Shown piece after piece: positions 1 through 64,000 of a stretch of 64,000 nt of DNA. The position numbers and the translations under genes are program-made. This DNA is from Paracoccaceae bacterium (GTDB lineage Bacteria > Pseudomonadota > Alphaproteobacteria > Rhodobacterales > Rhodobacteraceae), in assembly GCA_020425085.1 (NCBI GenBank), contig JAGQRW010000007.1:806001-870000 (forward strand), in the 5' to 3' direction. Each line of letters begins with the position of its first letter. Position 1 is the stretch's first letter. The notes beneath the pieces are model-generated. The model was given only the letters and a program-made list of their open reading frames with translations. It was not told where the DNA came from and made no database searches.

Positions 1-1217
1 ACCCGGTATGCCTCGGTGCAGGAAAACACGAACTTGCCGTTGGTGATGTCGACCTGACCGCCGCCAAACCCGACGGCCCAGATGCCGTCCCTGATCGAGG
101 CGACGATTTCGCCAGGTTCGGCATTGCCGCCCAGCATATAAGTGTTGGTCATTCTCGGCATCGGCGCATGGGCATAGCTTTCGCGCCGCCCGTTGCCGGT
201 CGGTTCCACCCCCATCAGGCGGGCGTTCTGACGGTCCTGCATCAGGCCAACCAGAATGCCGTCGTCAATCAATATATTCTTGCCCGAAGGCGTGCCTTCA
301 TCGTCAAAACTGATGGATCCGCGCCGGTCGGGAATGGTGCCGTCATCCAGAACCGTCACGCCTTTTGCCGCCACCCTTTGGCCCATCAGCCCGGCAAAGG
401 CCGAGGTTTTCTTGCGGTTGAAATCACCTTCAAGCCCGTGGCCGATCGCCTCGTGCAGCAGGATGCCGGGCCAGCCCGGGCCAAGCGCCACCTCCATCAC
501 CCCGGCCGGGGCGGGAACCGCCTTGAGGTTGACCAGCGCGATGCGCAGCGCCTCATCCGCGGTGGCTTGCCAGTTGTCGGGTTGCATGAGGCCCGAGATC
601 ATGGTGCGCCCGCCGCCACCCGCGCTGCCGCTTTCGCGCCGCCCGTCCTGTTCGACGATCACCGAAACATTCAACCGGGTCATCGGTCGGATGTCGGTCA
701 ACAGCCGACCTTCGGGGCGCAGGATGAACACTTCCTGCAGGCTGGCGGCAAGGTTGGCGGATACCTGCACCACGCGCTTGTCGCGTTGGCGTGCATAGGC
801 GTCGATCTCGCGCAGGGTGTCGATCTTCAGGGCGAATCCGGCATCCGCCATCGGGTCAGCATCGGTATAGAGACGCCTGTTGGAGGGCATCGGCGGTGCG
901 GCCAGGGTTGCACCGCCGATGCCGACCGCCAGCCGCGTCGTTTCGGCGGCCCGCGTCAGGGCAGCGGCGGAAATCTCGGTCGAATGCGCATAACCGGTGG
1001 TTTCATCGCGGACCGCTCGCAGGCCGAACCCTTCGGCGGCGTCATAACTGGCGGTTTTCAGGCGACCGTCGTCAAAAACCAGCGCCTCGGTGCGTCTGCG
1101 TTCCAGAAAAAGTTCACCATCATCGGCGCCGTGAAGCGCATTTTGCAAGATTTTCAGGGTGTTATCCTGATCCAGCACCTGATCGAACGGTTGAAATCCG
1201 GCTTGACTACTGCTCAT
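1..1217 (-). CDS. tldD: TldD-type zinc metalloprotease, 3' end cut by window
   Basis: This is the N-terminal 405 codons of a TldD/PmbA-family protein; the C-terminus lies beyond the window start. The ATG at 1217 opens a frame with the family's zinc motif HEAIGH (about residues 255-260) followed by a glycine-rich GLEGDFNRK stretch and later the AVGFGGGQVDITNGKF segment typical of TldD. TldD forms a heterodimeric cytoplasmic protease with PmbA/TldE that trims modified peptides and protein fragments. It is divergent from the cytochrome oxidase operon, with about 180 bp of shared upstream DNA. The family call is firm; substrates in this organism are unknown. Confidence 0.9.
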   Translation of the reverse strand, partial: MSSSQAGFQPFDQVLDQDNTLKILQNALHGADDGELFLERRRTEALVFDDGRLKTASYDAAEGFGLRAVRDETTGYAHSTEISAAALTRAAETTRLAVGIGGATLAAPPMPSNRRLYTDADPMADAGFALKIDTLREIDAYARQRDKRVVQVSANLAASLQEVFILRPEGRLLTDIRPMTRLNVSVIVEQDGRRESGSAGGGGRTMISGLMQPDNWQATADEALRIALVNLKAVPAPAGVMEVALGPGWPGILLHEAIGHGLEGDFNRKKTSAFAGLMGQRVAAKGVTVLDDGTIPDRRGSISFDDEGTPSGKNILIDDGILVGLMQDRQNARLMGVEPTGNGRRESYAHAPMPRMTNTYMLGGNAEPGEIVASIRDGIWAVGFGGGQVDITNGKFVFSCTEAYR

Positions 1218-1399
1218 CTGACGCTCCAGTTCCTTGCATTAACAACTATTGGTAGTGGAAAACCGCAAAAGAGAAACTTGTCCTTCGCGGCTTATTATGG
1301 TTTCTCGGTGGAAAGAAACAACTGGGGATTCTCTGACCGTTCGACAAGTCATCGTGTCTGAGGTCGGAAAAACTGCCGGAACAAACGGGAAGAACACCT

Positions 1400-2260
1400 A
1401 TGCATATCGGGAAAAAGCTGGTTGCAACCGTCTTGGGGATGATCGCTGCGGCAAAAGGCGGTGCGGTTTTGGCACAGGATGCGCTGAAGGGTCTGGAAAC
1501 CATCGGCAAGCCCTGGGCGGACGGCATCGCGCTTCAGCCCGCCGCGACCGAAATCGCTGTACGCACCCACCGTCTGGACTGGATGGTTCTGGTGATCATC
1601 ACGCTGGTGACACTACTTGTCGTGTTGCTGCTTTTGTGGGTGCTGGTCAGGTACAACCAGCGCGCCAACAAAACGGCCGCGACCTTTACCCACAATTCGG
1701 CGATCGAGGTGATCTGGACACTGGGGCCGATCCTGATCCTGATCGTGATCGGTGCCTTTTCGCTGCCGGTGCTGTTTTTCCAAATGGAAGTTCCCAAGGC
1801 CGATGTCACCATCAAGGTGACCGGCAACCAGTGGTACTGGTCCTATCAATATACCGATGACGAATTCGGGTTCGACAGTTTCCTGCTGGCGCGAGACGAG
1901 CTTGAATCGCATGGCTATGCCCCGGATGAATACCTGCTGGCGACCGATGCCCCGGTGGTGGTGCCGGTGAACAAGAACGTGGTGTTGCAGATCACCGGTG
2001 CCGACGTGATCCATTCCTGGACGATTCCGGCCTTTGCCGTGAAACTTGACGCGGTTCCGGGGCGGTTGCAGGAAACCTGGTTCAACGCCGACAAGGAAGG
2101 CGTCTATTTCGGCCAGTGTTCCGAACTCTGTGGCAAGGACCACGCCTATATGCCGATCACCGTCAAGGTGGTAAGCGAGGCGGCCTATGCCGAGTGGCTG
2201 AAGGCTGCCAAGGCGGAATATGCAGGCCAGCCCGCCGCCGTGACCGTGGCATCGAACTGA
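1400..2260 (+). CDS. ctaC: Cytochrome c oxidase subunit II
   Basis: Subunit II of an aa3-type cytochrome c oxidase; it takes electrons from cytochrome c through the dinuclear CuA centre and passes them to subunit I. The 286-residue protein begins with a cleavable signal-like segment ending near Ala-25, then two membrane helices (about 60-84 and 105-127) and a periplasmic cupredoxin domain. The CuA ligands are all present: His205, Cys240, Glu242, Cys244, His248 and Met251 in GQCSELCGKDHAYMP. The aromatic QWYWSYQY patch used for electron entry is also seen at about 144-151. It heads a ctaC-ctaB-small gene-ctaG-ctaE operon; the subunit I gene is not in this window. Confidence 0.97.
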   Translation: MHIGKKLVATVLGMIAAAKGGAVLAQDALKGLETIGKPWADGIALQPAATEIAVRTHRLDWMVLVIITLVTLLVVLLLLWVLVRYNQRANKTAATFTHNSAIEVIWTLGPILILIVIGAFSLPVLFFQMEVPKADVTIKVTGNQWYWSYQYTDDEFGFDSFLLARDELESHGYAPDEYLLATDAPVVVPVNKNVVLQITGADVIHSWTIPAFAVKLDAVPGRLQETWFNADKEGVYFGQCSELCGKDHAYMPITVKVVSEAAYAEWLKAAKAEYAGQPAAVTVASN

Positions 2261-2308
2261 ACCTGCGCGACAACTGCCCGCCGAATCTAGGCGGGCAAAG
2301 ACGACGAT

Positions 2309-3271
2309 ATGGATAAACTGATGAGTGAGCTGAGCGCAGCCAAGCAGGTAGAGGAAGCCGAGTTCGGCGACTATTTCGCGTTGCTGAAACCGCGCGTGAT
2401 GTCGCTGGTGGTGTTCACGGCGGCGGTCGGGCTGCTGGTGGCGCCCGTGCCGGTGCATCCGCTGATTGCCATGGCCTCGATCCTGTTCATCGCCATCGGT
2501 GGCGGTGCTTCGGGTGCTCTCAACATGTGGTGGGACAGCGACATCGACCTGGTGATGAAACGCACCCGCAACCGCCCGATCCCGTCCGGGCGGGTTTCGG
2601 CCAATGATGCCAAGCTGCTGGGGCTGTGGCTGTCGGGGGCTTCGGTGGCAATGCTGGGGCTGACTGCGAACTGGCTGGCGGCGGGGCTGCTGGCCTTTAC
2701 CATCTTTTTTTACGTCGTGATCTATTCGATGTGGCTGAAACGCTCGACGCCGCAGAATATCGTGATTGGTGGGGCTGCGGGGGCCTTTCCGCCGATGATC
2801 GGCTGGGCGGTGGCGACCGGGGGCATCTCGATCGAAAGCATCATGATGTTCGCGCTTACCTTCATGTGGACACCGCCGCATTTCTGGGCGCTGGCGCTGT
2901 TCATGAACGACGATTATACCAAGGCGGGGGTCCCGATGCTGCCGGTCACCCACGGCACCCGCGAGACCCGCAAACAGATCCTGATCTATACCTTGTTGTT
3001 GTCGCCTGTCGGCATGATCCTTGCCTTCAGTCAGATCGGCGGACCGGTGTTTTTCATGATGACGCTGGCGTTGAACGCGATGTTCATAACCGGTGCCTGG
3101 CGACTTTACCGTCGCACCGAAGGCATGGCCAAGGCCGATGCGTTTCAGGCCGAGCGCAAGTTCTTTCGCCTTTCGTTGCTTTACCTGTTCGCGCATTTCG
3201 GCGGTCTGCTGATCGAGGCCGGCCTGCGTTGGGCCGGGCTGGGGCTGGCCGGCTGGCCGCATCTGGTGTGA
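2309..3271 (+). CDS. ctaB: Protoheme IX farnesyltransferase (heme O synthase)
   Basis: Converts protoheme IX to heme O with farnesyl diphosphate in the inner membrane, the first step towards heme A for the oxidase encoded around it. The 320-residue protein has the UbiA-superfamily aspartate-rich motif NMWWDSDID with Asp76 and Asp80, followed by KRTRNRP, and a second conserved loop at YTLWLKR-type position seen as MWLKRSTPQN. Multiple hydrophobic helices fill the rest. The stop codon overlaps the next ATG (ATGA-type junction at 3271), indicating coupled translation. Confidence 0.96.
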   Translation: MDKLMSELSAAKQVEEAEFGDYFALLKPRVMSLVVFTAAVGLLVAPVPVHPLIAMASILFIAIGGGASGALNMWWDSDIDLVMKRTRNRPIPSGRVSANDAKLLGLWLSGASVAMLGLTANWLAAGLLAFTIFFYVVIYSMWLKRSTPQNIVIGGAAGAFPPMIGWAVATGGISIESIMMFALTFMWTPPHFWALALFMNDDYTKAGVPMLPVTHGTRETRKQILIYTLLLSPVGMILAFSQIGGPVFFMMTLALNAMFITGAWRLYRRTEGMAKADAFQAERKFFRLSLLYLFAHFGGLLIEAGLRWAGLGLAGWPHLV

Positions 3272-3459
3272 TGATGGCGATCAACAAACCCCATGAACTG
3301 CATCAGCGTCGTTTCCGGCGAAACCTTTGGGTCGGCCTGATTCTGGGCGGCTTTGTGGTTCTGGTTTTCGGCATTACCATGGTCAAGATTTCGAACGGTC
3401 AGAAGATGGAAGCGTTTGATCACGTCGTTCGCCCCTCATTGGTCGAGGAGGCAAAATGA
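3271..3459 (+). CDS. Small single-helix membrane protein in the cox operon (CoxF-like)
   Basis: A 62-residue protein between ctaB and ctaG, overlapping both neighbours by a few bases. It has a basic N-terminus (HQRRFRRN), one hydrophobic segment at about residues 20-38 and a short polar tail. Small membrane proteins at this place in alphaproteobacterial cox operons are often labelled CoxF or cytochrome oxidase assembly protein; that name is based on position and topology, not on a catalytic motif. The start could be either of the two adjacent ATGs (3271 or 3274). Confidence 0.75.
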   Translation: MMAINKPHELHQRRFRRNLWVGLILGGFVVLVFGITMVKISNGQKMEAFDHVVRPSLVEEAK

Positions 3460-4031
3460 GCGCGTCCAGCAACCGAAATCTGGCCTTCCGCCTGGTGGCG
3501 CTGGTGGTTTTCATGGGCGCAATGGCCTATGCGGCGGTGCCGTTTTACAACTGGTTCTGCCGCGTCACCGGCTATGGTGGCGTAACCAATATCGCCGAAG
3601 GGGCCAGCAATGCGATACTCGATCGCAAGGTGACCGTTCGCTTTGATGCCTCACTGGAACGCGGCATGCCCTGGCAATTCAAGCCGGTGAAACGTGAAAT
3701 GACCCTCAGGATAGGTGAAACCGGCCTGGCGTTTTACGAGGCGACAAACCCCACCGACCACAAGATCGCCGGCACCGCCAGCTATAACGTGACGCCGTTT
3801 GCCGCCGGTAACTATTTCACCAAGATCGACTGTTTCTGTTTCACCATGCAGGTGTTGGAGCCGGGCGAAACCGTGATGATGCCGGTCAGCTTTTACGTCG
3901 ATCCGGAAATTATCGACGATCCTGAATCGGAATACATCCACACCATAACCCTTTCCTACACCTTTCACGAAACCGACCTGCCGGAAGATGAGGTAAGCCT
4001 TGTTCAAACCGGCGAAAACCAGTTAAATTGA
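3456..4031 (+). CDS. ctaG: Cytochrome c oxidase assembly protein CtaG/Cox11
   Basis: Membrane-anchored copper chaperone that delivers copper to the CuB site of oxidase subunit I. The 191-residue protein has one N-terminal transmembrane helix (about 9-28), then the VPFYNWFCRVTGYGG segment and a periplasmic immunoglobulin-like domain. The copper-binding CFCF motif is present as Cys126 and Cys128, followed by the conserved MPVSFYVDPEI stretch. Its ATG overlaps the end of the preceding small gene. Confidence 0.96.
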   Translation: MSASSNRNLAFRLVALVVFMGAMAYAAVPFYNWFCRVTGYGGVTNIAEGASNAILDRKVTVRFDASLERGMPWQFKPVKREMTLRIGETGLAFYEATNPTDHKIAGTASYNVTPFAAGNYFTKIDCFCFTMQVLEPGETVMMPVSFYVDPEIIDDPESEYIHTITLSYTFHETDLPEDEVSLVQTGENQLN

Positions 4032-4054
4032 GCCTATAACGGGGAAGAACACCA

Positions 4055-4861
4055 ATGGCGCATGAAAGAAATCACGATTACCACATCCTGAACCCCAGCC
4101 TTTGGCCCTTGATGGGTGCGATCGGCGGTTTTGTCATGCTGGCGGGCATGGTTGGCTACATGCACAATACCTGGGCTGGCCCCTGGGTGGCGCTGATTGG
4201 TCTGTTTATCGTTTTGTTCACCATGTATGTCTGGTGGCGCGACGTGGCGATCGAGGCAGATACCGGCGATCACACGCCGGTGGTGATGATCGGAATTCGC
4301 TACGGCGTGATCCTGTTCATCATATCCGAGGTGATGTTTTTCCTTGCCTGGTTCTGGAATTTCTTCAAACACGCGCTGTATCCGATGGGCCCGCAAAGTC
4401 CGGCGGTCGATGGTATCTGGCCGCCCGCCGGCATCGAAACCTTCGATCCCTGGCACCTGCCGCTGATCAACACGCTGATCCTGCTTTGTTCGGGGGCCGC
4501 CGCAACCTGGGCGCATCATGCCATCGCCCATGAAAACAACCGCCGCGACTTGGTAAACGGTCTGATCCTGGCCATCGTTCTGGGGGTGATGTTCACGCTG
4601 TTTCAGGCCTATGAATACAGCCACGCCGCCTTTGGTTTTTCCGGCAATATCTATGGCGCAACCTTCTTTATGGCGACCGGGTTTCACGGCTTTCACGTCA
4701 TTATCGGCACGATCTTTCTGGCGGTTTGCCTGATCCGCGCCCTTTACGGTGGCCTGACACCTGAACACCATCTGGGGTTCGAGGCGGCGGCCTGGTACTG
4801 GCACTTCGTCGATGTGGTTTGGCTGTTCCTGTTCTTTGCGGTATATGTCTGGGGCGGCTGA
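4055..4861 (+). CDS. ctaE: Cytochrome c oxidase subunit III
   Basis: Third core subunit of the aa3-type oxidase, a seven-helix membrane protein without redox centres that stabilises the enzyme and the proton-uptake path. The 268-residue length is normal. Family landmarks are the N-terminal [14 protein letters not shown], the [14 protein letters not shown] helix, [18 protein letters not shown] and the terminal [17 protein letters not shown]. It closes the oxidase operon and is followed by a strong hairpin terminator. Confidence 0.97.
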
Positions 4862-4893
4862 GGCAGACCGGTCAAACCATTCCGATAACTGAA

Positions 4894-4922
4894 AAAGGGC
4901 GCGAACCCGGTTCGCGCCCTTT
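4894..4922 (+). terminator. Hairpin terminator after the oxidase operon
   Basis: A perfect 13-bp inverted repeat (aaagggcgcgaac / gttcgcgcccttt) with a CCG loop lies between ctaE and the SURF1 gene. The T tract is short (TTT), so it may act as a terminator or as a processing and stability hairpin. Read from the sequence only. Confidence 0.6.
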
Positions 4923-4939
4923 GCCGTAGAAAGCCGACC

Positions 4940-5617
4940 ATGTCAAAACGTCTGATAGCGCCTTTTCTGTTCGGGCTGATCGGTGCGGCAATTCTGCTGG
5001 CCCTGGGCGTCTGGCAGTTGGAGCGGCTGAACTGGAAAAACCACATCATCGCCGAAATCGGGGCGCGGATCGACCAGCCGCCGGTTGCGCTGCCGGAACA
5101 CCCGGTCGAGCGGCGCGATGAATATCTGGCGGTCCGGGCGACTGGCCGTTTTGACGGCGGGGAAATCCACGTTCTGACCAGCCGCGCCGAACTTGGCCCC
5201 GGCTATCGGCTGATCGCGGCCTTTGAATCCGGCAATCGCCGCGTGCTGGTGGACCGCGGTTTCATTCTGCAAGACCGTAAAGACGATGCCCGAGCGCCGA
5301 TCAATGCCGAGCTGTGGGGCAATCTGTTATGGCCGGATGAGGTTGATCCGACCTTCACACCGCCGCCGGATATCGAAAAGAACATCTGGTTTGCGCGCGA
5401 TGTTCCGGCAATGGCCAAACACCTCGGAACCGAGCCGGTTTTGATCGTGCTAAACAAGATCGAGCCGGACGATCATACAGCTCTGCTGTGGCCGGTCACG
5501 GTGGCGGGCATTCGCAATGCGCATCTGAACTATGCCATTACCTGGTTTTTGCTGGCGGTTTCGTGGTTGGGGATGACAGGCTACTGGCTTTGGCGTATCA
5601 GTCGGCGACTCGATTGA
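4940..5617 (+). CDS. SURF1/Shy1-family oxidase assembly protein
   Basis: SURF1 proteins bind heme A and help insert it in cytochrome oxidase subunit I. The 225-residue protein shows the typical two-helix layout: an N-terminal helix (about 8-25) ending in LGVWQLERLNWK, a periplasmic domain with the RYVEVRATGRFD-like segment and VLVDRGFI, and a C-terminal helix preceded by HLNYAITWFLLA. All are recognisable family signatures. It lies just after the oxidase operon terminator and reads towards thrC, 16 bases away. Confidence 0.93.
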   Translation: MSKRLIAPFLFGLIGAAILLALGVWQLERLNWKNHIIAEIGARIDQPPVALPEHPVERRDEYLAVRATGRFDGGEIHVLTSRAELGPGYRLIAAFESGNRRVLVDRGFILQDRKDDARAPINAELWGNLLWPDEVDPTFTPPPDIEKNIWFARDVPAMAKHLGTEPVLIVLNKIEPDDHTALLWPVTVAGIRNAHLNYAITWFLLAVSWLGMTGYWLWRISRRLD

Positions 5618-5633
5618 CCATGATGGATCAGGC

Positions 5634-7025
5634 ATGAAATACCTATCGACCCGCGGGCAGGCGCCGGTTCTTGACTTTGAACAGGCGATGTTGACCGGTC
5701 TTGCGCGCGACGGCGGGCTTTATGTGCCCGAAAGCTGGCCTACACTGCGCCCGGATGAGATCGCCGACCTTGCCGGGCTTCGCTATGAAGAAGCCGCCTT
5801 TCGGGTGATGAAACCCTTTATCGGCAACAACTTTGGCGATGACGAATTCCGCGGCATCATCGACCGCGCCTATGGCAGCTTTGATCACGAGGCGCGCTGT
5901 CCGATCGTGCAGATCGGCGAAAACGATTTCCTGCTGGAATTGCATCACGGCCCGACCCTGGCCTTCAAGGATGTGGCGATGCAACTGATCGGCCAGATGT
6001 TCGAGGTTGCCCTCAAGCGTCGCGGCGAACGGGTGACCATCGTTGGGGCCACCTCGGGCGATACAGGTTCCGCGGCGATCGAGGCGTTTCGTGGTCTGGA
6101 CGCGGTGGATGTTTTCATCCTGTTCCCCGACGGGCGGGTATCAGACGTGCAGCGCCGCCAGATGACCACCCCCACCGAAAGCAATGTGCATGCGCTGGCA
6201 GTGGCGGGTGATTTCGATGATTGTCAGGCACGCCTGAAGGATATGTTCAACGATTTTCCGTTTCGCGATTCGGTGCATCTGGCCGGGGTCAATTCGATCA
6301 ACTGGGCGCGGGTGCTGGCGCAGGTGGTCTATTATTTTACCTCGGCGGTTTCATTGGGCGCACCTTATCGCAAGGTCTCGTTCACCGTGCCGACCGGCAA
6401 TTTCGGGGACATTTTCGCCGCCTATGTGGCGCGGCGCATGGGCCTGCCGATTGACCGGCTGGTGATTGCCACCAACCAGAACAACATCCTGCACCGCACG
6501 CTGAAAACCGGTGTTTACCGCAAACTGGGGGTAAAGCCTTCGATCAGCCCGTCCATGGATATTCAGGTCAGCTCCAACTTTGAACGGGCATTGTTTGAGG
6601 TTTATGACCGCGAAGGTGCTGCCGTGGCGCAACTGATGCAGGAACTTGGCTCGGGCGCGTTCACGCTGTCGCAGGGGGCACTTGAACGCCTCAGGCTGGA
6701 ATTCGACAGCGGTGATTGTTCGGAAGACGAAACCAAGGCGGCGATTGCCACGCTGTACCGGATGAGCGGCGAGGTGGTCTGCCCGCATACCGCCGTTGGC
6801 GTCAAGGTGGCCGCGGACAAGCGCAGCGGTGGCCGGGTGCCGATGATCACGCTGGCGACCGCGCATGCCGCCAAATTTCCCGACGCGGTTCAGGCCGCCT
6901 GTGGCATTCGCCCGGAACTGCCCCCACATATGGCCGATCTGTTTCAACGCCCGGAACGGCTGACGCGGGTCGCCAACGATCTGGCGGCGATTGAAAATAT
7001 CATACGCAAGGGAATAAAGCATTGA
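5634..7025 (+). CDS. thrC: Threonine synthase
   Basis: PLP enzyme converting O-phosphohomoserine to threonine and phosphate. The 463-residue protein is of the long bacterial/fungal type. The N-terminal MKYLSTRG and the PLP lysine in GPTLAFKD (Lys112) are visible, as are the GATSGDTGSAA phosphate-binding loop and VPTGNFGDIFA. The stop overlaps the start of the following M16 peptidase gene, an arrangement common in Rhodobacterales. Confidence 0.96.
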   Translation: MKYLSTRGQAPVLDFEQAMLTGLARDGGLYVPESWPTLRPDEIADLAGLRYEEAAFRVMKPFIGNNFGDDEFRGIIDRAYGSFDHEARCPIVQIGENDFLLELHHGPTLAFKDVAMQLIGQMFEVALKRRGERVTIVGATSGDTGSAAIEAFRGLDAVDVFILFPDGRVSDVQRRQMTTPTESNVHALAVAGDFDDCQARLKDMFNDFPFRDSVHLAGVNSINWARVLAQVVYYFTSAVSLGAPYRKVSFTVPTGNFGDIFAAYVARRMGLPIDRLVIATNQNNILHRTLKTGVYRKLGVKPSISPSMDIQVSSNFERALFEVYDREGAAVAQLMQELGSGAFTLSQGALERLRLEFDSGDCSEDETKAAIATLYRMSGEVVCPHTAVGVKVAADKRSGGRVPMITLATAHAAKFPDAVQAACGIRPELPPHMADLFQRPERLTRVANDLAAIENIIRKGIKH

Positions 7026-8284
7026 GCGTTCAACTACACACGCTGTCCAACGGTTTTCGCATCGTATCCGAAGACATGCCGGGGCTTCAGTCCGCCTCGA
7101 TCGGGGTCTGGGTGAATGCCGGCGGGCGGCACGAACGACCGGAACAGAACGGCATAGCGCATTTTCTGGAGCATATGGCGTTCAAGGGCACGAAAAACCG
7201 CACTGCACTGGAAATCGCCGAGGTGCTGGAGGATGTCGGCGGCTATCTCAACGCCTATACCAGCCGCGAGATGACCGCCTATTACGCGCGGGTTCTGGCG
7301 GATGATGTGCCGCTGGCGCTGGATGTGATTTCCGACATCGTGCTGAACCCGACATTTGATGCGCATGAGATCGAGGTGGAGCGTGGCGTCATCCTGCAGG
7401 AAATCGGTCAGGCGATGGATACGCCCGACGACATCATTTTTGACTGGTTGCAGGCGGTTTCCTATCCCGAACAGGCGCTTGGGCGGACCATTCTGGGGCC
7501 AAGCGAAAGGGTGCGCAGTTTTTCCCGCGCCGATCTGTCGGATTTCGTTGCCGAATATTACGGCCCTGGCCAGATGATATTGGCCGCCGCTGGCGCGGTC
7601 GATCACGACATGCTGGTGAAAGAGGCCGAGCGCCGGTTCGGGCATCTGCCCGCGATCAGGGCGAAAACCCCGGATCTGGGCGTTTTCAAAGGTGGCGAAC
7701 ACCGGCGAGTAAAGGCGCTGGAACAAGCGCATTTTACCCTGGCATTCGAGGCACCGGGTTATCGTGACGACGCGATCTATACCTCGCAAATCTATTCGAT
7801 GGCTCTGGGTGGCGGTATGTCCTCGCGGCTGTTTCAGGAAGCGCGGGAAAAAAAGGGGCTGTGCTATTCGATCTACGCTCAGGCCGGTGCCTTTGCGGAA
7901 ACCGGCATGCTGACCATCTATTCCGGCACCTCGGGCGATGATCTGCCGCATCTGGCGGAACTGTCGATCGACGAGATACGCCGTTCGGCCAATGACATGA
8001 GCGAACCCGAGGTGGCCAGGGCGCGAACCCAGTTGAAGGCAGGGATGCTGATGGGGCTGGAAAGCCCGTCATCGCGCTGCGAGCGGCTGGCGCGGATGGT
8101 GTCGATCTGGGGCCGGGTGCCGACGCTGGAAGAAACCGTTGCCAGGATCGACGCGGTTACCACCGACCTTGTATCGGGGTTTGCGGCGGACATGTGCAAA
8201 TCCACCAGGGCAGCGATGGCGCTGTATGGCCCGGTTGACAACGCCCCGGATCTGGATGCGCTGATGGCCAGGTTGGCTGCATGA
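7022..8284 (+). CDS. M16 family zinc peptidase (processing peptidase-like)
   Basis: A 420-residue member of the mitochondrial-processing-peptidase beta-like M16 family. The inverted zinc motif HFLEH is at residues 47-51 and the distal ligand is probably Glu127 in ILQEIG, 76 residues downstream as usual for the family. The glycine-rich loop GGGMSSRLFQEAREKKGLCYSI is also present. The start is a TTG that overlaps the thrC stop by 4 nt. Its 3' end overlaps the acetyltransferase start by 4 nt. Physiological substrates of the bacterial members are mostly unknown. Confidence 0.92.
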   Translation: MSVQLHTLSNGFRIVSEDMPGLQSASIGVWVNAGGRHERPEQNGIAHFLEHMAFKGTKNRTALEIAEVLEDVGGYLNAYTSREMTAYYARVLADDVPLALDVISDIVLNPTFDAHEIEVERGVILQEIGQAMDTPDDIIFDWLQAVSYPEQALGRTILGPSERVRSFSRADLSDFVAEYYGPGQMILAAAGAVDHDMLVKEAERRFGHLPAIRAKTPDLGVFKGGEHRRVKALEQAHFTLAFEAPGYRDDAIYTSQIYSMALGGGMSSRLFQEAREKKGLCYSIYAQAGAFAETGMLTIYSGTSGDDLPHLAELSIDEIRRSANDMSEPEVARARTQLKAGMLMGLESPSSRCERLARMVSIWGRVPTLEETVARIDAVTTDLVSGFAADMCKSTRAAMALYGPVDNAPDLDALMARLAA

Positions 8285-8868
8285 TCTTTGCCCGGCGCCG
8301 GAATATAACGATCGAAACCGATCGCCTGACGCTGAGGCTGCCAAAATCTTCGGATCACCTGGCATGGGCGCAGCAACGCCAGGCCAGCGCCGATTTCCTG
8401 AAGCCGTGGGAACCGGTCTGGTCAAAAGACCACCTCAGCCGCAAGGCATTCTCCAACCGGGTGCTGGCAGCAGTGCGGTCGGTAGATTCCGGGCTGGGCC
8501 TGCCATTGTTCCTGATCCGGCGCGAGGATAACCTGCTGTTGGGGGCGCTGACGCTGGACAATATCCAGCGCGGGCCATCGCAATCCGGCACCATCGGTTA
8601 CTGGATCGCCCAGGAATTCGCGCGCCAGGGCTACATGCGCGAGGCGGTCACCGCGGTGGTGCATCACGCATTTACCCAGCTTGACCTGAGCCGAATTCAG
8701 GCTGGCTGTCTGCCGGAAAACAAGGCCTCACGCGGGGTGTTGGAAAAGACCGGCTTCAAATACGAGGGCGTGGCGCAAAGCTATTTGCAGATCGGCGGCC
8801 GCTGGCGCACCCATGTTCTATATGCCAATCTGCGCCATGACCGGCGGGGCAGGACCGGTGCGGGCTGA
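8281..8868 (+). CDS. GNAT acetyltransferase, RimJ/RimL type
   Basis: A 195-residue N-acetyltransferase of the RimJ/RimL branch. The N-terminus TDRLTLRLPKSSDH, the central GTIGYWIAQEFARQGYMREAV (acetyl-CoA binding region) and LSRIQAGCLPENKASRGVLEKTGF (C-terminal family signature) are clear. The family acetylates protein N-termini, often of ribosomal proteins; the target here is not evident. It is coupled to the M16 peptidase gene by an ATGA-type overlap. Confidence 0.88.
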   Translation: MIFARRRNITIETDRLTLRLPKSSDHLAWAQQRQASADFLKPWEPVWSKDHLSRKAFSNRVLAAVRSVDSGLGLPLFLIRREDNLLLGALTLDNIQRGPSQSGTIGYWIAQEFARQGYMREAVTAVVHHAFTQLDLSRIQAGCLPENKASRGVLEKTGFKYEGVAQSYLQIGGRWRTHVLYANLRHDRRGRTGAG

Positions 8869-8936
8869 TTCTGGTCGCCAAGTCTTGAATTTCGGCTGGC
8901 GTCGTGTTTGATCAATCGCGAAAGGTCTGGTTGCCC

Positions 8937-10352
8937 GTGTCGTTAAACCCCGCCGATGCCGCGTTTGAAACCGTTTTGCGCCAGCGACTGCCCAAGACCT
9001 GTTTTCGCCCGCAATCGCCCCATTACCAGACCGAACCGCGCGGTTTTTTCCAGGGTCAGGCGGGATTGGTGCTGGCCCCGGCTTCCACAGCCGAGGCGGC
9101 AGAGATCGTTCAGCAATGCGCGGCGGCAGGGGTCGGAATCGTGCCGTTTGGCGGTGGTACCGGTCTGGTTGGCGGGCAGGTGATGGAAACCGGTGCAAGG
9201 CCGGTGATCCTGTCGCTGGAGCGGATGAAGCGCATCCGCGACATCAATCCGGTGGATAATATCCTTCTGGCCGAAGCAGGGGTTGTGCTGGCCGATATTC
9301 GTGCTGCGGCAGACGGGGTGGGGCGGCTGTTTCCGCTGTCGCTGGCATCTGAAGGGTCGTGTCAGATCGGCGGTAACCTTGCCACCAATGCCGGTGGTGT
9401 CGGGGTTCTTCGCTATGGCAACGCCCGCGATCTGTGTCTTGGGCTGGAGGTGGTGTTGCCGGACGGCAGCATCTGGAACGGTCTTGGCCGCCTTCGCAAG
9501 GACAATACCGGGTATGATCTGAAAAACCTGCTGATCGGGGCCGAGGGTAGCCTCGGCCTGATCACCGCTGCCAGCCTGAAGCTGTTCCACCGCCCCGATC
9601 ACCAGCTCACCGCCTTCTTGCAGGTCGCCAGCCCGGAGGCGGCGCTGTCGGTGCTGGCGCTGTGTCAGTCGCGCCTTGGCGGCATGGTTTCGGCCTGCGA
9701 GTTGATCCACCGTCAGGGGTTTGATTTCCTCAGGGAAACCATGCCGCAAATCCGCCTGCCATTTGCCAAGCCGGGGGAATGGATGTTGCTGGTGGAAATC
9801 GACGCCATTGCTGATGGAGGCGCTGATACCCGGTTTGAAGCGATACTTGGGCAGGCGATGGAACAGGGGCTGGCCCAGGACGCCCTGATCGCCCAGAACC
9901 AGGTGCAGCGACAGGCCTATTGGACGGTGCGCGAAACCATCCCCGAGGCGAATCGCCGGATCGGTGCGATCTATTCCCACGATATCTCGGTGCCGAACAG
10001 CCGTATTCCCGAACTGATCGACAAGGGGGCCGGGCTGATTGCCGCCCTTGGCGATTTTCGGATCAACTGTTTCGGGCATCTGGGGGATGGCAATCTGCAT
10101 TACAACATCTATCCCCCCCGGGGGCGGAACCGGGACGAGTTTTCGGATCGGCGCGATTCGATCAAGCATGCGATTTATGATCTGGTTTACCGGCTTGGAG
10201 GCTCGATGTCGGCGGAACACGGGATCGGTCGGCTGAAACTCGATGACCTTGTGCGCTATGGTCAGGCGGAAAAGCTGGCGATGATGCGACGGATCAAGCA
10301 GGCGCTTGACCCCAAAGGCATCATGAATCCCGGCGCGGTGGTTCCGCCTTGA
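8937..10352 (+). CDS. FAD-linked 2-hydroxyacid dehydrogenase (GlcD/D-2-hydroxyglutarate dehydrogenase-like)
   Basis: FAD-binding PCMH-fold oxidoreductase with a vanillyl-alcohol-oxidase-type C-terminal domain, as in glycolate oxidase GlcD, D-lactate and D-2-hydroxyglutarate dehydrogenases. The FAD segment VPFGGGTGLVGGQV, the glycine-rich QIGGNLATNAGGVGVLRYG and the C-terminal metal/substrate motif CFGHLGDGNLHYN and SAEHGIG are visible. The frame opens at a GTG at 8904, but the family N-terminus fits the GTG at 8937, which has AAAGG upstream, so I chose that one. The exact 2-hydroxy acid cannot be read from the sequence. Confidence 0.87.
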   Translation: MSLNPADAAFETVLRQRLPKTCFRPQSPHYQTEPRGFFQGQAGLVLAPASTAEAAEIVQQCAAAGVGIVPFGGGTGLVGGQVMETGARPVILSLERMKRIRDINPVDNILLAEAGVVLADIRAAADGVGRLFPLSLASEGSCQIGGNLATNAGGVGVLRYGNARDLCLGLEVVLPDGSIWNGLGRLRKDNTGYDLKNLLIGAEGSLGLITAASLKLFHRPDHQLTAFLQVASPEAALSVLALCQSRLGGMVSACELIHRQGFDFLRETMPQIRLPFAKPGEWMLLVEIDAIADGGADTRFEAILGQAMEQGLAQDALIAQNQVQRQAYWTVRETIPEANRRIGAIYSHDISVPNSRIPELIDKGAGLIAALGDFRINCFGHLGDGNLHYNIYPPRGRNRDEFSDRRDSIKHAIYDLVYRLGGSMSAEHGIGRLKLDDLVRYGQAEKLAMMRRIKQALDPKGIMNPGAVVPP

Positions 10353-10374
10353 ATCGTGATTGCCTGAAAGGAAA

Positions 10375-10406
10375 TGCGCCCCGGCCCTTGCAAAGACCGG
10401 AGCGCA
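10375..10406. terminator. Possible hairpin between convergent genes
   Basis: An imperfect inverted repeat (TGCGC-CCCGG ... CCGG-A-GCGCA) lies between the dehydrogenase and the convergent VOC gene and is flanked by an A run on the plus strand, which is a T run on the minus strand 5' side. Its role as a bidirectional terminator is only a guess. Confidence 0.35.
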
Positions 10407-10511
10407 AAAAACTCAGGCAACGCCTGATTCTGCAAGCAAGCAGGCCCCGATAATCTGGGACGGTTCAGCATTAGCCGACAAACCTTGCCAAATGGTTACC
10501 GGCAACCGGGC

Positions 10512-10859
10512 CTATGCAGCCGACCAGACGCCGAGTTCATAGCCGTTGGGATCAATGAACTGAAACCGTTTGCCGCCGAGGAAATCGAATATTGGCTTGC
10601 TGATCGAACCACCCTCCCTGGTTACCGCCTTTTGCAGCCCTTCCAGATCGTCGCCATATAGCACGATCAGGGGCAATCCGGGTCTTGGCGGCACGCTGGC
10701 GTCAAACCCTCCCTGCATCTGGCCATCGGAAAACTCACAATAATCCGGGCCGTAATCGGTGAAGGTCCAGCCAAAGGCACTGGCATAGAACGCCTTGGTG
10801 CGGGTCATGTCGGCGACACCGAATTCGACATAGTTGATGGATTTGTCACGTCTTTGCAT
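10512..10859 (-). CDS. VOC/glyoxalase-fold protein
   Basis: A 115-residue single-domain vicinal-oxygen-chelate protein. It starts INYVEFGVADMTRTKAFY and ends KRFQFIDPNGYELGVWS, the usual beta-alpha-beta-beta-beta edge motifs of the fold, with FGWTFTDYGPDYCEF between. The frame is open further upstream, but the ATG at 10859 has a GGGTGG-like site before it and matches family length. Members include glyoxalase I, dioxygenases and resistance proteins; no specific activity can be assigned. Confidence 0.85.
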   Translation of the reverse strand: MQRRDKSINYVEFGVADMTRTKAFYASAFGWTFTDYGPDYCEFSDGQMQGGFDASVPPRPGLPLIVLYGDDLEGLQKAVTREGGSISKPIFDFLGGKRFQFIDPNGYELGVWSAA

Positions 10860-11028
10860 TTTCTGACCACCCTTTATTCCGGTTGAATGCCGCGATTGCC
10901 TTTGATGTTGGCCACTTCTCGTTGTCGGTGCAACCCCCAAGGCGGGGTCACGCTGGATGATTGGCATTCCGGTAAAAACTGTGTACGAGGGGCGAAATTC
11001 CTTGAATTCAGAAAACCGGCGAACATCC

Positions 11029-12354
11029 ATGACCACCACCCGCTTTGCCCCGTCTCCGACAGGGTATCTTCATGTTGGCAACCTCAGAACCGCGCTGTTC
11101 AACTATCTGATCGCACGCAAGGCTGGCGGGCAGTTCATCCTCAGGCTGGACGATACCGACCCGGAACGGTCAAAACCCGAATATGCCAACGCCATTCAGG
11201 AGGATCTTGAATGGCTGGGGCTGACCTGGGACCGGCTGGAAAAACAGTCGGCGCGGCTGGATCGGTATCAGGCGGCGGCGGATCGGTTGCGCGGGGCGGG
11301 GCGGTTTTATGAATGTTTTGAGACGCCGGTCGAGCTTGACCTCAAGCGCAAGAAACAGCTCAATATGGGCAAGCCGCCGGTCTATGACCGGTCAGCCCTG
11401 GCGCTGTCGGATGCCAGTCGCGCACTGATGCGCAAGGAACGGGCCGGGCATTGGCGTTTCTTGCTGGACCAGACACGGATCGAATGGGTTGATGGCATTC
11501 TGGGCCAGATTTCCATTGATGCTGCCAGCGTATCGGATCCGGTGCTGATCCGGGGTGACGGGCAGGTTCTATATACCCTTGCCTCGGTGGTGGACGATAT
11601 CGAAATGGGGGTGACGCATGTGGTGCGGGGGGCCGATCACGTCACCAACACCGCCACGCAGATCCAGATCATCGAGGCGTTGGGGGGCAAGGTTCCGGCA
11701 TTTGCGCACCATTCCCTTTTGACCGGTCCCGAGGGTGAAGCACTGTCAAAACGCCTTGGAACGCTGGCCTTGCGCGATTTGCGGGCAGAGGGGATCGAGC
11801 CGATGGCGCTGTTGTCGCTGATGGCGCGGCTGGGGTCGTCGCAACCGGTGGAACTGCGGGGTTCGCTGGCCGAACTGATCGAGGGGTTCGATCTGGCAGA
11901 TTTTGGTGCCGCACCGACCAAGTTCGATGTGGAAGACCTGAAACCCCTGACCGCAAGGACGGTGGCGGCACTTGGCGTTGATGACATGGCCGAAGATATG
12001 GCCAAGGCAGGTGTGCCGGATGATCTGGCGGCGGATTTCTGGCAGGCGGTGCGCGAAAACTGCGTCACCCGCGCCGATATGGCCGACTGGTGGGCGCTGT
12101 GCCGCGACGGTGCGGAACCGGTGATAGCGCCCGAGGATGCCGAATTTGTCGCCGAGGCGCTGAGACTGCTGCCAAAAGGCCAACTGGATCAGAACACCTG
12201 GGCAACATGGACAAATGCGGTGAAACAGGCCAGCGGGCGCAAGGGCAAGGCGCTGTTCATGCCACTAAGGCTGGCGCTGACCGGCCGACCGCACGGCCCT
12301 GACATGTCAAAACTGTTGCCACTGCTGTCTAAGGCCAAAAACGGGTCACGCTGA
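11029..12354 (+). CDS. gltX: Glutamate-tRNA ligase
   Basis: Class I aminoacyl-tRNA synthetase attaching glutamate to tRNA-Glu (and often tRNA-Gln in alphaproteobacteria). The HIGH-like motif is in FAPSPTGYLHVGNLRTALF at the N-terminus, and the KMSKS loop appears as EALSKRLG. The 441-residue length fits the shorter of the two GluRS types found in this class. The open frame extends 24 codons upstream of the chosen ATG at 11029, which is where homologues begin. The 3' end overlaps the convergent gene by 26 nt. Confidence 0.94.
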   Translation: MTTTRFAPSPTGYLHVGNLRTALFNYLIARKAGGQFILRLDDTDPERSKPEYANAIQEDLEWLGLTWDRLEKQSARLDRYQAAADRLRGAGRFYECFETPVELDLKRKKQLNMGKPPVYDRSALALSDASRALMRKERAGHWRFLLDQTRIEWVDGILGQISIDAASVSDPVLIRGDGQVLYTLASVVDDIEMGVTHVVRGADHVTNTATQIQIIEALGGKVPAFAHHSLLTGPEGEALSKRLGTLALRDLRAEGIEPMALLSLMARLGSSQPVELRGSLAELIEGFDLADFGAAPTKFDVEDLKPLTARTVAALGVDDMAEDMAKAGVPDDLAADFWQAVRENCVTRADMADWWALCRDGAEPVIAPEDAEFVAEALRLLPKGQLDQNTWATWTNAVKQASGRKGKALFMPLRLALTGRPHGPDMSKLLPLLSKAKNGSR

Positions 12355-12916
12355 GGTCGTCAAGAAAACCGTCAACCAGTAGCCTTTGCTTAGGGCTCAA
12401 AGCGATGGCACGGGAATAGATCGGTTGCCGGCGATCATCCAGCACCGGCGAATCCCAGCCATCGGTGGATTGAAAGAACCGCGCGGCACCCTCAATGCCA
12501 AAAACGTCGAGATAGCCCAGCACCACGGTATCCAGATAGCTTTGCAAGACCGGATGGCGAACCGTTGGCGGTGCAACAATGCCGGGTCTGGTATGGTATA
12601 TCTGGACATTGATCGTCTCGGGGTGGTCGTGGCGCACCACCGCATCGGGCAAGGCCAGCCGGTCATAGGCACCCTCGCGCAGATCAAGTGCGCGCCAGTC
12701 GCCATTTGGAACGGCGGCAATCAGCCCGTCAATCTCGCCGCCATCCACCTTGACCACGCTGAGATAGGCGAGTTTGCGCAGAGATGTGTGCTGCCACTGT
12801 CGACGCCAGCCGCAAACGCTGGCCGGGCGGGTATCGCCATAGGCATGGGTCTGGCGGTTTACCAGCGAACCATAGCCAAAGAAATGGGGATCTGGCTGGT
12901 TTTTACGTTGTTTCAC
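12329..12916 (-). CDS. Gamma-glutamylcyclotransferase-fold protein
   Basis: A protein of about 195 residues with the FGYGSLV phosphate/substrate loop close to the N-terminus that defines the gamma-glutamylcyclotransferase (BtrG-like) fold, followed by RPASVCGWRRQW. The family releases 5-oxoproline from gamma-glutamyl compounds, but many bacterial members are uncharacterised. The start is uncertain: the frame opens at a TTG at 12970, but a GTG at 12916 puts the FGYGSLV motif at the usual distance from the N-terminus. It converges with and slightly overlaps gltX. Confidence 0.75.
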   Translation of the reverse strand: MKQRKNQPDPHFFGYGSLVNRQTHAYGDTRPASVCGWRRQWQHTSLRKLAYLSVVKVDGGEIDGLIAAVPNGDWRALDLREGAYDRLALPDAVVRHDHPETINVQIYHTRPGIVAPPTVRHPVLQSYLDTVVLGYLDVFGIEGAARFFQSTDGWDSPVLDDRRQPIYSRAIALSPKQRLLVDGFLDDLSVTRFWP

Positions 12917-12995
12917 AGCGCTGATATAAAGGGTGGCAAGGCAGGCTGACAAGCCGGTTGATTTGCCCAAAGCGGTATACTAGCGTGTGCCTTGT

Positions 12996-13158
12996 CAGGA
13001 TCGGGAGAATCTGAGTTCGCTCAGTGCCGAAGGAGCAACCGCCCCGGAAACTCTCAGGCCAAAGGACCGGTTCTGATCGCAAGACTCTGGAGAGATCCCG
13101 GCCAGAACCGGGGCGCCGAAGGGATAACGATCTCAGGCGAACAGAACAGAGGGGGCGT
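12996..13158 (+). promoter_or_regulatory. Tandem glycine riboswitch (gcvT motif)
   Basis: Two consecutive glycine aptamers precede gcvT. The first has the conserved CGGGAGA, GCCGAAGGAGCAA and ACTCTCAGGCCAAAGGACC elements (about 12999-13070); the second starts ACTCTGGAGAG and carries GCGCCGAAGGGATAA, ATCTCAGGCGAACAGAACAGAGG (split over about 13084-13153). The short linker between aptamers is typical. Glycine riboswitches before gcv operons normally switch expression on when glycine is abundant. The leader then runs about 75 bases to the gcvT start. Confidence 0.95.
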
Positions 13159-13233
13159 CATGGGTGTAGCCGGGGTTGCGCCTGTTTTGGTGCCCGACCT
13201 GTCCTTGTTGTCGGTTCTGGAGTTGAAGAATTC

Positions 13234-14364
13234 ATGTCTGATCTGAAGACCACATCGCTTAACGCGCTGCATCTGGAACTGGGCGCGCGCATGGTGCCGT
13301 TTGCCGGTTATGAAATGCCGGTGCAATATCCCATGGGGGTTCTGGGCGAACACCTGCATTGCCGCGCCAGTGCCGGATTGTTCGATGTCAGCCATATGGG
13401 GCAGGTGCGGCTGGCAGCAAAATCCGGCGATCTGTCCGGGGTTGCGCTGGCGTTGGAAACACTGGTGCCGGTTGATGTTCTTGGCCTTGCTGAAGGGCGG
13501 CAGCGGTACGGTTTTTTCACCAATAAGGACGGCGGCATCCTGGACGATCTGATGATCGCCAATCGCGGCGACCATCTGCTGCTGGTGGTCAATGCCGGAT
13601 GCAAGGACGCGGATTTATCCCATATGCAGAATGGGTTAAGCGGCGTTTCTGATCCAGAGATGATCAACGGGCGTTCCTTGCTGGCATTGCAAGGGCCGAA
13701 ATCGGAAACGGCGCTGGCACGGCTGGTGCCAGATGTGGCGGGCATGCGGTTCATGGATGTCCGGACGCTGGACTGGCAGGGGGTGGATTTGTGGATCTCA
13801 CGATCCGGCTATACCGGCGAGGACGGGTTTGAGGTTTCGGTTCCCGATACCGATGCCGAAACCCTGGCGCGGGAATTGCTGGCGATGGCCGAGGTTGCGC
13901 CGATCGGGCTGGGTGCAAGAGATTCGCTCAGGCTTGAGGCGGGGCTTTGCCTTTATGGCCATGACATTGATGAGACCACCTCGCCGATCGAGGCGGGGCT
14001 GGGCTGGGCCATTCAAAAGGTGCGGCGAACGGGTGGGGCCAGGGCAGGCGGCTATCCCGGCGATGCCCAAATCATGGGCGAAATTGACGAAGGTACGGCG
14101 CGCAAGCGGGTTGGCCTATTGCCGGAAGGTCGCGCGCCGATGCGCCAGGGCACGCCCCTGTTTGCCGATGCAACATCACCGGCGGCCATCGGAAGCATCA
14201 CCTCGGGCGGATTTGGCCCCAGTGTCGAACGCCCGATTTCCATGGGTTATGTGGACCGTGCCCATGCTGAAACCGGCACCAAACTTTTTGCCGAACTGCG
14301 CGGCAAACGCTTGCCGGTGACGGTTGCCGCACTACCTTTCACCAAAGCGAATTTCAAACACTGA
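13234..14364 (+). CDS. gcvT: Glycine cleavage system T protein (aminomethyltransferase)
   Basis: Transfers the methylene group from aminomethyl-lipoyl GcvH to tetrahydrofolate, releasing ammonia. The 376-residue protein starts at the ATG at 13234, just after the riboswitch; the open frame continues upstream through the aptamers but is not protein-coding there. Family landmarks are [12 protein letters not shown] near the N-terminus, [24 protein letters not shown] and [14 protein letters not shown]. It is the first gene of gcvT-gcvH-VOC-gcvP. Confidence 0.96.
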
Positions 14365-14381
14365 TCCTGAGGAGTGAGCGA

Positions 14382-14741
14382 ATGAAATATACCGAAGAAC
14401 ATGAATGGCTGATGCCCGAGGGCGATCTGGTGGTGGTTGGCATCACCGAACACGCCACCACGCAACTGGGCGACCTGGTGTTTGTCGAACTGCCCGAGGC
14501 CGGAAGCACAGTTTCCAAGGATGATGAAATCGTGGTGATCGAAAGCGTCAAGGCGGCGTCGGATATCCTGGCACCGCTGGACGGTGAGATTGTCGAGGTG
14601 AATGACGCCATCGTTGCCGACCCGACACTGGTCAATGCCGATCCGATGGGCGATGGCTGGTTTTTCAAGATGAAACTGGACAACCCTTCGGACATGGATG
14701 ATCTTTTGGATGAAGATGACTACAAGGCGTTGATCGACTGA
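14382..14741 (+). CDS. gcvH: Glycine cleavage system H protein
   Basis: Lipoyl carrier protein of the glycine cleavage complex, 119 residues, normal length. The lipoylated lysine is Lys57 in ESVKAASD, and the N-terminus [10 protein letters not shown] and C-terminal [13 protein letters not shown] are canonical. It is preceded by a GAGGAG-like ribosome site (TGAGGAGTGAGCG). Confidence 0.97.
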
Positions 14742-14744
14742 GTC

Positions 14745-15095
14745 ATGCAAGTTCGCCGCGTCGTCGCCAACCTGCATGCCCCGGAACCGCTTGCACTTGC
14801 TCACTTTTATCAGCGAGTGTTCGGTTTTGACCTGCCGCTTGACATGGATTGGATCAGCTTTCTCGTCACCGGTGGGTCGCAAAAGGTGGAGTTGCACACA
14901 GCCTCGGAGGGTGGATCGGGGACCGCCTTGCCGGTGATCTCGATCGAGGTTGACGATCTGGTCGAGGCGCATGCGGCGGTACGCGACGCGGGGGCTGAGG
15001 TGGTCTATGGGCCGGTCAGCGAGCCTTGGGGAATCCGCCGTTTCTATTTCCGCGATCCTGCGGGCAATCTTGTCAATATCGTCACTTCCATATGA
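14745..15095 (+). CDS. VOC-fold (glyoxalase-like) protein inside the gcv operon
   Basis: A 116-residue vicinal-oxygen-chelate domain protein between gcvH and gcvP, with only 3 bases to the gcvH stop and 19 bases to gcvP. It begins with [26 protein letters not shown] and ends [20 protein letters not shown], the usual edge motifs, with Glu residues at metal-ligand positions (KVELHT). Its cotranscription with the glycine cleavage genes suggests control by the glycine riboswitch. No function in glycine metabolism is known for it; the activity is unassigned. Confidence 0.88.
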
Positions 15096-15114
15096 ATCAG
15101 CAACGAGGCCGCAA

Positions 15115-17967
15115 ATGCCCTTCATCCCGACCGACTATTTGCCCTATGATTTCGCCAACCGCCGCCATATCGGACCTTCACCGGCTGAAATGGCCGAGAT
15201 GCTGGCGCTTCTTGGTGTCGCCTCGCTGGATCAACTGATCGACCAGACGGTGCCGGCCAGCATCCGGCAAAAAGCGCCGCTTGAGTGGGGGCGGGCGAAA
15301 TCCGAGCGCGAGATGCTGTATCACATGCGCGAAGTGGCGCGAAAGAACGCCCATATGGAAAGCCTGATCGGGCAGGGCTATTACGGCACGGTCACACCAC
15401 CGGCGATCCAGCGCAATATCCTTGAAAACCCCGCCTGGTACACCGCCTATACCCCATATCAGCCGGAAATCAGCCAGGGCCGGCTGGAGGCATTGCTGAA
15501 CTTTCAAACCATGGTCAGCGATCTGACCGGGCTGGAAATCGCCAACGCCTCGCTGCTGGACGAGGCCACCGCCTGCGCCGAGGCGATGGCGATGGCCAAA
15601 CGGGTATCGAAATCCAAGGCAACCGCGTTTTTTGTTGATCAGCATTGCCATCCGCAGAACATCGCGGTGATGAAGACCCGCGCGGCAACGGTTGACGTCG
15701 AGATCATCGTCGGCGATCCCCAACGCGATCTGAAACCGGAAAAGGTGTTCGGGGCAATTTTCCAGTATCCCGGCACTTATGGCAATCTGCATGATTTCAC
15801 GCCGCAAATCGCCGCCTTGCATGAGGCCGGGGCGATTGCGGTGATGTCGGCCGATATCATGGCGCTGACGGTGCTGAAAGAACCCGGCAAGATGGGGGCG
15901 GATATCGCGGTCGGCAGTACCCAGCGATTCGGCGTTCCCGAAGGTTACGGCGGCCCGCATGCGGCCTATATGGCGACCAAGGATGACTATAAACGCTCGA
16001 TGCCGGGGCGCATTGTCGGGGTGTCGATCGACAGCCATGGCAACCGCGCCTATCGGCTGGCGCTGCAAACCCGCGAACAGCATATCCGCCGCGAAAAGGC
16101 CACCTCGAACGTCTGTACGGCACAGGCGTTGTTGGCGGTCATGGCCTCGTTTTACGCGGTGATGCACGGGCCCGAGGGGCTGAAGGCGATTGCGCAGCGA
16201 ATCCATCGCAAGGCGGTCAGGCTGGCCAAGGGGTTGGAAAGCATCGGTATTTCCGTTGAGCAAGCCGAGTTTTTCGACACCTTCACGGTCAATGTCGGCG
16301 CGATGCAGAACGTCATCATCAAATCCGCCGCTGATGAGGGCGTAAACCTCAGACGGGTCGGCATAAGCCGCATCGGCATTTCGGTGGATGAACGAACCCG
16401 CCCCGCCACCATCGAGGCGGTCTGGCGCGCCTTCGGCATCGACCGCAAGGATGACGATTTCACACCGGAATACCGCATGCCCGAAGGCTTGTTTCGAACC
16501 TCGAAATATCTTGAGCACAAGGTGTTTCACATGAACCGGGCGGAAAGCGAGATGACACGCTACATGCGCCGGCTGGCGGATCGGGATCTGGCGCTGGACC
16601 GGGCGATGATCCCGCTTGGTTCCTGCACCATGAAACTTAATGCGGCGGCTGAGATGATCCCGATAAGCTGGCCGGAACTAAGCCAGATTCACCCCTACGT
16701 CCCCGAGGATCAGGCGCTTGGCTACAAGGAAATGATCGACGATCTATCGGACAAGCTGTGTCAGATCACCGGCTATGACGCCATCTCGATGCAGCCGAAT
16801 TCAGGGGCGCAGGGGGAATATGCCGGGCTATTGACCATTGCCGCCTATCATCGTTCACGCGGCGACAGGAACCGCAATATCTGCCTGATTCCGATGTCGG
16901 CGCATGGCACCAACCCGGCTTCGGCGCAGATGGCGGGGATGACGGTGGTGGTTATCAAGACCGCGGAAAACGGCGATATTGATCTGGATGATTTCCGCGC
17001 CAAGGCGGCGCAACACAGCGCCAATCTTGCGGCTTGCATGATCACCTATCCATCGACCCACGGGGTGTTCGAGGAAACCGTCAAGGAGGTTTGCAACATC
17101 ACCCATCAACATGGCGGGCAGGTCTATCTGGACGGTGCCAACCTTAACGCCATGGTCGGGTTGGCCAAACCCGGCGAGATCGGCTCGGATGTGAGCCATT
17201 TGAACCTGCACAAGACCTTCGCCATCCCGCATGGCGGCGGTGGTCCCGGCATGGGGCCGATCGGTGTTAAATCGCATCTGGTGCCGTTTCTGCCGGGCGA
17301 TCCACGCGGCAATGCAGCGGTCGGGCCGGTCTCGGCCGCACCATTCGGTTCGGCCAGCATTCTGGCGATTTCCTGGTCCTATTGCCTGCTGATGGGCGGC
17401 GAGGGGCTGACACAGGCAACGCGGGTGGCGATTTTGAACGCCAACTACATCGCCAAGCGGCTGGAGGGGGCGTTTGATGTGCTGTACAAGGGGCCGGGCG
17501 GGCGTGTGGCGCATGAATGCATCCTCGATACCCGCCCCTTGAAGGAACATGGCGGTGTTGCCGTGGACGACATCGCCAAACGCCTGATAGATTGCGGTTT
17601 TCACGCCCCGACCATGAGCTTTCCGGTGGCGGGAACCCTGATGATCGAACCGACCGAAAGCGAAACCAAGGCCGAGCTTGATCGTTTCTGCGACGCCATG
17701 CTGGCAATAAGGCAAGAGGCGCTTGATATCGAAGAAGGCAGAATAGACCCTGAAAACAACCCTTTGAAGAATGCGCCGCACACGGTCGAGGATCTGATCG
17801 GCGACTGGGACCGCCCCTACAGCCGCGAACAGGCCTGTTTTCCGCCGGGCGCCTTTCGGGTGGACAAGTACTGGCCGCCGGTCAACCGCGTCGATAACGC
17901 ATATGGCGACCGCAACCTCATTTGCATCTGCCCGCCGATGGAGGAATACGACAACGCCGCCGAATAG
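15115..17967 (+). CDS. gcvP: Glycine dehydrogenase (decarboxylating), P protein
   Basis: PLP-dependent decarboxylase of the glycine cleavage system, here a single long chain of 950 residues with both the N-terminal and C-terminal GcvP halves. The PLP lysine is Lys700 in [18 protein letters not shown]. The N-terminus [15 protein letters not shown] and the central [16 protein letters not shown] also match. The chosen ATG at 15115 follows an ACGAGG-type site; the frame is open upstream into the VOC gene but in a different frame from it. Confidence 0.97.
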
Positions 17968-18041
17968 CGGCCGGGGCTTGAAACACCGCGGGCGGGTTCC
18001 ATATATTAGCGTTATTGAATATATGGACCGGGAAAACAGCC

Positions 18042-18488
18042 ATGACCAAATCCGACAAATTGACCTGTCTTGAATGCGGTGCCATCAACCGGGTGCCCGG
18101 CGACAAGATCGCCAAAGGCCCGAAATGCGGCGTTTGCGGTGCGGCACTTGCCGATGGCAAGGTGCGCGAACTGGATTTCAAGATGCTGGAAAAAGCCACG
18201 ACAAATGACGGCGCGCCGCTGGTGGTGGATTTCTGGGCGCCGTGGTGCGGGCCGTGCCGGATGATGGCACCGGAATTCGCCAAGGCCGCCGTTGCCATGT
18301 CGCCGGATGTGCGGTTCGCCAAGATCAATACCGAGGAATTCCCGCAAGCCTCGCAGAAATACGGCATTCGCGGCATTCCGCTGTTGATCCTGTTCAGGAA
18401 CGGCAAAGAGGTGGCCCGGCAGGCCGGCGCCATGCCCGCGATTCAGATCGAGAATTTTTTACGCGCCAAGACCGGAGTTTCCGTTTGA
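18042..18488 (+). CDS. trxC: Thioredoxin 2-type zinc-ribbon thioredoxin
   Basis: A 148-residue thioredoxin with an N-terminal zinc ribbon: CLEC at Cys9/Cys12 and CGVC at Cys29/Cys32, followed by a thioredoxin domain with the redox motif WCGPC (Cys69, Cys72) and the cis-proline region RGIPLLILF. TrxC-type thioredoxins reduce cytoplasmic disulfides and are often induced by oxidative stress. The ATG at 18042 has GGGAAA upstream; an in-frame ATG nine codons earlier lacks a ribosome site. Confidence 0.94.
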   Translation: MTKSDKLTCLECGAINRVPGDKIAKGPKCGVCGAALADGKVRELDFKMLEKATTNDGAPLVVDFWAPWCGPCRMMAPEFAKAAVAMSPDVRFAKINTEEFPQASQKYGIRGIPLLILFRNGKEVARQAGAMPAIQIENFLRAKTGVSV

Positions 18489-18528
18489 AACCCGCCTGCG
18501 AATCCGTTTAAGTCCCGCCAGGTTTTGA

Positions 18529-18604
<76 letters not shown>

Positions 18605-19045
18605 AACCGCATATCGGGTTGAAATGACCGCCGATGCCTTGAATGAAAGGGCGATATCGGCGGAATGATTGCCAGGATTTGGGCATGTCCGCAACGGCGC
18701 GGCAAGGGCCGACTTACCAGCCATGGTTGGATTTGGGCGATGGGAATCATCCGGTGGGGCTGATTTTGGCAGCGTCGATAGATTTGATTCCCTTGATGGG
18801 TTTTGCCATCTGGTTATTGTCTTTCAGTCCGAAACATTTTCTAAAAGCAGCCGGTTTCAGGGTAAATACCATCGGTTTTTCGATTGGTTGCGACAGTGTC
18901 GCCTTTATGCAAGATTCCCACTTGATTGCAGCCCGGCAGGTGAATGCCCACATGCAACGATAGGGCAGGGTCGCAGAGGTGGTTGTGCTGGCATGGACAA
19001 GGTTTTAGGGTCGCGCCCAACACGGACCACGGACCGATCGGTTTG
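18605..19045. other. Gap with no recognisable gene
   Basis: About 440 bases between the tRNA and the Ppx/GppA gene. Short open frames exist on both strands (for example 18643-18963 plus), but none has a family motif or a good ribosome site, and the base composition is more AT-rich than the neighbours around 18770-18920. It may hold a promoter for ppx and a decayed sequence downstream of the tRNA. I see no att-site duplication of the tRNA 3' end here. Confidence 0.5.
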
Positions 19046-20575
19046 ATGACGACAATGAATGAGAGCACCGGGGCCAGATCGGATGGTTCTTGGTTGATCA
19101 AACGCGACAAACGCGGGCTGGAACGGCTGGCGGTGGTCGATGTCGGGTCGAACTCGGTCCGGATGGTGGTGTTTGACGGCGCGGCGCGCTCGCCTGCCTA
19201 TTTTTTCAACGAAAAGATCATGTGCGGGCTGGGGGCCGAATTGTCTGAAACCGGGCGGCTGCATCCCGAGGGTCGGGCGCGGGCGCTGGTGGCGCTGAAA
19301 CGGTTTGCGATGTTGGCGCGGGGCATGCAGGCCGAGCCGATCTATACCGTCGCCACCGCAGCGGTGCGTGAGGCCGAGGATGGCGGGGAATTCTGCGCCG
19401 AAGTGCTGGCGGCGACCGGCCTTCGGCTGAATGTTGCCAGCGGCGAGGAAGAGGCGCGTCTGTCGGCACAGGGCGTGTTGCTGGGCTGGCCGACGGCAAA
19501 GGGGTTGATGTGCGATATCGGCGGATCGTCGATGGAACTGGCCGAGATCGCAGATGGCGAGGTCGGGCTTTGCCGCTCATCCACGTTGGGTCCGCTGAAG
19601 CTGGCGACCATCGCCGACCAGGATCGCATTCAGGCCGAGATCAGAAGCCAGATCGACGATCTGCGTCTTGCCTTGGGGCAGGAATATGCCACGCTGTTTC
19701 TGGTCGGTGGTTCATGGCGGGCGATTGCCCGGCTGGATATGGAGCGGCGCAAATATCCGCTGAAGGTGTTGCATGAATACGCCATGACACCGGAACAGGC
19801 GCTGGAAACGGTGGCGTGGATCGGTGGGCATCAGGTGGATGAGTTGCGCGCGATCACCGGCAGTTCGCCCGAGCGGATGCGGCTGGTGCCGATTGCCGCC
19901 AGGGTTCTGAAAGAACTGATCACGCAATTCGCGCCGCGCCAGATCGCGGTTTCCAGTTATGGTATCCGCGAGGGGTTGTTATATGAGCAGATGCCGAAAA
20001 GCCTGCGCAAACGCGACCCCCTGATCGAGGCCTGCATCTACATGGAACGCGCCTCGGCCCGCAATCCGGGGTTTGGCAAGGTGCTTTACCAGTTTCTGAA
20101 ACCGCTGTTCAAAGGCGAAAGCCGTGAACGCCAGCGGCTGATCAAGGCCGGGTGCCTGTTGCATGACGTGACCTGGCGGGCGCATCCCGATTATCGCGCC
20201 GAGGTCTGTTTTGACAATGCGACGCGCGCCAATCTGGGTGGGCTGGACCATGTTGGGCGGATATTCCTGGGGACTGCGCTGTTGCATCGCTACAAGAATT
20301 CCGGCCGCGGAACGGTGCTGGAGGACGTGACCGCCATGCTGTCGGATGAGGAACGCCGGGCGGCGGAAATCCTTGGCCGGGCGATGCGGTTCGGCGCCAT
20401 GCTGTCAGGGGCTTCGGTCAAGATGAAGTGCAAGCTGCAATATCATCGCGTCGACAAGGTGCTGGAGCTGCTGGTGGAACCGGGTGCCGCCGATCTTCTG
20501 GGTGAGGTGGTAAAGACGAGGTTTGATAATCTGGCCAGCGCAATGGATTGCACCACAAGGATCACCATACTCTGA
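19046..20575 (+). CDS. ppx: Ppx/GppA phosphatase family protein
   Basis: Exopolyphosphatase / pppGpp phosphohydrolase-type ASKHA protein of about 509 residues. The phosphate-1 loop is in LAVVDVGSNSVRMVVFDG, the second in LMCDIGGSSMELAEI, and the central TVATAAVREAEDGGEF stretch is typical. The C-terminal half has the HD-like helical region seen in longer members (CLLHDVTWRAHPDYRAE). The start could be ATG 19046 or 19055; both lie after a weak site. It likely acts on polyphosphate or (p)ppGpp in the cytoplasm. Confidence 0.88.
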   Translation: MTTMNESTGARSDGSWLIKRDKRGLERLAVVDVGSNSVRMVVFDGAARSPAYFFNEKIMCGLGAELSETGRLHPEGRARALVALKRFAMLARGMQAEPIYTVATAAVREAEDGGEFCAEVLAATGLRLNVASGEEEARLSAQGVLLGWPTAKGLMCDIGGSSMELAEIADGEVGLCRSSTLGPLKLATIADQDRIQAEIRSQIDDLRLALGQEYATLFLVGGSWRAIARLDMERRKYPLKVLHEYAMTPEQALETVAWIGGHQVDELRAITGSSPERMRLVPIAARVLKELITQFAPRQIAVSSYGIREGLLYEQMPKSLRKRDPLIEACIYMERASARNPGFGKVLYQFLKPLFKGESRERQRLIKAGCLLHDVTWRAHPDYRAEVCFDNATRANLGGLDHVGRIFLGTALLHRYKNSGRGTVLEDVTAMLSDEERRAAEILGRAMRFGAMLSGASVKMKCKLQYHRVDKVLELLVEPGAADLLGEVVKTRFDNLASAMDCTTRITIL

Positions 20576-20649
20576 GCATGCTTGCCCCGCGCCTGTCGAT
20601 GCCCTAGATGATTGGCGGATCGAACCCCAGAAGCCGGAGCCATTTCTTT

Positions 20650-21987
20650 ATGCGATTAAGCCGATATTTCCTGCCCGTCCTGAAAGAAACCCCGTCTGAC
20701 GCGCATATTGTCAGCCACCGATTGATGCTGCGCGCCGGCATGATCCGGCAGGCTGCTGCGGGCATCTATTCCTGGCTGCCGCTTGGTTTCAAGGTGCTGC
20801 GGCGGCTTGAGGATATCGTGCATCAGGAACAGATACGCGCCGGTCACGACCCGATGCTGATGCCAACCCTGCAATCGGCGGATCTGTGGCGCGAAAGCGG
20901 GCGCTATGACGATTACGGCGAGGAAATGCTCAGGATCACCGACCGGCATGGTCATGACATGCTGTATGGCCCCACCAACGAGGAACTGATCACCGATATT
21001 TTCCGCAATTCGGTACAGTCCTATAAACAGTTGCCGCTGACGCTTTACCATATCCAATGGAAATTCCGCGATGAACGCCGCCCGCGTTTCGGGGTGATGC
21101 GCGGGCGCGAATTCTTCATGAAGGACGGCTATAATTTCGACATCGACAAGGCGGCGGCGATGCATGCCTATAACCGCCACATGGTCAGCTATCTCAGAAC
21201 CTATGAACGCATGGGCCTGAAGGCGATCCCGATGCGCGCCGACAGCGGGCCGATCGGCGGCGACGACACGCATGAATTCCTGGTCCTGGCCGATACCGGC
21301 GAATCCGAGGTGTTCTACGACAAGCGCATCCTTGATCTTTCGCTTGGTGAACGCGCGGTTGATTACGACGACTGGGATCAGTGCGCCGCCATCAAGCAGG
21401 AGTGGACGACGCCCTACGCCCGCACCGACGAAACCCACGATGCGGCGCTGTTTGATGCAATACCTGAGGAATACCGCATGACCTCGCGCGGCATCGAGGT
21501 TGGGCAGATATTCTATTTCGGCACCAAGTATTCCGAGCCGATGAACGCCCGCGTGACCAATGCCGATGGCGATCTGGTGCCGGTTCATATGGGCAGCCAC
21601 GGCATCGGCGTGTCGCGTCTGGTCGGCGCCATCATCGAGGCCAGTCACGACGACAACGGCATCATCTGGCCCGAAGCGGTGACGCCCTTCAAGGTTGGTA
21701 TCGTCAACCTGAAACAAGGTGACAGTGAGGCCGACAGCGCCTGTGAAGCGCTTTACAAGGAACTGACCGCCAAGGGGTTGGAGCCGCTATATGACGACCG
21801 CGAGGAACGCGCTGGCGGCAAGTTCGCCACCATGGATCTGATCGGATTGCCGTGGCGCATCACCGTCGGGCCGCGTGGATTGAAAAACGGTGTGGTGGAA
21901 CTGACCAGCCGTCGCACGGGTGAAAGCCGGGAAATGGTACCGGCCGAGGCGATTGCCGAACTTGAGGCGATTTATTCCGAGGTATAG
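20650..21987 (+). CDS. proS: Proline-tRNA ligase, short type
   Basis: Class II aminoacyl-tRNA synthetase for proline, 445 residues. Motif-bearing segments are [40 protein letters not shown], the motif 2 region [21 protein letters not shown] and the motif 3 region [16 protein letters not shown]. The length shows that the editing insertion domain is missing, which is normal for alphaproteobacteria. The start chosen is ATG 20650, matching the family N-terminus; the frame is open 14 codons upstream. Confidence 0.96.
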
Positions 21988-22025
21988 GCGGGCAGTTTCG
22001 TTGGGCGGAATGACCGCTGGCAATA

Positions 22026-23561
22026 CTAGGATTGTTCGGAATGCCCGACAGGGCGAGTGAAATTTGGCGCCGATCGGTCGCGCGCCCTGATCAGTTCGTC
22101 GAAATGCGCCACCAGCCGGTGTTTCAGGATCTTGCCGGTGGCGGCGGTGGGAAAGCTGTCAACCAGAAACAGGTGCTGCGGCAACTTGTAGGCGACCAGC
22201 CGTTGCCTGAGCCAGGTCTGCAATTCAGCCTCGGAAACGGTTCCATCGGTCAAAAGGAATGCCAGGATTTCCTCGTCACCGCCATGGCTTCGACCGACCA
22301 CCGCCGCCTGATGTACCGCTTGATGGCGAGTCAGCATCGCCTCGACCTCGGGCGGATAGACGTTGAAACCCGAGCGGATGATCAGTTCCTTCAGTCGCCC
22401 GACCACATGGATCGCCCCGTCCGGGTCGATCCGGCCAAGATCACCGGTGCGAAACCAGCCGTCCGGGCTGATTGCCTGCGCTGTCAGTACCGGATCACGG
22501 TAGTATCCTTGCATGATATTGGGGCCGCGAACCCGGATTTCGCCGATGCCGTCGCGGTCCGCGTGGTCGATCCCGACTTCGACACCGGGCATGGCATGAC
22601 CGACCGAAAGGTCGCTTCGTGGCGCGCGGTTATGGGTTGCGGCAACCGTCGGTGAAGTCTCGGTCAGCCCGTAGCCGTTGTTCAGTGGCAGGCCGAATAC
22701 CGCCTCGGTCCGGCTTTTGAGGTCGGGGTCAAGCGGTGCGCCGCCGGTGGCAAGGTTCCTGAGGCCGGGTGCGTCAAGCGTTTCGCCGGTGGCTTGCAAA
22801 AGGGCGATGATTGCGGCGAACATCTGCGGTACACCGGCAAACCGGGTAATGCCGTGGCGCAGCATCCCCAGCACCGCGCCCGCATCAAATCGCGGCACGA
22901 ACCGCACCGAACCGCCCGCCGCCACCGCTGGCAGAAACACCGAGGCCAGGCAATAGACATGGGTTCCCGGCAGAACCGCCAGCACATGATCATTGGCGCA
23001 CAATCCATTGAAGTTGGCCGAATTTTCAGCATTGAAGATCAGGTTGCCATGGCTCAGCATCACCCCTTTGGGGGCCGAGGTGGTGCCGGTGGTATATAGC
23101 AGCACTGCCACCTGATCGCGTGATTCCTGCACCGGTTCCACCAGCGTTTCCGCCAGCGGCGTGACAACTACCGGTCCCACGGGCAGATCGCCGATCCGAA
23201 CCGCATTCAGCCGGGCGGCATGGGCGCGGGCGTTTTCCGAGGTATTCATGGTGAACAGTATGGTGCGCGCGCCGCTATGGACCGCAATCGCTGCTATCTC
23301 GGCTGCTGACTGGCGGGCGTTGACCAGAACGATCCAGGCATCAAGCCTTGATGCGGCAAACAACGCCGCTGCATAAAAGGCGGAATTCTCAGCCAGCAGC
23401 ATCAGCCGGTCACCGGCCCGCACACCATGTTTCGCCAGTATTCCGGCCAGTTCCGCCGCCAGTTTGCGCATCTCGCCATAGCTAACCCGGGTCCGGTCGA
23501 AATCGACCGCGATCAGCGCATGGTCCGGCTTGTTGTCCAGAAGTTGGTGGATTCGGTTCAT
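22026..23561 (-). CDS. AMP-forming acyl-CoA ligase (class I adenylate-forming enzyme)
   Basis: A 511-residue ANL-superfamily enzyme that activates a carboxylic acid with ATP and joins it to CoA. The P-loop signature LLYTTGTTSAPKGVMLSHGN, the A5-type NNGYGLTETSPTV, the A7 TGDLGRIDPDG, and the A10 lysine region PTAATGKILKHRL are all present. The start at ATG 23561 (MNRIHQLLDNKPD) fits the family; the frame is open 29 codons further up. The substrate is unclear; it could be a medium or branched acid. Confidence 0.88.
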   Translation of the reverse strand: MNRIHQLLDNKPDHALIAVDFDRTRVSYGEMRKLAAELAGILAKHGVRAGDRLMLLAENSAFYAAALFAASRLDAWIVLVNARQSAAEIAAIAVHSGARTILFTMNTSENARAHAARLNAVRIGDLPVGPVVVTPLAETLVEPVQESRDQVAVLLYTTGTTSAPKGVMLSHGNLIFNAENSANFNGLCANDHVLAVLPGTHVYCLASVFLPAVAAGGSVRFVPRFDAGAVLGMLRHGITRFAGVPQMFAAIIALLQATGETLDAPGLRNLATGGAPLDPDLKSRTEAVFGLPLNNGYGLTETSPTVAATHNRAPRSDLSVGHAMPGVEVGIDHADRDGIGEIRVRGPNIMQGYYRDPVLTAQAISPDGWFRTGDLGRIDPDGAIHVVGRLKELIIRSGFNVYPPEVEAMLTRHQAVHQAAVVGRSHGGDEEILAFLLTDGTVSEAELQTWLRQRLVAYKLPQHLFLVDSFPTAATGKILKHRLVAHFDELIRARDRSAPNFTRPVGHSEQS

Positions 23562-23699
23562 GCGGGCATTTTCGATCCGGGTAATGGGAAATACAACCGT
23601 TCCGGGGCATATCTTTTTTCGGCAACCGCTTGACGGGGATTGGCGCACTCTTTCACAATGGGCGGGGCGGAATTTACCAGAAGCCCAAAGGATTAGTTA

Positions 23700-24941
23700 A
23701 TGAAAATTGTTAAACCACAGGCCCGCGGATTTGATGCCGCAAGGCTTGATCAGATCAAGATTTGGATGGAACGCTATGTAAGGGAACGAAAATTCGCTGG
23801 AAGCTCGATCCTGATCGGGCGAGGGGGTGACGAGGTTTACCACGCCACCGCAGGCAAGGCAGATCTGGAAACCGGCCGCGCGTTTCATCGCGATACGTTG
23901 GTCAGGATCTATTCCATGAGCAAACCGGTCACATCGGTTGCGATCATGATGCTGGCGGAACGGGGGCTGTTTCATCTGGATGCGCCGGTCAGCCGGTTCA
24001 TTCCGGCGTTCGAGAACATGCGCGCGCTGGTGCCCGGCGCCAGCGACATTGACCAGACCGAGCCTTGCCCGACGCCAACCTTGCACCAGCTTCTGATCCA
24101 CACCAGCGGCCTTAGCTATCCGTTCAATCCCGGCCTTCTGCCTGAGGAAATGCAGCGGCAGAATTTCACCTTTGATCCCGGTGCCGGATCGCTGGCGGCC
24201 ATGGTTGACCGGGTTGCGGCGCTGCCCCTGGCGTTTCAGCCGGGGCAGCGGTGGGAATATTCCACCGGGATCGACATACTTGGCCGGGTGATCGAGGTTG
24301 TTAGCGGCGAATCGCTGGCGCATTTTCTGGAACAGCACATCTTTGCGCCGCTCAGGATGCCGGAAACCGGGTTTTCGGTTCCCGCCAAGGCAAGGGACCG
24401 GTTCGCCGCCCTTTACACCCCGCTTGAAGGCGACGCGATGGCGCTGAATGACGCCCGGAAGGGGGCCGAGACCCTCAGGCCGTGCGATCCGCCGGAAAGT
24501 TCGATCTTTCTGACAGCCACGATGTTTTCCGGCGGCGGCGGCCTGATCAGTACCATCGACGATTACATGCGGTTCGTGGAAATGCTGCGCCGGGGCGGCA
24601 GCCTTGACGGGGCACGCATTTTGTCGCCGAAAACCATTGAATTCATGCGGCGAAATCACCTTGGCGGCGATATCGCCTCGATGGGGCCTGAAAGTTTTGC
24701 CGAACAACCGATGGAGGGGATGGGGTTCGGCATCGGCGGCTCGGTGGTGCTGGATCCGGCCAGAACACGGATGCCGGGTTCGGTTGGCGATTATTCCTGG
24801 GGCGGCATGGCCTCGACCTATTTCTGGATTGATCCGGTGCATGACCTCAGCGTGGTGTTTTTGACCCAGCTTTCGCCGTCCAGCTCGTACCCCGCGCGCG
24901 CTGAACTGAAGGCGCTGGTGCATGGCGCATTGCTGTCGTGA
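23700..24941 (+). CDS. Serine hydrolase of the class C beta-lactamase fold
   Basis: A 413-residue EstB/beta-lactamase-like esterase. The nucleophile motif SxxK is Ser72-Met-Ser-Lys75 in RIYSMSKPVTSVA, the tyrosine motif is in WEYSTGIDILGRV, and the family's LLIHTSGLSYPF and GGGGLISTIDDYMRF stretches are clear. No signal peptide is seen, so it is probably cytoplasmic. It has esterase or peptidase activity in relatives rather than antibiotic hydrolysis. It is followed by the thioesterase TesB. Confidence 0.85.
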   Translation: MKIVKPQARGFDAARLDQIKIWMERYVRERKFAGSSILIGRGGDEVYHATAGKADLETGRAFHRDTLVRIYSMSKPVTSVAIMMLAERGLFHLDAPVSRFIPAFENMRALVPGASDIDQTEPCPTPTLHQLLIHTSGLSYPFNPGLLPEEMQRQNFTFDPGAGSLAAMVDRVAALPLAFQPGQRWEYSTGIDILGRVIEVVSGESLAHFLEQHIFAPLRMPETGFSVPAKARDRFAALYTPLEGDAMALNDARKGAETLRPCDPPESSIFLTATMFSGGGGLISTIDDYMRFVEMLRRGGSLDGARILSPKTIEFMRRNHLGGDIASMGPESFAEQPMEGMGFGIGGSVVLDPARTRMPGSVGDYSWGGMASTYFWIDPVHDLSVVFLTQLSPSSSYPARAELKALVHGALLS

Positions 24942-25017
24942 TCGCACCAATCCGTCATGGTCATTGTCAGGTCAGCCGCCTATCTTTGCGCCAAAGACAT
25001 ATCAAAGGAACCATTTG

Positions 25018-25893
25018 ATGAGCGACGGTCTTGGCGAACTTCTGGCGCTACTTGATCTTGAGCGGCTGGAGGATGACCTGTTTCGCGGCGCGGGATCCGG
25101 CAGCGAGACCAGCACGCGGATTTTTGGCGGTCATGTCATTGCGCAGGCGCTGTCGGCGGCTTATGGCACGGTTGAGGGTCGGCTTTGTCATTCGCTCCAC
25201 GCCTATTTCATCCGACCGGGAGATCCGGCGATTCCGGTGGTCTATTCGGTGGACCGGGCGCGCGATGGCAGCAGTTTTACTACCCGCCGGGTGGTGGCAA
25301 TTCAGCATGGGCGCCAGATCCTGAACCTGTCTGCCTCGTTCCATATCAAAGAGTCCGGCTGGGACCATCAGCATCCGATGCCCGATGTCGAAGGCCCCGA
25401 AGGGCTGGAATCGCAACTGGATCGTCGTAGCAGGGTCGCGGAAAAGATGAGTGCGCGGTTTCAAAAAGATTTCATTCGCAAGCGCCCGATCGAAGTGCGC
25501 GAAGTGGCGCCGCTTGATTTGATCGACCCGGAGCCGGCCAGTGATGTCAATCACCTGTGGTTCCGCATGCTCGGGGCCGAGGGGGCCAGTCCGGCCAGGC
25601 AGCAATGCCTTTTGGCCTATGCCTCGGACATGAACCTTCTGGGTTCTTCCACCCGGCCACATGCGCTTAGCTGGTTCAAGGGCGGGGTGATGTCGGCCAG
25701 TCTGGATCATGCCATGTGGTTTCATGGCCCGATAGATTTCAGCCAGTGGCACCTTTATTCGATGGATGCGCCGTTTACCGGCAATGGGCGCGGGTTCAAC
25801 CGTGGCGCCATCTATGCGCCCTCGGGGCGGCTGTTGGCCAGTGTGGCGCAAGAAGGCTTGTTGCGCCCGGTGGCGACAGGGCCGAAGATCTGA
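25018..25893 (+). CDS. tesB: Acyl-CoA thioesterase II
   Basis: Double-hotdog thioesterase of 291 residues that hydrolyses medium and long acyl-CoAs. The N-terminal hotdog carries RIFGGHVIAQALSAAY and LHAYFIRPGDP, the C-terminal one SLDHAMWFHGPIDFSQWHLY with the catalytic Asp, followed by FNRGAIYAPSGRLLASVAQEG. The ATG at 25018 has AAAGGAA upstream. The ORF is open upstream into the previous gene, in another frame. Confidence 0.93.
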   Translation: MSDGLGELLALLDLERLEDDLFRGAGSGSETSTRIFGGHVIAQALSAAYGTVEGRLCHSLHAYFIRPGDPAIPVVYSVDRARDGSSFTTRRVVAIQHGRQILNLSASFHIKESGWDHQHPMPDVEGPEGLESQLDRRSRVAEKMSARFQKDFIRKRPIEVREVAPLDLIDPEPASDVNHLWFRMLGAEGASPARQQCLLAYASDMNLLGSSTRPHALSWFKGGVMSASLDHAMWFHGPIDFSQWHLYSMDAPFTGNGRGFNRGAIYAPSGRLLASVAQEGLLRPVATGPKI

Positions 25894-25955
25894 AATCCGT
25901 CAGGCCCGATTGATGCGGGTTGCCCGGCAAACCGTTTCGCAACGATTGCAGGTTT

Positions 25956-27347
25956 TCAGGCGGTCAGTTCCGCCATTGCCTTGCGATAGTTGGTCTTGAT
26001 TGCGGCCTCTTCAGGATGATGCCGGTCGCGGATCACCCATTTGCCCGCCACCATGACATCGCGCACCGGGTTTTGTGTGCCACCCAGCAACCAGCCATCC
26101 AGAACCGTTTCCGGCCCATGCCCCAGCAAGGGGTTGCTATCGGCATCCAGCATCACCAGATCGGCCCGGCGACCGGCAACCAGCGCGCCGCCGCCCTGAC
26201 CGGATGCTTGTTCGCCCCCCGCCAGCGCCGTGTCAAACAGCACCCGCCCGCTATGCACCGGTTGCCCCTGATCGGGTCGCGCGATGACGTTGCGACGGCG
26301 CAGTTCCAAGCGTTTGCCGCATTCAAGCATGCGCAGTTCTTCGGCGGTCGAGGTGGAATAATGGCTGTCGGTGCCGATACCCCAGGCACCATTGGCACCG
26401 TGATATTCCACCAGCGGAAAGAAACCGTCGCCCATGGTTGCCTCGGTCAGCGGGCAGATGCCGGCAACCGCCCCGCTGGCGGCGGCACCCGCAATTTCGC
26501 TGGCGTCAAGATGGGTGGCATGCACAAGGCACCACTGGCTGTTCAGATCGACATTATCCAGCAACCACTGAACCGGACGCGCGCCCAGTCCAGCCTTGAC
26601 CTCGGCCACCTCATGGGTGGTTTCCGAAACGTGGATATGGAGCCGCGCCTTGGCATCCATCGCCTGCATCCCTGCCAGCACCGCCTTGGCCTCATCCGGG
26701 GTGACGGCGCGAAGGGAATGCAGCGCAAGGCCGACATCAAGGTTCGCATGATCCTTTTTGCGCCCCCGCAGCGTGTCGATCAGCCCAAGGTAGTCATCAA
26801 CCGAATGCACGAAACGCTGCTGCGTCGGTTCGACCGGTTTGCCGATGCCGCCATGGGCATAGAAAACCGGCAGCATGGTCATGCCCAGCCCGGTTTTCGC
26901 CGCCGCCGCGATCAGCCGGTCGGACATTTCCGCCCTGTTGGAATGGGGTTTGCCGCCCGCCTGATGGTGGACATAGTGAAATTCGCAAACCGCCGTCATG
27001 CCGAATTGCAGCATTTCAAGATAAACCAGCGCGGCAATCGCCTGATAGGTTTCCGGGGTCAGGCGATCGACCATCTGATACATCGCCCGCCGCCAGGTCC
27101 AGAGGTTATCCTCGGCCATCTCGCCGGTGACAAACTCGGTCCGTCCGGCAAGGGCGCGCTGAAAGGCGTGGGAATGAAGGTTGGAAAGACCCGGCACCCC
27201 GAACCCGTTCAGCCGGGTTGCCGTCCCACCCTCGGGCTTGACGCCGGAGACCGACAGGATGCGGCCATCCTTGCCGATTTCCAGATAGCCGGGTGAAAGC
27301 CAGCCGTTTGGTTGATGCAGGTGTTCAATCTCATAAAGCATCGACAT
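25956..27347 (-). CDS. hutF: Formimidoylglutamate deiminase
   Basis: Amidohydrolase removing ammonia from N-formimino-L-glutamate to give N-formylglutamate, the first step of the two-step HutF/HutG branch of histidine breakdown. The 463-residue protein has GVPGLSNLHSHAFQRALAGR with the metal-binding HSH, the EFHYVHHQ segment, a third ligand region LCLVHATHLD-like (WCLVHATHLD) and GIGTDSHYSTSTAEELRML. ATG 27347 fits the family start. It is the distal gene of hutU-hutI-hutG-hutF. Confidence 0.92.
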   Translation of the reverse strand: MSMLYEIEHLHQPNGWLSPGYLEIGKDGRILSVSGVKPEGGTATRLNGFGVPGLSNLHSHAFQRALAGRTEFVTGEMAEDNLWTWRRAMYQMVDRLTPETYQAIAALVYLEMLQFGMTAVCEFHYVHHQAGGKPHSNRAEMSDRLIAAAAKTGLGMTMLPVFYAHGGIGKPVEPTQQRFVHSVDDYLGLIDTLRGRKKDHANLDVGLALHSLRAVTPDEAKAVLAGMQAMDAKARLHIHVSETTHEVAEVKAGLGARPVQWLLDNVDLNSQWCLVHATHLDASEIAGAAASGAVAGICPLTEATMGDGFFPLVEYHGANGAWGIGTDSHYSTSTAEELRMLECGKRLELRRRNVIARPDQGQPVHSGRVLFDTALAGGEQASGQGGGALVAGRRADLVMLDADSNPLLGHGPETVLDGWLLGGTQNPVRDVMVAGKWVIRDRHHPEEAAIKTNYRKAMAELTA

Positions 27348-27360
27348 GGGCAGGTTTCCT

Positions 27361-28167
27361 TCAGGCGTTGATTTCGCCCGACAGGGCAAAGCGTTCAAGT
27401 TCGACAAGGGCGGTGCGCAAAACGGCACGCAGGGGTTCGGCGCGGGTCGCGTCGTAAGCCCAGGGTGCGGCCTCGGCGGCCAGATAGGCGCGTTGCGCCA
27501 GTTCCATCTGGATTGCGTGGATACCATCCGCCGGGCGGCCATAATGGCGCGTGGTCCAGCCACCCTTGAAGCGGCCATTGACCACAAGGTCAAAGCCCTT
27601 GGCATCGGTGCAGGCATTCACCACTGCTGCCTCAAGTGCAGGCGCTGTGGTGGTGCCATCTGCCGTGCCAATGGAAAATACCGGCAGAAGGCCGGGAAAC
27701 AGGAACGGGATTTCGGATCGGATCGAGTGGCAGTCGTAAAGGATGGCGATGCCGTGGCGCGCCTTCACCCGCTCGATTTCAGTCGCAAGTGCGGCATGAT
27801 AGGGGGCGTGAAAGGCCAGCCGCCGCGCCTCGACCTCGTCTGCTGATGGCGCTTGGCCTTCGGCCCAGATCGGTTGCCCGTCAAAATCGGTATCGGGGCA
27901 CAGGCCGGTGGTGTTTTGCCCTGGATACAGCGACTGGCCACCGGGGTCGCGGTTGGCGTCGATCACATAGCGGTGGAATTTGGCGCGAACCACGGTGGCA
28001 CCCGCCAGCAGACCTTCATAAAGCAGATCAATATGCCAGTCGGTATCGTCCAGCCCGCGACCCCGTTGATTGAGCCGCGCCATGATTTCATCAGGCACAA
28101 AGGTTCCGCCGTGGGGCTGACCAAGGATGACCGGGCTGTCGCCCCTGATGACCTCAAACGGCGTCAT
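27361..28167 (-). CDS. hutG: N-formylglutamate deformylase
   Basis: Hydrolyses N-formylglutamate to glutamate and formate, the last step of this histidine branch. The 268-residue protein of the FGase/M14-like fold shows LGQPHGGTFVPDEI near the N-terminus, TDWHIDLLYEG, and AILYDCHSIRSEIPFLFPG with the metal-binding DCHS. Its start overlaps the hutI stop by 4 nt, and 13 bases separate it from hutF, so the four hut genes are one operon. Confidence 0.93.
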   Translation of the reverse strand: MTPFEVIRGDSPVILGQPHGGTFVPDEIMARLNQRGRGLDDTDWHIDLLYEGLLAGATVVRAKFHRYVIDANRDPGGQSLYPGQNTTGLCPDTDFDGQPIWAEGQAPSADEVEARRLAFHAPYHAALATEIERVKARHGIAILYDCHSIRSEIPFLFPGLLPVFSIGTADGTTTAPALEAAVVNACTDAKGFDLVVNGRFKGGWTTRHYGRPADGIHAIQMELAQRAYLAAEAAPWAYDATRAEPLRAVLRTALVELERFALSGEINA

Positions 28168-29408
28168 GCGGTCCCCGCATCAAACACCACCTCGCCGGAT
28201 TTCAGCACCTTGCGGGCGCGGCCCCGGCCCAGACGATAGGCCATATCTTCAAACCGCTCGTAAGGGAAAATCGCGATATCGGCCTGTTTGCCAACCTCAA
28301 GCGAACCAAGCCGGTCGCCCCGATCCAGCGCCATCGCGGCGTGGAGCGTGCCGGCGCGAATCGCCTCAGCCGGTGAGAATTTGTAAAGGCGACAGGCGAG
28401 TTGCACCACGAACGGCATGGATTCAAGCCAGCAACCCGGACACATGTCGGTCGCCAGCGCCAGCGTCACCCCGGCATCCAGCATGGCGCGCGCGTCAAAT
28501 GGCCGGTCATGCCCGACGGAAAAATCAAGCGCCGGCATCACCACGCAGACCACGCCGGCATCGCGCAGCAACGCATATTCGGCGGGATCGGTGTAATTCA
28601 TGTGATCGGCTGAAACCGCCCTGAGTTCTGCTGCCAGGGTTGATCCGCCGATATGCGAATAGGCATCCGTGTGAATCTTGATCTTGAGGCCGTGTTCCAG
28701 CCCCTTTTCAAGGATCGTCCTTGATTCCGCGACCGTGTAATAGCCGTCATCGCAATAGACATCGTTGAATTCGGCCAGCTTGCGGCGGCCAACCTCGGGG
28801 ATCATTTCATTCAGGATTTCGGCGATATATTCATCGCGCGGCTTGTCGTCGGGAAACTCATGCGCGCCAAGAAAGGTCGAGACCACCTCGATCGGCTGGC
28901 GTTTCGCCAGTATCTGGTTGACCTCCAGCATCTTGATCTCGGTCGCGGTATTGAGGCCATAGCCGCTTTTGCTTTCAACCGTAGTGGTGCCAAAGGCCAG
29001 CATATGCTGCAACCTCTCGGCAGCACTGTCGGCAAGCTGTTCTTTGGTTGCCTCGCGCATCATTCTGGCGGTGGCGGTGATGCCGGTAGGGATACCCATC
29101 GCCTTGATCTCGGCCGACGTGCGCCCGATGACCTTTTGCGCGTATTCTTCAACGCGGGATTTGTGAAATACCAGATGCGTGTGGCAATCGACGAAGCCGG
29201 GCATCACCATGCCGCCCATGGCGTTAACGCGTTTCGCGCCGCTCAGATCATGGGCTGCGGCGATTTCTGCAGGAGTGCCGATGGCGGCGATTGTGTCTCC
29301 ACTAATCGCCACCACCACGTTTTTCTGGGCACCGACAAGGTCGGCGGCATCACGGGCACAGGTCAGAACCTGACCGGTGTTTTCGATAAGTGCCGTTATC
29401 TTTGCCAT
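28164..29408 (-). CDS. hutI: Imidazolonepropionase-like amidohydrolase, divergent
   Basis: A 414-residue amidohydrolase that by position and core motifs opens the imidazolone ring to formiminoglutamate. The metal-binding CHTHLVF, the GTTTVESKSGYGL stretch, STFLGAHEFP and SADHMNYTD match HutI. The substrate-side regions differ from the common bacterial form: where most HutI have LPGAFYFLRE and ASDFNPG, this one has MPALDFSVGHDRP and ATDMCPGCWLES. It ends with an amidohydrolase tail (GSLEVGKQADIAIF). ATG 29408 is the chosen start; the frame opens earlier. It starts 15 bases after hutU. Confidence 0.85.
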   Translation of the reverse strand: MAKITALIENTGQVLTCARDAADLVGAQKNVVVAISGDTIAAIGTPAEIAAAHDLSGAKRVNAMGGMVMPGFVDCHTHLVFHKSRVEEYAQKVIGRTSAEIKAMGIPTGITATARMMREATKEQLADSAAERLQHMLAFGTTTVESKSGYGLNTATEIKMLEVNQILAKRQPIEVVSTFLGAHEFPDDKPRDEYIAEILNEMIPEVGRRKLAEFNDVYCDDGYYTVAESRTILEKGLEHGLKIKIHTDAYSHIGGSTLAAELRAVSADHMNYTDPAEYALLRDAGVVCVVMPALDFSVGHDRPFDARAMLDAGVTLALATDMCPGCWLESMPFVVQLACRLYKFSPAEAIRAGTLHAAMALDRGDRLGSLEVGKQADIAIFPYERFEDMAYRLGRGRARKVLKSGEVVFDAGTA

Positions 29409-29422
29409 GTCGGTGCCTTTCG

Positions 29423-31141
29423 TTACTTGGTCTTCTTGCGCGGTGCGGCGCTGTCGTCCGGGCCGAAGGTCGCGGTTGGGGTCCACCAGAGGGGAACCTG
29501 AACACCATCCTTTTCAAACCGTTCCGCAGCAGTTTTCCGGGCGATATCATAACCCGCCTGTGCGTGGCGCACCACGCCGATGCCGCTGTCGGTGGTCAGG
29601 CATGCCTCCAGCCGGACGTCGGCCTCGGCTGAGCCATCGGCGATCATGGTGACACCGGTATGAACAGCCTCACCCATGGAATAGTTCTCCTGAATCGCCA
29701 CCAGATCGGCACCTGCTGCCACGTTCAACAGCGCGTTAAGATAGGGCCAGTCGGAAATCAGGTCGGAACCATCCTTCATGCGCTCGGATTCAAACGTCGG
29801 GTTGACGATGGAACCTGAATCAAGGTTGTCGCGCGAAAATGCCACCGGGCCTTTCAATTCGCCCGAACGCACCATTTCGTTGACGCGCATGCCGAAGGCT
29901 TTCCTCTGACCAAAGCCGAGATAGCAGATTCGCGCCGGCAGCCCCTCGATCGGGATATGCTTGCGGGCAAGCTGGATCCAGCCCCTGACCAGATCGTCGT
30001 CGGCGAACATTTCCTCGACCAGATCGTCAAGCTTGGCCAGATCTTCGGCGTCGCGCGACATGCAGGTCCAGCGGAACGGGCCACGGCCTTCGCAGAACAG
30101 CGGGCGGATATAGGCGGCAACGAAACCGGGGATCTTCATCGCCTCGTCCACCGGCATGCCGGCGTCGCGGGCTTCCTTGCGCAAGGAGTTGCCGTATTCG
30201 AACACCTGAACGCCCTTGTCGGAAAACGCATTCATGATCTTGAGCTGTTCGATCATCGAGGCACCGGCCAGCTTGAAATAGCCGTCGCGGTCGGATTTGC
30301 GCATTTCGCGTGCCTGATCCACCGAAAGACCGTTGGGGATATAGGACAACGGGTCGTGCGCCGGTGTCATGTCGGTGATGATGTCGGGCATGAAGCCGCT
30401 GTCCTGTGCTCGTTTCAGAACATCGACCGCATTGCCGATCAGCGCGATGCCCAGGGGGCGTTTTTCGGCGGCGGCCTCTTTGGCTAGCTTCACCGCCTCG
30501 TCGAAATCCTCGACGATGACATCGCAATAACCGACCTTGAGGCGGTTTCGGGCAATGGTTTCGTCAACATCGGCACAGATGCAGACGCCGCCCAGCATGG
30601 TCATGGCGCGCGGCTGGTTGCCGCCCATGCCGCCCATGCCGGCGGTCAGCATTATGCGACCCTTGAGGCTGCCGCCAAATGCCTGATCGCCGATGGCCAC
30701 CAGCGTCTGAAAGGTGCCCTGAATGACGCCCTGCGTGCCGATATATTCCCAGGGTGCAGCGGTGTATTGTGCATAGATGGTCAGGTTCTTGTCCTGAAGA
30801 TCGTAAAAGATCGGCCAGGTCGCCTTCATGATGTTGGTGGTGGCCATCACCACGCGCGGCGCCAGGGTCGAAGTGCGGAAGATTGCCACCGGCATGCCGG
30901 ATTGCACCACCAGGGTTTCGTTGTTTTCCAGCTCGGTCAGGGATTTGACGATGGCGTGATAGCTTTCCCAGTTGCGCGCACATTTGCCGATGCCGCCATA
31001 GATCACCAATTCCTCGGGATGCTCGGCGTTTTCCATGTTGTTTTCCAGCATGCGCAGGATGGTTTCCTGCTTCCAGCCCTTGCAGCGCAGGTTGTTGCCG
31101 CCCATGGCGCGCACTTCGTACAGAATTTCCGGTTTGCCCAT
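29423..31141 (-). CDS. hutU: Urocanate hydratase-like enzyme, divergent
   Basis: A 572-residue urocanase-family protein with NAD+ bound at a glycine-rich site (TAGMGGMGGNQP, about 166-177). The catalytic-cysteine region ARICYLGFG (Cys406) and NEMVRSGELKGPV, DNLDSGS and SDWPYLNALLN are conserved. The usual HHGGGVG(M/Y)G-S-H-G motif downstream is replaced by QENYSMGEAVHTG (484-496). Urocanase hydrates urocanate to imidazolonepropionate. The changed motif suggests a distinct subfamily or a modified urocanate. It is the first gene of the minus-strand operon, preceded by an AGGAGG ribosome site. Confidence 0.85.
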   Translation of the reverse strand: MGKPEILYEVRAMGGNNLRCKGWKQETILRMLENNMENAEHPEELVIYGGIGKCARNWESYHAIVKSLTELENNETLVVQSGMPVAIFRTSTLAPRVVMATTNIMKATWPIFYDLQDKNLTIYAQYTAAPWEYIGTQGVIQGTFQTLVAIGDQAFGGSLKGRIMLTAGMGGMGGNQPRAMTMLGGVCICADVDETIARNRLKVGYCDVIVEDFDEAVKLAKEAAAEKRPLGIALIGNAVDVLKRAQDSGFMPDIITDMTPAHDPLSYIPNGLSVDQAREMRKSDRDGYFKLAGASMIEQLKIMNAFSDKGVQVFEYGNSLRKEARDAGMPVDEAMKIPGFVAAYIRPLFCEGRGPFRWTCMSRDAEDLAKLDDLVEEMFADDDLVRGWIQLARKHIPIEGLPARICYLGFGQRKAFGMRVNEMVRSGELKGPVAFSRDNLDSGSIVNPTFESERMKDGSDLISDWPYLNALLNVAAGADLVAIQENYSMGEAVHTGVTMIADGSAEADVRLEACLTTDSGIGVVRHAQAGYDIARKTAAERFEKDGVQVPLWWTPTATFGPDDSAAPRKKTK

Positions 31142-31186
31142 TTTTTCCTCCTGGGGGTTGATCGCTATGGCCGCTTGTTACCGGCG

Positions 31187-31204
31187 AAATGGTATATACA
31201 ACTT
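31187..31204. promoter_or_regulatory. Candidate HutC-type operator upstream of hutU
   Basis: The sequence AAATGGTATATACAACTT lies 46 bases upstream of the hutU start. It is nearly identical to the reverse complement of 32216-32233 in front of the TRAP genes and resembles the TTGTATATACAA-type sites known for HutC/GntR repressors. Its position is right for a repressor site in the hutU promoter. Confidence 0.65.
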
Positions 31205-31316
31205 AATACAACTCAGAATTCCGATTCTGTCAAGCGACAATCTTGTAGGCGGTTGTTACAGAAACCCTATCAGTCTAGGCCGGATCGACATTGGCCCAAG
31301 CAGGTTGTCCTGAACT

Positions 31317-31331
31317 TATACAATGTGTATA
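31317..31331. promoter_or_regulatory. Inverted repeat upstream of the hutC-like gene
   Basis: TATACA-ATG-TGTATA, a perfect 6-bp inverted repeat, lies 33 bases before the repressor start. It may be an autoregulatory site, but it shares only the TATA(T/C)A core with the other two operators. Confidence 0.4.
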
Positions 31332-31364
31332 TGCTGATTTATCAGCCCGATAGGCAAACCCGAA

Positions 31365-32123
31365 ATGAACCGACACAGCAATTCCGATCGCAACCCGCTT
31401 GCCGAAGGTGGCAATCATGCCCTGTCGCTGGGTCAGCGTATCCGCCAATATGTTCTGTCGCGGATCGACAGCGGCGAATGGCCCGAAGGCAGCCGCATCC
31501 CGTCCGAGGCCAAGCTGGTCGATCTGTTGGGCGCGTCACGCATGACCATCCACATCGCACTGCGCGATCTGTCGGCTGAGGGGGTGTTGCTGCGCAAGCA
31601 GGGGGCAGGTACCTTCGTGGCACCGCGCCGCCATCAGTCAACCTTTCTGGAATTGCGCAACATTCACGCCGAGATCATCGGGCGCGGCAACCTTCATACC
31701 ACCAACGTGTTGTCGCTGGAATCGCAGATTTCTGATCTTGCATCTGCGACAGAATTGAATGTTCCGCCGGGAACCACGGTATTTCATGCGGTGTTGGTGC
31801 ATCGTGAAAACGATCGCCCGATCCAGATCGAGGATCGAATCGTCAACCCGCAATTTGCGCCGGAGTTCATGAAACAGGACTATACGACTACCACGCCGAA
31901 CGAACATCTGATGGAAAATGGCCCGCTGGAAGAGGTGGAACATGTCATTCAGGCGGTGCTGGCGGATGCCTCCAACGCATCGCTGCTGGAGCTGGAGGTG
32001 GGCGATCCGGTGCTGTTGCTGCGCCGTCGCACCTGGTCGCGCGGCATGATCGCCACCTCGGCGCGACTATATCATCCGGGAATGCGGTTCAGCCTTGCCG
32101 GGCGGATGAAGGTACATCGCTGA
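31365..32123 (+). CDS. hutC: GntR-family repressor of the HutC type
   Basis: A 252-residue regulator with an N-terminal winged helix (SLGQRIRQYVLSRIDSGEWPEGSRIPSE, then ASRMTIHIALRDLSAEGVLLRKQGAGTFV) and a C-terminal UTRA ligand domain (VFHAVLVHRENDRPIQIEDRIVNP and PVLLLRRRTWSRG). HutC senses urocanate and derepresses histidine catabolism. It stands between the divergent hutUIGF operon and the TRAP-hutH genes, and likely binds the shared operator in front of both. Confidence 0.9.
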   Translation: MNRHSNSDRNPLAEGGNHALSLGQRIRQYVLSRIDSGEWPEGSRIPSEAKLVDLLGASRMTIHIALRDLSAEGVLLRKQGAGTFVAPRRHQSTFLELRNIHAEIIGRGNLHTTNVLSLESQISDLASATELNVPPGTTVFHAVLVHRENDRPIQIEDRIVNPQFAPEFMKQDYTTTTPNEHLMENGPLEEVEHVIQAVLADASNASLLELEVGDPVLLLRRRTWSRGMIATSARLYHPGMRFSLAGRMKVHR

Positions 32124-32215
32124 ACCCCGCCGACCGATATTCCAAAGCGTTTTCTGGCAGCAAATCAAAAACTGAAAATATCTCTTGACAGCATCCTGCA
32201 ATCCAACAGATGCTA

Positions 32216-32233
32216 AAGTTGCATATACCAATT
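32216..32233. promoter_or_regulatory. Candidate HutC-type operator upstream of the TRAP genes
   Basis: AAGTTGCATATACCAATT is, read on the minus strand, AATTGGTATATGCAACTT, matching the site before hutU at 16 of 18 positions. It lies 22 bases upstream of the binding-protein ATG. A TTGACA at 32185-32190 could be the -35 of the regulated promoter, with the operator over or just after the -10 region. Confidence 0.65.
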
Positions 32234-32255
32234 CACGCAACTTGGGAGCAAAGAC

Positions 32256-33344
32256 ATGCAAAGAAGAAAATTTCTAACCGGAAGTGCAATCGGAGCCGCC
32301 GGCGTTGCCCTGGCCGCACCGGCCCTGGCGCAATCACGCATTGAATGGGACATGGTGACCTCATGGCCAACCGGTGCGCCGGGTGTTGACGACAGTGCGC
32401 GCCGCATTGCTGCCCGCATTACCGAACTTTCAGATGGCCGCCTGACCATCAATGTTCATGGCGCCAACGAAATCGTACCTGCCTTTGGGGTGTTTGATGC
32501 GGTATCGCAGGGCGTGGCGCAGATGTACCACTCGGTTCCCGCCTACTGGACCTCGAAAAGCAAGGCGATCGGCCTGTTCGGCTCGTTTCCGTTCGGTCTG
32601 ACCGCGCCGGAACAGATGGGCTGGATGTATCACGGCGGCGGACAGGCGCTTTATGACAAAATCTATGGCGGCTTCGGCCTCAAGGGTTTCATCGCGGGCA
32701 ATTCCGGGCCGCAGTGGTTTGGCTGGTTCCGCAATGAAATCCACACGCTTGAAGATCTGCGCGGTTTGCGTATCCGTACCACCGGTTTTTCCGGCGAGAT
32801 GCTGCGCCGGGTCGGCGTGGCGGTCGTCACGCTGCCGGGCGGTGAAGTATTCCAGGCGCTTCAGGCTGGCACCATCGACGCGGGCGAATTCATCGGCCCG
32901 TGGAACGATTTTGCCTTCGGTTTCCATCAGGTTGCCAAGCATTACTACTATCCCGGCCCCGGCGAGCCTTCGTCGGCCGAGGAAATCGTGATGAACGCCG
33001 CCGCCTATGACGCGCTGCCGAATGACCTTAAACTGATCGTCAAGACCGTGGCCATGTCGGCATCCGAGGAAACCACCACGGATTACGACCTGAACCACGC
33101 CAAGGCGGTTCGGACATTGGTCAAGGATCACGGCGTTCAGCTTCACAAGGTACCCGACGAGATCCTCGCAGGGCTGGGCAAGGCAACGCAGGAACTGGTT
33201 TCCGATCTTTTGGCCGACAGCGATCCGCTTGTTGCTGAAACCATGGCAAGCTATGCTAAATTCCGTAACATCACCGCAGAATACGCTCGCTACAGCTATG
33301 CAGCGCAAATGAACGCCCGCACCCAGGACTTCCCCGAAGCCTGA
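32256..33344 (+). CDS. TRAP transporter substrate-binding protein (DctP)
   Basis: A 362-residue periplasmic binding protein. The N-terminus MQRRKFLTGSAIGAAG with cleavage near APALAQ is a Tat-like signal peptide. Typical family segments include LRGLRIRTTGFSGEMLRRVG and GTIDAGEFIGPWNDFAFGFHQVAKHYYYPG, which resembles the TakP/FcbT1-type (2-oxo acid or aromatic acid) branch. It is followed directly by DctQ and DctM, and by the ammonia-lyase, so its ligand is probably the compound the hut-like pathway degrades. Confidence 0.93.
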   Translation: MQRRKFLTGSAIGAAGVALAAPALAQSRIEWDMVTSWPTGAPGVDDSARRIAARITELSDGRLTINVHGANEIVPAFGVFDAVSQGVAQMYHSVPAYWTSKSKAIGLFGSFPFGLTAPEQMGWMYHGGGQALYDKIYGGFGLKGFIAGNSGPQWFGWFRNEIHTLEDLRGLRIRTTGFSGEMLRRVGVAVVTLPGGEVFQALQAGTIDAGEFIGPWNDFAFGFHQVAKHYYYPGPGEPSSAEEIVMNAAAYDALPNDLKLIVKTVAMSASEETTTDYDLNHAKAVRTLVKDHGVQLHKVPDEILAGLGKATQELVSDLLADSDPLVAETMASYAKFRNITAEYARYSYAAQMNARTQDFPEA

Positions 33345-33358
33345 TCCCGGAGGGATGG

Positions 33359-33910
33359 ATGAAAAGACTGGTCGCCGTCAGCCGCCTGCTCGATGCGCCT
33401 TCGCGCTTTGTCGGGGCATGGCTTTACTGGCTGGTGGCGGCCGTCGTTCTGTTGAAATTCGGAACAGTGGCCATGCGCTATCTGTTTTCGTCCACTTCGA
33501 TCAAGTTGCAAGATGGCGTGATCTACGCGCATGCGACCTTGTTCATGCTGATGGTCGGTTATGCCTGGCTGAAGGATGACCATGTGCGGGTCGATATGTT
33601 CTATGCAAGGATGTCGGCGCGCGCCAGGGCGGTGGTCGATCTGGCGTCGTTCCTGTTCGGGGTCGTACCGCTTTGCGTGATTCTTGGCTGGTTCTCCTGG
33701 CCCTATGTTCGCGCTGCCTGGGCGATACACGAAGGGGCGCTGTTTTTCGGCGGCCTGCCGTTCACCTATCTGTTGAAAACCGTGCTGCTTGGTTTTGTCT
33801 TTTTGTTGTTCGTGCAGGGGCTGGCGATCGCGCTTCGCGCCATTGCGGTGATTGCGGGTGAAGAGGTCGACGTGTTCGGCCTTGATGACAAAGCCAGCGA
33901 GCGGGGATAA
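33359..33910 (+). CDS. TRAP transporter small permease (DctQ)
   Basis: A 183-residue protein with four predicted membrane helices and the family stretch LMVGYAWLKDDHVRVDMFYARMSARARAVVDL. ATG 33359 follows a GGAGGG ribosome site; another ATG four bases upstream is out of frame. It lies 14 bases after the binding protein and 4 bases before DctM. Confidence 0.92.
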   Translation: MKRLVAVSRLLDAPSRFVGAWLYWLVAAVVLLKFGTVAMRYLFSSTSIKLQDGVIYAHATLFMLMVGYAWLKDDHVRVDMFYARMSARARAVVDLASFLFGVVPLCVILGWFSWPYVRAAWAIHEGALFFGGLPFTYLLKTVLLGFVFLLFVQGLAIALRAIAVIAGEEVDVFGLDDKASERG

Positions 33911-33914
33911 CGGC

Positions 33915-35492
33915 ATGAGCCAGCTTCCCCTTGATCTGCTGATGTTCGCAGCACTTTGCCTTGCGGTACTCAGTGGTGCGCCAATCGCCTTTGTGCTGGC
34001 AGGAACCGCCGCGTTTTTCGCAGTAATCGGCTGGTGGGCCGGGGTTCTCAACTTCAACCTGATCGGCGCCTTGCCGACGCGGGTTTTCAGTACGATGAAC
34101 TCCGAAACCCTGGTGGCGATCCCGCTGTTTGTGTTCATGGGCATGATCCTTGAACGCGCCAAGATCGCCGAGGACCTCTTGCGCACCATGGGTGCCTTGT
34201 TCGGCGGACTTCGCGGCGGGCTGGGGGTTTCAGTAACCATCGTCGGTGCGCTGCTGGCGGCCTCGACCGGTATCGTCGGTGCCACCACCGTCACCATGGG
34301 GCTGATGGCGCTGCCGGTGATGTTGCGCTATGGCTATGGGCCGGCTTATTCCAGCGGCATCATCTGTTCGGCGGGTACGCTTGGGCAGATCATTCCGCCG
34401 TCAACCGTTCTTATCATCATGGGCGAGGTGCTGTCGTCGGCCTATCAGCAGGCGCAGCATTCCCAGGGCAATTTCGCCGCCAAGACGATCAGCGTCGGCG
34501 AGTTGTTTGCCGGATCACTGCTGCCGGGCGTGATGCTGGTGGGTATCTATATCCTTTATCAACTGATCACTGCGTATTTGCGACCCGATCTTGCCCCCGC
34601 ACTACCGCCCGAAGCATCAGCCGCAGGCGAAGATGGAGCGACCGAGTTGCAGGCCTGGGATGTCATCAAGGTTCTGTTCCCGCCATTGGCCCTGATCGTG
34701 GCAGTACTGGGTTCGATCCTTGGCGGCGTTGCCACCGCGACCGAGGCGGCGGCGGTTGGTGCCGTCGGTGCCACCCTGCTGGCCGGGATGCGCAGCGGCC
34801 GCCATGTCTGGGCGATCTGGCTTACGGTGGTCGGACTGGCAATCCTGATGGTGATGGCGGCGAATTTCGACCTGAGGCTGGGCCGCCCCGAAGCGCCCGG
34901 TTCCGATCGCATCATTCTGGCACTTGCGGGCATCGTCGCTGCACTTGCGCTGGTCGGGCTTTTCGTCATCTGGCGGGATCTGGTAAAGGGTCGGGTGCTG
35001 GCCCCGGCGATGAATGCCACCGCGCGTACCACCAGCATGATTTTTACCATCGTTATCGGTGCCTTGCTGTTTTCGCTGGTGTTTCGCGGTCTTGGCGGCG
35101 ATGTCCGCATCAAGGAACTGCTGGAATCCGCCCCCGGCGGTGCGCATGGCGCCATGCTGGCGGTGCTGGTGATGATGTTCTTTCTCGGCATGTTTCTGGA
35201 CTACGTCGAGATCACCATCATCGCTATCCCGGTGGTCGGCCCGCCAATTCTGGCCTCGGGCATTGATCCGGTCTGGTTCGGGGTGTTGATCGCGCTGGTG
35301 TTGCAAACCTCGTTCCTGACACCGCCGGTCGGCTATACGCTGGCCTATCTGAGGTCGGTTGCACCTGCTTCGGTGACGACTCAGGCGATCTGGCTGGGGG
35401 CGCTGCCCTTCATCGGGCTGCAACTTCTGGCGGTGCTGATCATCTATTTCATGCCGTCCATTGCCACCTGGCTTCCGGCGCAGCTTTTCTGA
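33915..35492 (+). CDS. TRAP transporter large permease (DctM)
   Basis: A 525-residue multi-spanning membrane protein. Conserved DctM stretches are ETLVAIPLFVFMGMILERAKIAEDL, GIVGATTVTMGLMALPVML, CSAGTLGQIIPPSTVLIIMGEV and LQTSFLTPPVGYTLAYL. It is about 90-100 residues longer than ordinary DctM because of an extra hydrophobic section around 300-385, as seen in the branch that pairs with TakP/FcbT1-type binding proteins. The frame opens earlier, but ATG 33915 is 4 bases after DctQ. Confidence 0.92.
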   Translation: MSQLPLDLLMFAALCLAVLSGAPIAFVLAGTAAFFAVIGWWAGVLNFNLIGALPTRVFSTMNSETLVAIPLFVFMGMILERAKIAEDLLRTMGALFGGLRGGLGVSVTIVGALLAASTGIVGATTVTMGLMALPVMLRYGYGPAYSSGIICSAGTLGQIIPPSTVLIIMGEVLSSAYQQAQHSQGNFAAKTISVGELFAGSLLPGVMLVGIYILYQLITAYLRPDLAPALPPEASAAGEDGATELQAWDVIKVLFPPLALIVAVLGSILGGVATATEAAAVGAVGATLLAGMRSGRHVWAIWLTVVGLAILMVMAANFDLRLGRPEAPGSDRIILALAGIVAALALVGLFVIWRDLVKGRVLAPAMNATARTTSMIFTIVIGALLFSLVFRGLGGDVRIKELLESAPGGAHGAMLAVLVMMFFLGMFLDYVEITIIAIPVVGPPILASGIDPVWFGVLIALVLQTSFLTPPVGYTLAYLRSVAPASVTTQAIWLGALPFIGLQLLAVLIIYFMPSIATWLPAQLF

Positions 35493-35574
35493 CATGGCCG
35501 GAAAACGGCCCCAATAACGATATTGTAGGCGCGGCTTGTCCGCACCGGCCCCGCACAACCAAAAAGGACCGAAC

Positions 35575-37233
35575 ATGACACGAAACATTCCGCTTGGCGC
35601 CACGCCCTTGTCGCTTGATGACCTGATTGACGTCACCCGCAACGCTGCAAATCTGGAACTGGGTCAAACCACGCGCGACAGCATGCGCGTTTCCGAAGAT
35701 TGGGTGGCCGGATTTTCCGCCCGTATGGACAGCGGCGAAAAGACCGAGGCGGTCTATTCCATCAACACCGGCTTTGGCTCGCTTTCCGGGCGGCAGGCGT
35801 TTACCTCGTCAGCACAGGCGCGGGATTTGTCGCGCCGACTGGTGATCTCGAACGCCGCCGGGGTAGGGCGCGAGCTTGACGCCGAGGTGGTGCGCGCCGC
35901 CATGGTGATCCGCGCTGCCAGCCTGACACGCGGCTATTCCGCCGTCAGGGCAGTGGTGGTGGATACCATCCTTGCCATGCTGGAAAAGGGCGTGACACCT
36001 TGGGTGCCGGAATACGGCTCGCTCGGGGCCAGCGGTGATCTGATCCCCTTGGCGCATATGGCGCTGGTGATGTCGCGCGATGAGGCGGACGATATCGAGA
36101 TCGACAGCGGCAAGGCGTGGTTCAACGGCAAGCTGATGACCGGCATGGCAGCGATGAAAGCCGCCGGGATCGAGCGTATCGTCTTGGGGCCGAAAGAGGG
36201 GCTGGCGCTATTGAACGGCACTTCATTTTCCACGGCGCAGACGGCGCTGGCGCTGGCGGATGCGGAAAATCTGGTGGCCAGCGCCGAGGTTGCCGCCGCC
36301 ATGTCGATCGAGGCATTGATGGGATTTGGCGATGCCTTCATCCCCGAACTTCATCAGGCACGCGGCCATCAGGGCCAGATCGAATGCGCCGCCAATATCC
36401 GCGCCTTGCTGCAAGGCAGCGGGTTGATCGACGGCGGCATCGGCGTTGACCCGAAACGCCAGCCGCCACAGGACGCCTATTCGCTCCGTTGCGTGCCGCA
36501 GGTGCTGGGGCCGGTGCGTGATACGCTGAAATTCATCCGCGGCGTGGTCGAGACCGAGATCAACGCCGCCACTGACAACCCGCTGATCTTTGCCGACAAG
36601 CTGCCGGGGCGGAACCTCAAGGCGATATCAGGTGGCAACTTTCATGCCGAATACGTCGCCTTTGCTGCGGATTTCCTGTCGATCGTGGTTACGGAAATCG
36701 GCAATATCGCCGAACGCCGCCTGTTTCGTCTGAACGACGGCACGCTCAATCGTGGCCTGCCAGACATGCTGGTGGCCAGCGAACATGTGGGCATGGATTG
36801 CGGCTATATGCTGCCGCAATATCTGGCGGCGGCGCTGGTATCCGATTGCAAGACGCTGGCACATCCCGACAGTGTGGATTCGATCCCGACCTGTTCCAAT
36901 CAGGAAGATCACGTTTCGATGGCCAACAACGCCGGCAGGCACGCCCGCCAGATCGTCAAGAACATCGAAAACGTGGTGGGGATCGAGGTGTTGATGGCCG
37001 CGCAGGCGCTGGAACTGAGGCTGAAAGAGCAGAACAAGGGCCGCGACATACTGGCGCCCGCCAGCAATGCGGTTCTGGCGATGCTGCGCGACACCGCCAC
37101 CAGCGACGGGCGAAAAGTTGATCACCTCAGCCGCGATGTGGTGCTGTATCCCCGGCTGGAGGCGGCGACGGCGCTGGTGCATTCGGGTGCGGTCCTGACG
37201 GCTGCCCGCAAGGCAACGGGTGCGGCGCAATAG
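35575..37233 (+). CDS. hutH: MIO-type ammonia-lyase, histidine ammonia-lyase-like
   Basis: A 552-residue enzyme of the histidine/phenylalanine/tyrosine ammonia-lyase family. The MIO cofactor triad Ala152-Ser153-Gly154 lies in GSLGASGDLIPLAHM; catalytic Tyr61 is in VYSINTGFG; NQEDHVSM carries the Glu that contacts imidazole in histidine lyases. The selectivity pair is Ser92-Asn93 (LVISNAAGVG), where histidine lyases have Ser-His, tyrosine lyases His-Leu and phenylalanine lyases Phe-Leu. AAAAAGGACC precedes the ATG. It follows the TRAP transporter and is probably under the same HutC-type control. Histidine is the default substrate; the Asn is a reason for doubt. Confidence 0.85.
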   Translation: MTRNIPLGATPLSLDDLIDVTRNAANLELGQTTRDSMRVSEDWVAGFSARMDSGEKTEAVYSINTGFGSLSGRQAFTSSAQARDLSRRLVISNAAGVGRELDAEVVRAAMVIRAASLTRGYSAVRAVVVDTILAMLEKGVTPWVPEYGSLGASGDLIPLAHMALVMSRDEADDIEIDSGKAWFNGKLMTGMAAMKAAGIERIVLGPKEGLALLNGTSFSTAQTALALADAENLVASAEVAAAMSIEALMGFGDAFIPELHQARGHQGQIECAANIRALLQGSGLIDGGIGVDPKRQPPQDAYSLRCVPQVLGPVRDTLKFIRGVVETEINAATDNPLIFADKLPGRNLKAISGGNFHAEYVAFAADFLSIVVTEIGNIAERRLFRLNDGTLNRGLPDMLVASEHVGMDCGYMLPQYLAAALVSDCKTLAHPDSVDSIPTCSNQEDHVSMANNAGRHARQIVKNIENVVGIEVLMAAQALELRLKEQNKGRDILAPASNAVLAMLRDTATSDGRKVDHLSRDVVLYPRLEAATALVHSGAVLTAARKATGAAQ

Positions 37234-37315
37234 CACTTGATAATGCGGCGCTGGCGGTTTTCATTCGATAACAAGGGATTCGCCTATTCGATTGAAACAA
37301 CCAAGGCTTTGAACA

Positions 37316-38752
37316 TTGGCAGAAGAAACCGCCTGTCCGGTCACCCGTCACGCCATACCGCTGCCGCCAAAACCAACAGCGCGGGCCGACAAGGTGTCGC
37401 TGTTGGGATACCTCAGGCTGTTTCGCCGCGACATTCTGTCGGCCCAGCCCAAGCGGTTGTATCACGCGTGGATGGCGGAGTTCAGAACGCCGTTCTTTCG
37501 CTCATACCTTTGCAACGATCCGGCGCTGGTGGAGCTGGTGCTCAGAACCCGGCCCAAGGATTTTCCGAAATCCGAACGCATGCGCGAGGGGTTGAAACCC
37601 CTGCTGCGTGACAGCGTATTCATCACCAATGGTGCCCTTTGGGAACATCAGCGCCGCATCATCGACCCCGCCTTTGAAGGTGGCCGCCTGCGTGAGGTGT
37701 TCCCGGCGATGTGGGATGCCGCCGTTGCCGCCACCGACCGCCTGCTGGCGAAGGCCGATGGTCGCGATGTCGAGGTCGAGGCCGAGGCCAGCCATCTGGC
37801 GGCCGACATCATCTTTCGCACCATTTTCTCGGTCCCGATCGAGAATGAGGTGGCGCAGCAGGTGTTTCGCGCCTTTCGTGCCCATCAGATGGCGCGCCCG
37901 TTGGTCAATATCGGCGCGGTGCTGCCCTTGCCGAACTGGTTCCCGCGGTTTCATTCGCGTGCAACCCGCCGGACGGCGGCGACCATCAGGGGGCTGATCG
38001 AACAGCTTACGGTCGAACGGCAGGCGGCGATCCGGGCAGGCACGGCCCCCGATGATCTGGCCACCAAGATCATGACCACGCCCGATCCCGAAACCGGCAG
38101 GGTGTTTTCCAACGACGAGATGATTGATCAGGTGGCAATCTTTTTTCTGGCGGGGCATGAAACCTCGGCCTCGGCCCTTGGCTGGGCGCTATACCTGCTG
38201 GCGCTATATCCTGAATGGCAGGAAAAGGTGGCGGCTGAGGCGCTGGAGGCGTTTGATCCGGAAAAGATTTATTTTTCCACCATTTCAAAGCTGCCGATTG
38301 CCCGCGCGGTGTTTCGCGAAACCATGCGGCTATATCCGCCAGTGCCGATGTTCGTGCGCGAGGCGGCCAGGGATGAGGTTTTTCGTGACCGCAAGGTCAC
38401 CAAAGGCGCTCAGGTGATCATCAGCCCCTGGCATTTGCATCGCCACGAACGCATCTGGGATCGCCCGGATGAATTTGACCCGGATCGCTTTACCACCCCC
38501 AATGGGCGCGAGGGGCTGAAATGCGCCTATATCCCGTTTTCCGCCGGTGCCCGCGTCTGCCCCGGTTCCGCATTCGCCATGGCCGAGGGAACCCTGATGC
38601 TGGCAATGCTGATCCGCGCCTTCAAGTTTGAACGCGCCGACAGGCCGGAACCGGTGCCGGCGGCGCATCTGACGGTTCGCGCGCGTGACGGCATCCACCT
38701 GAAACTGACGCCGCGCAATCCGCCGCTTGAAAAGGACAAGATCGACCGATGA
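37316..38752 (+). CDS. Cytochrome P450
   Basis: A heme-thiolate monooxygenase of about 478 residues. The I-helix oxygen-activation motif AGHETSAS, the K-helix ETMR, the PERF-like region DEFDPDRF and the heme loop FSAGARVCPGSAFAM with Cys415 are all present. The loop is of the class seen in fatty-acid or terpenoid hydroxylases of the CYP4/CYP102-like side, not the CYP153 alkane hydroxylases. The start appears to be a TTG at 37316; no better start is visible nearby. Its stop overlaps the AlkB-like start (ATGA), so both are coupled. No ferredoxin or reductase gene is adjacent. Confidence 0.9.
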   Translation: MAEETACPVTRHAIPLPPKPTARADKVSLLGYLRLFRRDILSAQPKRLYHAWMAEFRTPFFRSYLCNDPALVELVLRTRPKDFPKSERMREGLKPLLRDSVFITNGALWEHQRRIIDPAFEGGRLREVFPAMWDAAVAATDRLLAKADGRDVEVEAEASHLAADIIFRTIFSVPIENEVAQQVFRAFRAHQMARPLVNIGAVLPLPNWFPRFHSRATRRTAATIRGLIEQLTVERQAAIRAGTAPDDLATKIMTTPDPETGRVFSNDEMIDQVAIFFLAGHETSASALGWALYLLALYPEWQEKVAAEALEAFDPEKIYFSTISKLPIARAVFRETMRLYPPVPMFVREAARDEVFRDRKVTKGAQVIISPWHLHRHERIWDRPDEFDPDRFTTPNGREGLKCAYIPFSAGARVCPGSAFAMAEGTLMLAMLIRAFKFERADRPEPVPAAHLTVRARDGIHLKLTPRNPPLEKDKIDR

Positions 38753-39909
38753 GCCTTTCCAACGCTTCTGCTGCCGCTTCGGTGCGGAAAAAATCTTTGC
38801 GCGCAGCGCCTTACTGGATCACCCTCACCTTTGTGCCGCTGGTGCTGCTGGCGGTCTTGCAGGGCGGCTGGACCATCCTGTTGATCCCGTTTTACGGCTG
38901 GATCCTGATGACCATTCTTGACAGTTTCCTTGGTCCGGATGCCAGCAATCCCGACGCTGATACGCCGGATTCCGAATTGTTGTGGTTCCGCGTGCTGACC
39001 TGGATCTGGGTGCCGATCGAGGCGGTGCTGCTGTTCGGCACCATCTGGTATCTGACCCATCACAGCAACCATTCCACCCTTGAAATCATCGGTATCATGT
39101 TCGGCATTGGTGTCACCACCGGCACGGTCGGCATCGTCTATGCCCATGAATTGTTCCACAAGACCAACCGGTTTGAACCGATCCTTGGCGATATCCTGCT
39201 GGCGATGGTGCTTTATGGCCATTTTCGCACCGAACACATGCTGGTGCATCACCCCCATGTCGGTACACCGCGCGATACCGTCACCGGGCGCTATAACGAG
39301 GGTTTCCACCGGTTTTTCCCCCGGGTTCTGAAACGCGGGCCGGGATCCGCCTGGCGGGCCGAGGCGGCGATGTTGGCGCGGCGCAACCTGCCCGCGACCA
39401 GCCTGCGCAATCCGATCTGGAAATATCTGGCACTTGGCGCCGTCATGCTGGCACTGGCGTTTCTGGTTGGCGGCTGGCTGGGGATCGTTCTGCTGGTGTT
39501 TCAGGCGTTCATCGCCATCTGGCAGTTGGAACTGACCAATTATGTCGAACATTACGGCCTGACCCGGCGGTATCTTGGCGATGGCAAATATGAACCGGTG
39601 CGCCCGCATCATAGCTGGGACAGCGTGCATCAGATATCCAACCTGCTGCTGATCAATCTACAGCGCCACGCCGATCACCATTGCCACCCGACCAGGCGCT
39701 TTCCTCTGTTGCAAAGTTATTCGCCGGATGAGGCACCACAGCTATCGCATGGCTATCCGCTGATGACGGCCATGGCGATGATCCCGCCCTTGTGGCGGCG
39801 GGTGATGAACCCGAAGGTGCGCCAATGGCGGCGGCAATTCTATCCGGAAATCGAGGATTGGACACCCTATCGCAACCTGTCCTTTCCGGCACCGACCGGG
39901 GCAGGTTGA
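38749..39909 (+). CDS. AlkB-like diiron membrane hydroxylase
   Basis: A 386-residue integral-membrane fatty-acid-hydroxylase-superfamily enzyme. The histidine boxes are HELFHK (133-138), EHMLVHH (162-168) and LQRHADHH (304-311), with NYVEHYGL before the last, as in AlkB. The second box differs from classical AlkB (EHxxGHH). Six hydrophobic helices surround them. The family inserts oxygen at the terminal carbon of alkanes, ethers or related chains using rubredoxin; no rubredoxin is encoded here. Coupled to the P450 upstream. Confidence 0.88.
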   Translation: MSLSNASAAASVRKKSLRAAPYWITLTFVPLVLLAVLQGGWTILLIPFYGWILMTILDSFLGPDASNPDADTPDSELLWFRVLTWIWVPIEAVLLFGTIWYLTHHSNHSTLEIIGIMFGIGVTTGTVGIVYAHELFHKTNRFEPILGDILLAMVLYGHFRTEHMLVHHPHVGTPRDTVTGRYNEGFHRFFPRVLKRGPGSAWRAEAAMLARRNLPATSLRNPIWKYLALGAVMLALAFLVGGWLGIVLLVFQAFIAIWQLELTNYVEHYGLTRRYLGDGKYEPVRPHHSWDSVHQISNLLLINLQRHADHHCHPTRRFPLLQSYSPDEAPQLSHGYPLMTAMAMIPPLWRRVMNPKVRQWRRQFYPEIEDWTPYRNLSFPAPTGAG

Positions 39910-39927
39910 CGCCAGCCTGAGGCAGGT

Positions 39928-40611
39928 TCAGCGGCGCAGGATCTCGCTGAGATCGACCGCGGGCTCATCCAGATCCACAAGATCAAGATCGGCCTCGATA
40001 TGGCTGAAATGCCTGGATAAAATTTCAACCGCACCCTTGGCATCACGGGCTGCGACACGGGCCAGAATATCGGCATGATCGGTTTGCGGGCAGGAACTGC
40101 CGTCGCGGATCTGATAGGTTGCCAGGATCAGATAGGATTGCGATATCAGGCTTTCCAGAAATTCCTGCAGGAACGGGTTGTTACCGCATTTCCCCAGTGC
40201 GATGTGAAAATCCCCCGACAGCCGCATCACTGCCGCGCGGTCGTTTTTGGCCAGCGCCGCCCGTTCATCGTCGATGATGCGTTGAAGCAGGTTCAACTGT
40301 TTCTTGCTGGCAAAGACCGTGGCCTGTTCCACCAGGTAAAGTTCCACCAGAGTGCGGGCGTCGAGGATCTTGCGCGATTCCTCGGCCGTGGGTTTCCAGA
40401 CATAGGCGCCCTTGTTTGGTTGCAGCGTGACCATGTGTTCCTTGGCCAGGATCAGCAGAATTTTCCGAACCCTTGCCCGCGACACATCGAACAGCCTGGC
40501 AATCGCTTCTTCGGTCAGCTTCTTGCCGGGCAGCAGTCGCCGCTCGGCGATTGCCTTGCGGATTTCGGCGTAAATCTCTTTTTCGGCGTCGGAAATGTTA
40601 TGCGAATTCAT
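39928..40611 (-). CDS. GntR-family regulator with FCD domain
   Basis: A 227-residue transcription factor with an N-terminal winged helix (RRLLPGKKLTEEAIARLFDVSRARVRKILLILAKEHMVTLQPNKGAYV) and an all-helical FCD ligand domain (DARTLVELYLVEQ, FHIALGKCGNNPFLQEFLESL with metal-type His/Asp residues). The start has GGAGCC upstream. It lies downstream of xdhC and divergent in sense from the purine operons, so it is the best local candidate for the regulator that binds the TTGTGTACAA-like palindromes found in their promoters. Confidence 0.9.
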   Translation of the reverse strand: MNSHNISDAEKEIYAEIRKAIAERRLLPGKKLTEEAIARLFDVSRARVRKILLILAKEHMVTLQPNKGAYVWKPTAEESRKILDARTLVELYLVEQATVFASKKQLNLLQRIIDDERAALAKNDRAAVMRLSGDFHIALGKCGNNPFLQEFLESLISQSYLILATYQIRDGSSCPQTDHADILARVAARDAKGAVEILSRHFSHIEADLDLVDLDEPAVDLSEILRR

Positions 40612-40754
40612 TTACCGGCTCCATCGCATTGCATGGGGGGCCTCAAATCTCGGATCACCGACAAAACCTTCTCCAACGACAACCTGTGAACACCAATCCG
40701 ATTTTGCTGCGATGCGTTGCGAATAACGATTTGTCAGCCGTAAACCGACCCCGC

Positions 40755-41762
40755 CTATTTCGTTCCTGTGAATTGCCTAGGCATTTTTTCAATTTCTGGC
40801 AAGCACAGAAGCTCTGCCGCGACCGAAACCGCGATCACCTCGGGGCGCTTGCTCTGGATTTCAGGCAGTCCGATCGGGCAGGTGATACGGGCGATTGTAC
40901 TGGCGTCATGCCCGGCTTCGGCCAGTCGTTTGCGAAACCGCGTGTGCTTGGTTTCCGAACCGATCAGCCCGAAAAACCGGAAATCACCACGTCTGAGGAT
41001 GGCATCGCATAGCTGAAGGTCAAGCGCATGGTCATGTGTCATCACCAGCCAATCGGCACCGGCGGGTGCCAGGGCCACAAAGGCCATAGGGTCGGGCAGG
41101 GCAAGGGGCCGCGTATTGGACGGAAAAGACAGTGGAAATTCGCCCTTGCGCTGGTCGATCCAGTGGATGTCAACATCGTGGCGTCCAAGCACATGCACCA
41201 GCTCGCGGCCGACATGGCCGGCACCGAACAGGCATAGCTGCGGGCGCCGGGGCTGGGGCGGTTCGACCAGGATCATGCCATCATCGGTTTTCAACATCTC
41301 AGGGGTTGTTCCGGCACCAAGCCGGTCGGCCGCAAGTTGCGATATCCCCAAGCTGCCAAGGTCACCGCTGGCCAGCATTCGGTAATGGTCTGGCGACATA
41401 CTGTCGCGGGTGACGAAATGCTGCTTTTCCGGGTCGGCCGCCGTCAACGCCGCCAGATTCGCGGCTGTCAGCGGCTGATAGCACAGCGTGACCTGACCGC
41501 CGCAACACTGGCCAAGGTTGGGGCCAAGCGGAATGTTGACAAAGCTGGGTGCCGGCGCGGCCATGGCCAGCATGGTGCGGGCCTTTTCGATCGCCTGAAA
41601 TTCCAGCATGCCGCCACCGATGGTGCCCATAACGGTTGTCTTTCCGATCAGCATATTGGCCCCTGCTTCGCGCGGGGTAGAACCCTTGATGCGGGCGACC
41701 ACGACGCGAACGCAGGCGGGTTCGTTCGCCAAAATCTCCGATGCCGTGGGGATCCAGCGCAT
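40755..41762 (-). CDS. xdhC: Xanthine dehydrogenase accessory protein XdhC
   Basis: Chaperone that binds molybdenum cofactor, promotes its sulfuration and inserts it in XdhB. The protein of about 335 residues has the N-terminal XdhC/CoxI domain (VRVVVARIKGSTPREAGANMLIG, GTIGGGMLEFQAIEKAR, QCCGGQVTLCY) and a Rossmann-like domain (LCLFGAGHVGRELVHVL, VMTHDHALDLQLCDAIL). ATG 41762 fits the family; the frame opens 18 codons earlier. It is about 8 kb from xdhAB, across the transporter operon. Confidence 0.92.
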   Translation of the reverse strand: MRWIPTASEILANEPACVRVVVARIKGSTPREAGANMLIGKTTVMGTIGGGMLEFQAIEKARTMLAMAAPAPSFVNIPLGPNLGQCCGGQVTLCYQPLTAANLAALTAADPEKQHFVTRDSMSPDHYRMLASGDLGSLGISQLAADRLGAGTTPEMLKTDDGMILVEPPQPRRPQLCLFGAGHVGRELVHVLGRHDVDIHWIDQRKGEFPLSFPSNTRPLALPDPMAFVALAPAGADWLVMTHDHALDLQLCDAILRRGDFRFFGLIGSETKHTRFRKRLAEAGHDASTIARITCPIGLPEIQSKRPEVIAVSVAAELLCLPEIEKMPRQFTGTK

Positions 41763-41828
41763 GGGGTCAACTCCGTCGGTCGGTGGGGCGGTTGCGAGGT
41801 GAGATAGTGTTATCAAAATACCTGAAAA

Positions 41829-42056
41829 TTGTCAACATATTGCGCTTTTCCCGGCATGGTGGTTCATAGCATCGTGATGGTTTCTGGTTTGGCCGCGCTC
41901 AGCCTATCGTAGAACCGCATTGACTGCATCTGAAAAATATCCTTGATAAAATGCTGATATCAAAGCCTGAATAAATTTCGGGCCAGTTTATAGTTCCGCC
42001 GATCAGGCGAAATCGGAAAAAGTGTTTACGGTTTCAAATATATTGTGTACAAAATA
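41829..42056. promoter_or_regulatory. Divergent control region between xdhC and the BMP transporter operon
   Basis: The 380-base gap between xdhC and the ATP-binding protein is AT-rich with no gene. It contains TATTGTGTACAAAATA at 42041-42056, sharing TATTGTGTACAA with the palindrome at 48518-48531, and a weaker TTGTCAACA at 41829-41837 before xdhC. TTTACG (42025-42030) with TACAAA (42048-42053) could be a promoter covered by the operator. A FadR/GntR-type regulator binding TTGTNNACAA is the likely user. Confidence 0.55.
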
Positions 42057-42142
42057 TCGAATACTCTGGGCTGCCCGGTGCAGACCTGATCTTTGCCCTG
42101 TCCGGTGTCGTGCCGGGTGGACATGCTGCCTTGGGAGGGGTG

Positions 42143-43678
42143 ATGCAACCATTGCTGAAAGTTGAAAACGTCACCAAGCGGTTTCATCAGGTTGTCGCCA
42201 ATGACTCGGTCAGCTTTGAGGTGATGCCGGGCGAGATCCATTGCCTGCTGGGCGAAAACGGTGCCGGAAAATCCACCATTGCCGAGTGTATTTATGGGTT
42301 TTACAAGCCCGACAAGGGCAGCATCTCGGTCAATGGCGAGGTTCTGGATCTGGATTCCCCGGCCGAAGCGATCCGGCACGGCATCGGCATGGTTCACCAG
42401 CATTTCGTGCTGGTCACCAGCATGACGGTGCTGGAAAACATCGTCATCGGCACCGACGCCGCCACCGCCATTCTGAACCTGCAATCGGCGACCGACCGCA
42501 TCAAGGCAATCTGCGCGCGATATGAGGTGGAAATCGACCTGAACAGCAAGGTCTGGCAGCTTACCGTCGGCCAGCAGCAATGGGTCGAGATCCTGAAGGC
42601 GCTGTTTTTGGGCGCGCGCCTGCTGATCATGGATGAGCCGACGGCGGTGCTGACGCCGCAGGAATCGCGGCGGCTTTTCAAGATCTTCCGAGAAATGACC
42701 GGTGACGGCATGTCGATCATCCTGATCAGTCACAAGCTGGATGAGGTGATGCAATCGGATCGTGTCACGGTTCTACGCAAGGGCAAGCGGGTCGGCACCG
42801 TGGTCACGCGCGACAGTTCCAAATCCGAGTTGACCAACCTGATGGTGGGGCGCGATGTCAACCTCAATCTGGTGCGCGAACGCTCGGATGTCGGTCTGCC
42901 GATGCTGGTGGTTTCAGGGCTGCACGCCGCCAATGATTTCGGCACCGACAAGCTGAATGGCGTTGATCTGACCCTTAACAGGGGTGAAATTGTAGGTATC
43001 GCCGGGGTTGCGGGCAACGGCCAGAAAGAACTGTTTGAAACCCTGATGGGGGTGCGCCGGGCAACGTCGGGCAGGGTGATGCTGGCGGATCAGGACATTA
43101 CCAACAAAACCCCGCGTGAGGTGCAGCAAGCGGGTATTGGCCATGTTCCCGACGACCGTTTTGCCGAGGGCCTGATCCCGGATTTCGACATCCAGTCCAA
43201 TCTGGTGCTTGGGGTACACCGCGATCAGCCCTTTGCCCGCCGGGGATTTCTGAAATTTGGCCAGATCCGCAGTTTTGCCAAGCAGGCGATGGATGAATTC
43301 GCCATTCAGGCCCCTTCAGCGCAAACCATCTGCCGCACCCTTTCGGGCGGCAATGCACAAAAGGTGATCGTGGCGCGCGAATTTGCACAGGCGAGCAGGG
43401 TGATCCTGGCCAACCAGCCGTCTCGCGGTCTGGATGTGGGCGTGATCGAATACATGCACAAACGCCTGTTCGAAAAGCGCAAGGAGGGGTTTGCCATCCT
43501 CATCGCCTCGGAAGAACTGGATGAGCTGCTGGCGCTGTCCGACCGAATTCTGGTGCTGTTCAAGGGCCAGATCGTAGGTGAGTTCAGCCACGGCGCGGTC
43601 GATCTGGAACGTGTCGGCCTGCTGATGGCAGGGCATTTCGACGATGCCCCGAACCCTAATGCGGACAGGAGCCTTTGA
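42143..43678 (+). CDS. ABC transporter ATP-binding protein, BMP/nucleoside type
   Basis: A 511-residue double ATP-binding-cassette protein as in the guanosine/nucleoside uptake systems NupO/YufO and RfuB. The first domain has Walker A GENGAGKST (38-46) and Walker B LLIMDEPTAVL; the second has a degenerate P-loop GVAGNGQKEL, signature LSGGNAQK and ANQPSRGLDVG. ATG 42143 follows a GGGAGGGG ribosome site. With two permeases and a BMP binding protein nearby, it likely powers uptake of nucleosides, purine bases or a purine breakdown product. Confidence 0.92.
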   Translation: MQPLLKVENVTKRFHQVVANDSVSFEVMPGEIHCLLGENGAGKSTIAECIYGFYKPDKGSISVNGEVLDLDSPAEAIRHGIGMVHQHFVLVTSMTVLENIVIGTDAATAILNLQSATDRIKAICARYEVEIDLNSKVWQLTVGQQQWVEILKALFLGARLLIMDEPTAVLTPQESRRLFKIFREMTGDGMSIILISHKLDEVMQSDRVTVLRKGKRVGTVVTRDSSKSELTNLMVGRDVNLNLVRERSDVGLPMLVVSGLHAANDFGTDKLNGVDLTLNRGEIVGIAGVAGNGQKELFETLMGVRRATSGRVMLADQDITNKTPREVQQAGIGHVPDDRFAEGLIPDFDIQSNLVLGVHRDQPFARRGFLKFGQIRSFAKQAMDEFAIQAPSAQTICRTLSGGNAQKVIVAREFAQASRVILANQPSRGLDVGVIEYMHKRLFEKRKEGFAILIASEELDELLALSDRILVLFKGQIVGEFSHGAVDLERVGLLMAGHFDDAPNPNADRSL

Positions 43679-43680
43679 CA

Positions 43681-44745
43681 GTGGGAATAGTGGTGGAAAA
43701 ACGGCTGACGCCAAGCACATCATGGCAGGTCGCCTCGATCATTCTGGCGCTGCTGGCTTCGGGGCTGGTTTCGGCCCTGTTGCTGAAATCGGCCGGGGCG
43801 GATCTCGGGACAGCGTTCGGCGCGCTCTGGGACGGGGCATTCGGCGGTTGGCGGGCAAGCTGGAAAACCCTGGTCAAGGCAACGCCCCTGATCCTGACCG
43901 GGGTTGCGGTGGCGGTGGCGTTCCGCGCGCGCATCTGGAACATCGGTGCCGAAGGGCAGTTGTTCATGGGCGCCATCATGTCCTATTGGGTCTACACACT
44001 GGTCGGCACCCTGCCGCCCATCATCCTGATCCCGATCCTGTTCATTGCCGGGTTTGTCGGCGGTGGGCTTTATGGCGGGTTGGCGGGTTGGCTGAAGGCG
44101 CGGTTTCAGGTCAGTGAAATCCTGACCACGGTGATGCTGAACTATGTCGCCACCTATTTTCTGTCGTTTCTTCTGATCGGTCCCTGGCGCAACCCGGATT
44201 CGTTCTTTCAGCAATCACCCCCGATTGATCGGGCGGCGCGGCTGCCGAACCTGATCGGCGGCACCAAGCTGCATCTCGGGTTTCTGGTGGCAATCCTGGC
44301 AGTGGCGGTGATCTATGTCCTGATCAGCCGCACCAGCCTTGGTTATGAGATCCGCGCCATGGGGATGAACGCCAAGGCGGCACGTTTCAAAGGCATCAAT
44401 GTCGAGCGGACCGCGGTCATTGTCATGCTGATCAGTGGCGGCGTTGCCGGGCTTGCCGGTGTCACCGAGGTATTCGGCGTGCAGGGCAAGCTGAAACCCG
44501 ACATCTCGGTCGGTTTTGGCTTTACCGGCATCATCATCGCGGTTCTGGCCCTGCTAAATCCCATCGCCATCATCTTTGTGGCCATCCTGTTTGGCGGCTT
44601 TGTCAATGGCGGCATCAAATTGCAGGTGGCCACCGGGGTTCCCAGCACCCTGACCGATGCCATTCAGGCGATCATCCTGTTGTTCTTTCTGACCGCCGCG
44701 GTACTGGCGCGCTACAAATTCAGGTTAGGAACCAAAGATGAATGA
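43681..44745 (+). CDS. ABC transporter permease, BMP/nucleoside type (first)
   Basis: A 354-residue permease of the BPD_transp_2 family with about eight to ten helices and the ATPase-contact stretch GYEIRAMGMNAKAARFKGINVERTAV. GTG 43681 is favoured because AGGAG ends 9 bases before it; a TTG at 43675 overlaps the previous stop. Its end overlaps the second permease by 8 bases. Confidence 0.91.
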   Translation: MGIVVEKRLTPSTSWQVASIILALLASGLVSALLLKSAGADLGTAFGALWDGAFGGWRASWKTLVKATPLILTGVAVAVAFRARIWNIGAEGQLFMGAIMSYWVYTLVGTLPPIILIPILFIAGFVGGGLYGGLAGWLKARFQVSEILTTVMLNYVATYFLSFLLIGPWRNPDSFFQQSPPIDRAARLPNLIGGTKLHLGFLVAILAVAVIYVLISRTSLGYEIRAMGMNAKAARFKGINVERTAVIVMLISGGVAGLAGVTEVFGVQGKLKPDISVGFGFTGIIIAVLALLNPIAIIFVAILFGGFVNGGIKLQVATGVPSTLTDAIQAIILLFFLTAAVLARYKFRLGTKDE

Positions 44746-45682
44746 GCTTTTCACCGAAACCATTCTGATTGCCGTGCTTGCCGCCACTGTGCGCATCGCG
44801 ACACCGCTGATCTTTGCCGCCCTTGGCGAACTGATCACCGAACGCGCCGGTATCCTCAACCTTGGGGTCGAAGGTACGATGCTGATGGCGGCATTCGCCG
44901 GATTTGCCGGTTCCTTTGCCACCGGCAGTACCTGGGCCGGATTGCTGGCGGCAATGCTGGCGGGGGCGATGATGGCGTTTCTGATGGTGTTCATGGCGGC
45001 GACGCTGAAGGTGGAACAGGTGGTGACGGGACTTGCGCTCAACCTTCTGGCGGCGGGCATGTCGCTATATCTGTTCAAGGTCTATTTCGAGACGCAGTCG
45101 ATGCCGATGACCGAGGTGATGCCGTTCATGCCGATCCCTTATCTTGCGGATATCCCATGGCTTGGGCCGATAATGTTTCAGCAAAAGGGCCTGACTTATC
45201 TGGCGTTTCTGATGGTGCCTGCGGTCTGGTTCTTTCTTTACCGCACCAAATGGGGTCTGGAAATCCGTGTGCTTGGCGAAAACCCCAAGGTGATCGATAC
45301 CAAGGGGATGAGCGTGACCCTGCGCCAATACGGGGCGGTGATCATGGGCGGCGTACTGGTCGGGCTGGGCGGGGCGTTTGTCACCATCGGTTCGGTGGTC
45401 CGCTTTGTTCCCGACATCACCGCCGGGCGTGGCTGGCTGGCGCTGGTGATCGTGATTGCCGGCAACTGGCGGCCCTCGGGCATTCTGCTGGCGGCACTGG
45501 TATTTGCCTTTCTCGATGCGTTGCAGTTGCAGATACAGGGGGTCGGGGTTGATCTGCCTTATCAGATCTTTCTGGCGCTGCCTTATGTGATGGCGGTGGT
45601 CCTGATGGTGCTGAAAAGCCGGGGCGGCAGGTCGGAACAGCCGGGCCGGCTGGGCATTCCCTATTTCCGGGGCGAACGGTAG
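44738..45682 (+). CDS. ABC transporter permease, BMP/nucleoside type (second)
   Basis: A 314-residue permease of the same family, with the family stretches PLIFAALGELITERAGILNLGVEGTML near the N-terminus and GLEIRVLGENPKVIDTKGMSV in the coupling loop. It pairs with the preceding permease as a heterodimer. It is followed 16 bases later by the hydantoin-racemase-like gene. Confidence 0.92.
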   Translation: MNELFTETILIAVLAATVRIATPLIFAALGELITERAGILNLGVEGTMLMAAFAGFAGSFATGSTWAGLLAAMLAGAMMAFLMVFMAATLKVEQVVTGLALNLLAAGMSLYLFKVYFETQSMPMTEVMPFMPIPYLADIPWLGPIMFQQKGLTYLAFLMVPAVWFFLYRTKWGLEIRVLGENPKVIDTKGMSVTLRQYGAVIMGGVLVGLGGAFVTIGSVVRFVPDITAGRGWLALVIVIAGNWRPSGILLAALVFAFLDALQLQIQGVGVDLPYQIFLALPYVMAVVLMVLKSRGGRSEQPGRLGIPYFRGER

Positions 45683-45698
45683 GTCGAAGGGAAATGCG

Positions 45699-46448
45699 TT
45701 GAAACTTCTGGTCATCAATCCGAACACCAGTCAGTTCGTCACCGACAAGCTAAGCGCCACCGTCAGCGCAGCGGCCGATTCCGGGGTCAAGGTCACGGCA
45801 GTGACCGGACGAAAAGGCCCCCCCATCGTCGGCACCCGTGCCGAATGCGCCATTGCCGCGGTCGAGGCGATGGAACTGGCCGTTGAGCACGGGCAGGATG
45901 CCGACGCCATCCTGCTTGGCATTTCGTTTGACACCGGTCTGGATGCCATCCGCGAGGTGATGCCGATGCCGGTCGTCGGCATGAGCGAGGCGGGTATGCT
46001 GGCAGCAACCACGCTGGCGCGAAGTTTTTCCATGGTGACGTTTGGCGACCGTGCGGTGCCGATCTATGACGAGCTGATCGCGCATTACCGCCTGTCGGGG
46101 CGTTCGGCCGGAACCGTCTCTCTGCCACCGCTCAGCTTGCAGGAACTGCAAGACCCCATGCTTATTGTCGATCGCCTGGCGGCAAAGATCAATCAGACGG
46201 CGGCGCAGAACGGGGCGGAATCCGTGGTACTGGCCGGTGCGGTCTTCGCCGGTATCGCGCCGGTTTTGAAGGACCGGGTATCAATTCCAGTGGTTGACGG
46301 CATTGTTGCCGGGGTCGGCCTGCTGCAAATGCTTCACCAGCTAAATACCGCCAAGCCCAAGCAGGGCAGCTATCGCTATCCAGCGGCAAAAACCCTGACC
46401 GGCATGTCTGATGCCATGACCCGGCATTTTCAAGAACTTCCGGACTAA
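45699..46448 (+). CDS. Asp/Glu/hydantoin racemase-fold protein without catalytic cysteines
   Basis: A 249-residue protein starting MKLLVINPNTS, the mark of hydantoin/allantoin racemases. In this family two cysteines act as acid and base, near residues 76 and 181. Here those places hold Ser76 (LLGISFDTGLD) and Ala181 (LAGAVFAG); the only cysteine in the chain is Cys50. The TTG start at 45699 has GAAGGGA upstream. By context it would be an allantoin racemase, but the missing cysteines argue for another reaction or a non-catalytic role. Confidence 0.82.
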   Translation: MKLLVINPNTSQFVTDKLSATVSAAADSGVKVTAVTGRKGPPIVGTRAECAIAAVEAMELAVEHGQDADAILLGISFDTGLDAIREVMPMPVVGMSEAGMLAATTLARSFSMVTFGDRAVPIYDELIAHYRLSGRSAGTVSLPPLSLQELQDPMLIVDRLAAKINQTAAQNGAESVVLAGAVFAGIAPVLKDRVSIPVVDGIVAGVGLLQMLHQLNTAKPKQGSYRYPAAKTLTGMSDAMTRHFQELPD

Positions 46449-46478
46449 GTCGTCGGCCGGGGGTATCAAGGACAGAAC

Positions 46479-47678
46479 ATGGATATACTACTGGAATGGT
46501 TCGGTTATCTGGCGCGTTGGGGGCATGTTCTGACCGCCATCACCTGGATCGGCACCTCGTTCTATTTCAACTGGCTGGATCTGTCGGATCGCAAGCCCGA
46601 GGTGAAAACCCTGATGCCGAACGTGCAGGGTCAGCTTCACGAAATGCACGGCGGCAGCTATTATTACCACGAACGCTACTGGCCGACCGAGCCACCCAAG
46701 CGTCTGCTCAATCATTCCGGCCCGGCGCAGCTTACCTTTCTGACCGGCTTGTTGCTGATCGTCTATATCTACTGGCTGGGGGCGGATGTGTATCTGCTGG
46801 ATCCATCCGGCAATTCGCCGTCTTTGTGGGTTTCCATTCTGCTGAGCGCGCTGATCCTGTTTCTGCCCTATCCGATCTATGATCAGGTCTGCAAACGCAC
46901 TGACAACAACGTCGTGGTGCTGGTGTTTTCGGCGGTGTTGATCCTTGTCACCGGTTATCTTGCGTTACAGTTCTTCAGCCCGCGCGCCGCCTTCGTGCAT
47001 GTGGGTGCGATGCTTGGCACCATCATGGCGCTGAACGTGCATTTCGTGATCGTGCCCAACCACATCAAGATGCACACGCAGGTCAGGAACGGTGAACTGG
47101 CCGATCTGGCCTATCACAAACAGGCCAAGCGGCGTTCGCAGCACAACAATTACTATACCTTGCCGGTGCTGTTTTCGATGCTGAGCGCGCATTTCCCGCT
47201 GGCCTATGGCAATGATTACGGATTCCTGACGCTGTTCATGGTCATGGGCGGCGGTTTCCTGCTTCGCTATGCGCGCAACCGGAAATTTGTCACCGACAAG
47301 ACCGACCTTGGTGCCGGGTTGCTGGCGATCCTGTTTCTGGCGGGCGGCATTGCCCTTACCTATATCCCTGCGACGGGCGAGGTGCAGGACATGTCGGCCT
47401 TCACCAGTGACGAGGAAAAGGCCGCGTTTGAAATCGTCCAGCAGCGTTGTGCGGTTTGCCATTCAGCGCGCCCGACGATGGAGGGATTCGCCTCGGCCCC
47501 TGCGGGTGTCAGGTTTGATACCGTGGCCCAGATGACGGCGCTGAAGGACCGCATCTATACCCAGGCCATCGCCATCGACATCATGCCGCCGGGCAACCTG
47601 ACGGAAATGACCGATGACGAACGCAGCCGGCTTGGCCAGTGGCTGATTTCCATTGGTGCGAAAAACCTGGATGAATAG
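46479..47678 (+). CDS. puuD: Membrane urate oxidase with cytochrome c domain (PuuD)
   Basis: A 399-residue protein with an N-terminal membrane domain of several helices (WFGYLARWGHVLTAITWIGTSFYFNWLD, then GQLHEMHGGSYYYHERYWP, later MALNVHFVIVPNHIKM and HNNYYTLPVLFSML) and a C-terminal c-type heme domain with CAVCH. PuuD oxidises urate to 5-hydroxyisourate and passes electrons to the respiratory chain rather than to oxygen. It sits with other purine genes, which supports the call. The heme motif lies about 75 residues from the C-terminus. Confidence 0.93.
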   Translation: MDILLEWFGYLARWGHVLTAITWIGTSFYFNWLDLSDRKPEVKTLMPNVQGQLHEMHGGSYYYHERYWPTEPPKRLLNHSGPAQLTFLTGLLLIVYIYWLGADVYLLDPSGNSPSLWVSILLSALILFLPYPIYDQVCKRTDNNVVVLVFSAVLILVTGYLALQFFSPRAAFVHVGAMLGTIMALNVHFVIVPNHIKMHTQVRNGELADLAYHKQAKRRSQHNNYYTLPVLFSMLSAHFPLAYGNDYGFLTLFMVMGGGFLLRYARNRKFVTDKTDLGAGLLAILFLAGGIALTYIPATGEVQDMSAFTSDEEKAAFEIVQQRCAVCHSARPTMEGFASAPAGVRFDTVAQMTALKDRIYTQAIAIDIMPPGNLTEMTDDERSRLGQWLISIGAKNLDE

Positions 47679-47714
47679 CCGCCCCACCACAACGCCCCAC
47701 CCAAAGGATAGAAG

Positions 47715-48461
47715 ATGAGACAGAGATTTGGCGAGACCCGCTCAACCATCACCCGCCGTCATGCGCTGATCAGCGCCGACAGCCATGAGGTAACCAGCCT
47801 GCCGAACTGGCCAGGCAGCGACATCGTGTTCACCATCACGCCGCAGATGGGGGCAAGGTTTACGCAGTATTTCGCCACCATGCCCGAAGGCGCCGAGGCC
47901 GGTGAGCCGGTCGATGGCATGGAACGTTTCCTGTTCGTGCTGGAAGGCCATGTCGAACTGGTGGCGGATCAGCGGATTTTTCAGCTTCAGGCTGAACATT
48001 ACGCCTTTCTGCCCATGGATCAATCGCACCGTATCCGCGCCAGGACCGGGGCGCGGCTGATCCTGATCGAACGCGCCTATATCCCGCTGAAAGGGCATTC
48101 GCTGCCTGATCTGCTGGTTTCCAGCACCGATGATGTCACCGCCCGACCTCTCAAGGGGGATGACATGCTGATGCTGAAAAAGCTGATGCCCGAGGATCTG
48201 TCCTGTGATTTCGAGGTCAACACCATGGATTTCAGCCCCGGTGCCGGTCTGGCCTATGTCGAGACGCATTTTATGGAACACGGGTTGCTGTTTCTGAACG
48301 GCGGCGGCGTTTATCGGCTGGACGATCAGTGGTATCCGGTCGAACAGGGCGACAGCATCTGGATGGGCCCTTACTGCGCGCAATGGTTCGGGGCGATCGG
48401 CCGCAGCAATGCGCGCTATCTGATCTACAAGAACTGGAACCGTGACCCGCATCAAAGCTGA
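47715..48461 (+). CDS. allE: (S)-ureidoglycine aminohydrolase
   Basis: A 248-residue bicupin that hydrolyses (S)-ureidoglycine to (S)-ureidoglycolate and ammonia. The first cupin has GMERFLFVLEGHVEL and the second FMEHGLLFLNGGGVYRL with DDQWYPVEQGDSIWMGPYCAQWFGAIG, which carries the metal ligands in this family. YLIYKNWNRDP closes the protein as in AllE homologues. It normally acts after allantoate amidohydrolase, which is not in this window. Confidence 0.92.
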   Translation: MRQRFGETRSTITRRHALISADSHEVTSLPNWPGSDIVFTITPQMGARFTQYFATMPEGAEAGEPVDGMERFLFVLEGHVELVADQRIFQLQAEHYAFLPMDQSHRIRARTGARLILIERAYIPLKGHSLPDLLVSSTDDVTARPLKGDDMLMLKKLMPEDLSCDFEVNTMDFSPGAGLAYVETHFMEHGLLFLNGGGVYRLDDQWYPVEQGDSIWMGPYCAQWFGAIGRSNARYLIYKNWNRDPHQS

Positions 48462-48488
48462 GCTATCGGCAAGTCGGCCACATAAAAG

Positions 48489-48531
48489 TTGACAGTAGCG
48501 TGAACATATTAATAGTATATTGTACACAATA
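48489..48531 (+). promoter_or_regulatory. Promoter with overlapping palindromic operator before the BMP protein
   Basis: TTGACA (48489-48494) and, 18 bases on, TAGTAT (48513-48518) form a likely sigma-70 promoter. The perfect-spaced element TATTGTACACAATA at 48518-48531 overlaps the -10/start region. Its reverse complement TATTGTGTACAATA shares 12 leading bases with 42041-42052. A repressor bound there would block initiation. Confidence 0.6.
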
Positions 48532-48568
48532 AACCAATAACCAACCTGTCCAACCCTAGGAGATATCC

Positions 48569-49570
48569 ATGAAACTGCTTTCACGAATAGCCGGTTCTGC
48601 CCTGCTGGCGGCGTCCCTCAGTGTCGCCACCCCCTCGCTTGCCGATGACCTGAACATCGCGGCGATCTTTCCCGACGGGGTGGAAAATGCCTGGACCAAG
48701 GCGTTTTTGGATTCGCTTGATGTGGTCAAGGCGCAGCACCCGCATGGTCTGGATATCCACCTCGATTTTACCGAGAACGTGTTCGGCGATACCATCATGG
48801 AAGTGCTGGAGGCCTATTCGGAATCCGGCAAATACGACATGATCTGGACCCACCAGGCTTCTTCCGATCAGGTCGAGGAACTGAAGGATCAGTTTCCGGA
48901 TATCCTTTATGTTTCCACCGGCGGCGGCAACCGAGCGGTTGGTGGCAACGGCTTTCAGGGCGATATCTTTTTGCACGAATCCTCGTATCTGGTCGGTGTT
49001 TATGCCGGCCTTGACACCAAAACCAACGTGATCGGCACCGTCGGGCTGTTTCCTTCGGACAACGTCAACGATCAGGTCAATGCATTCCGCGCCGGTGCGC
49101 GCTCGGTCAATCCCGATGTCAAGCTGAAGGTCACCTTCATCGAAAGCTGGTATGATCCGCTGAAGGCCGCCGAGGCCGCCAGTGCGCAAATCGCTGCCGG
49201 TGCCGACATCATCTTTCAGCTCGGCGAAACCTATCAGGTTTGCAAGGAGCGTGGCATTCAATGTATCGGCAACTATCTTGACATGACCTCGCAGGCACCC
49301 GGCAACGTGCCGATCAGCACGCTGGCAAAGTGGGAACCGCACCTGAACTATTTCATTGATCTGATTGTTGATCACCGTGCCAACGGCACCGCCTATGATG
49401 CGCCGCTACACAAGATCGTTTTCGACATGAAACAAGGTGGCAGCGATATCACCAAACCCGCCGACTATGTTTCGGATGCCGCAAAAGCCGCAGTTGCCCG
49501 TGACAAGGCTGCGATCCTCAGTGGTGAACTGAAGGTGGTGAACGACGGCTCGTTGCCAACCTCGGACTGA
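48569..49570 (+). CDS. BMP-family ABC transporter substrate-binding protein
   Basis: A 333-residue periplasmic binding protein of the BmpA/PnrA family, which bind nucleosides and purines. The N-terminal signal peptide (LLAASLSVATPSLA-DD) is followed by IAAIFPDGVENAWTKAFLDSL, a typical family opening, and GTVGLFPSDNVNDQVNAFRAGA. It is the binding component for the ATPase and permeases 3-6 kb upstream. It has its own operator-bearing promoter and a 3' hairpin, as expected for a subunit needed in excess. Confidence 0.92.
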   Translation: MKLLSRIAGSALLAASLSVATPSLADDLNIAAIFPDGVENAWTKAFLDSLDVVKAQHPHGLDIHLDFTENVFGDTIMEVLEAYSESGKYDMIWTHQASSDQVEELKDQFPDILYVSTGGGNRAVGGNGFQGDIFLHESSYLVGVYAGLDTKTNVIGTVGLFPSDNVNDQVNAFRAGARSVNPDVKLKVTFIESWYDPLKAAEAASAQIAAGADIIFQLGETYQVCKERGIQCIGNYLDMTSQAPGNVPISTLAKWEPHLNYFIDLIVDHRANGTAYDAPLHKIVFDMKQGGSDITKPADYVSDAAKAAVARDKAAILSGELKVVNDGSLPTSD

Positions 49571-49582
49571 CCCATCAAAGGC

Positions 49583-49610
49583 CCCGGCGGCGATCATATT
49601 CGCCGCCGGG
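49583..49610 (+). terminator. Strong hairpin after the BMP binding protein
   Basis: CCCGGCGGCGA pairs with TCGCCGCCGGG around a 6-base loop, 12 bases after the stop. No T tract follows, so it may protect the 3' end of the binding-protein mRNA or weaken read-through into xdhA rather than end transcription fully. Confidence 0.55.
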
Positions 49611-49736
49611 ATGTTCCGGTCCTTGCGCGAAAACGGCGCATGTTGAATTGACAGTTGCGGGCGAGTCTGTCCTGATGCAATGCTGCCCTGCGGCCAGCCG
49701 ATGCTTATCCCGGACAATGCAACGGAAAGTCCTGAC

Positions 49737-51197
49737 GTGAACCAGACCATCGAATTTCTTCTCAACGGCAAGCGCATTTCGATTGCCGAATTGCCGCCGA
49801 CCACCACCTTGCTGGAATATCTGCGCGACAACCGCCGCCTGACCGGCACCAAGGAAGGCTGCGCCGAAGGCGATTGCGGTGCCTGCACTGTGTCGGTTGG
49901 CGAATTGCGGCATGGTCAGATTCTGCACCGTGCGGTCAATGCCTGCATCCTGTTTCTGCCGATGCTGGCGGGCAAATCGGTACTGACCGCCGAAGGTATC
50001 CTTGGCCCTGACGGCGAACTTCACCCCTGCCAGCAGGCGATCGTGAAAACCCACGGCTCGCAATGCGGGTTCTGCACGCCGGGGTTTTCCATGTCGCTAT
50101 ATGCGGCTTATCGCAATGGCGGGCTGAACGGGGCTGATGCCATCAACGACACGCTGGCGGGCAATCTTTGCCGTTGCACCGGCTATGGCCCGCTGATTGC
50201 GGCGGCGGGCGACATGGATACTGCCACCCCCCCCGCGTGGGAGACCGGGCGCCAAGCCAATGAACGCCGCGAATTGCTGGCCTTGGCAGAAATCGGCAGC
50301 ATCGAATATCGCACCGGTGCATCGACCTGCCTGATCCCGGCAACACTGGACGAATTTGCCGATGCGGTGGCGCGCCTGCCCGATGCCACCATCGTCGCCG
50401 GTGCCACGGATGTCGGCCTCTGGGTGACCAAGCAGTTTCGCCCGCTGGATGATCTGATCTTTGTCAATCGCGTCAAGGGGTTTGGCGAGATCACAAAAAC
50501 CGCGAACGGACTTTCCATCGGTGCCGGGGCCAGCTACGGCGACGCCCAAGCGGCGATTGCCGCGATGTTTCCCGATTTTGGCGAACTGATCCGGCGTATC
50601 GGCTCGGTTCAGGTCCGCAATTCCGGCACCATCGGCGGCAATGTCGCCAATGGCTCGCCGATCGGTGATACCCCGCCGGCGCTGATTGCTTTGGGCGCGA
50701 CGCTGACGCTGAGAAATGGCAGCGAACGCCGACAGATCAGCATCGAGGATTATTTCATCGCCTATGGCAAACAGGATCGCCGCAAGGGCGAATTCATCGA
50801 AAGTATTGCAATTCCAAAGCTGAACAATCCCTTGCAACTGCGGTGTTACAAGCTGTCCAAACGGTTCGATCAGGATATTTCGGCCCTCTGCGGCTGCTTC
50901 AACATTACCATCGAAGGCGGCACTGTCAGCGAGGCGCGCATTGCCTTTGGCGGCATGGCAGCCATCCCGAAACGCGCGGCAGCGGTCGAGGCGGCATTGC
51001 TGGGCCAGAGCTGGGATGAAACCACCATTCGCCGCGCCATGGCCACGTTCAGGCAGGATTTCACGCCGATCAGCGACATGCGCGCATCGGGCGAATATCG
51101 CCTGAAGGCGGCTGAAAACCTGATGATGAAATACTATCTTGAGGGCGAACTGCCGCCGGAAAAATCGCGGATGATCGGCGCGGGCAGGACATTCTGA
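49737..51197 (+). CDS. xdhA: Xanthine dehydrogenase small subunit (2Fe-2S and FAD)
   Basis: The iron-sulfur/FAD subunit of xanthine dehydrogenase, 486 residues. The plant-type 2Fe-2S domain has CAEGDCGAC, the second cluster domain CGFCTPGF and CRCTGYGP; the FAD domain begins near [15 protein letters not shown] and includes [27 protein letters not shown] 49737 gives the normal N-terminus ([15 protein letters not shown]) with GGAAAG before it; the frame is open further upstream. Its stop overlaps the xdhB start. Confidence 0.94.
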
Positions 51198-53545
51198 TGG
51201 AGGGCGACATGAAAGATACATCATTGGATCAAACCAGCCCCGGTATCAAAGGCGGTGTCGGTGCCGATCTTGGCCATGACAGCGGCGCCAAACATGTCAG
51301 TGGCAGGGCGGTCTATCTTGATGATATCGCGGTGCCTGATGATTGCCTGCATCTGGCCTTCGGCAAGTCGGAAAAGGCGCATGCGCGGATCGTCTCGATG
51401 GATCTTGCCGCCGTTGCCGCCGCCCCCGGTGTGGTTGGCGTCTTTACCCACAAGGATGTGCCGGGCCTGAACGATATCGGCCCGATCATCCCCGATGACC
51501 CGCTGCTGGTCAGCGACACCGCCATGCATGTCGGCCATGCCCTGTTCATCGTCGCCGCCACCAGCCACAATCAGGCCCGCGCCGCCGCAAGGCTGGCGAA
51601 GGTGGAATATGAGGAACTGCCCGCCATCTTGACCGTCGATCAGGCGATGGAGGCGAAATCCTGGCTGATGGACCCTTACGACATGAAACGCGGCGATCCC
51701 GAAGCGGCGATCGAAAAGGCGGCCAACACAATCAGCGGGCGGATTTATGTCGGCGGGCAGGAACATTTTTATCTGGAAGGGCAGGCGGCCCTGGCCATCC
51801 CCGGCGAGGATGATGAGATGCTGGTGCATTCCTCGACCCAGCACCCGAGCGAGATCCAGCATGCGGTGTCGCATATCCTCGGCGTGCCGTTTCATGCCGT
51901 CACCGTGAATTGCCGTCGCATGGGTGGCGGCTTTGGTGGCAAGGAAACCCAGGGCAATCTGGCGGCAGGTGCCGCGTCACTGGTGGCGCGACTGACAGGG
52001 CGCCCCGCCAAGATCCGCTATGACCGTGACGATGATATGGTGATGACCGGCAAGCGCCACGATATCAGGATCGACTATCGCGTCGGCTATGACGATCAGG
52101 GTCGGATTGAAGGCATGGTGGTGGAACAGGCGCTGCGCTGCGGCCATTCCTGGGATCTGTCGCCTGCCATCGCGGAACGTGCCGCGTTTCATGCCGACAA
52201 CTGCTATTACCTGCCAAATGCGCTGATCCGGTCCTATCGCTGCAAGACGCATACGGTTTCCAACACCGCCTTTCGCGGCTTTGGCGGCCCGCAAGGCATG
52301 GTCGGGATGGAGCGGGTGATCGAATCCATCGCCCATGAACGCGGGCTGGATCCGCTGGAGATACGCAAACGCAACTTTTATGGCCGGATGGGCAAGGGTG
52401 ATCGCCTGATGACGCCCTATCACATGAAAGTCACCGACAACATCATCCAGGACATCGTGGCCGAGCTTGAAGTCAGTTCAGACTACGCCAATCGGCGCGC
52501 CGAAATCCGCGAATGGAACCGGCAAAGCCCGATCCTGAAACGCGGCATTTCGCTGACGCCGGTGAAATTCGGCATTTCGTTCACGCTGATCCATTTCAAT
52601 CAGGCGGGCGCGCTGGTGAACATCTATACAGATGGCTCTGTGCAGTTGAACCACGGCGGCACCGAGATGGGGCAGGGGCTGTATACCAAGGTGGCGCAGG
52701 TGGTGGCCGAGGAATTCCAGATCGATATCGACCGGGTGAAAGTCACCGCCACCAATACCGGCAAGGTGCCGAACACCTCGCCCACGGCGGCCTCGTCGGG
52801 TTCGGATCTGAACGGCATGGCGGCGGCTGATGCCTGTCGCAAGATCAAGGCCAACATGGTCGCCTTTGCTGCCGATAAATGGCAGGTCAGCCCGGATCAG
52901 GTGGAATTTCTGGCGGGCCGGGTGCGCATCGGCGATCAGGAGCTTGCCTTTCCCGAATTTGTTGAACTGGCCTATCAGGCACGGGTCTCGTTGTCTTCCA
53001 GCGGGTTTTATGCCACGCCGGATATCCATTGGGATGCGGCAAACGCCAAAGGGCAGCCGTTCTTTTATTTTGCCTATGGCGCGGCAGTCAGCGAATGCGT
53101 GATCGACACCCTGACCGGCGAAAACCGCATCCTGAGGGTGGATATCCTGCACGATGTCGGCAAATCCCTGAACCCGGCCATCGACCTTGGCCAGATCGAA
53201 GGCGGCTATGTGCAGGGGGCGGGCTGGCTGACCACTGAAGAACTGGTTTATGACGACAAGGGGCGGCTTATGACGCACGCGCCTTCGACCTACAAGATCC
53301 CTGCCTGTTCCGATCGCGCGCCCGACATGCGCATCCGGCTTTGGCAGGGCGAGGGCAGCCCGGAAAAGACCATCTATCGTTCCAAAGCAGTGGGTGAGCC
53401 GCCGCTGATGCTGGGCATTTCGGCACTGATGGCGCTGTCGGATGCGATTGCGGCGGCGGCCGATTACCGGCATGATCCAAAGCTGGATGCGCCAGCAACG
53501 CCGGAACGGGTGCTGATGGCAGTGGAACGGGTCGGGGGCAACTGA
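51197..53545 (+). CDS. xdhB: Xanthine dehydrogenase large (molybdenum) subunit
   Basis: The molybdopterin-binding subunit oxidising hypoxanthine and xanthine to urate, 782 residues. The hammerhead domain precedes GGGFGGKETQ, FRGFGGPQGM, the NTSPTAASSGSDLNG stretch and the catalytic-Glu region KAVGEPPLMLGISALMAL, all normal for XdhB. ATG 51197 overlaps the xdhA stop and has AGGA 7 bases upstream; ATG 51209 with GGAGGG is an alternative start. Confidence 0.95.
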   Translation: MEGDMKDTSLDQTSPGIKGGVGADLGHDSGAKHVSGRAVYLDDIAVPDDCLHLAFGKSEKAHARIVSMDLAAVAAAPGVVGVFTHKDVPGLNDIGPIIPDDPLLVSDTAMHVGHALFIVAATSHNQARAAARLAKVEYEELPAILTVDQAMEAKSWLMDPYDMKRGDPEAAIEKAANTISGRIYVGGQEHFYLEGQAALAIPGEDDEMLVHSSTQHPSEIQHAVSHILGVPFHAVTVNCRRMGGGFGGKETQGNLAAGAASLVARLTGRPAKIRYDRDDDMVMTGKRHDIRIDYRVGYDDQGRIEGMVVEQALRCGHSWDLSPAIAERAAFHADNCYYLPNALIRSYRCKTHTVSNTAFRGFGGPQGMVGMERVIESIAHERGLDPLEIRKRNFYGRMGKGDRLMTPYHMKVTDNIIQDIVAELEVSSDYANRRAEIREWNRQSPILKRGISLTPVKFGISFTLIHFNQAGALVNIYTDGSVQLNHGGTEMGQGLYTKVAQVVAEEFQIDIDRVKVTATNTGKVPNTSPTAASSGSDLNGMAAADACRKIKANMVAFAADKWQVSPDQVEFLAGRVRIGDQELAFPEFVELAYQARVSLSSSGFYATPDIHWDAANAKGQPFFYFAYGAAVSECVIDTLTGENRILRVDILHDVGKSLNPAIDLGQIEGGYVQGAGWLTTEELVYDDKGRLMTHAPSTYKIPACSDRAPDMRIRLWQGEGSPEKTIYRSKAVGEPPLMLGISALMALSDAIAAAADYRHDPKLDAPATPERVLMAVERVGGN

Positions 53546-53576
53546 TCGCTGGCCACAACAGAACGAAGGACGGTGC

Positions 53577-54890
53577 GTGAACGATAAAACCATTCTGCGC
53601 GGGCGCTTGCTGAGCTTCAGACGCGAGCCGGAAAACGCCGATGATACCGCCGCCTTCAGTTATATCGAAGATGGTGCGCTGGTGATGGCAGGCGGGATGA
53701 TCCTGTCGGTCGGTGCATATGCCGATCTTGGGTCGGACGTCCGGCAAGCTGCCAGCATCATCGACCATCGTCCGCATCTGATCCTGCCCGGTTTCATCGA
53801 CGCGCATCTGCATTTCCCGCAGATGCACGCCGTTGCCTCTTGGGGGGCGCAACTGATGGAATGGCTGAACACCTATACCTTTCCGCAGGAAGCACGGTTT
53901 GCCGAGCTCGCCCATGCAGAACGCATGGCAGGCTGGTTTCTGGATCAGCTTGTCAGCCAGGGCACGACCACGGTTGCCGCCTATTGTTCGGTGCATTCAA
54001 CCTCGGCAACGGCGCTGTTTCAGGCGGCCATGCAGCGGAATTACCGGCTGATCGCAGGCAAGGCATTGATGGATCGCAATGCGCCCGATGCGGTGCTGGA
54101 TACGCCGCAACTGGGTTATGACGAAACCAGGTCGCTGATTGCCAGGTGGCACGGGCAGGGGCGGATTGATTACGCCATCACGCCGCGTTTTGCCATCACC
54201 TCGACGCCCGAGCAGATGGAAACCGTCGCGGCACTGATTGCCGAACATCCGGATTGTTATGTCCAGACGCACCTCAATGAAAACCACTATGAAATCGAAC
54301 TGACCCTCAGCCTTTACCCCAAGGCGCGCGATTACCTGGATATTTACGAGGCTTACGGCATGCTGGGTCCAAAATCGCTGTTCGGCCACTCGATCCACAT
54401 GAATCAACGCGAACGTGCGGCGATGGCGGCCAGCGGTTCGGTGGCGGTGTTCTGCCCGACCTCGAACCTGTTTCTCGGCAGCGGGCTGTTTGATGAGGCG
54501 GCGATGAAATCCGCCAGTGTTCGCACCGCCATTGCCACCGATATCGGCGGTGGTACGGATTATTCCATGCTGCGCACGCTGGATGAGGCCTATAAGGTCT
54601 TGCAGTTGCAGAACCAGAAACTGGATCCTTACCGCGCCTTTTACTGGCTGACCCTTGGCAATGCCCGCGCGTTGTCGAAACAGGCCGAGATCGGCACCCT
54701 GGAAGTCGGAACCGAAGCGGATGTGGTGGTCCTGAACAGCGCCGCCACGCCGCAGATGGCGATGCGCATGGAAACCGTCACATCACTGCGCGAGGAATTG
54801 TTCGTGTTGCAGACCTTCGGTGATGACCGCGCCATTGCCGAGACCTATGTCAGCGGCAAGGCGGCGAAAAACCGCTCTCTGACCAGCTAG
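53577..54890 (+). CDS. guaD: Guanine deaminase
   Basis: Amidohydrolase deaminating guanine to xanthine, the substrate of XdhAB just upstream. The 437-residue protein has the zinc motif GFIDAHLHFPQMHAVASWG, TTTVAAYCSVH, VQTHLNENHYEIE, and ATDIGGGTDYSMLRTLDEAYKVLQL, the guanine deaminase form of these regions. The start is a GTG at 53577 with GAAGGA upstream. Confidence 0.95.
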   Translation: MNDKTILRGRLLSFRREPENADDTAAFSYIEDGALVMAGGMILSVGAYADLGSDVRQAASIIDHRPHLILPGFIDAHLHFPQMHAVASWGAQLMEWLNTYTFPQEARFAELAHAERMAGWFLDQLVSQGTTTVAAYCSVHSTSATALFQAAMQRNYRLIAGKALMDRNAPDAVLDTPQLGYDETRSLIARWHGQGRIDYAITPRFAITSTPEQMETVAALIAEHPDCYVQTHLNENHYEIELTLSLYPKARDYLDIYEAYGMLGPKSLFGHSIHMNQRERAAMAASGSVAVFCPTSNLFLGSGLFDEAAMKSASVRTAIATDIGGGTDYSMLRTLDEAYKVLQLQNQKLDPYRAFYWLTLGNARALSKQAEIGTLEVGTEADVVVLNSAATPQMAMRMETVTSLREELFVLQTFGDDRAIAETYVSGKAAKNRSLTS

Positions 54891-54928
54891 GTCAGTGCGC
54901 CACGGGCAATTTCTTGCAAATGCAGGCA

Positions 54929-54964
54929 TTTCGCGTACAATAACGGTTTCATTTGTCCACAATA
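54929..54964. promoter_or_regulatory. Two imperfect copies of the purine-regulon palindrome
   Basis: TTTCGCGTACAATA (54929-54942) and ATTTGTCCACAATA (54951-54964) match TATTGTGTACAATA at 11 and 10 of 14 positions. They lie 38-73 bases upstream of the hydroxyisourate hydrolase start, a fitting place for control by the same GntR regulator. Confidence 0.5.
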
Positions 54965-55001
54965 TCGTAGTATTATGCCTACAGATATTGGGGAAACGTC
55001 A

Positions 55002-55784
55002 ATGAACCAGCGCGTAACCGACCTGACCACGGCCGATGCCAGTGTGACATCGCATGTGCTTGACGCTGGATCGGGGCGGTCGGGGCGGTTGGTTCCGGTC
55101 AGGATGTTTCGCAAGAACGGTGAAACGCTTGAACTTCTGAGCCAGGGTGTCACCAATGACGACGGCCGGTTCGAAAAACCGCTGCTGACCACGAAACAGG
55201 CACAAAAGGGCGCTTATCGGCTGACGTTTGCCGTATCATCGGCGTTTTTCGATGATGTTTCGGTTGATTTCAACCTTTCGGATCTGACCGCGCACCACCA
55301 CATTCCGCTGGCCCTGTCGCCGTTCGGTTTCATGGTCTATCGTGGCGCACCGCCACACCGCGCCCCAAAGGAACATGGCACACCACAGGTCAGGCCGCTG
55401 GCCCCCGCCGAAGGGGTTGCACCAATGCCGGGAACCGGCGGGGCCGGTCTGACCACACATGCCATCGACATCGCGCAGGGCGCCGGTGCGGGCGGCATGC
55501 AGGTCAGCCTGTTTGACGCGGACGGAACCTTGATCAACTCGCTTGTCACCACCACCGAAGGGCGCACCGCAAGCTGGCTGGTGCCGGCGGGCGCCCTGGT
55601 TCGGGGCAGTTATGAACTTGTCTTTGATATCGGGCGCTATTTTGCCAATGGCGGCCTTGCGGTTGGCGAGGTGCCGTTTTTCACCACCGCCCGCATACGT
55701 TTCCGGGTCAGCGACCCCAATGAACATTACCACCTGCCGATGATTGCAGCCCCCTGGGGGTATTCCTGTTATCGCGGGTCTTGA
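55002..55784 (+). CDS. uraH: 5-hydroxyisourate hydrolase with two tandem domains
   Basis: A 260-residue protein made of two transthyretin-like HIU hydrolase domains joined by a proline-rich linker (about 117-148). Ordinary HIU hydrolases have one domain of about 110-120 residues. Domain 1 has His18 (TSHVLD), Arg56 (DDGRF), His99/100 (HHHIPL) and ends YRGA; domain 2 has His153 (TTHAID), Arg188 (TEGRT), His242/244 (HYHLP) and ends the protein with YRGS. The enzyme opens 5-hydroxyisourate, the PuuD product, to OHCU. ATG 55002 has GGGGAAA upstream; the ATG at 54975 has none. Confidence 0.9.
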   Translation: MNQRVTDLTTADASVTSHVLDAGSGRSGRLVPVRMFRKNGETLELLSQGVTNDDGRFEKPLLTTKQAQKGAYRLTFAVSSAFFDDVSVDFNLSDLTAHHHIPLALSPFGFMVYRGAPPHRAPKEHGTPQVRPLAPAEGVAPMPGTGGAGLTTHAIDIAQGAGAGGMQVSLFDADGTLINSLVTTTEGRTASWLVPAGALVRGSYELVFDIGRYFANGGLAVGEVPFFTTARIRFRVSDPNEHYHLPMIAAPWGYSCYRGS

Positions 55785-55796
55785 AGGAACAATCAG

Positions 55797-56960
55797 ATGC
55801 GCCAACCGCTGTTTTCCATTCCGATGATCGAAAAGTTCATCAGTTTTGACACCATCAGCCGCAATTCCAACCTCGGGCTTATCCATTTCGTGCAGGAATA
55901 CCTTGCCGATCTTGGCATCGAATCGGTTCTGACCCATGACGAAAGCCGGCAAAAGGCCAACCTTTTTGCCACCATTGGCCCAGCTGGCAAACCCGGCATC
56001 GTCCTGTCCGGCCACACCGATGTCGTTCCGTGTGAGGATCAGGACTGGACCTCGGATCCGTTCTGTCTGGAAAAACTTGATGATCGCGTGGTCGGGCGCG
56101 GGGTTTGCGACATGAAAGGGTTTCTGGCCATCGCCACCGCCTTTGCCCCGGAATTTGCCAATCGCGAACTGACGACGCCCATTCATCTGGCAATGTCCTT
56201 CGATGAAGAGGTCGGTTGCCTAGGCGTGCCGCTGTTGATTGCGGATATGGCGGCGCGCGGCCTGACCCCAAAGGCTTGCATCGTGGGCGAGCCATCGGAA
56301 ATGGGGCTGATCCGTGCCCACAAGGGCAAGATCGGCGGCCATGTCACCGTGACCGGTCTGCCTGCGCATTCGGGTGTGGCGCATCTTGGGGTCAACGCGG
56401 TCGAGGCGGCGGGTGAGGCGATTGCCCAGATGAAGAAAATCCAGCGACGCTTGCGCGATCATGGGCCATTCAACCGGGCATTTGACGAACCGCAATATAC
56501 CACCATCCAGACTTGCATGGTGTCGGGCGGTACCGCCGTCAACATCGTCGCAGCGCAATGCACGTTTGATTTCGACATCCGCTATCTGCCCGGCGAAGAC
56601 CCGATGGATTACGTCAACGAATGCCGTCAATATGTTGAAAAACATATCGAACCCGAGATGAAGGCAGTAGATGAAAAAACCGGCTTCACCTGGGAATTTG
56701 TCCCCGGCTGCGCGGCGTTGAACACCGCCGAGGATGATGCGGTTCTGGAACTTGCCAAGGAACTGTCGGGGCGCAACCAGACCAGTTGCGTCGGATTCGG
56801 GACCGAAGCAGGGCATTTTCAGGATGCGGGCATTCCCACCTTCATTTGCGGCCCCGGCAGCATTGATCAGGCGCACAAGGCGGATGAATTCCTGACCCAT
56901 GAACAGATTGCGCTATGCGAGAAATTCCTGTGGCGGCTGTTGGACAAGGTTTCCGCCTGA
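55797..56960 (+). CDS. M20 metallopeptidase, ArgE (acetylornithine deacetylase) type
   Basis: A 387-residue dinuclear-zinc deacetylase. SGHTDVVP, the GRGVCDMKGF loop, the general base in MSFDEEVGCLG, VGEPSEMGLIRAHKG and the final His in GPGSIDQAHKADEF are those of the ArgE branch, not of allantoate amidohydrolase (AllC). It lies 12 bases after uraH in a purine operon, so it may act on an N-acyl or N-carbamoyl product of purine breakdown instead of N-acetylornithine. That reassignment is inference. Confidence 0.87.
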   Translation: MRQPLFSIPMIEKFISFDTISRNSNLGLIHFVQEYLADLGIESVLTHDESRQKANLFATIGPAGKPGIVLSGHTDVVPCEDQDWTSDPFCLEKLDDRVVGRGVCDMKGFLAIATAFAPEFANRELTTPIHLAMSFDEEVGCLGVPLLIADMAARGLTPKACIVGEPSEMGLIRAHKGKIGGHVTVTGLPAHSGVAHLGVNAVEAAGEAIAQMKKIQRRLRDHGPFNRAFDEPQYTTIQTCMVSGGTAVNIVAAQCTFDFDIRYLPGEDPMDYVNECRQYVEKHIEPEMKAVDEKTGFTWEFVPGCAALNTAEDDAVLELAKELSGRNQTSCVGFGTEAGHFQDAGIPTFICGPGSIDQAHKADEFLTHEQIALCEKFLWRLLDKVSA

Positions 56961-56973
56961 ACCCAGACAACGG

Positions 56974-57001
56974 GCCGCACCAACCTGAAAACCGGTGTGG
57001 C
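56974..57001. terminator. Hairpin between convergent operons
   Basis: GCCGCACC pairs with GGTGTGGC (one G-U pair) across a 12-base loop in the 59-base gap between the ArgE-like gene and the convergent minus-strand operon. It could serve both directions; no long T tract is present. Confidence 0.45.
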
Positions 57002-57019
57002 ATGATGCGCCTGCCAAAT

Positions 57020-57511
57020 TCAGCCTGCCGGCAGACTTGCGGCGATGATCGGCTCGCATAACCGAACGATGTTGCAATCACAACCGGCTACCCCGGCATA
57101 GGCTTGCAGATTGACCCGGATCACCTGTTTGCCCGGCGTGTCGGGCTGCTTGCCGTTGAGTGATTGCGCCAGGCTGTGCTGTTGCAGCATTTCGGCCGAC
57201 AGTTCAGCCTGTTTCACCAGATCGCGCAGGGATTGTTTCTGATCATCATTCGTCACCATGTTCTTCATGTCCCGCCGGATGGTGCGCAATGGCTGCACAA
57301 CCTTGTCCTGCCATTCCCGGCTCTGCCCTGCGACATCCGCCATTTGCCGTTTTGTGAACGCAACCCCAAGGCTGCCTGCCCAGCAACAAAACAGCACCAG
57401 ATTCACATCCAGCCCGTGGGTATCCTGCAAATCCAGACAGGCGGATTCAACGCCACTGGTTGCGTAAACCCGCAGGGAAAACGCCCAGAACGCCCCGGCG
57501 TCATCGGTCAC
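57020..57511 (-). CDS. TIGR02444-family protein
   Basis: A 163-residue protein with the pattern WAFSLRVYATSGVESACLDLQDTHGLDVNLVLFCCWAG, typical of the TIGR02444 family of unknown function. It is mostly helical. The GTG start at 57511 overlaps the ubiX stop by 4 nt, making it the last gene of the coupled string. Whether it belongs to the decarboxylase system or only shares the transcript is unknown. Confidence 0.82.
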   Translation of the reverse strand: MTDDAGAFWAFSLRVYATSGVESACLDLQDTHGLDVNLVLFCCWAGSLGVAFTKRQMADVAGQSREWQDKVVQPLRTIRRDMKNMVTNDDQKQSLRDLVKQAELSAEMLQQHSLAQSLNGKQPDTPGKQVIRVNLQAYAGVAGCDCNIVRLCEPIIAASLPAG

Positions 57512-58089
57512 TGCCCGTTCTTTCCGGCGGCTCCGCTCCAGCGGCGAAACAGGTCGTGTTCGATATCAAACTGATCCAGCGCCTTGCCGACGCTTTGGTG
57601 GATGATGTCGGTGATGGTTTGCGGGCCGTGATAAAACGCCGGCATCGGCGGCAGGATGGTGGCACCGAGATCGGCGCAACGGCTCATCAGATCGAGGTGA
57701 CCCTTGTGCAATGGGGTTTCACGCACCATCAGCACCAGGCGGCGGCGTTCCTTCAGGCAGACATCCGATGCGCGGGTGATCAGATTGTCGTTATAGGAAT
57801 TGGCGATGCCCGACAGGCTTTTGATGGTGCAGGGCACCACCACCATGCCCTTGGTCTTGAACGATCCGCTGGAAACCGCTGCCGCCATGTCCTTGTTGGA
57901 ATAGACCACGTCGGCCAGGCCCTTTACTTCGGCCAGGGAAATATCGGTTTCGATCGCCAGGTTGCGCCCGGCGGATTCAGAAATGATCAGATGGGTGGGA
58001 TAGCCGATCTTTTTCAGCACCCGGAGCATTTCAACCCCATAAATCACACCGGTGGCGCCGGTTATGGCGACGATAAGGGGCTTGGTCAT
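57508..58089 (-). CDS. ubiX: UbiX-family flavin prenyltransferase
   Basis: A 193-residue flavoprotein that joins a dimethylallyl group to FMN, making the prenyl-FMN cofactor needed by UbiD decarboxylases. The FMN-binding VAITGATGVIYGVEMLRVL, the SSGSFKTKGMVVVPCTIKSLSGIANSYNDNLITRASDV region and RRLVLMVRETPLHKGHLDLM are standard. ATG 58089 overlaps the stop of the LpdD-like gene by 4 nt. It probably serves the UbiD three genes upstream. Confidence 0.94.
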   Translation of the reverse strand: MTKPLIVAITGATGVIYGVEMLRVLKKIGYPTHLIISESAGRNLAIETDISLAEVKGLADVVYSNKDMAAAVSSGSFKTKGMVVVPCTIKSLSGIANSYNDNLITRASDVCLKERRRLVLMVRETPLHKGHLDLMSRCADLGATILPPMPAFYHGPQTITDIIHQSVGKALDQFDIEHDLFRRWSGAAGKNGQ

Positions 58090-58496
58090 CGGTGGCTCCG
58101 TTTGGTTAGGGCGGATTTCAACAGGTCGGTGATTTCCACGCAACGCTGGCGAATGATGGCGATTGCGTCTGGTGACAGGTCATCCCAGTGTATGCCGGCG
58201 GTGACCACCACATTGGTGTCAAGCGCGCCTGCCAGTTCCTGCGAGGCGAATTTCACCACTTCATCCTCCTTGTGGCCGGGATAGGTCAGCACCGACGCCG
58301 TGGCGCTGGTGACCGAAGGGTCGGCCAGACTGGGGCGGGGCTGTGCAGCGGCAACGGCGCCGATATGCGGGCGCTCGCCGCCCCAGATACATACCAGAAC
58401 GTCCGGCCCGATCAGCCGGGCATCGGCGAAAATCCGGTAATCCCCGGATTTTGTCTGAACCAGGATCGAGGGGTTGGCAGGGACATCTTCATTCAA
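58086..58496 (-). CDS. LpdD-like protein (UbiD partner or prenyl-flavin chaperone)
   Basis: A 136-residue protein resembling LpdD, the small third gene of gallate and related decarboxylase operons beside UbiX and UbiD homologues. The recognisable features are a beta-rich N-terminal half and the C-terminal stretch YPGHKEDEVVKFASQELAGAL followed by VVVTAGIHWDDLS. Its ATG overlaps the CBS gene stop by 4 nt and its stop overlaps the ubiX start by 4 nt. The assignment rests on this pattern and position and should be tested by profile search. Confidence 0.65.
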   Translation of the reverse strand: MNEDVPANPSILVQTKSGDYRIFADARLIGPDVLVCIWGGERPHIGAVAAAQPRPSLADPSVTSATASVLTYPGHKEDEVVKFASQELAGALDTNVVVTAGIHWDDLSPDAIAIIRQRCVEITDLLKSALTKRSHR

Positions 58497-59173
58497 TGCA
58501 CTGCCCCGTCACCACTGCCCCGCCGCTTTTCGTAGGCTTCGAATATCTCGAACCCGGCGGTCTTCAGGTTTTCGACCACCTGCATCAATGGTGCGTCCTG
58601 AAACCGGATGATCACCCGGTGCCCCGCCGAGGGGGTTTCGGTATCCCTGATTGAAAACAGCGAATGCACATTTGCGCCGGTCGCTTCGACAATGCTGGCG
58701 ATTTTGCCGATGGTGCCTTTTTCAAGCGGGCGCGGTGCCAGGGTAATGCCGCTCCAGTCATGCCACGCCCCCAGCATCCTTGCGGCAAGATGGAAAATCT
58801 CGCTGGCCGAGACGATGCCGACCACCTTGCCATTGTCCAGCACCGGAAACTGGCTGACGCCCGTGTCCTGTCCGGTTTGCAGGCAATATTCCATGGTGTC
58901 GCCAATATCGACGGTAACCGGATTGCGCACCATCAAATCTTTGACTTTCAGGCGGGTGACGAAATAGTTGATCTCATGCTGATCCTGGGTTCGGGTGGCG
59001 TTCTCGACCGCGCGCAGGCAGATTGCCCGCGAAATGAGGCCTCGCAAGCGGCCGTCATCCACCACCGGCACTGCCCGCAGATTGTTTTCATATAGCAGCC
59101 GTTCGACATCCGTCACCAGTGTATCGCTGGAAACGATCATCGGATCCCTGGTCATCCAGTTTCGAACGATCAT
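58493..59173 (-). CDS. CBS-pair protein with C-terminal ACT-like domain (phenylphosphate synthase subunit 3-like)
   Basis: A 226-residue protein (about 25 kDa) with two CBS motifs: MIVRNWMTRDPMIVSSDTLV through LRAVPVVDDGRLRGLISR, and VKDLMVRNPVTVDIGDT through SQFPVLDNGKVVGIVSAS; then an ACT-like region (IGKIASIVEATGANVHSLFSIRD). Size and domain make-up match the 24-kDa CBS subunit that stimulates phenylphosphate synthase. It overlaps both neighbours by 4 nt. CBS domains usually bind adenine nucleotides, so it may sense energy charge. Confidence 0.85.
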   Translation of the reverse strand: MIVRNWMTRDPMIVSSDTLVTDVERLLYENNLRAVPVVDDGRLRGLISRAICLRAVENATRTQDQHEINYFVTRLKVKDLMVRNPVTVDIGDTMEYCLQTGQDTGVSQFPVLDNGKVVGIVSASEIFHLAARMLGAWHDWSGITLAPRPLEKGTIGKIASIVEATGANVHSLFSIRDTETPSAGHRVIIRFQDAPLMQVVENLKTAGFEIFEAYEKRRGSGDGAVH

Positions 59174-60423
59174 CTGTCTTTCTCCTGCTGATTGGCTTGT
59201 TTGAACAACCGGGCAAATTCATCCACCGCCACACGGGCAAATTCCGGGGTATAAAGATGCAGGTCAACCTCTTTGATCGCGCTCTTGTCGGTCAGTTTCT
59301 GTTTCAGCCGGTCGACAAATGCCGCATCCGCCACCGGGTCGTAGATCTCGCGCCCTTCCATGTCGAGCGACGACCAGCCCTTTGACGGGATCAGAAACGT
59401 GAATGGCCCCCTGGCATGGTTCAGCCTTTCGGCGATTACATCTGCCGCCGCACGCAGTTCGTCCGCAGTGGTGCGCACCTGAATGCGCAATGCGTCCTGT
59501 ACATATTGCACCCGGTCGCGGGTTTTTTCCAGCATGTCCGCCCGCCCGCCGTAAGACAGGATATCCAGACCGCAAGGCGCCAGAACCATCGGAATGCCAC
59601 GTTCGACCGCCGCCATCAGGCGGTTGGGGCCGGGGTCGCGATTGCCATTGAACAGGTTTTCCATGACACCGCCGATGCAGATGTCCAGAACCCCGGCAAA
59701 GGCGCCGTCAGCGATCATTTCCTCCATCGCCAGGTCGCCCTTGCCCTGGGCATGACAGACCACCGGGATGAACCCGGACTCTTCCAGCATTCCAAGGGCC
59801 GCCTGTACCGCCATTTCACCAAAGCCAAATCCAGTGATGGCAACCACCGGTTTGTCAAAGGTAAAATCGGTGCCCGTGGTCATTTCGACCATACCGCAAA
59901 TGGCCCCCACCGCGTTGGTTATCTGCGCTTTCAGCAACGGGTTCATTTTCACGATGTCCAGCACCGTGTGATGCATGGTGATGTCGCGGGTGCCGACATA
60001 TTTGTCGATATAACGCGGATGCGCCGCCATCGGCGAGGCCATCACCTTGGGCATGCCGAACGGCAGCAGTTTCATGATCGAGGTTGCAACCAGCGTCGCG
60101 GTTCCGCCGCCGACGCCGAAAATGCCATGTACCCGGCCCTGGTCCAGCATTTCCCTGACAATGGCCGCAGCCCCGTTGATCTGGTTCTGAGTGGCGCGAT
60201 CGCGGTCCGAGCGATAGAATTCGCGCACCTTTTCGATCGGCAATCCGCCCCTGAGGGCGATCTGTTCGCAGGTAACATCGCCATCAAAGGGCGGCGGTTC
60301 CTCCATGGAGAAATCCAACAGGCAGGTATCGTGGCCACGCGCCTCGATCAGGTGTTTGACAAAGACGATATCCTCGCCGCGCGTATCCAGATTGCAAACA
60401 ATGACGATGGTCTTTCTGGCCAT
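59170..60423 (-). CDS. Tm-1-like ATP-binding domain protein (UPF0261)
   Basis: A 417-residue protein of the Tm-1-like/UPF0261 family, named after the ATP-binding half of the tomato Tm-1 resistance protein. It opens with TIVIVCNLDTRGEDIVFVKHLIEARG and includes FGVGGGTATLVATSIMKLLPFGMPKVMASPMA, VVAITGFGFGEMAVQAAL and FLIPSKGWSSLDMEGREIYDP. The bacterial function is unknown. ATG 60423 has AGGGA upstream. Its place between UbiD and the CBS gene suggests an ATP-dependent step or chaperone role. Confidence 0.88.
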   Translation of the reverse strand: MARKTIVIVCNLDTRGEDIVFVKHLIEARGHDTCLLDFSMEEPPPFDGDVTCEQIALRGGLPIEKVREFYRSDRDRATQNQINGAAAIVREMLDQGRVHGIFGVGGGTATLVATSIMKLLPFGMPKVMASPMAAHPRYIDKYVGTRDITMHHTVLDIVKMNPLLKAQITNAVGAICGMVEMTTGTDFTFDKPVVAITGFGFGEMAVQAALGMLEESGFIPVVCHAQGKGDLAMEEMIADGAFAGVLDICIGGVMENLFNGNRDPGPNRLMAAVERGIPMVLAPCGLDILSYGGRADMLEKTRDRVQYVQDALRIQVRTTADELRAAADVIAERLNHARGPFTFLIPSKGWSSLDMEGREIYDPVADAAFVDRLKQKLTDKSAIKEVDLHLYTPEFARVAVDEFARLFKQANQQEKDR

Positions 60424-60454
60424 GGTGATCCCTGAGCTGATTCCGTGACGCAAC

Positions 60455-60482
60455 GCCCCCCCTTCTGGTGAAAGGGGGGGGC
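60455..60482. terminator. GC-rich hairpin between ubiD-like and Tm-1-like genes
   Basis: GCCCCCCCTT pairs with AAGGGGGGG(G)C around an 8-base loop in the 66-base gap. There is no T tract on the minus strand, so partial termination, mRNA processing or differential stability within one operon is more likely than full termination. Confidence 0.45.
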
Positions 60483-60489
60483 AGATTGC

Positions 60490-61992
60490 CTATTTCTTGA
60501 CAGGTTCCGGCCGGGTCAGACTGTTGATCAGGCCCTCGACCGGGCTGGTCCCTTCGAACCCGTATTCGTTCCAGCGGTTCGACACTTTTTGCAGAACTTC
60601 ACGATCCATGAAGATCTCGTTGGGCTTGTTGGCCCATTCATAGGGTGTACAGGCATCCAGAATGATGCGGCTGGTAATGTCGCGCGCATCAATCGGCAGC
60701 CCGGGATCCAGCGGCGTCGAGCGCCCCCGGTCGATGATCTGCGCCGAGCGTTTGGGATCAAACCGGGTCGCCAGCGCCCACCAGATGCGGTCCCAGTCGT
60801 CGGCGCGGATGTCGTGATCGACCACGATCACCCCCTTCATGCCGTAATGCCCGGTGGTCGAGGCGATCACCGCGTTGCCCACATGGTTGGAATGGCCCGG
60901 ATATTTCTGCCGGACCGAGACAACCCCCCAGAACCGACCGCAGGCCTCGGGCGGGATATAGACACTTTCGATGCCCGGAACCTTCATGGTTTCAAGGTCG
61001 TGCCACAGCGTGGCGGTGCGGTTCAGCGACTGGATCATGTGGATGTCATTGATCGGCTTGCCGACGGTGGTGGACCACATGATCGGCTTGTTGCGGTGCA
61101 GGATGCGCTTGATCCGCAGCACCGGCTTGGGGAAATCCTTGCCCTTGTTGCCGGAATAATAGCCGGTATATTCGCCAAACGGCCCTTCCTCCATCAGCTC
61201 GTTGGGGTCGATGAACCCTTCACAGATGAATTCGGCGTTGGCTGGCAGGGTCAGGCCGGTCAGGTCGGACTTGAACACCTCGACCGGGCGCTGTCTGAGA
61301 GCGCCGGCGATGTTGTATTCATCGGTCTGGGCGCTGACCAGGGTGGAGCTGGCCAGAAACAGCACCGGGTCGGTGCCGACAACGGCCGCCGCTGGCATAA
61401 GTTCGCCGCGTTCGGCATACTGCTTCAGGTGGAAATCGGCATGCTTGCCCTTGATGATCTGGGTGCCCAGAATATCATTGCCCAGAACCTGCGAGCGATA
61501 GGTGCCGAGGTTGACCCAACCGGTATCCGGATCCTTGGTTACCAGAAATCCGGCGGTGACAAAGAACCGGCCGCCATCCTCGGGATAAAACCAGGGCGAG
61601 GGGATCTTGTCCATGTCGACATCGTCGCCTTCCAGAACGTTTTCCATGACCTTGGGCTTGTCGACGAAAACCGGTGGCACAAGTTCCTGAACCGTCAGTT
61701 TCATCCATTCCTTGGAAAGGTCGCTCATCGACAGGTTGTGGTCCTGCTCAAGCGCGATGGCCAGCCGTTTGGGGGTGGTGAATGCGCTGGTCAGAACCGG
61801 AATATCAAAGCCTTTGACATTCTCATAAAGCAGCGCCGGACCTTTCTGTTCTTCGTTCACCTTTGAAACATGGCAAAGTTCGAATTTCGAATCCACTTCC
61901 GCCTTGATCCGTTTCAATTCACCGGCCTGTTCCAGGGCGTCAATATAGCTGCGAAGATCGTCGATCATGATGGTATCCTTTTTGCTGGTCAT
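60490..61992 (-). CDS. UbiD-family prenyl-FMN-dependent (de)carboxylase
   Basis: A 500-residue UbiD-fold enzyme that reversibly removes or adds CO2 on aromatic or unsaturated acids. The catalytic E-R-E set is present: Arg166 in NLGTYRSQVLGND, Glu269 and Glu274 in EEGPFGEYTGYYSG; the hydrophobic PPEACGRFWGVVSVRQKYPGH stretch follows. GGAGG precedes ATG 61992. Together with the split PEP-synthase pair upstream and UbiX and LpdD downstream it most resembles phenylphosphate carboxylase or hydroxyarene decarboxylase systems. The substrate is unknown. Confidence 0.92.
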   Translation of the reverse strand: MTSKKDTIMIDDLRSYIDALEQAGELKRIKAEVDSKFELCHVSKVNEEQKGPALLYENVKGFDIPVLTSAFTTPKRLAIALEQDHNLSMSDLSKEWMKLTVQELVPPVFVDKPKVMENVLEGDDVDMDKIPSPWFYPEDGGRFFVTAGFLVTKDPDTGWVNLGTYRSQVLGNDILGTQIIKGKHADFHLKQYAERGELMPAAAVVGTDPVLFLASSTLVSAQTDEYNIAGALRQRPVEVFKSDLTGLTLPANAEFICEGFIDPNELMEEGPFGEYTGYYSGNKGKDFPKPVLRIKRILHRNKPIMWSTTVGKPINDIHMIQSLNRTATLWHDLETMKVPGIESVYIPPEACGRFWGVVSVRQKYPGHSNHVGNAVIASTTGHYGMKGVIVVDHDIRADDWDRIWWALATRFDPKRSAQIIDRGRSTPLDPGLPIDARDITSRIILDACTPYEWANKPNEIFMDREVLQKVSNRWNEYGFEGTSPVEGLINSLTRPEPVKK

Positions 61993-62035
61993 TCCTGTTT
62001 CCTCCGTGTTGCTGGTATTGTCGTCGTTCGAGTTG

Positions 62036-63121
62036 TCATTTTCCCAGTTTCACCCCGGTCAATATTGATGAAAGAATGTGATCCATCGCCGATGCGCCGG
62101 GTTTGCTTTTCGGTTCGGGTTTGCGGTCGTTCCAGACGGTTTCCGGGCGGGCCTGCAGAATGAAGATGTTGCTGCCGGCGGGCATGTCGCTGTCGACGGC
62201 CCATTCGATATCCATGGCGCGGCCATAGTGTTTTTCGATCGTCTTGCCCAGTTTTGCCAATTCGACGACTTCATCATCAAGAATCGACTGAACCTTCTGA
62301 CGCTCGGCCGGAAGTTCGATGCATTTGGACGTATGGTTTTCGTGATCGACCACATAGGCAACCTCTTTACGGGTGATGGTTCTGGCAACCGTATCCAGTG
62401 AAACCTTGTTGACCATGAATTCATCCGGGGTCACTTCGCCAGAAACCACGGCCTCGCCAAAGCCGAAGCTGGAATTGATCAGCATCATGGAATTGTCGCC
62501 GTTTGCCGGGTTGATGGTGAACATCACGCCGGCGGCATGGGAATTCGCCATCTTCTGTATCCCGACGGAAATGGCGACATCCTTGTGGTCAAAACCGTTG
62601 CGGATCCGATAGGCGATGGCGCGGGCGGTGAACAGCGAAGAAAAACACTTACGGGTATGCGCCAGAACGTCATCCACCCCGCGCACCCAGAGGAAGGTAT
62701 CCTGCTGACCGGCAAAGCTGGCGCCGGGCAAATCTTCGGCCGTTGCCGAGGAACGAACCGCGACCGGCACCGCAGGGCGGCTGCAATGATTTGATAGCGA
62801 GCGGTAGTGTTCGGCGATCTCATCCTCCAGTTCGATGGAAAATGCCGCCGCCTCGATCAGTTCGCGGATCCGGTCGCTGGCCCGGTCCTGGGCTTCGATG
62901 TCGTCCTGTTTGAGGTCTTTCAGCAGGGCGAATATGTCATCGGAAATGCCCGCCTCGTCGATGAAGCGGGAATAGCCCTCGGTTGTCACGGCGAATCCGG
63001 GTGGTACGCGAATGCCGGCGTTTATCAACTCTCCCAGCGAGGCGCATTTGCCGCCTACCAGAGCTATATCTGATTTGGTGCACTGATCGAAACGGCAGAC
63101 CAGAGGTGGATGCTGCGACAT
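62036..63121 (-). CDS. PEP synthase-type ATP-binding protein (phenylphosphate synthase subunit 2-like)
   Basis: A 361-residue protein (about 40 kDa) equal to the N-terminal ATP-grasp domain of PEP synthase/PPDK, without the histidine and PEP domains. The N-terminus VGGKCASLGELINAGIRVPPGFAVTTEGY, the SSATAEDLPGASFAGQQDTFLWVRG stretch, GVMFTINPANGD and the C-terminal DIEWAVD plus IFILQARPETVW are canonical. ATG 63121 gives the usual start; the frame opens upstream. In phenylphosphate synthase this subunit transfers the beta-phosphoryl of ATP to the histidine of subunit 1. Confidence 0.88.
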   Translation of the reverse strand: MSQHPPLVCRFDQCTKSDIALVGGKCASLGELINAGIRVPPGFAVTTEGYSRFIDEAGISDDIFALLKDLKQDDIEAQDRASDRIRELIEAAAFSIELEDEIAEHYRSLSNHCSRPAVPVAVRSSATAEDLPGASFAGQQDTFLWVRGVDDVLAHTRKCFSSLFTARAIAYRIRNGFDHKDVAISVGIQKMANSHAAGVMFTINPANGDNSMMLINSSFGFGEAVVSGEVTPDEFMVNKVSLDTVARTITRKEVAYVVDHENHTSKCIELPAERQKVQSILDDEVVELAKLGKTIEKHYGRAMDIEWAVDSDMPAGSNIFILQARPETVWNDRKPEPKSKPGASAMDHILSSILTGVKLGK

Positions 63122-63198
63122 GTGTTCCTCCACAGTATTTGGAGATTTCCGGGTTTCCGGCGGGCAATCGGTGCCCGCCGGAGATCTGTGCATGCGGA

Positions 63199-64000
63199 TC
63201 AGATAAGTTCGACCTCTCCGGTTGATCCGTTGACCCTGATCATGTCGCCGGTCTTGACGATCTTGGTGCCGGTGCCGGTGCCGACCACCGCTGGCATGCC
63301 GTATTCGCGGCATACGATGGCGGCATGGCTCATGATCCCGCCGACATCGGTGACGCAGGCCTTGATCTTGACAAATGCCGGGGCCCAGGATGGTGACGTT
63401 GTCGGCGAAACAAGGATTTCCCCTTCTTTCAGGTCACCGATTTCCTTGACCGTCCGACAGACACGCGCCGGACCTTCGACCGAACCGGGACTTGCGGCAA
63501 AGCCTTTGAACAGCGAAATGTTGTCGTTGTCGGCAACATCGGACCAGTTGGCCAGCGACTCGTTGGTGACGCCCCAAAGTACCACGGTAAACGGTTCCTG
63601 AATGACCTCGGGCGCCGGTCCTAGTGCGGGTGGGGGGGTCCATTCCTGAAACTTTTTCATCACCCCCTTGCGCCACTCGATTTCCTTGGGCCATACCAGC
63701 GGCCCGCGCGGTTTCACTCCGGTTGCCCAGGCGGTGGTCAGATCCCAAAGGGCATCCTTGATCTCGCTTTTCTTCAAGAGCCAGATGTCTTCCGCATCCT
63801 TCAGGAAACCGTGTTCGTGCATGATCGCCGCGAATTCCCGGATCTTGTTCCAGAAAATCGAATGGAACCAGTGTTCAACATAGAACAGGTGGTTTTCGAC
63901 ATAGGGAAACACCGTCTTGGCAACCCCCAGCAACTGATCAAAGGCCTGGCGATCCTCATCCGTGGTGATCAGATCACGATATTCCTTGGTGATGCGATCC
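63199..64000 (-). CDS. PEP-utilising mobile-domain protein, 5' end beyond window (phenylphosphate synthase subunit 1-like)
   Basis: The C-terminal 266 codons of a protein that continues past the window end. It ends in the swivelling phosphohistidine domain: LKEGEILVSPTTSPSWAPAF, then GGIMSHAAIVCREYGMPAVVG with the His that becomes phosphorylated, then DMIRVNGSTGEVEL. In PEP synthase this follows the ATP domain in one chain; here the ATP domain is a separate gene 77 bases downstream, as in phenylphosphate synthase. No PEP/pyruvate-binding barrel follows the His domain. Confidence 0.85.
   Translation of the reverse strand, partial: DRITKEYRDLITTDEDRQAFDQLLGVAKTVFPYVENHLFYVEHWFHSIFWNKIREFAAIMHEHGFLKDAEDIWLLKKSEIKDALWDLTTAWATGVKPRGPLVWPKEIEWRKGVMKKFQEWTPPPALGPAPEVIQEPFTVVLWGVTNESLANWSDVADNDNISLFKGFAASPGSVEGPARVCRTVKEIGDLKEGEILVSPTTSPSWAPAFVKIKACVTDVGGIMSHAAIVCREYGMPAVVGTGTGTKIVKTGDMIRVNGSTGEVELI

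Follow-up and report, generated by a model that had tools for sequence, protein, structure and literature searches.

Work by Schleinitz in 2009 reportedly found no ppc homologue but that of ppcB within the pps-ppc cluster of Geobacter metallireducens, with a ppcD homologue near the cluster. Reportedly since the Geobacter work of that year, one question has been how phenylphosphate can gain its carboxyl group when the four-subunit enzyme of Thauera is missing. The question is also reflected in the excerpted text of PMC7500099, where the gamma subunit is described as missing in G. metallireducens and D. anilini, so that a reduced carboxylase like the one at the present locus is not unprecedented. 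According to the same excerpts D. anilini has two beta-type subunits in different clusters, both needed for aniline. PpsAB, PpcB and the UbiX-like PpcY are listed as subunits common to syntrophs and nitrate, sulfate and iron reducers in an excerpt of PMC5946492, and an excerpt of PMC2988823 describes a further variant, with genes like ppcA and ppcB, in strain NaphS2.

Here we analysed an operon in a 64,000-nucleotide stretch of DNA (the window) which very probably encodes the first two steps by which a bacterium capable of nitrate respiration uses phenol anaerobically. Its compact cluster is a widespread, little studied version of the known phenol pathway, with a Tm-1-like partner protein. Our literature search found no paper on anaerobic phenol use via phenylphosphate in Rhodobacteraceae, and phenylphosphate goes unmentioned in PMC2700814.

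Gene content and kinase subunits

Seven genes with intact frames and the expected families lie on the minus strand at 57508-64000 of the window, in the order given by the initial annotation, and are flanked on both sides by purine-degradation genes:

63199..64000 (-): ppsA-like, 3' part; phosphohistidine/swivel and phenol-binding subunit; the gene runs past the window end
L002:7200-9032:-: ppsA-like, complete, 610 aa (G000:C18:869202-871031 without the stop codon)
62036..63121 (-): ppsB-like, separate ATP-grasp subunit of about 361 aa; PF01326, 396.7 bits; 62% identical to KH32C PpsB
60490..61992 (-): UbiD-family carboxylase, PpcB (beta)-like; TIGR02724, 559.7 bits; UbiD_N/UbiD/UbiD_C
59170..60453 (-): Tm-1-like UPF0261 protein, candidate accessory factor; PF06792 and PF23189 (UPF0261 N and C)
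58493..59173 (-): CBS-domain protein, PpsC-like third subunit; PF00571 in two stretches; 52% identical to the KH32C CBS protein
58086..58496 (-): LpdD-like, probable prFMNH2 chaperone for UbiD; PF21758 (LpdD fold); PDB LpdD 8pzh, E 1.5e-4
57508..58143 (-): ubiX-like flavin prenyltransferase; TIGR00421, 240.4 bits, cut-off 108.9
57020..57511 (-): TIGR02444/DUF2390 gene; 4-base overlap with the ubiX end; possible last gene of the operon

A homologue of the TIGR02444/DUF2390 gene occurs in 6/34 Tm-1-type and 0/28 classical loci, a weak contrast because the classical loci extend less far past the cluster.

Extension past position 64000 yields the complete PpsA of 610 amino acids, which has a phosphohistidine motif and PF00391 (mobile His domain) as its only Pfam domain. 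The full protein therefore lacks the PEP barrel and is neither a PEP synthase nor a PPDK. The swivel motif [TS]xxGGxxxH, whose histidine is residue 569 in PpsA, is present in all 82 loci compared. Beyond ppsA follows a divergent sigma-54 activator of the XylR/DmpR type (XylR_N/V4R). Of 79 relatives, taken from both types, 75 have a sigma-54-like site ahead of ppsA, where base shuffles would lead one to expect 1.3. The source shows no such site in the 497 bases before its ppsA, even when one mismatch more is allowed than for the relatives.

PpsA is 70.1% identical to its counterpart in Azoarcus KH32C, in a cluster annotated ppcB/ppcD/ppcA/ppcG, while identity falls to 43-46% for the next five plasmid records and to 37-40% for haloarchaeal records (contexts of four records inspected). 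With 70% identity for PpsA, 62% for PpsB and 52% for the CBS protein, the three proteins are, by resemblance, phenylphosphate-synthase-like, as the initial annotation had recognized from the letters; the subunits compared were those of KH32C (NC_020548), standing in for the Thauera proteins themselves. The 425-residue PpsB frame over-reads its start, and we place the true start near 63121, at MSQHPP, because family matches begin at frame residues 70-84.

The single UbiD and the distribution of compact clusters

The UbiD protein exceeds the cut-off of the NCBI model for the phenylphosphate carboxylase beta subunit (TIGR02724, 559.7 versus 468.95 bits) as well as that of the broad UbiD family (TIGR00148), and lies well under the cut-offs for VdcC (297.6 versus 650), menaquinone decarboxylase, ubiquinone UbiD and the alpha subunit. 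Together with the TIGR00421 match of UbiX, this agrees with the assignment of the pair as carboxylase and cofactor enzyme. It is 52% identical to KH32C PpcB and 72-84% to the UbiD of other Tm-1-type loci, except for L087 (54%). In a tree with KH32C PpcA and the third KH32C UbiD as outgroups, the compact-cluster sequences form a clade (41 rows, 97/99) separate from classical PpcB (29 rows, 99/99).

The other carboxylase subunits, already thought to be absent, were searched for in the source genome or at its locus. For alpha (PpcA), the source genome has one other UbiD homologue, which is 32% identical and scores 111.6 bits against a cut-off of 564.6; PpcA exceeds this cut-off in 0/39 compact-cluster genomes versus 8/8 classical genomes. 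In 12/39 compact-cluster genomes, the source not among them, UbiD paralogues match the alpha model with scores short of its cut-off (359.8 at best versus 564.6) and could be unrecognised partners. The best source-genome match to delta (PpcD) reaches E 0.022 and 16 bits, with none inside the locus, and no gamma (PpcG) is found at the source locus. A metallophosphatase gene lies downstream in 10/34 Tm-1-type, 5/5 ligase and 5/28 classical loci; its presence in the last group weakens the idea that it is the missing delta.

Among the 82 loci a Tm-1-like gene is present in 34 and PpcD plus PpcG in 28, and none holds both sets. The order PpsA-PpsB-UbiD-Tm1-CBS-UbiX is met again in Pseudomonadota, Myxococcota and Thermodesulfobacteriota genomes, among them a Geobacter MAG (L080), and the gene set is thus no chance neighbourhood. 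The expected co-occurrence holds for these six genes but not for the LpdD-like gene, which is near the cluster in just 4/82 loci (the source, L023, L024 and L031; 15/82 are too short to show it).

Downstream pathway and substrate

The remainder of the source genome was searched with profile models (scores in bits, cut-offs in brackets). It encodes 4-hydroxybenzoyl-CoA reductase (HcrA 1248.8 (994.55)), class I benzoyl-CoA reductase (BcrC 675.8 (421.15), BcrB 853.9 (486.55), BcrA 781.4 (578), BcrD 448.5 (312.85)), Had (583 (338.65)), benzoate-CoA ligase (716.7 (375.25)), NarG (2174.5 (1084.15)) and UbiU (492.3 (440)), and also PobA (698.9 (538.7)), LigA and LigB. The benzoyl-CoA genes are on a contig other than that of the cluster. 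The presence of HcrA, Bcr, benzoate-CoA ligase, NarG and UbiU makes anaerobic conversion of phenol to benzoyl-CoA the best reading. Two claims of the initial annotation, an aerobic host and an undescribed route for some other aromatic or heterocyclic compound, do not survive this gene content, which favours phenol via 4-hydroxybenzoate.

HcrA exceeds its cut-off in 24/39 compact-cluster genomes, the source included, versus 2/20 same-family genomes that lack the cluster. Its absence above cut-off from the other 15/39, two of them close (894 and 889 bits), counts only weakly against this reading because many of these genomes are MAGs. HcrA is also not specific to phenol, as a same-genus genome without the cluster (G169) carries it.

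From these genes we infer the substrate and the order of reactions. PpsB would present ATP, and the phosphohistidine of PpsA would accept a phosphate and hand it to phenol, giving phenylphosphate, AMP and Pi, a phosphorylation that the CBS protein presumably stimulates. The single PpcB-like UbiD would then carboxylate phenylphosphate with CO2 to 4-hydroxybenzoate, with UbiX supplying its prenylated FMN and the LpdD-like protein probably acting as the chaperone that brings it. 4-Hydroxybenzoate may be converted to benzoyl-CoA without oxygen, or leave through PobA and LigAB with oxygen.

T. aromatica uses its phenol enzymes for catechol, and LigAB would accept the protocatechuate formed from it. 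The kinase family is also broad, HpeHI being described in an excerpt of PMC12167813 as phosphorylating many phenols. It is nevertheless improbable that phenol is a side substrate and that the main one is catechol, hydroquinone or a substituted phenol: HcrA and Bcr in the source genome, and HcrA across compact-cluster genomes, fit 4-hydroxybenzoate, and PpsA is far nearer to its counterpart in an annotated phenol cluster than it is to other kinases. Slightly less probable still is a hybrid aerobic or micro-aerobic route, in which 4-hydroxybenzoate made from phenol is opened by PobA and LigAB with oxygen; these genes are present, but the anaerobic set offers a simpler outlet, and PobA and LigAB, on a contig other than that of the cluster, would serve 4-hydroxybenzoate whatever its source. 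A gallate/vanillate-type decarboxylation module (LpdBCD or VdcBCD) that stands beside a PEP-synthase-like pair by chance can be dismissed, since, although the LpdD-like protein adjoins UbiX, UbiD falls far below the VdcC cut-off yet passes that of the beta subunit, several phyla share the arrangement with PpsAB, and LpdD is rare among the loci.

Accessory proteins and comparison with known systems

UPF0261 is known mostly from a tomato virus-resistance protein. The origin of plant Tm-1 is the subject of PMC5028733. The nearest solved relative of the Tm-1-like protein (profile match, E 1.9e-80) is PDB 9mpy, by its title the UPF0261 protein Saro_1862 with bound acetovanillone; the two are full-length homologues with only 28-29% identity. 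Because this relative was crystallised with a phenolic, the Tm-1-like protein is a candidate for an accessory role in the compact carboxylase, in which it perhaps binds a phenolic or phospho-phenolic ligand and replaces the missing alpha, gamma and delta subunits. No mention of Saro_1862 was found among the literature matches listed, and our search found no paper joining Tm-1-like/UPF0261 proteins with phenylphosphate, UbiD or phenol.

The Tm-1-like protein is not strictly required: in 5/39 compact-cluster genomes no close copy is present (one of them has a homologue at 31%) and an acyl-CoA-ligase-like gene stands where it would be (read as a frame at four of these loci and recognised by homology at the fifth; families for two), and L087 has both genes. 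The latter locus also weakens the view of the ligase as a plain substitute. Two compact clusters, L065 and L082, contain relatives (81%) of the PaaK-like AMP-binding ligase that belongs to the phenol cluster of KH32C. A tentative proposal, which we consider somewhat doubtful, is that the compact cluster encodes a phenylphosphate carboxylase of a second and distinct kind: a single UbiD would work with an ATP- or phenolic-binding Tm-1-like protein, and the latter would replace alpha, gamma and delta.

LpdD is a prFMNH2-binding chaperone from a gallate decarboxylase (PMC10865409). The source protein shares its fold family and its position next to UbiX, but is distant (E 1.5e-4) and sits outside a gallate decarboxylase; from the fold match it is probably a prFMNH2 chaperone for UbiD.

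The HpeHI and CreHI phenolic kinases, as presented in the excerpt of PMC12167813, are two-component dikinases of the same kind as the source PpsAB, whereas the full-length PpsA relatives at 43-46% stand in other contexts. UbiD is absent from the two such neighbourhoods inspected, in Rhizobium and Rhodococcus, and we read these relatives as Hpe/Cre-type. With the phenol cluster of Thauera, Azoarcus and Aromatoleum, represented by KH32C, the source shares PpsA, PpsB, the CBS protein, a PpcB-like UbiD, UbiX and a divergent XylR-type activator. Unlike the Thauera type, with PpsABC and an alpha-beta-gamma-delta carboxylase, it has no PpcA above cut-off or clear PpcD in the genome and no PpcG near the cluster, differs in gene order, and adds the Tm-1-like and LpdD-like proteins.

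Since the compact set occurs in 39 genomes without a recognisable alpha, and never with PpcD/PpcG in 82 loci, the candidates for carboxylation without the Thauera enzyme narrow to UbiD, UbiX, the Tm-1-like protein (34/39 genomes) and sometimes LpdD. If the proposal is true, bacterial UPF0261 proteins would acquire a biochemical function in the breakdown of aromatics, and the stand-in for the missing subunits of Geobacter-type phenol degraders would be identified. The source is most like the compact Geobacter cluster, represented by L080 and the literature, in combining PpsAB, PpcB and UbiX without alpha; it differs in its LpdD-like protein and in its genome, which carries narG and is probably alphaproteobacterial. 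Judged by its genes, the compact type agrees with the reduced set of subunits reported for G. metallireducens and also extends it.

Gene order and genomic surroundings

The phenol cluster lies on the minus strand of the window (G000:C18:806001-870000, from a genome of 3.34 Mb in 20 contigs), with the genes transcribed in the order ppsA-like, ppsB-like, UbiD, Tm-1-like (UPF0261), CBS, LpdD-like, UbiX and TIGR02444/DUF2390.

Features at the two ends of the cluster (L002, the same locus extended past the window end)
L002:7200-9032, minus strand: ppsA-like gene, 610 aa, full length only past the window end
L002:9530-11329, plus strand: divergent sigma-54 activator (domains XylR_N and V4R), upstream of the ppsA-like gene
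Window 57020-57511, minus strand: TIGR02444/DUF2390 gene, sharing 4 bases with ubiX

Homologues of the TIGR02444/DUF2390 gene lie inside 6 of 34 loci with a Tm-1-like gene and 0 of 28 classical loci (those with PpcD and PpcG, the delta and gamma subunits of phenylphosphate carboxylase), the latter extending less far beyond the cluster. Xanthine dehydrogenase sets and deaminase-like genes are found on either side of the phenol cluster (window 49680-54890 and L002:11409-16661), which looks as if inserted into a purine-degradation region. Elsewhere in the window, a urocanate-hydratase homologue (29423-31141) scores 665.8 against S-methyl thiourocanate hydratase (cut-off 880) and 654 against HutU (cut-off 375), and a cytochrome P450 is directly followed by a membrane hydroxylase/desaturase-like protein (37316-39909) that is alkane-hydroxylase-like by eye and has no NCBIfam match.

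The kinase and the distribution of the cluster

Pfam detects the mobile His domain alone in PpsA, and the phosphohistidine motif is present in all 82 PpsA loci analysed. For PpsAB and HpeHI, phosphoryl transfer is described as proceeding from ATP via His to the phenolic substrate with release of AMP (PMC12167813). Among 72,556 plasmid records the closest PpsA match is that of Azoarcus KH32C (70.1% identity), where the counterpart is the first gene of a cluster annotated ppcB, ppcD, ppcA and ppcG; the genome scan gave 70-71% identity to Aromatoleum loci bearing the classical cluster. The next five plasmid records (Rhodococcus, Thermomicrobium, Rhizobium) reach 43-46% and haloarchaeal records 37-40%. 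Of the neighbourhoods inspected around more distant relatives, one adjoins toluene-monooxygenase and P450 genes and another biotin-carboxylase genes.

Within the family, 14 of 295 genomes, our own included, have a PpsA match at E 1e-20; the same-genus genome G169 has none, and a full-length match exceeding 48% identity is confined to our own genome. Scanning a species-genome collection with two short peptides common to our PpsA and that of KH32C yielded 252 relatives. The best 80 were retained and, with KH32C and our own, make up the 82 loci, so that the sample is skewed to near relatives. A Tm-1-like gene is found in 34 loci and PpcD together with PpcG in 28, while no locus has both kinds. 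The remaining 20 comprise 15 that stop within 3.4 kb past ppsA (a partial Tm-1-like gene is seen in L068 and a partial ligase in L088) and five variants with an acyl-CoA-ligase-like gene in the Tm-1-like position (L077, L094, L095, L098, L101). A close Tm-1-like gene is missing from 5/5 ligase-variant and 8/8 classical genomes, two of these 13 having homologues of 27-31% identity.

A third arrangement is seen in L087 (5638-18033), from a Desulfarculaceae MAG: its two UPF0261 genes are divergent (32-36%), as is its UbiD, which runs on the opposite strand, and the ligase is present as well. In eight loci of relatives, but not in the window, a gene that is NUDIX-hydrolase-like by eye and has no NCBIfam match lies between the Tm-1-like and CBS genes.

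Examples of the NUDIX-hydrolase-like gene in relative loci
L031:15924-16481
L047:15783-16328
L083:15871-16473

Relatives of both types usually have a sigma-54-like site within 300 bases upstream of ppsA: 75 of the 79 scanned do, against an expectation of 1.3 when the bases are shuffled. By the same rule, no such site was found in the 497 bases upstream of our own ppsA (L002:9033-9529), despite its intact divergent activator gene.

Metabolic context and accessory proteins

Contig 11 of our genome encodes BcrC (675.8 bits), BcrB (853.9), BcrA (781.4) and BcrD (448.5), each above cut-off, the alpha subunit of 4-hydroxybenzoyl-CoA reductase (HcrA; 1248.8, cut-off 994.55), 6-hydroxycyclohexenecarbonyl-CoA dehydrogenase and UbiU. 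Contig 3 carries another HcrA, and NarG and benzoate-CoA ligase both exceed their cut-offs. No dedicated 4-hydroxybenzoate-CoA ligase was identified, relatives of the KH32C cluster ligase in our genome being only 35% identical. PobA and LigA/LigB-type dioxygenase genes are also present and offer a possible aerobic exit. This gene content (Bcr, HcrA, NarG, PobA, LigA/LigB) suggests a facultative anaerobe that has benzoyl-CoA as an outlet. HcrA exceeds its cut-off in 24 of 39 compact-cluster genomes (our own, 33 others with the Tm-1-like gene and five with the ligase) versus 2 of 20 genomes of the family that lack the cluster, one of the two being the same-genus genome; these 20 were the first listed, and the groups are unmatched for ancestry.

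We infer the substrate of the cluster and the roles of its accessory proteins. The LpdD-like protein, detected in 4 of the 82 loci, matches LpdD in the PDB with E 1.5e-4; LpdD itself is reported to be a chaperone that binds prFMNH2 and aids UbiD activation (PMC10865409). The predicted structure of the Tm-1-like protein (pLDDT 88.1, 20 sequences) matches Saro_1862 and tomato Tm-1, and the profile match to Saro_1862 covers almost the full protein (E 1.9e-80). Because the Saro_1862 structure has acetovanillone bound according to its entry title, the match by model and profile suggests that the Tm-1-like protein is a candidate binder of a phenolic ligand. Within the collection of papers searched, none tied this family to the phenylphosphate pathway.

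The compact carboxylase compared with known systems

The cluster UbiD exceeds the cut-off of TIGR02724, phenylphosphate carboxylase beta (559.7 versus 468.95), and that of the broad family TIGR00148, and falls below those of the VdcC, menaquinone, ubiquinone-UbiD and alpha models. The one other UbiD homologue in the genome, 32% identical to it and situated about 0.8 kb from UbiU, scores best with ubiquinone UbiD, reaching 528.9 where the cut-off is 788. Searching the genome for PpcD gave nothing convincing (best E 0.022).

UbiD proteins from other Tm-1-type loci are 72-84% identical to ours, save L087 (54%), and those of classical loci 50-53%. In the UbiD tree the compact-cluster clade (41 rows, support 97/99) and the classical PpcB clade (29 rows, 99/99) are separate, with L087 on a long branch outside both. 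Our UbiD clusters with L023, L025, L024 and L077, from two alphaproteobacterial and two gammaproteobacterial MAGs (100/95). The alphaproteobacterial neighbours, together with the large size of the family (294 genera in the sample), suggest that our genome is alphaproteobacterial, perhaps from the Rhodobacteraceae. The ligase variants sit in three places within the compact clade, with weak support for some, which makes repeated loss of the Tm-1-like gene probable.

PpcA, the alpha subunit, exceeds its cut-off in 0 of 39 compact-cluster genomes versus 8 of 8 classical genomes, drawn from the 28 classical loci; 12 of the 39 have UbiD proteins that match the alpha model more weakly (maximum 359.8 bits). 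Reduced subunit sets have been described elsewhere: the gamma subunit is reported missing from G. metallireducens and D. anilini, and in the latter alpha, beta and delta are drawn from different loci (PMC7500099). As D. anilini aniline carboxylation is reported to require two beta-type subunits (PMC7500099), the single UbiD may, by analogy, still require a partner. The subunits described as common to the different guilds are PpsAB and PpcBY (PMC5946492). The general purpose of the cluster is ordinary; its conserved compact carboxylase with a Tm-1-like partner is less so.
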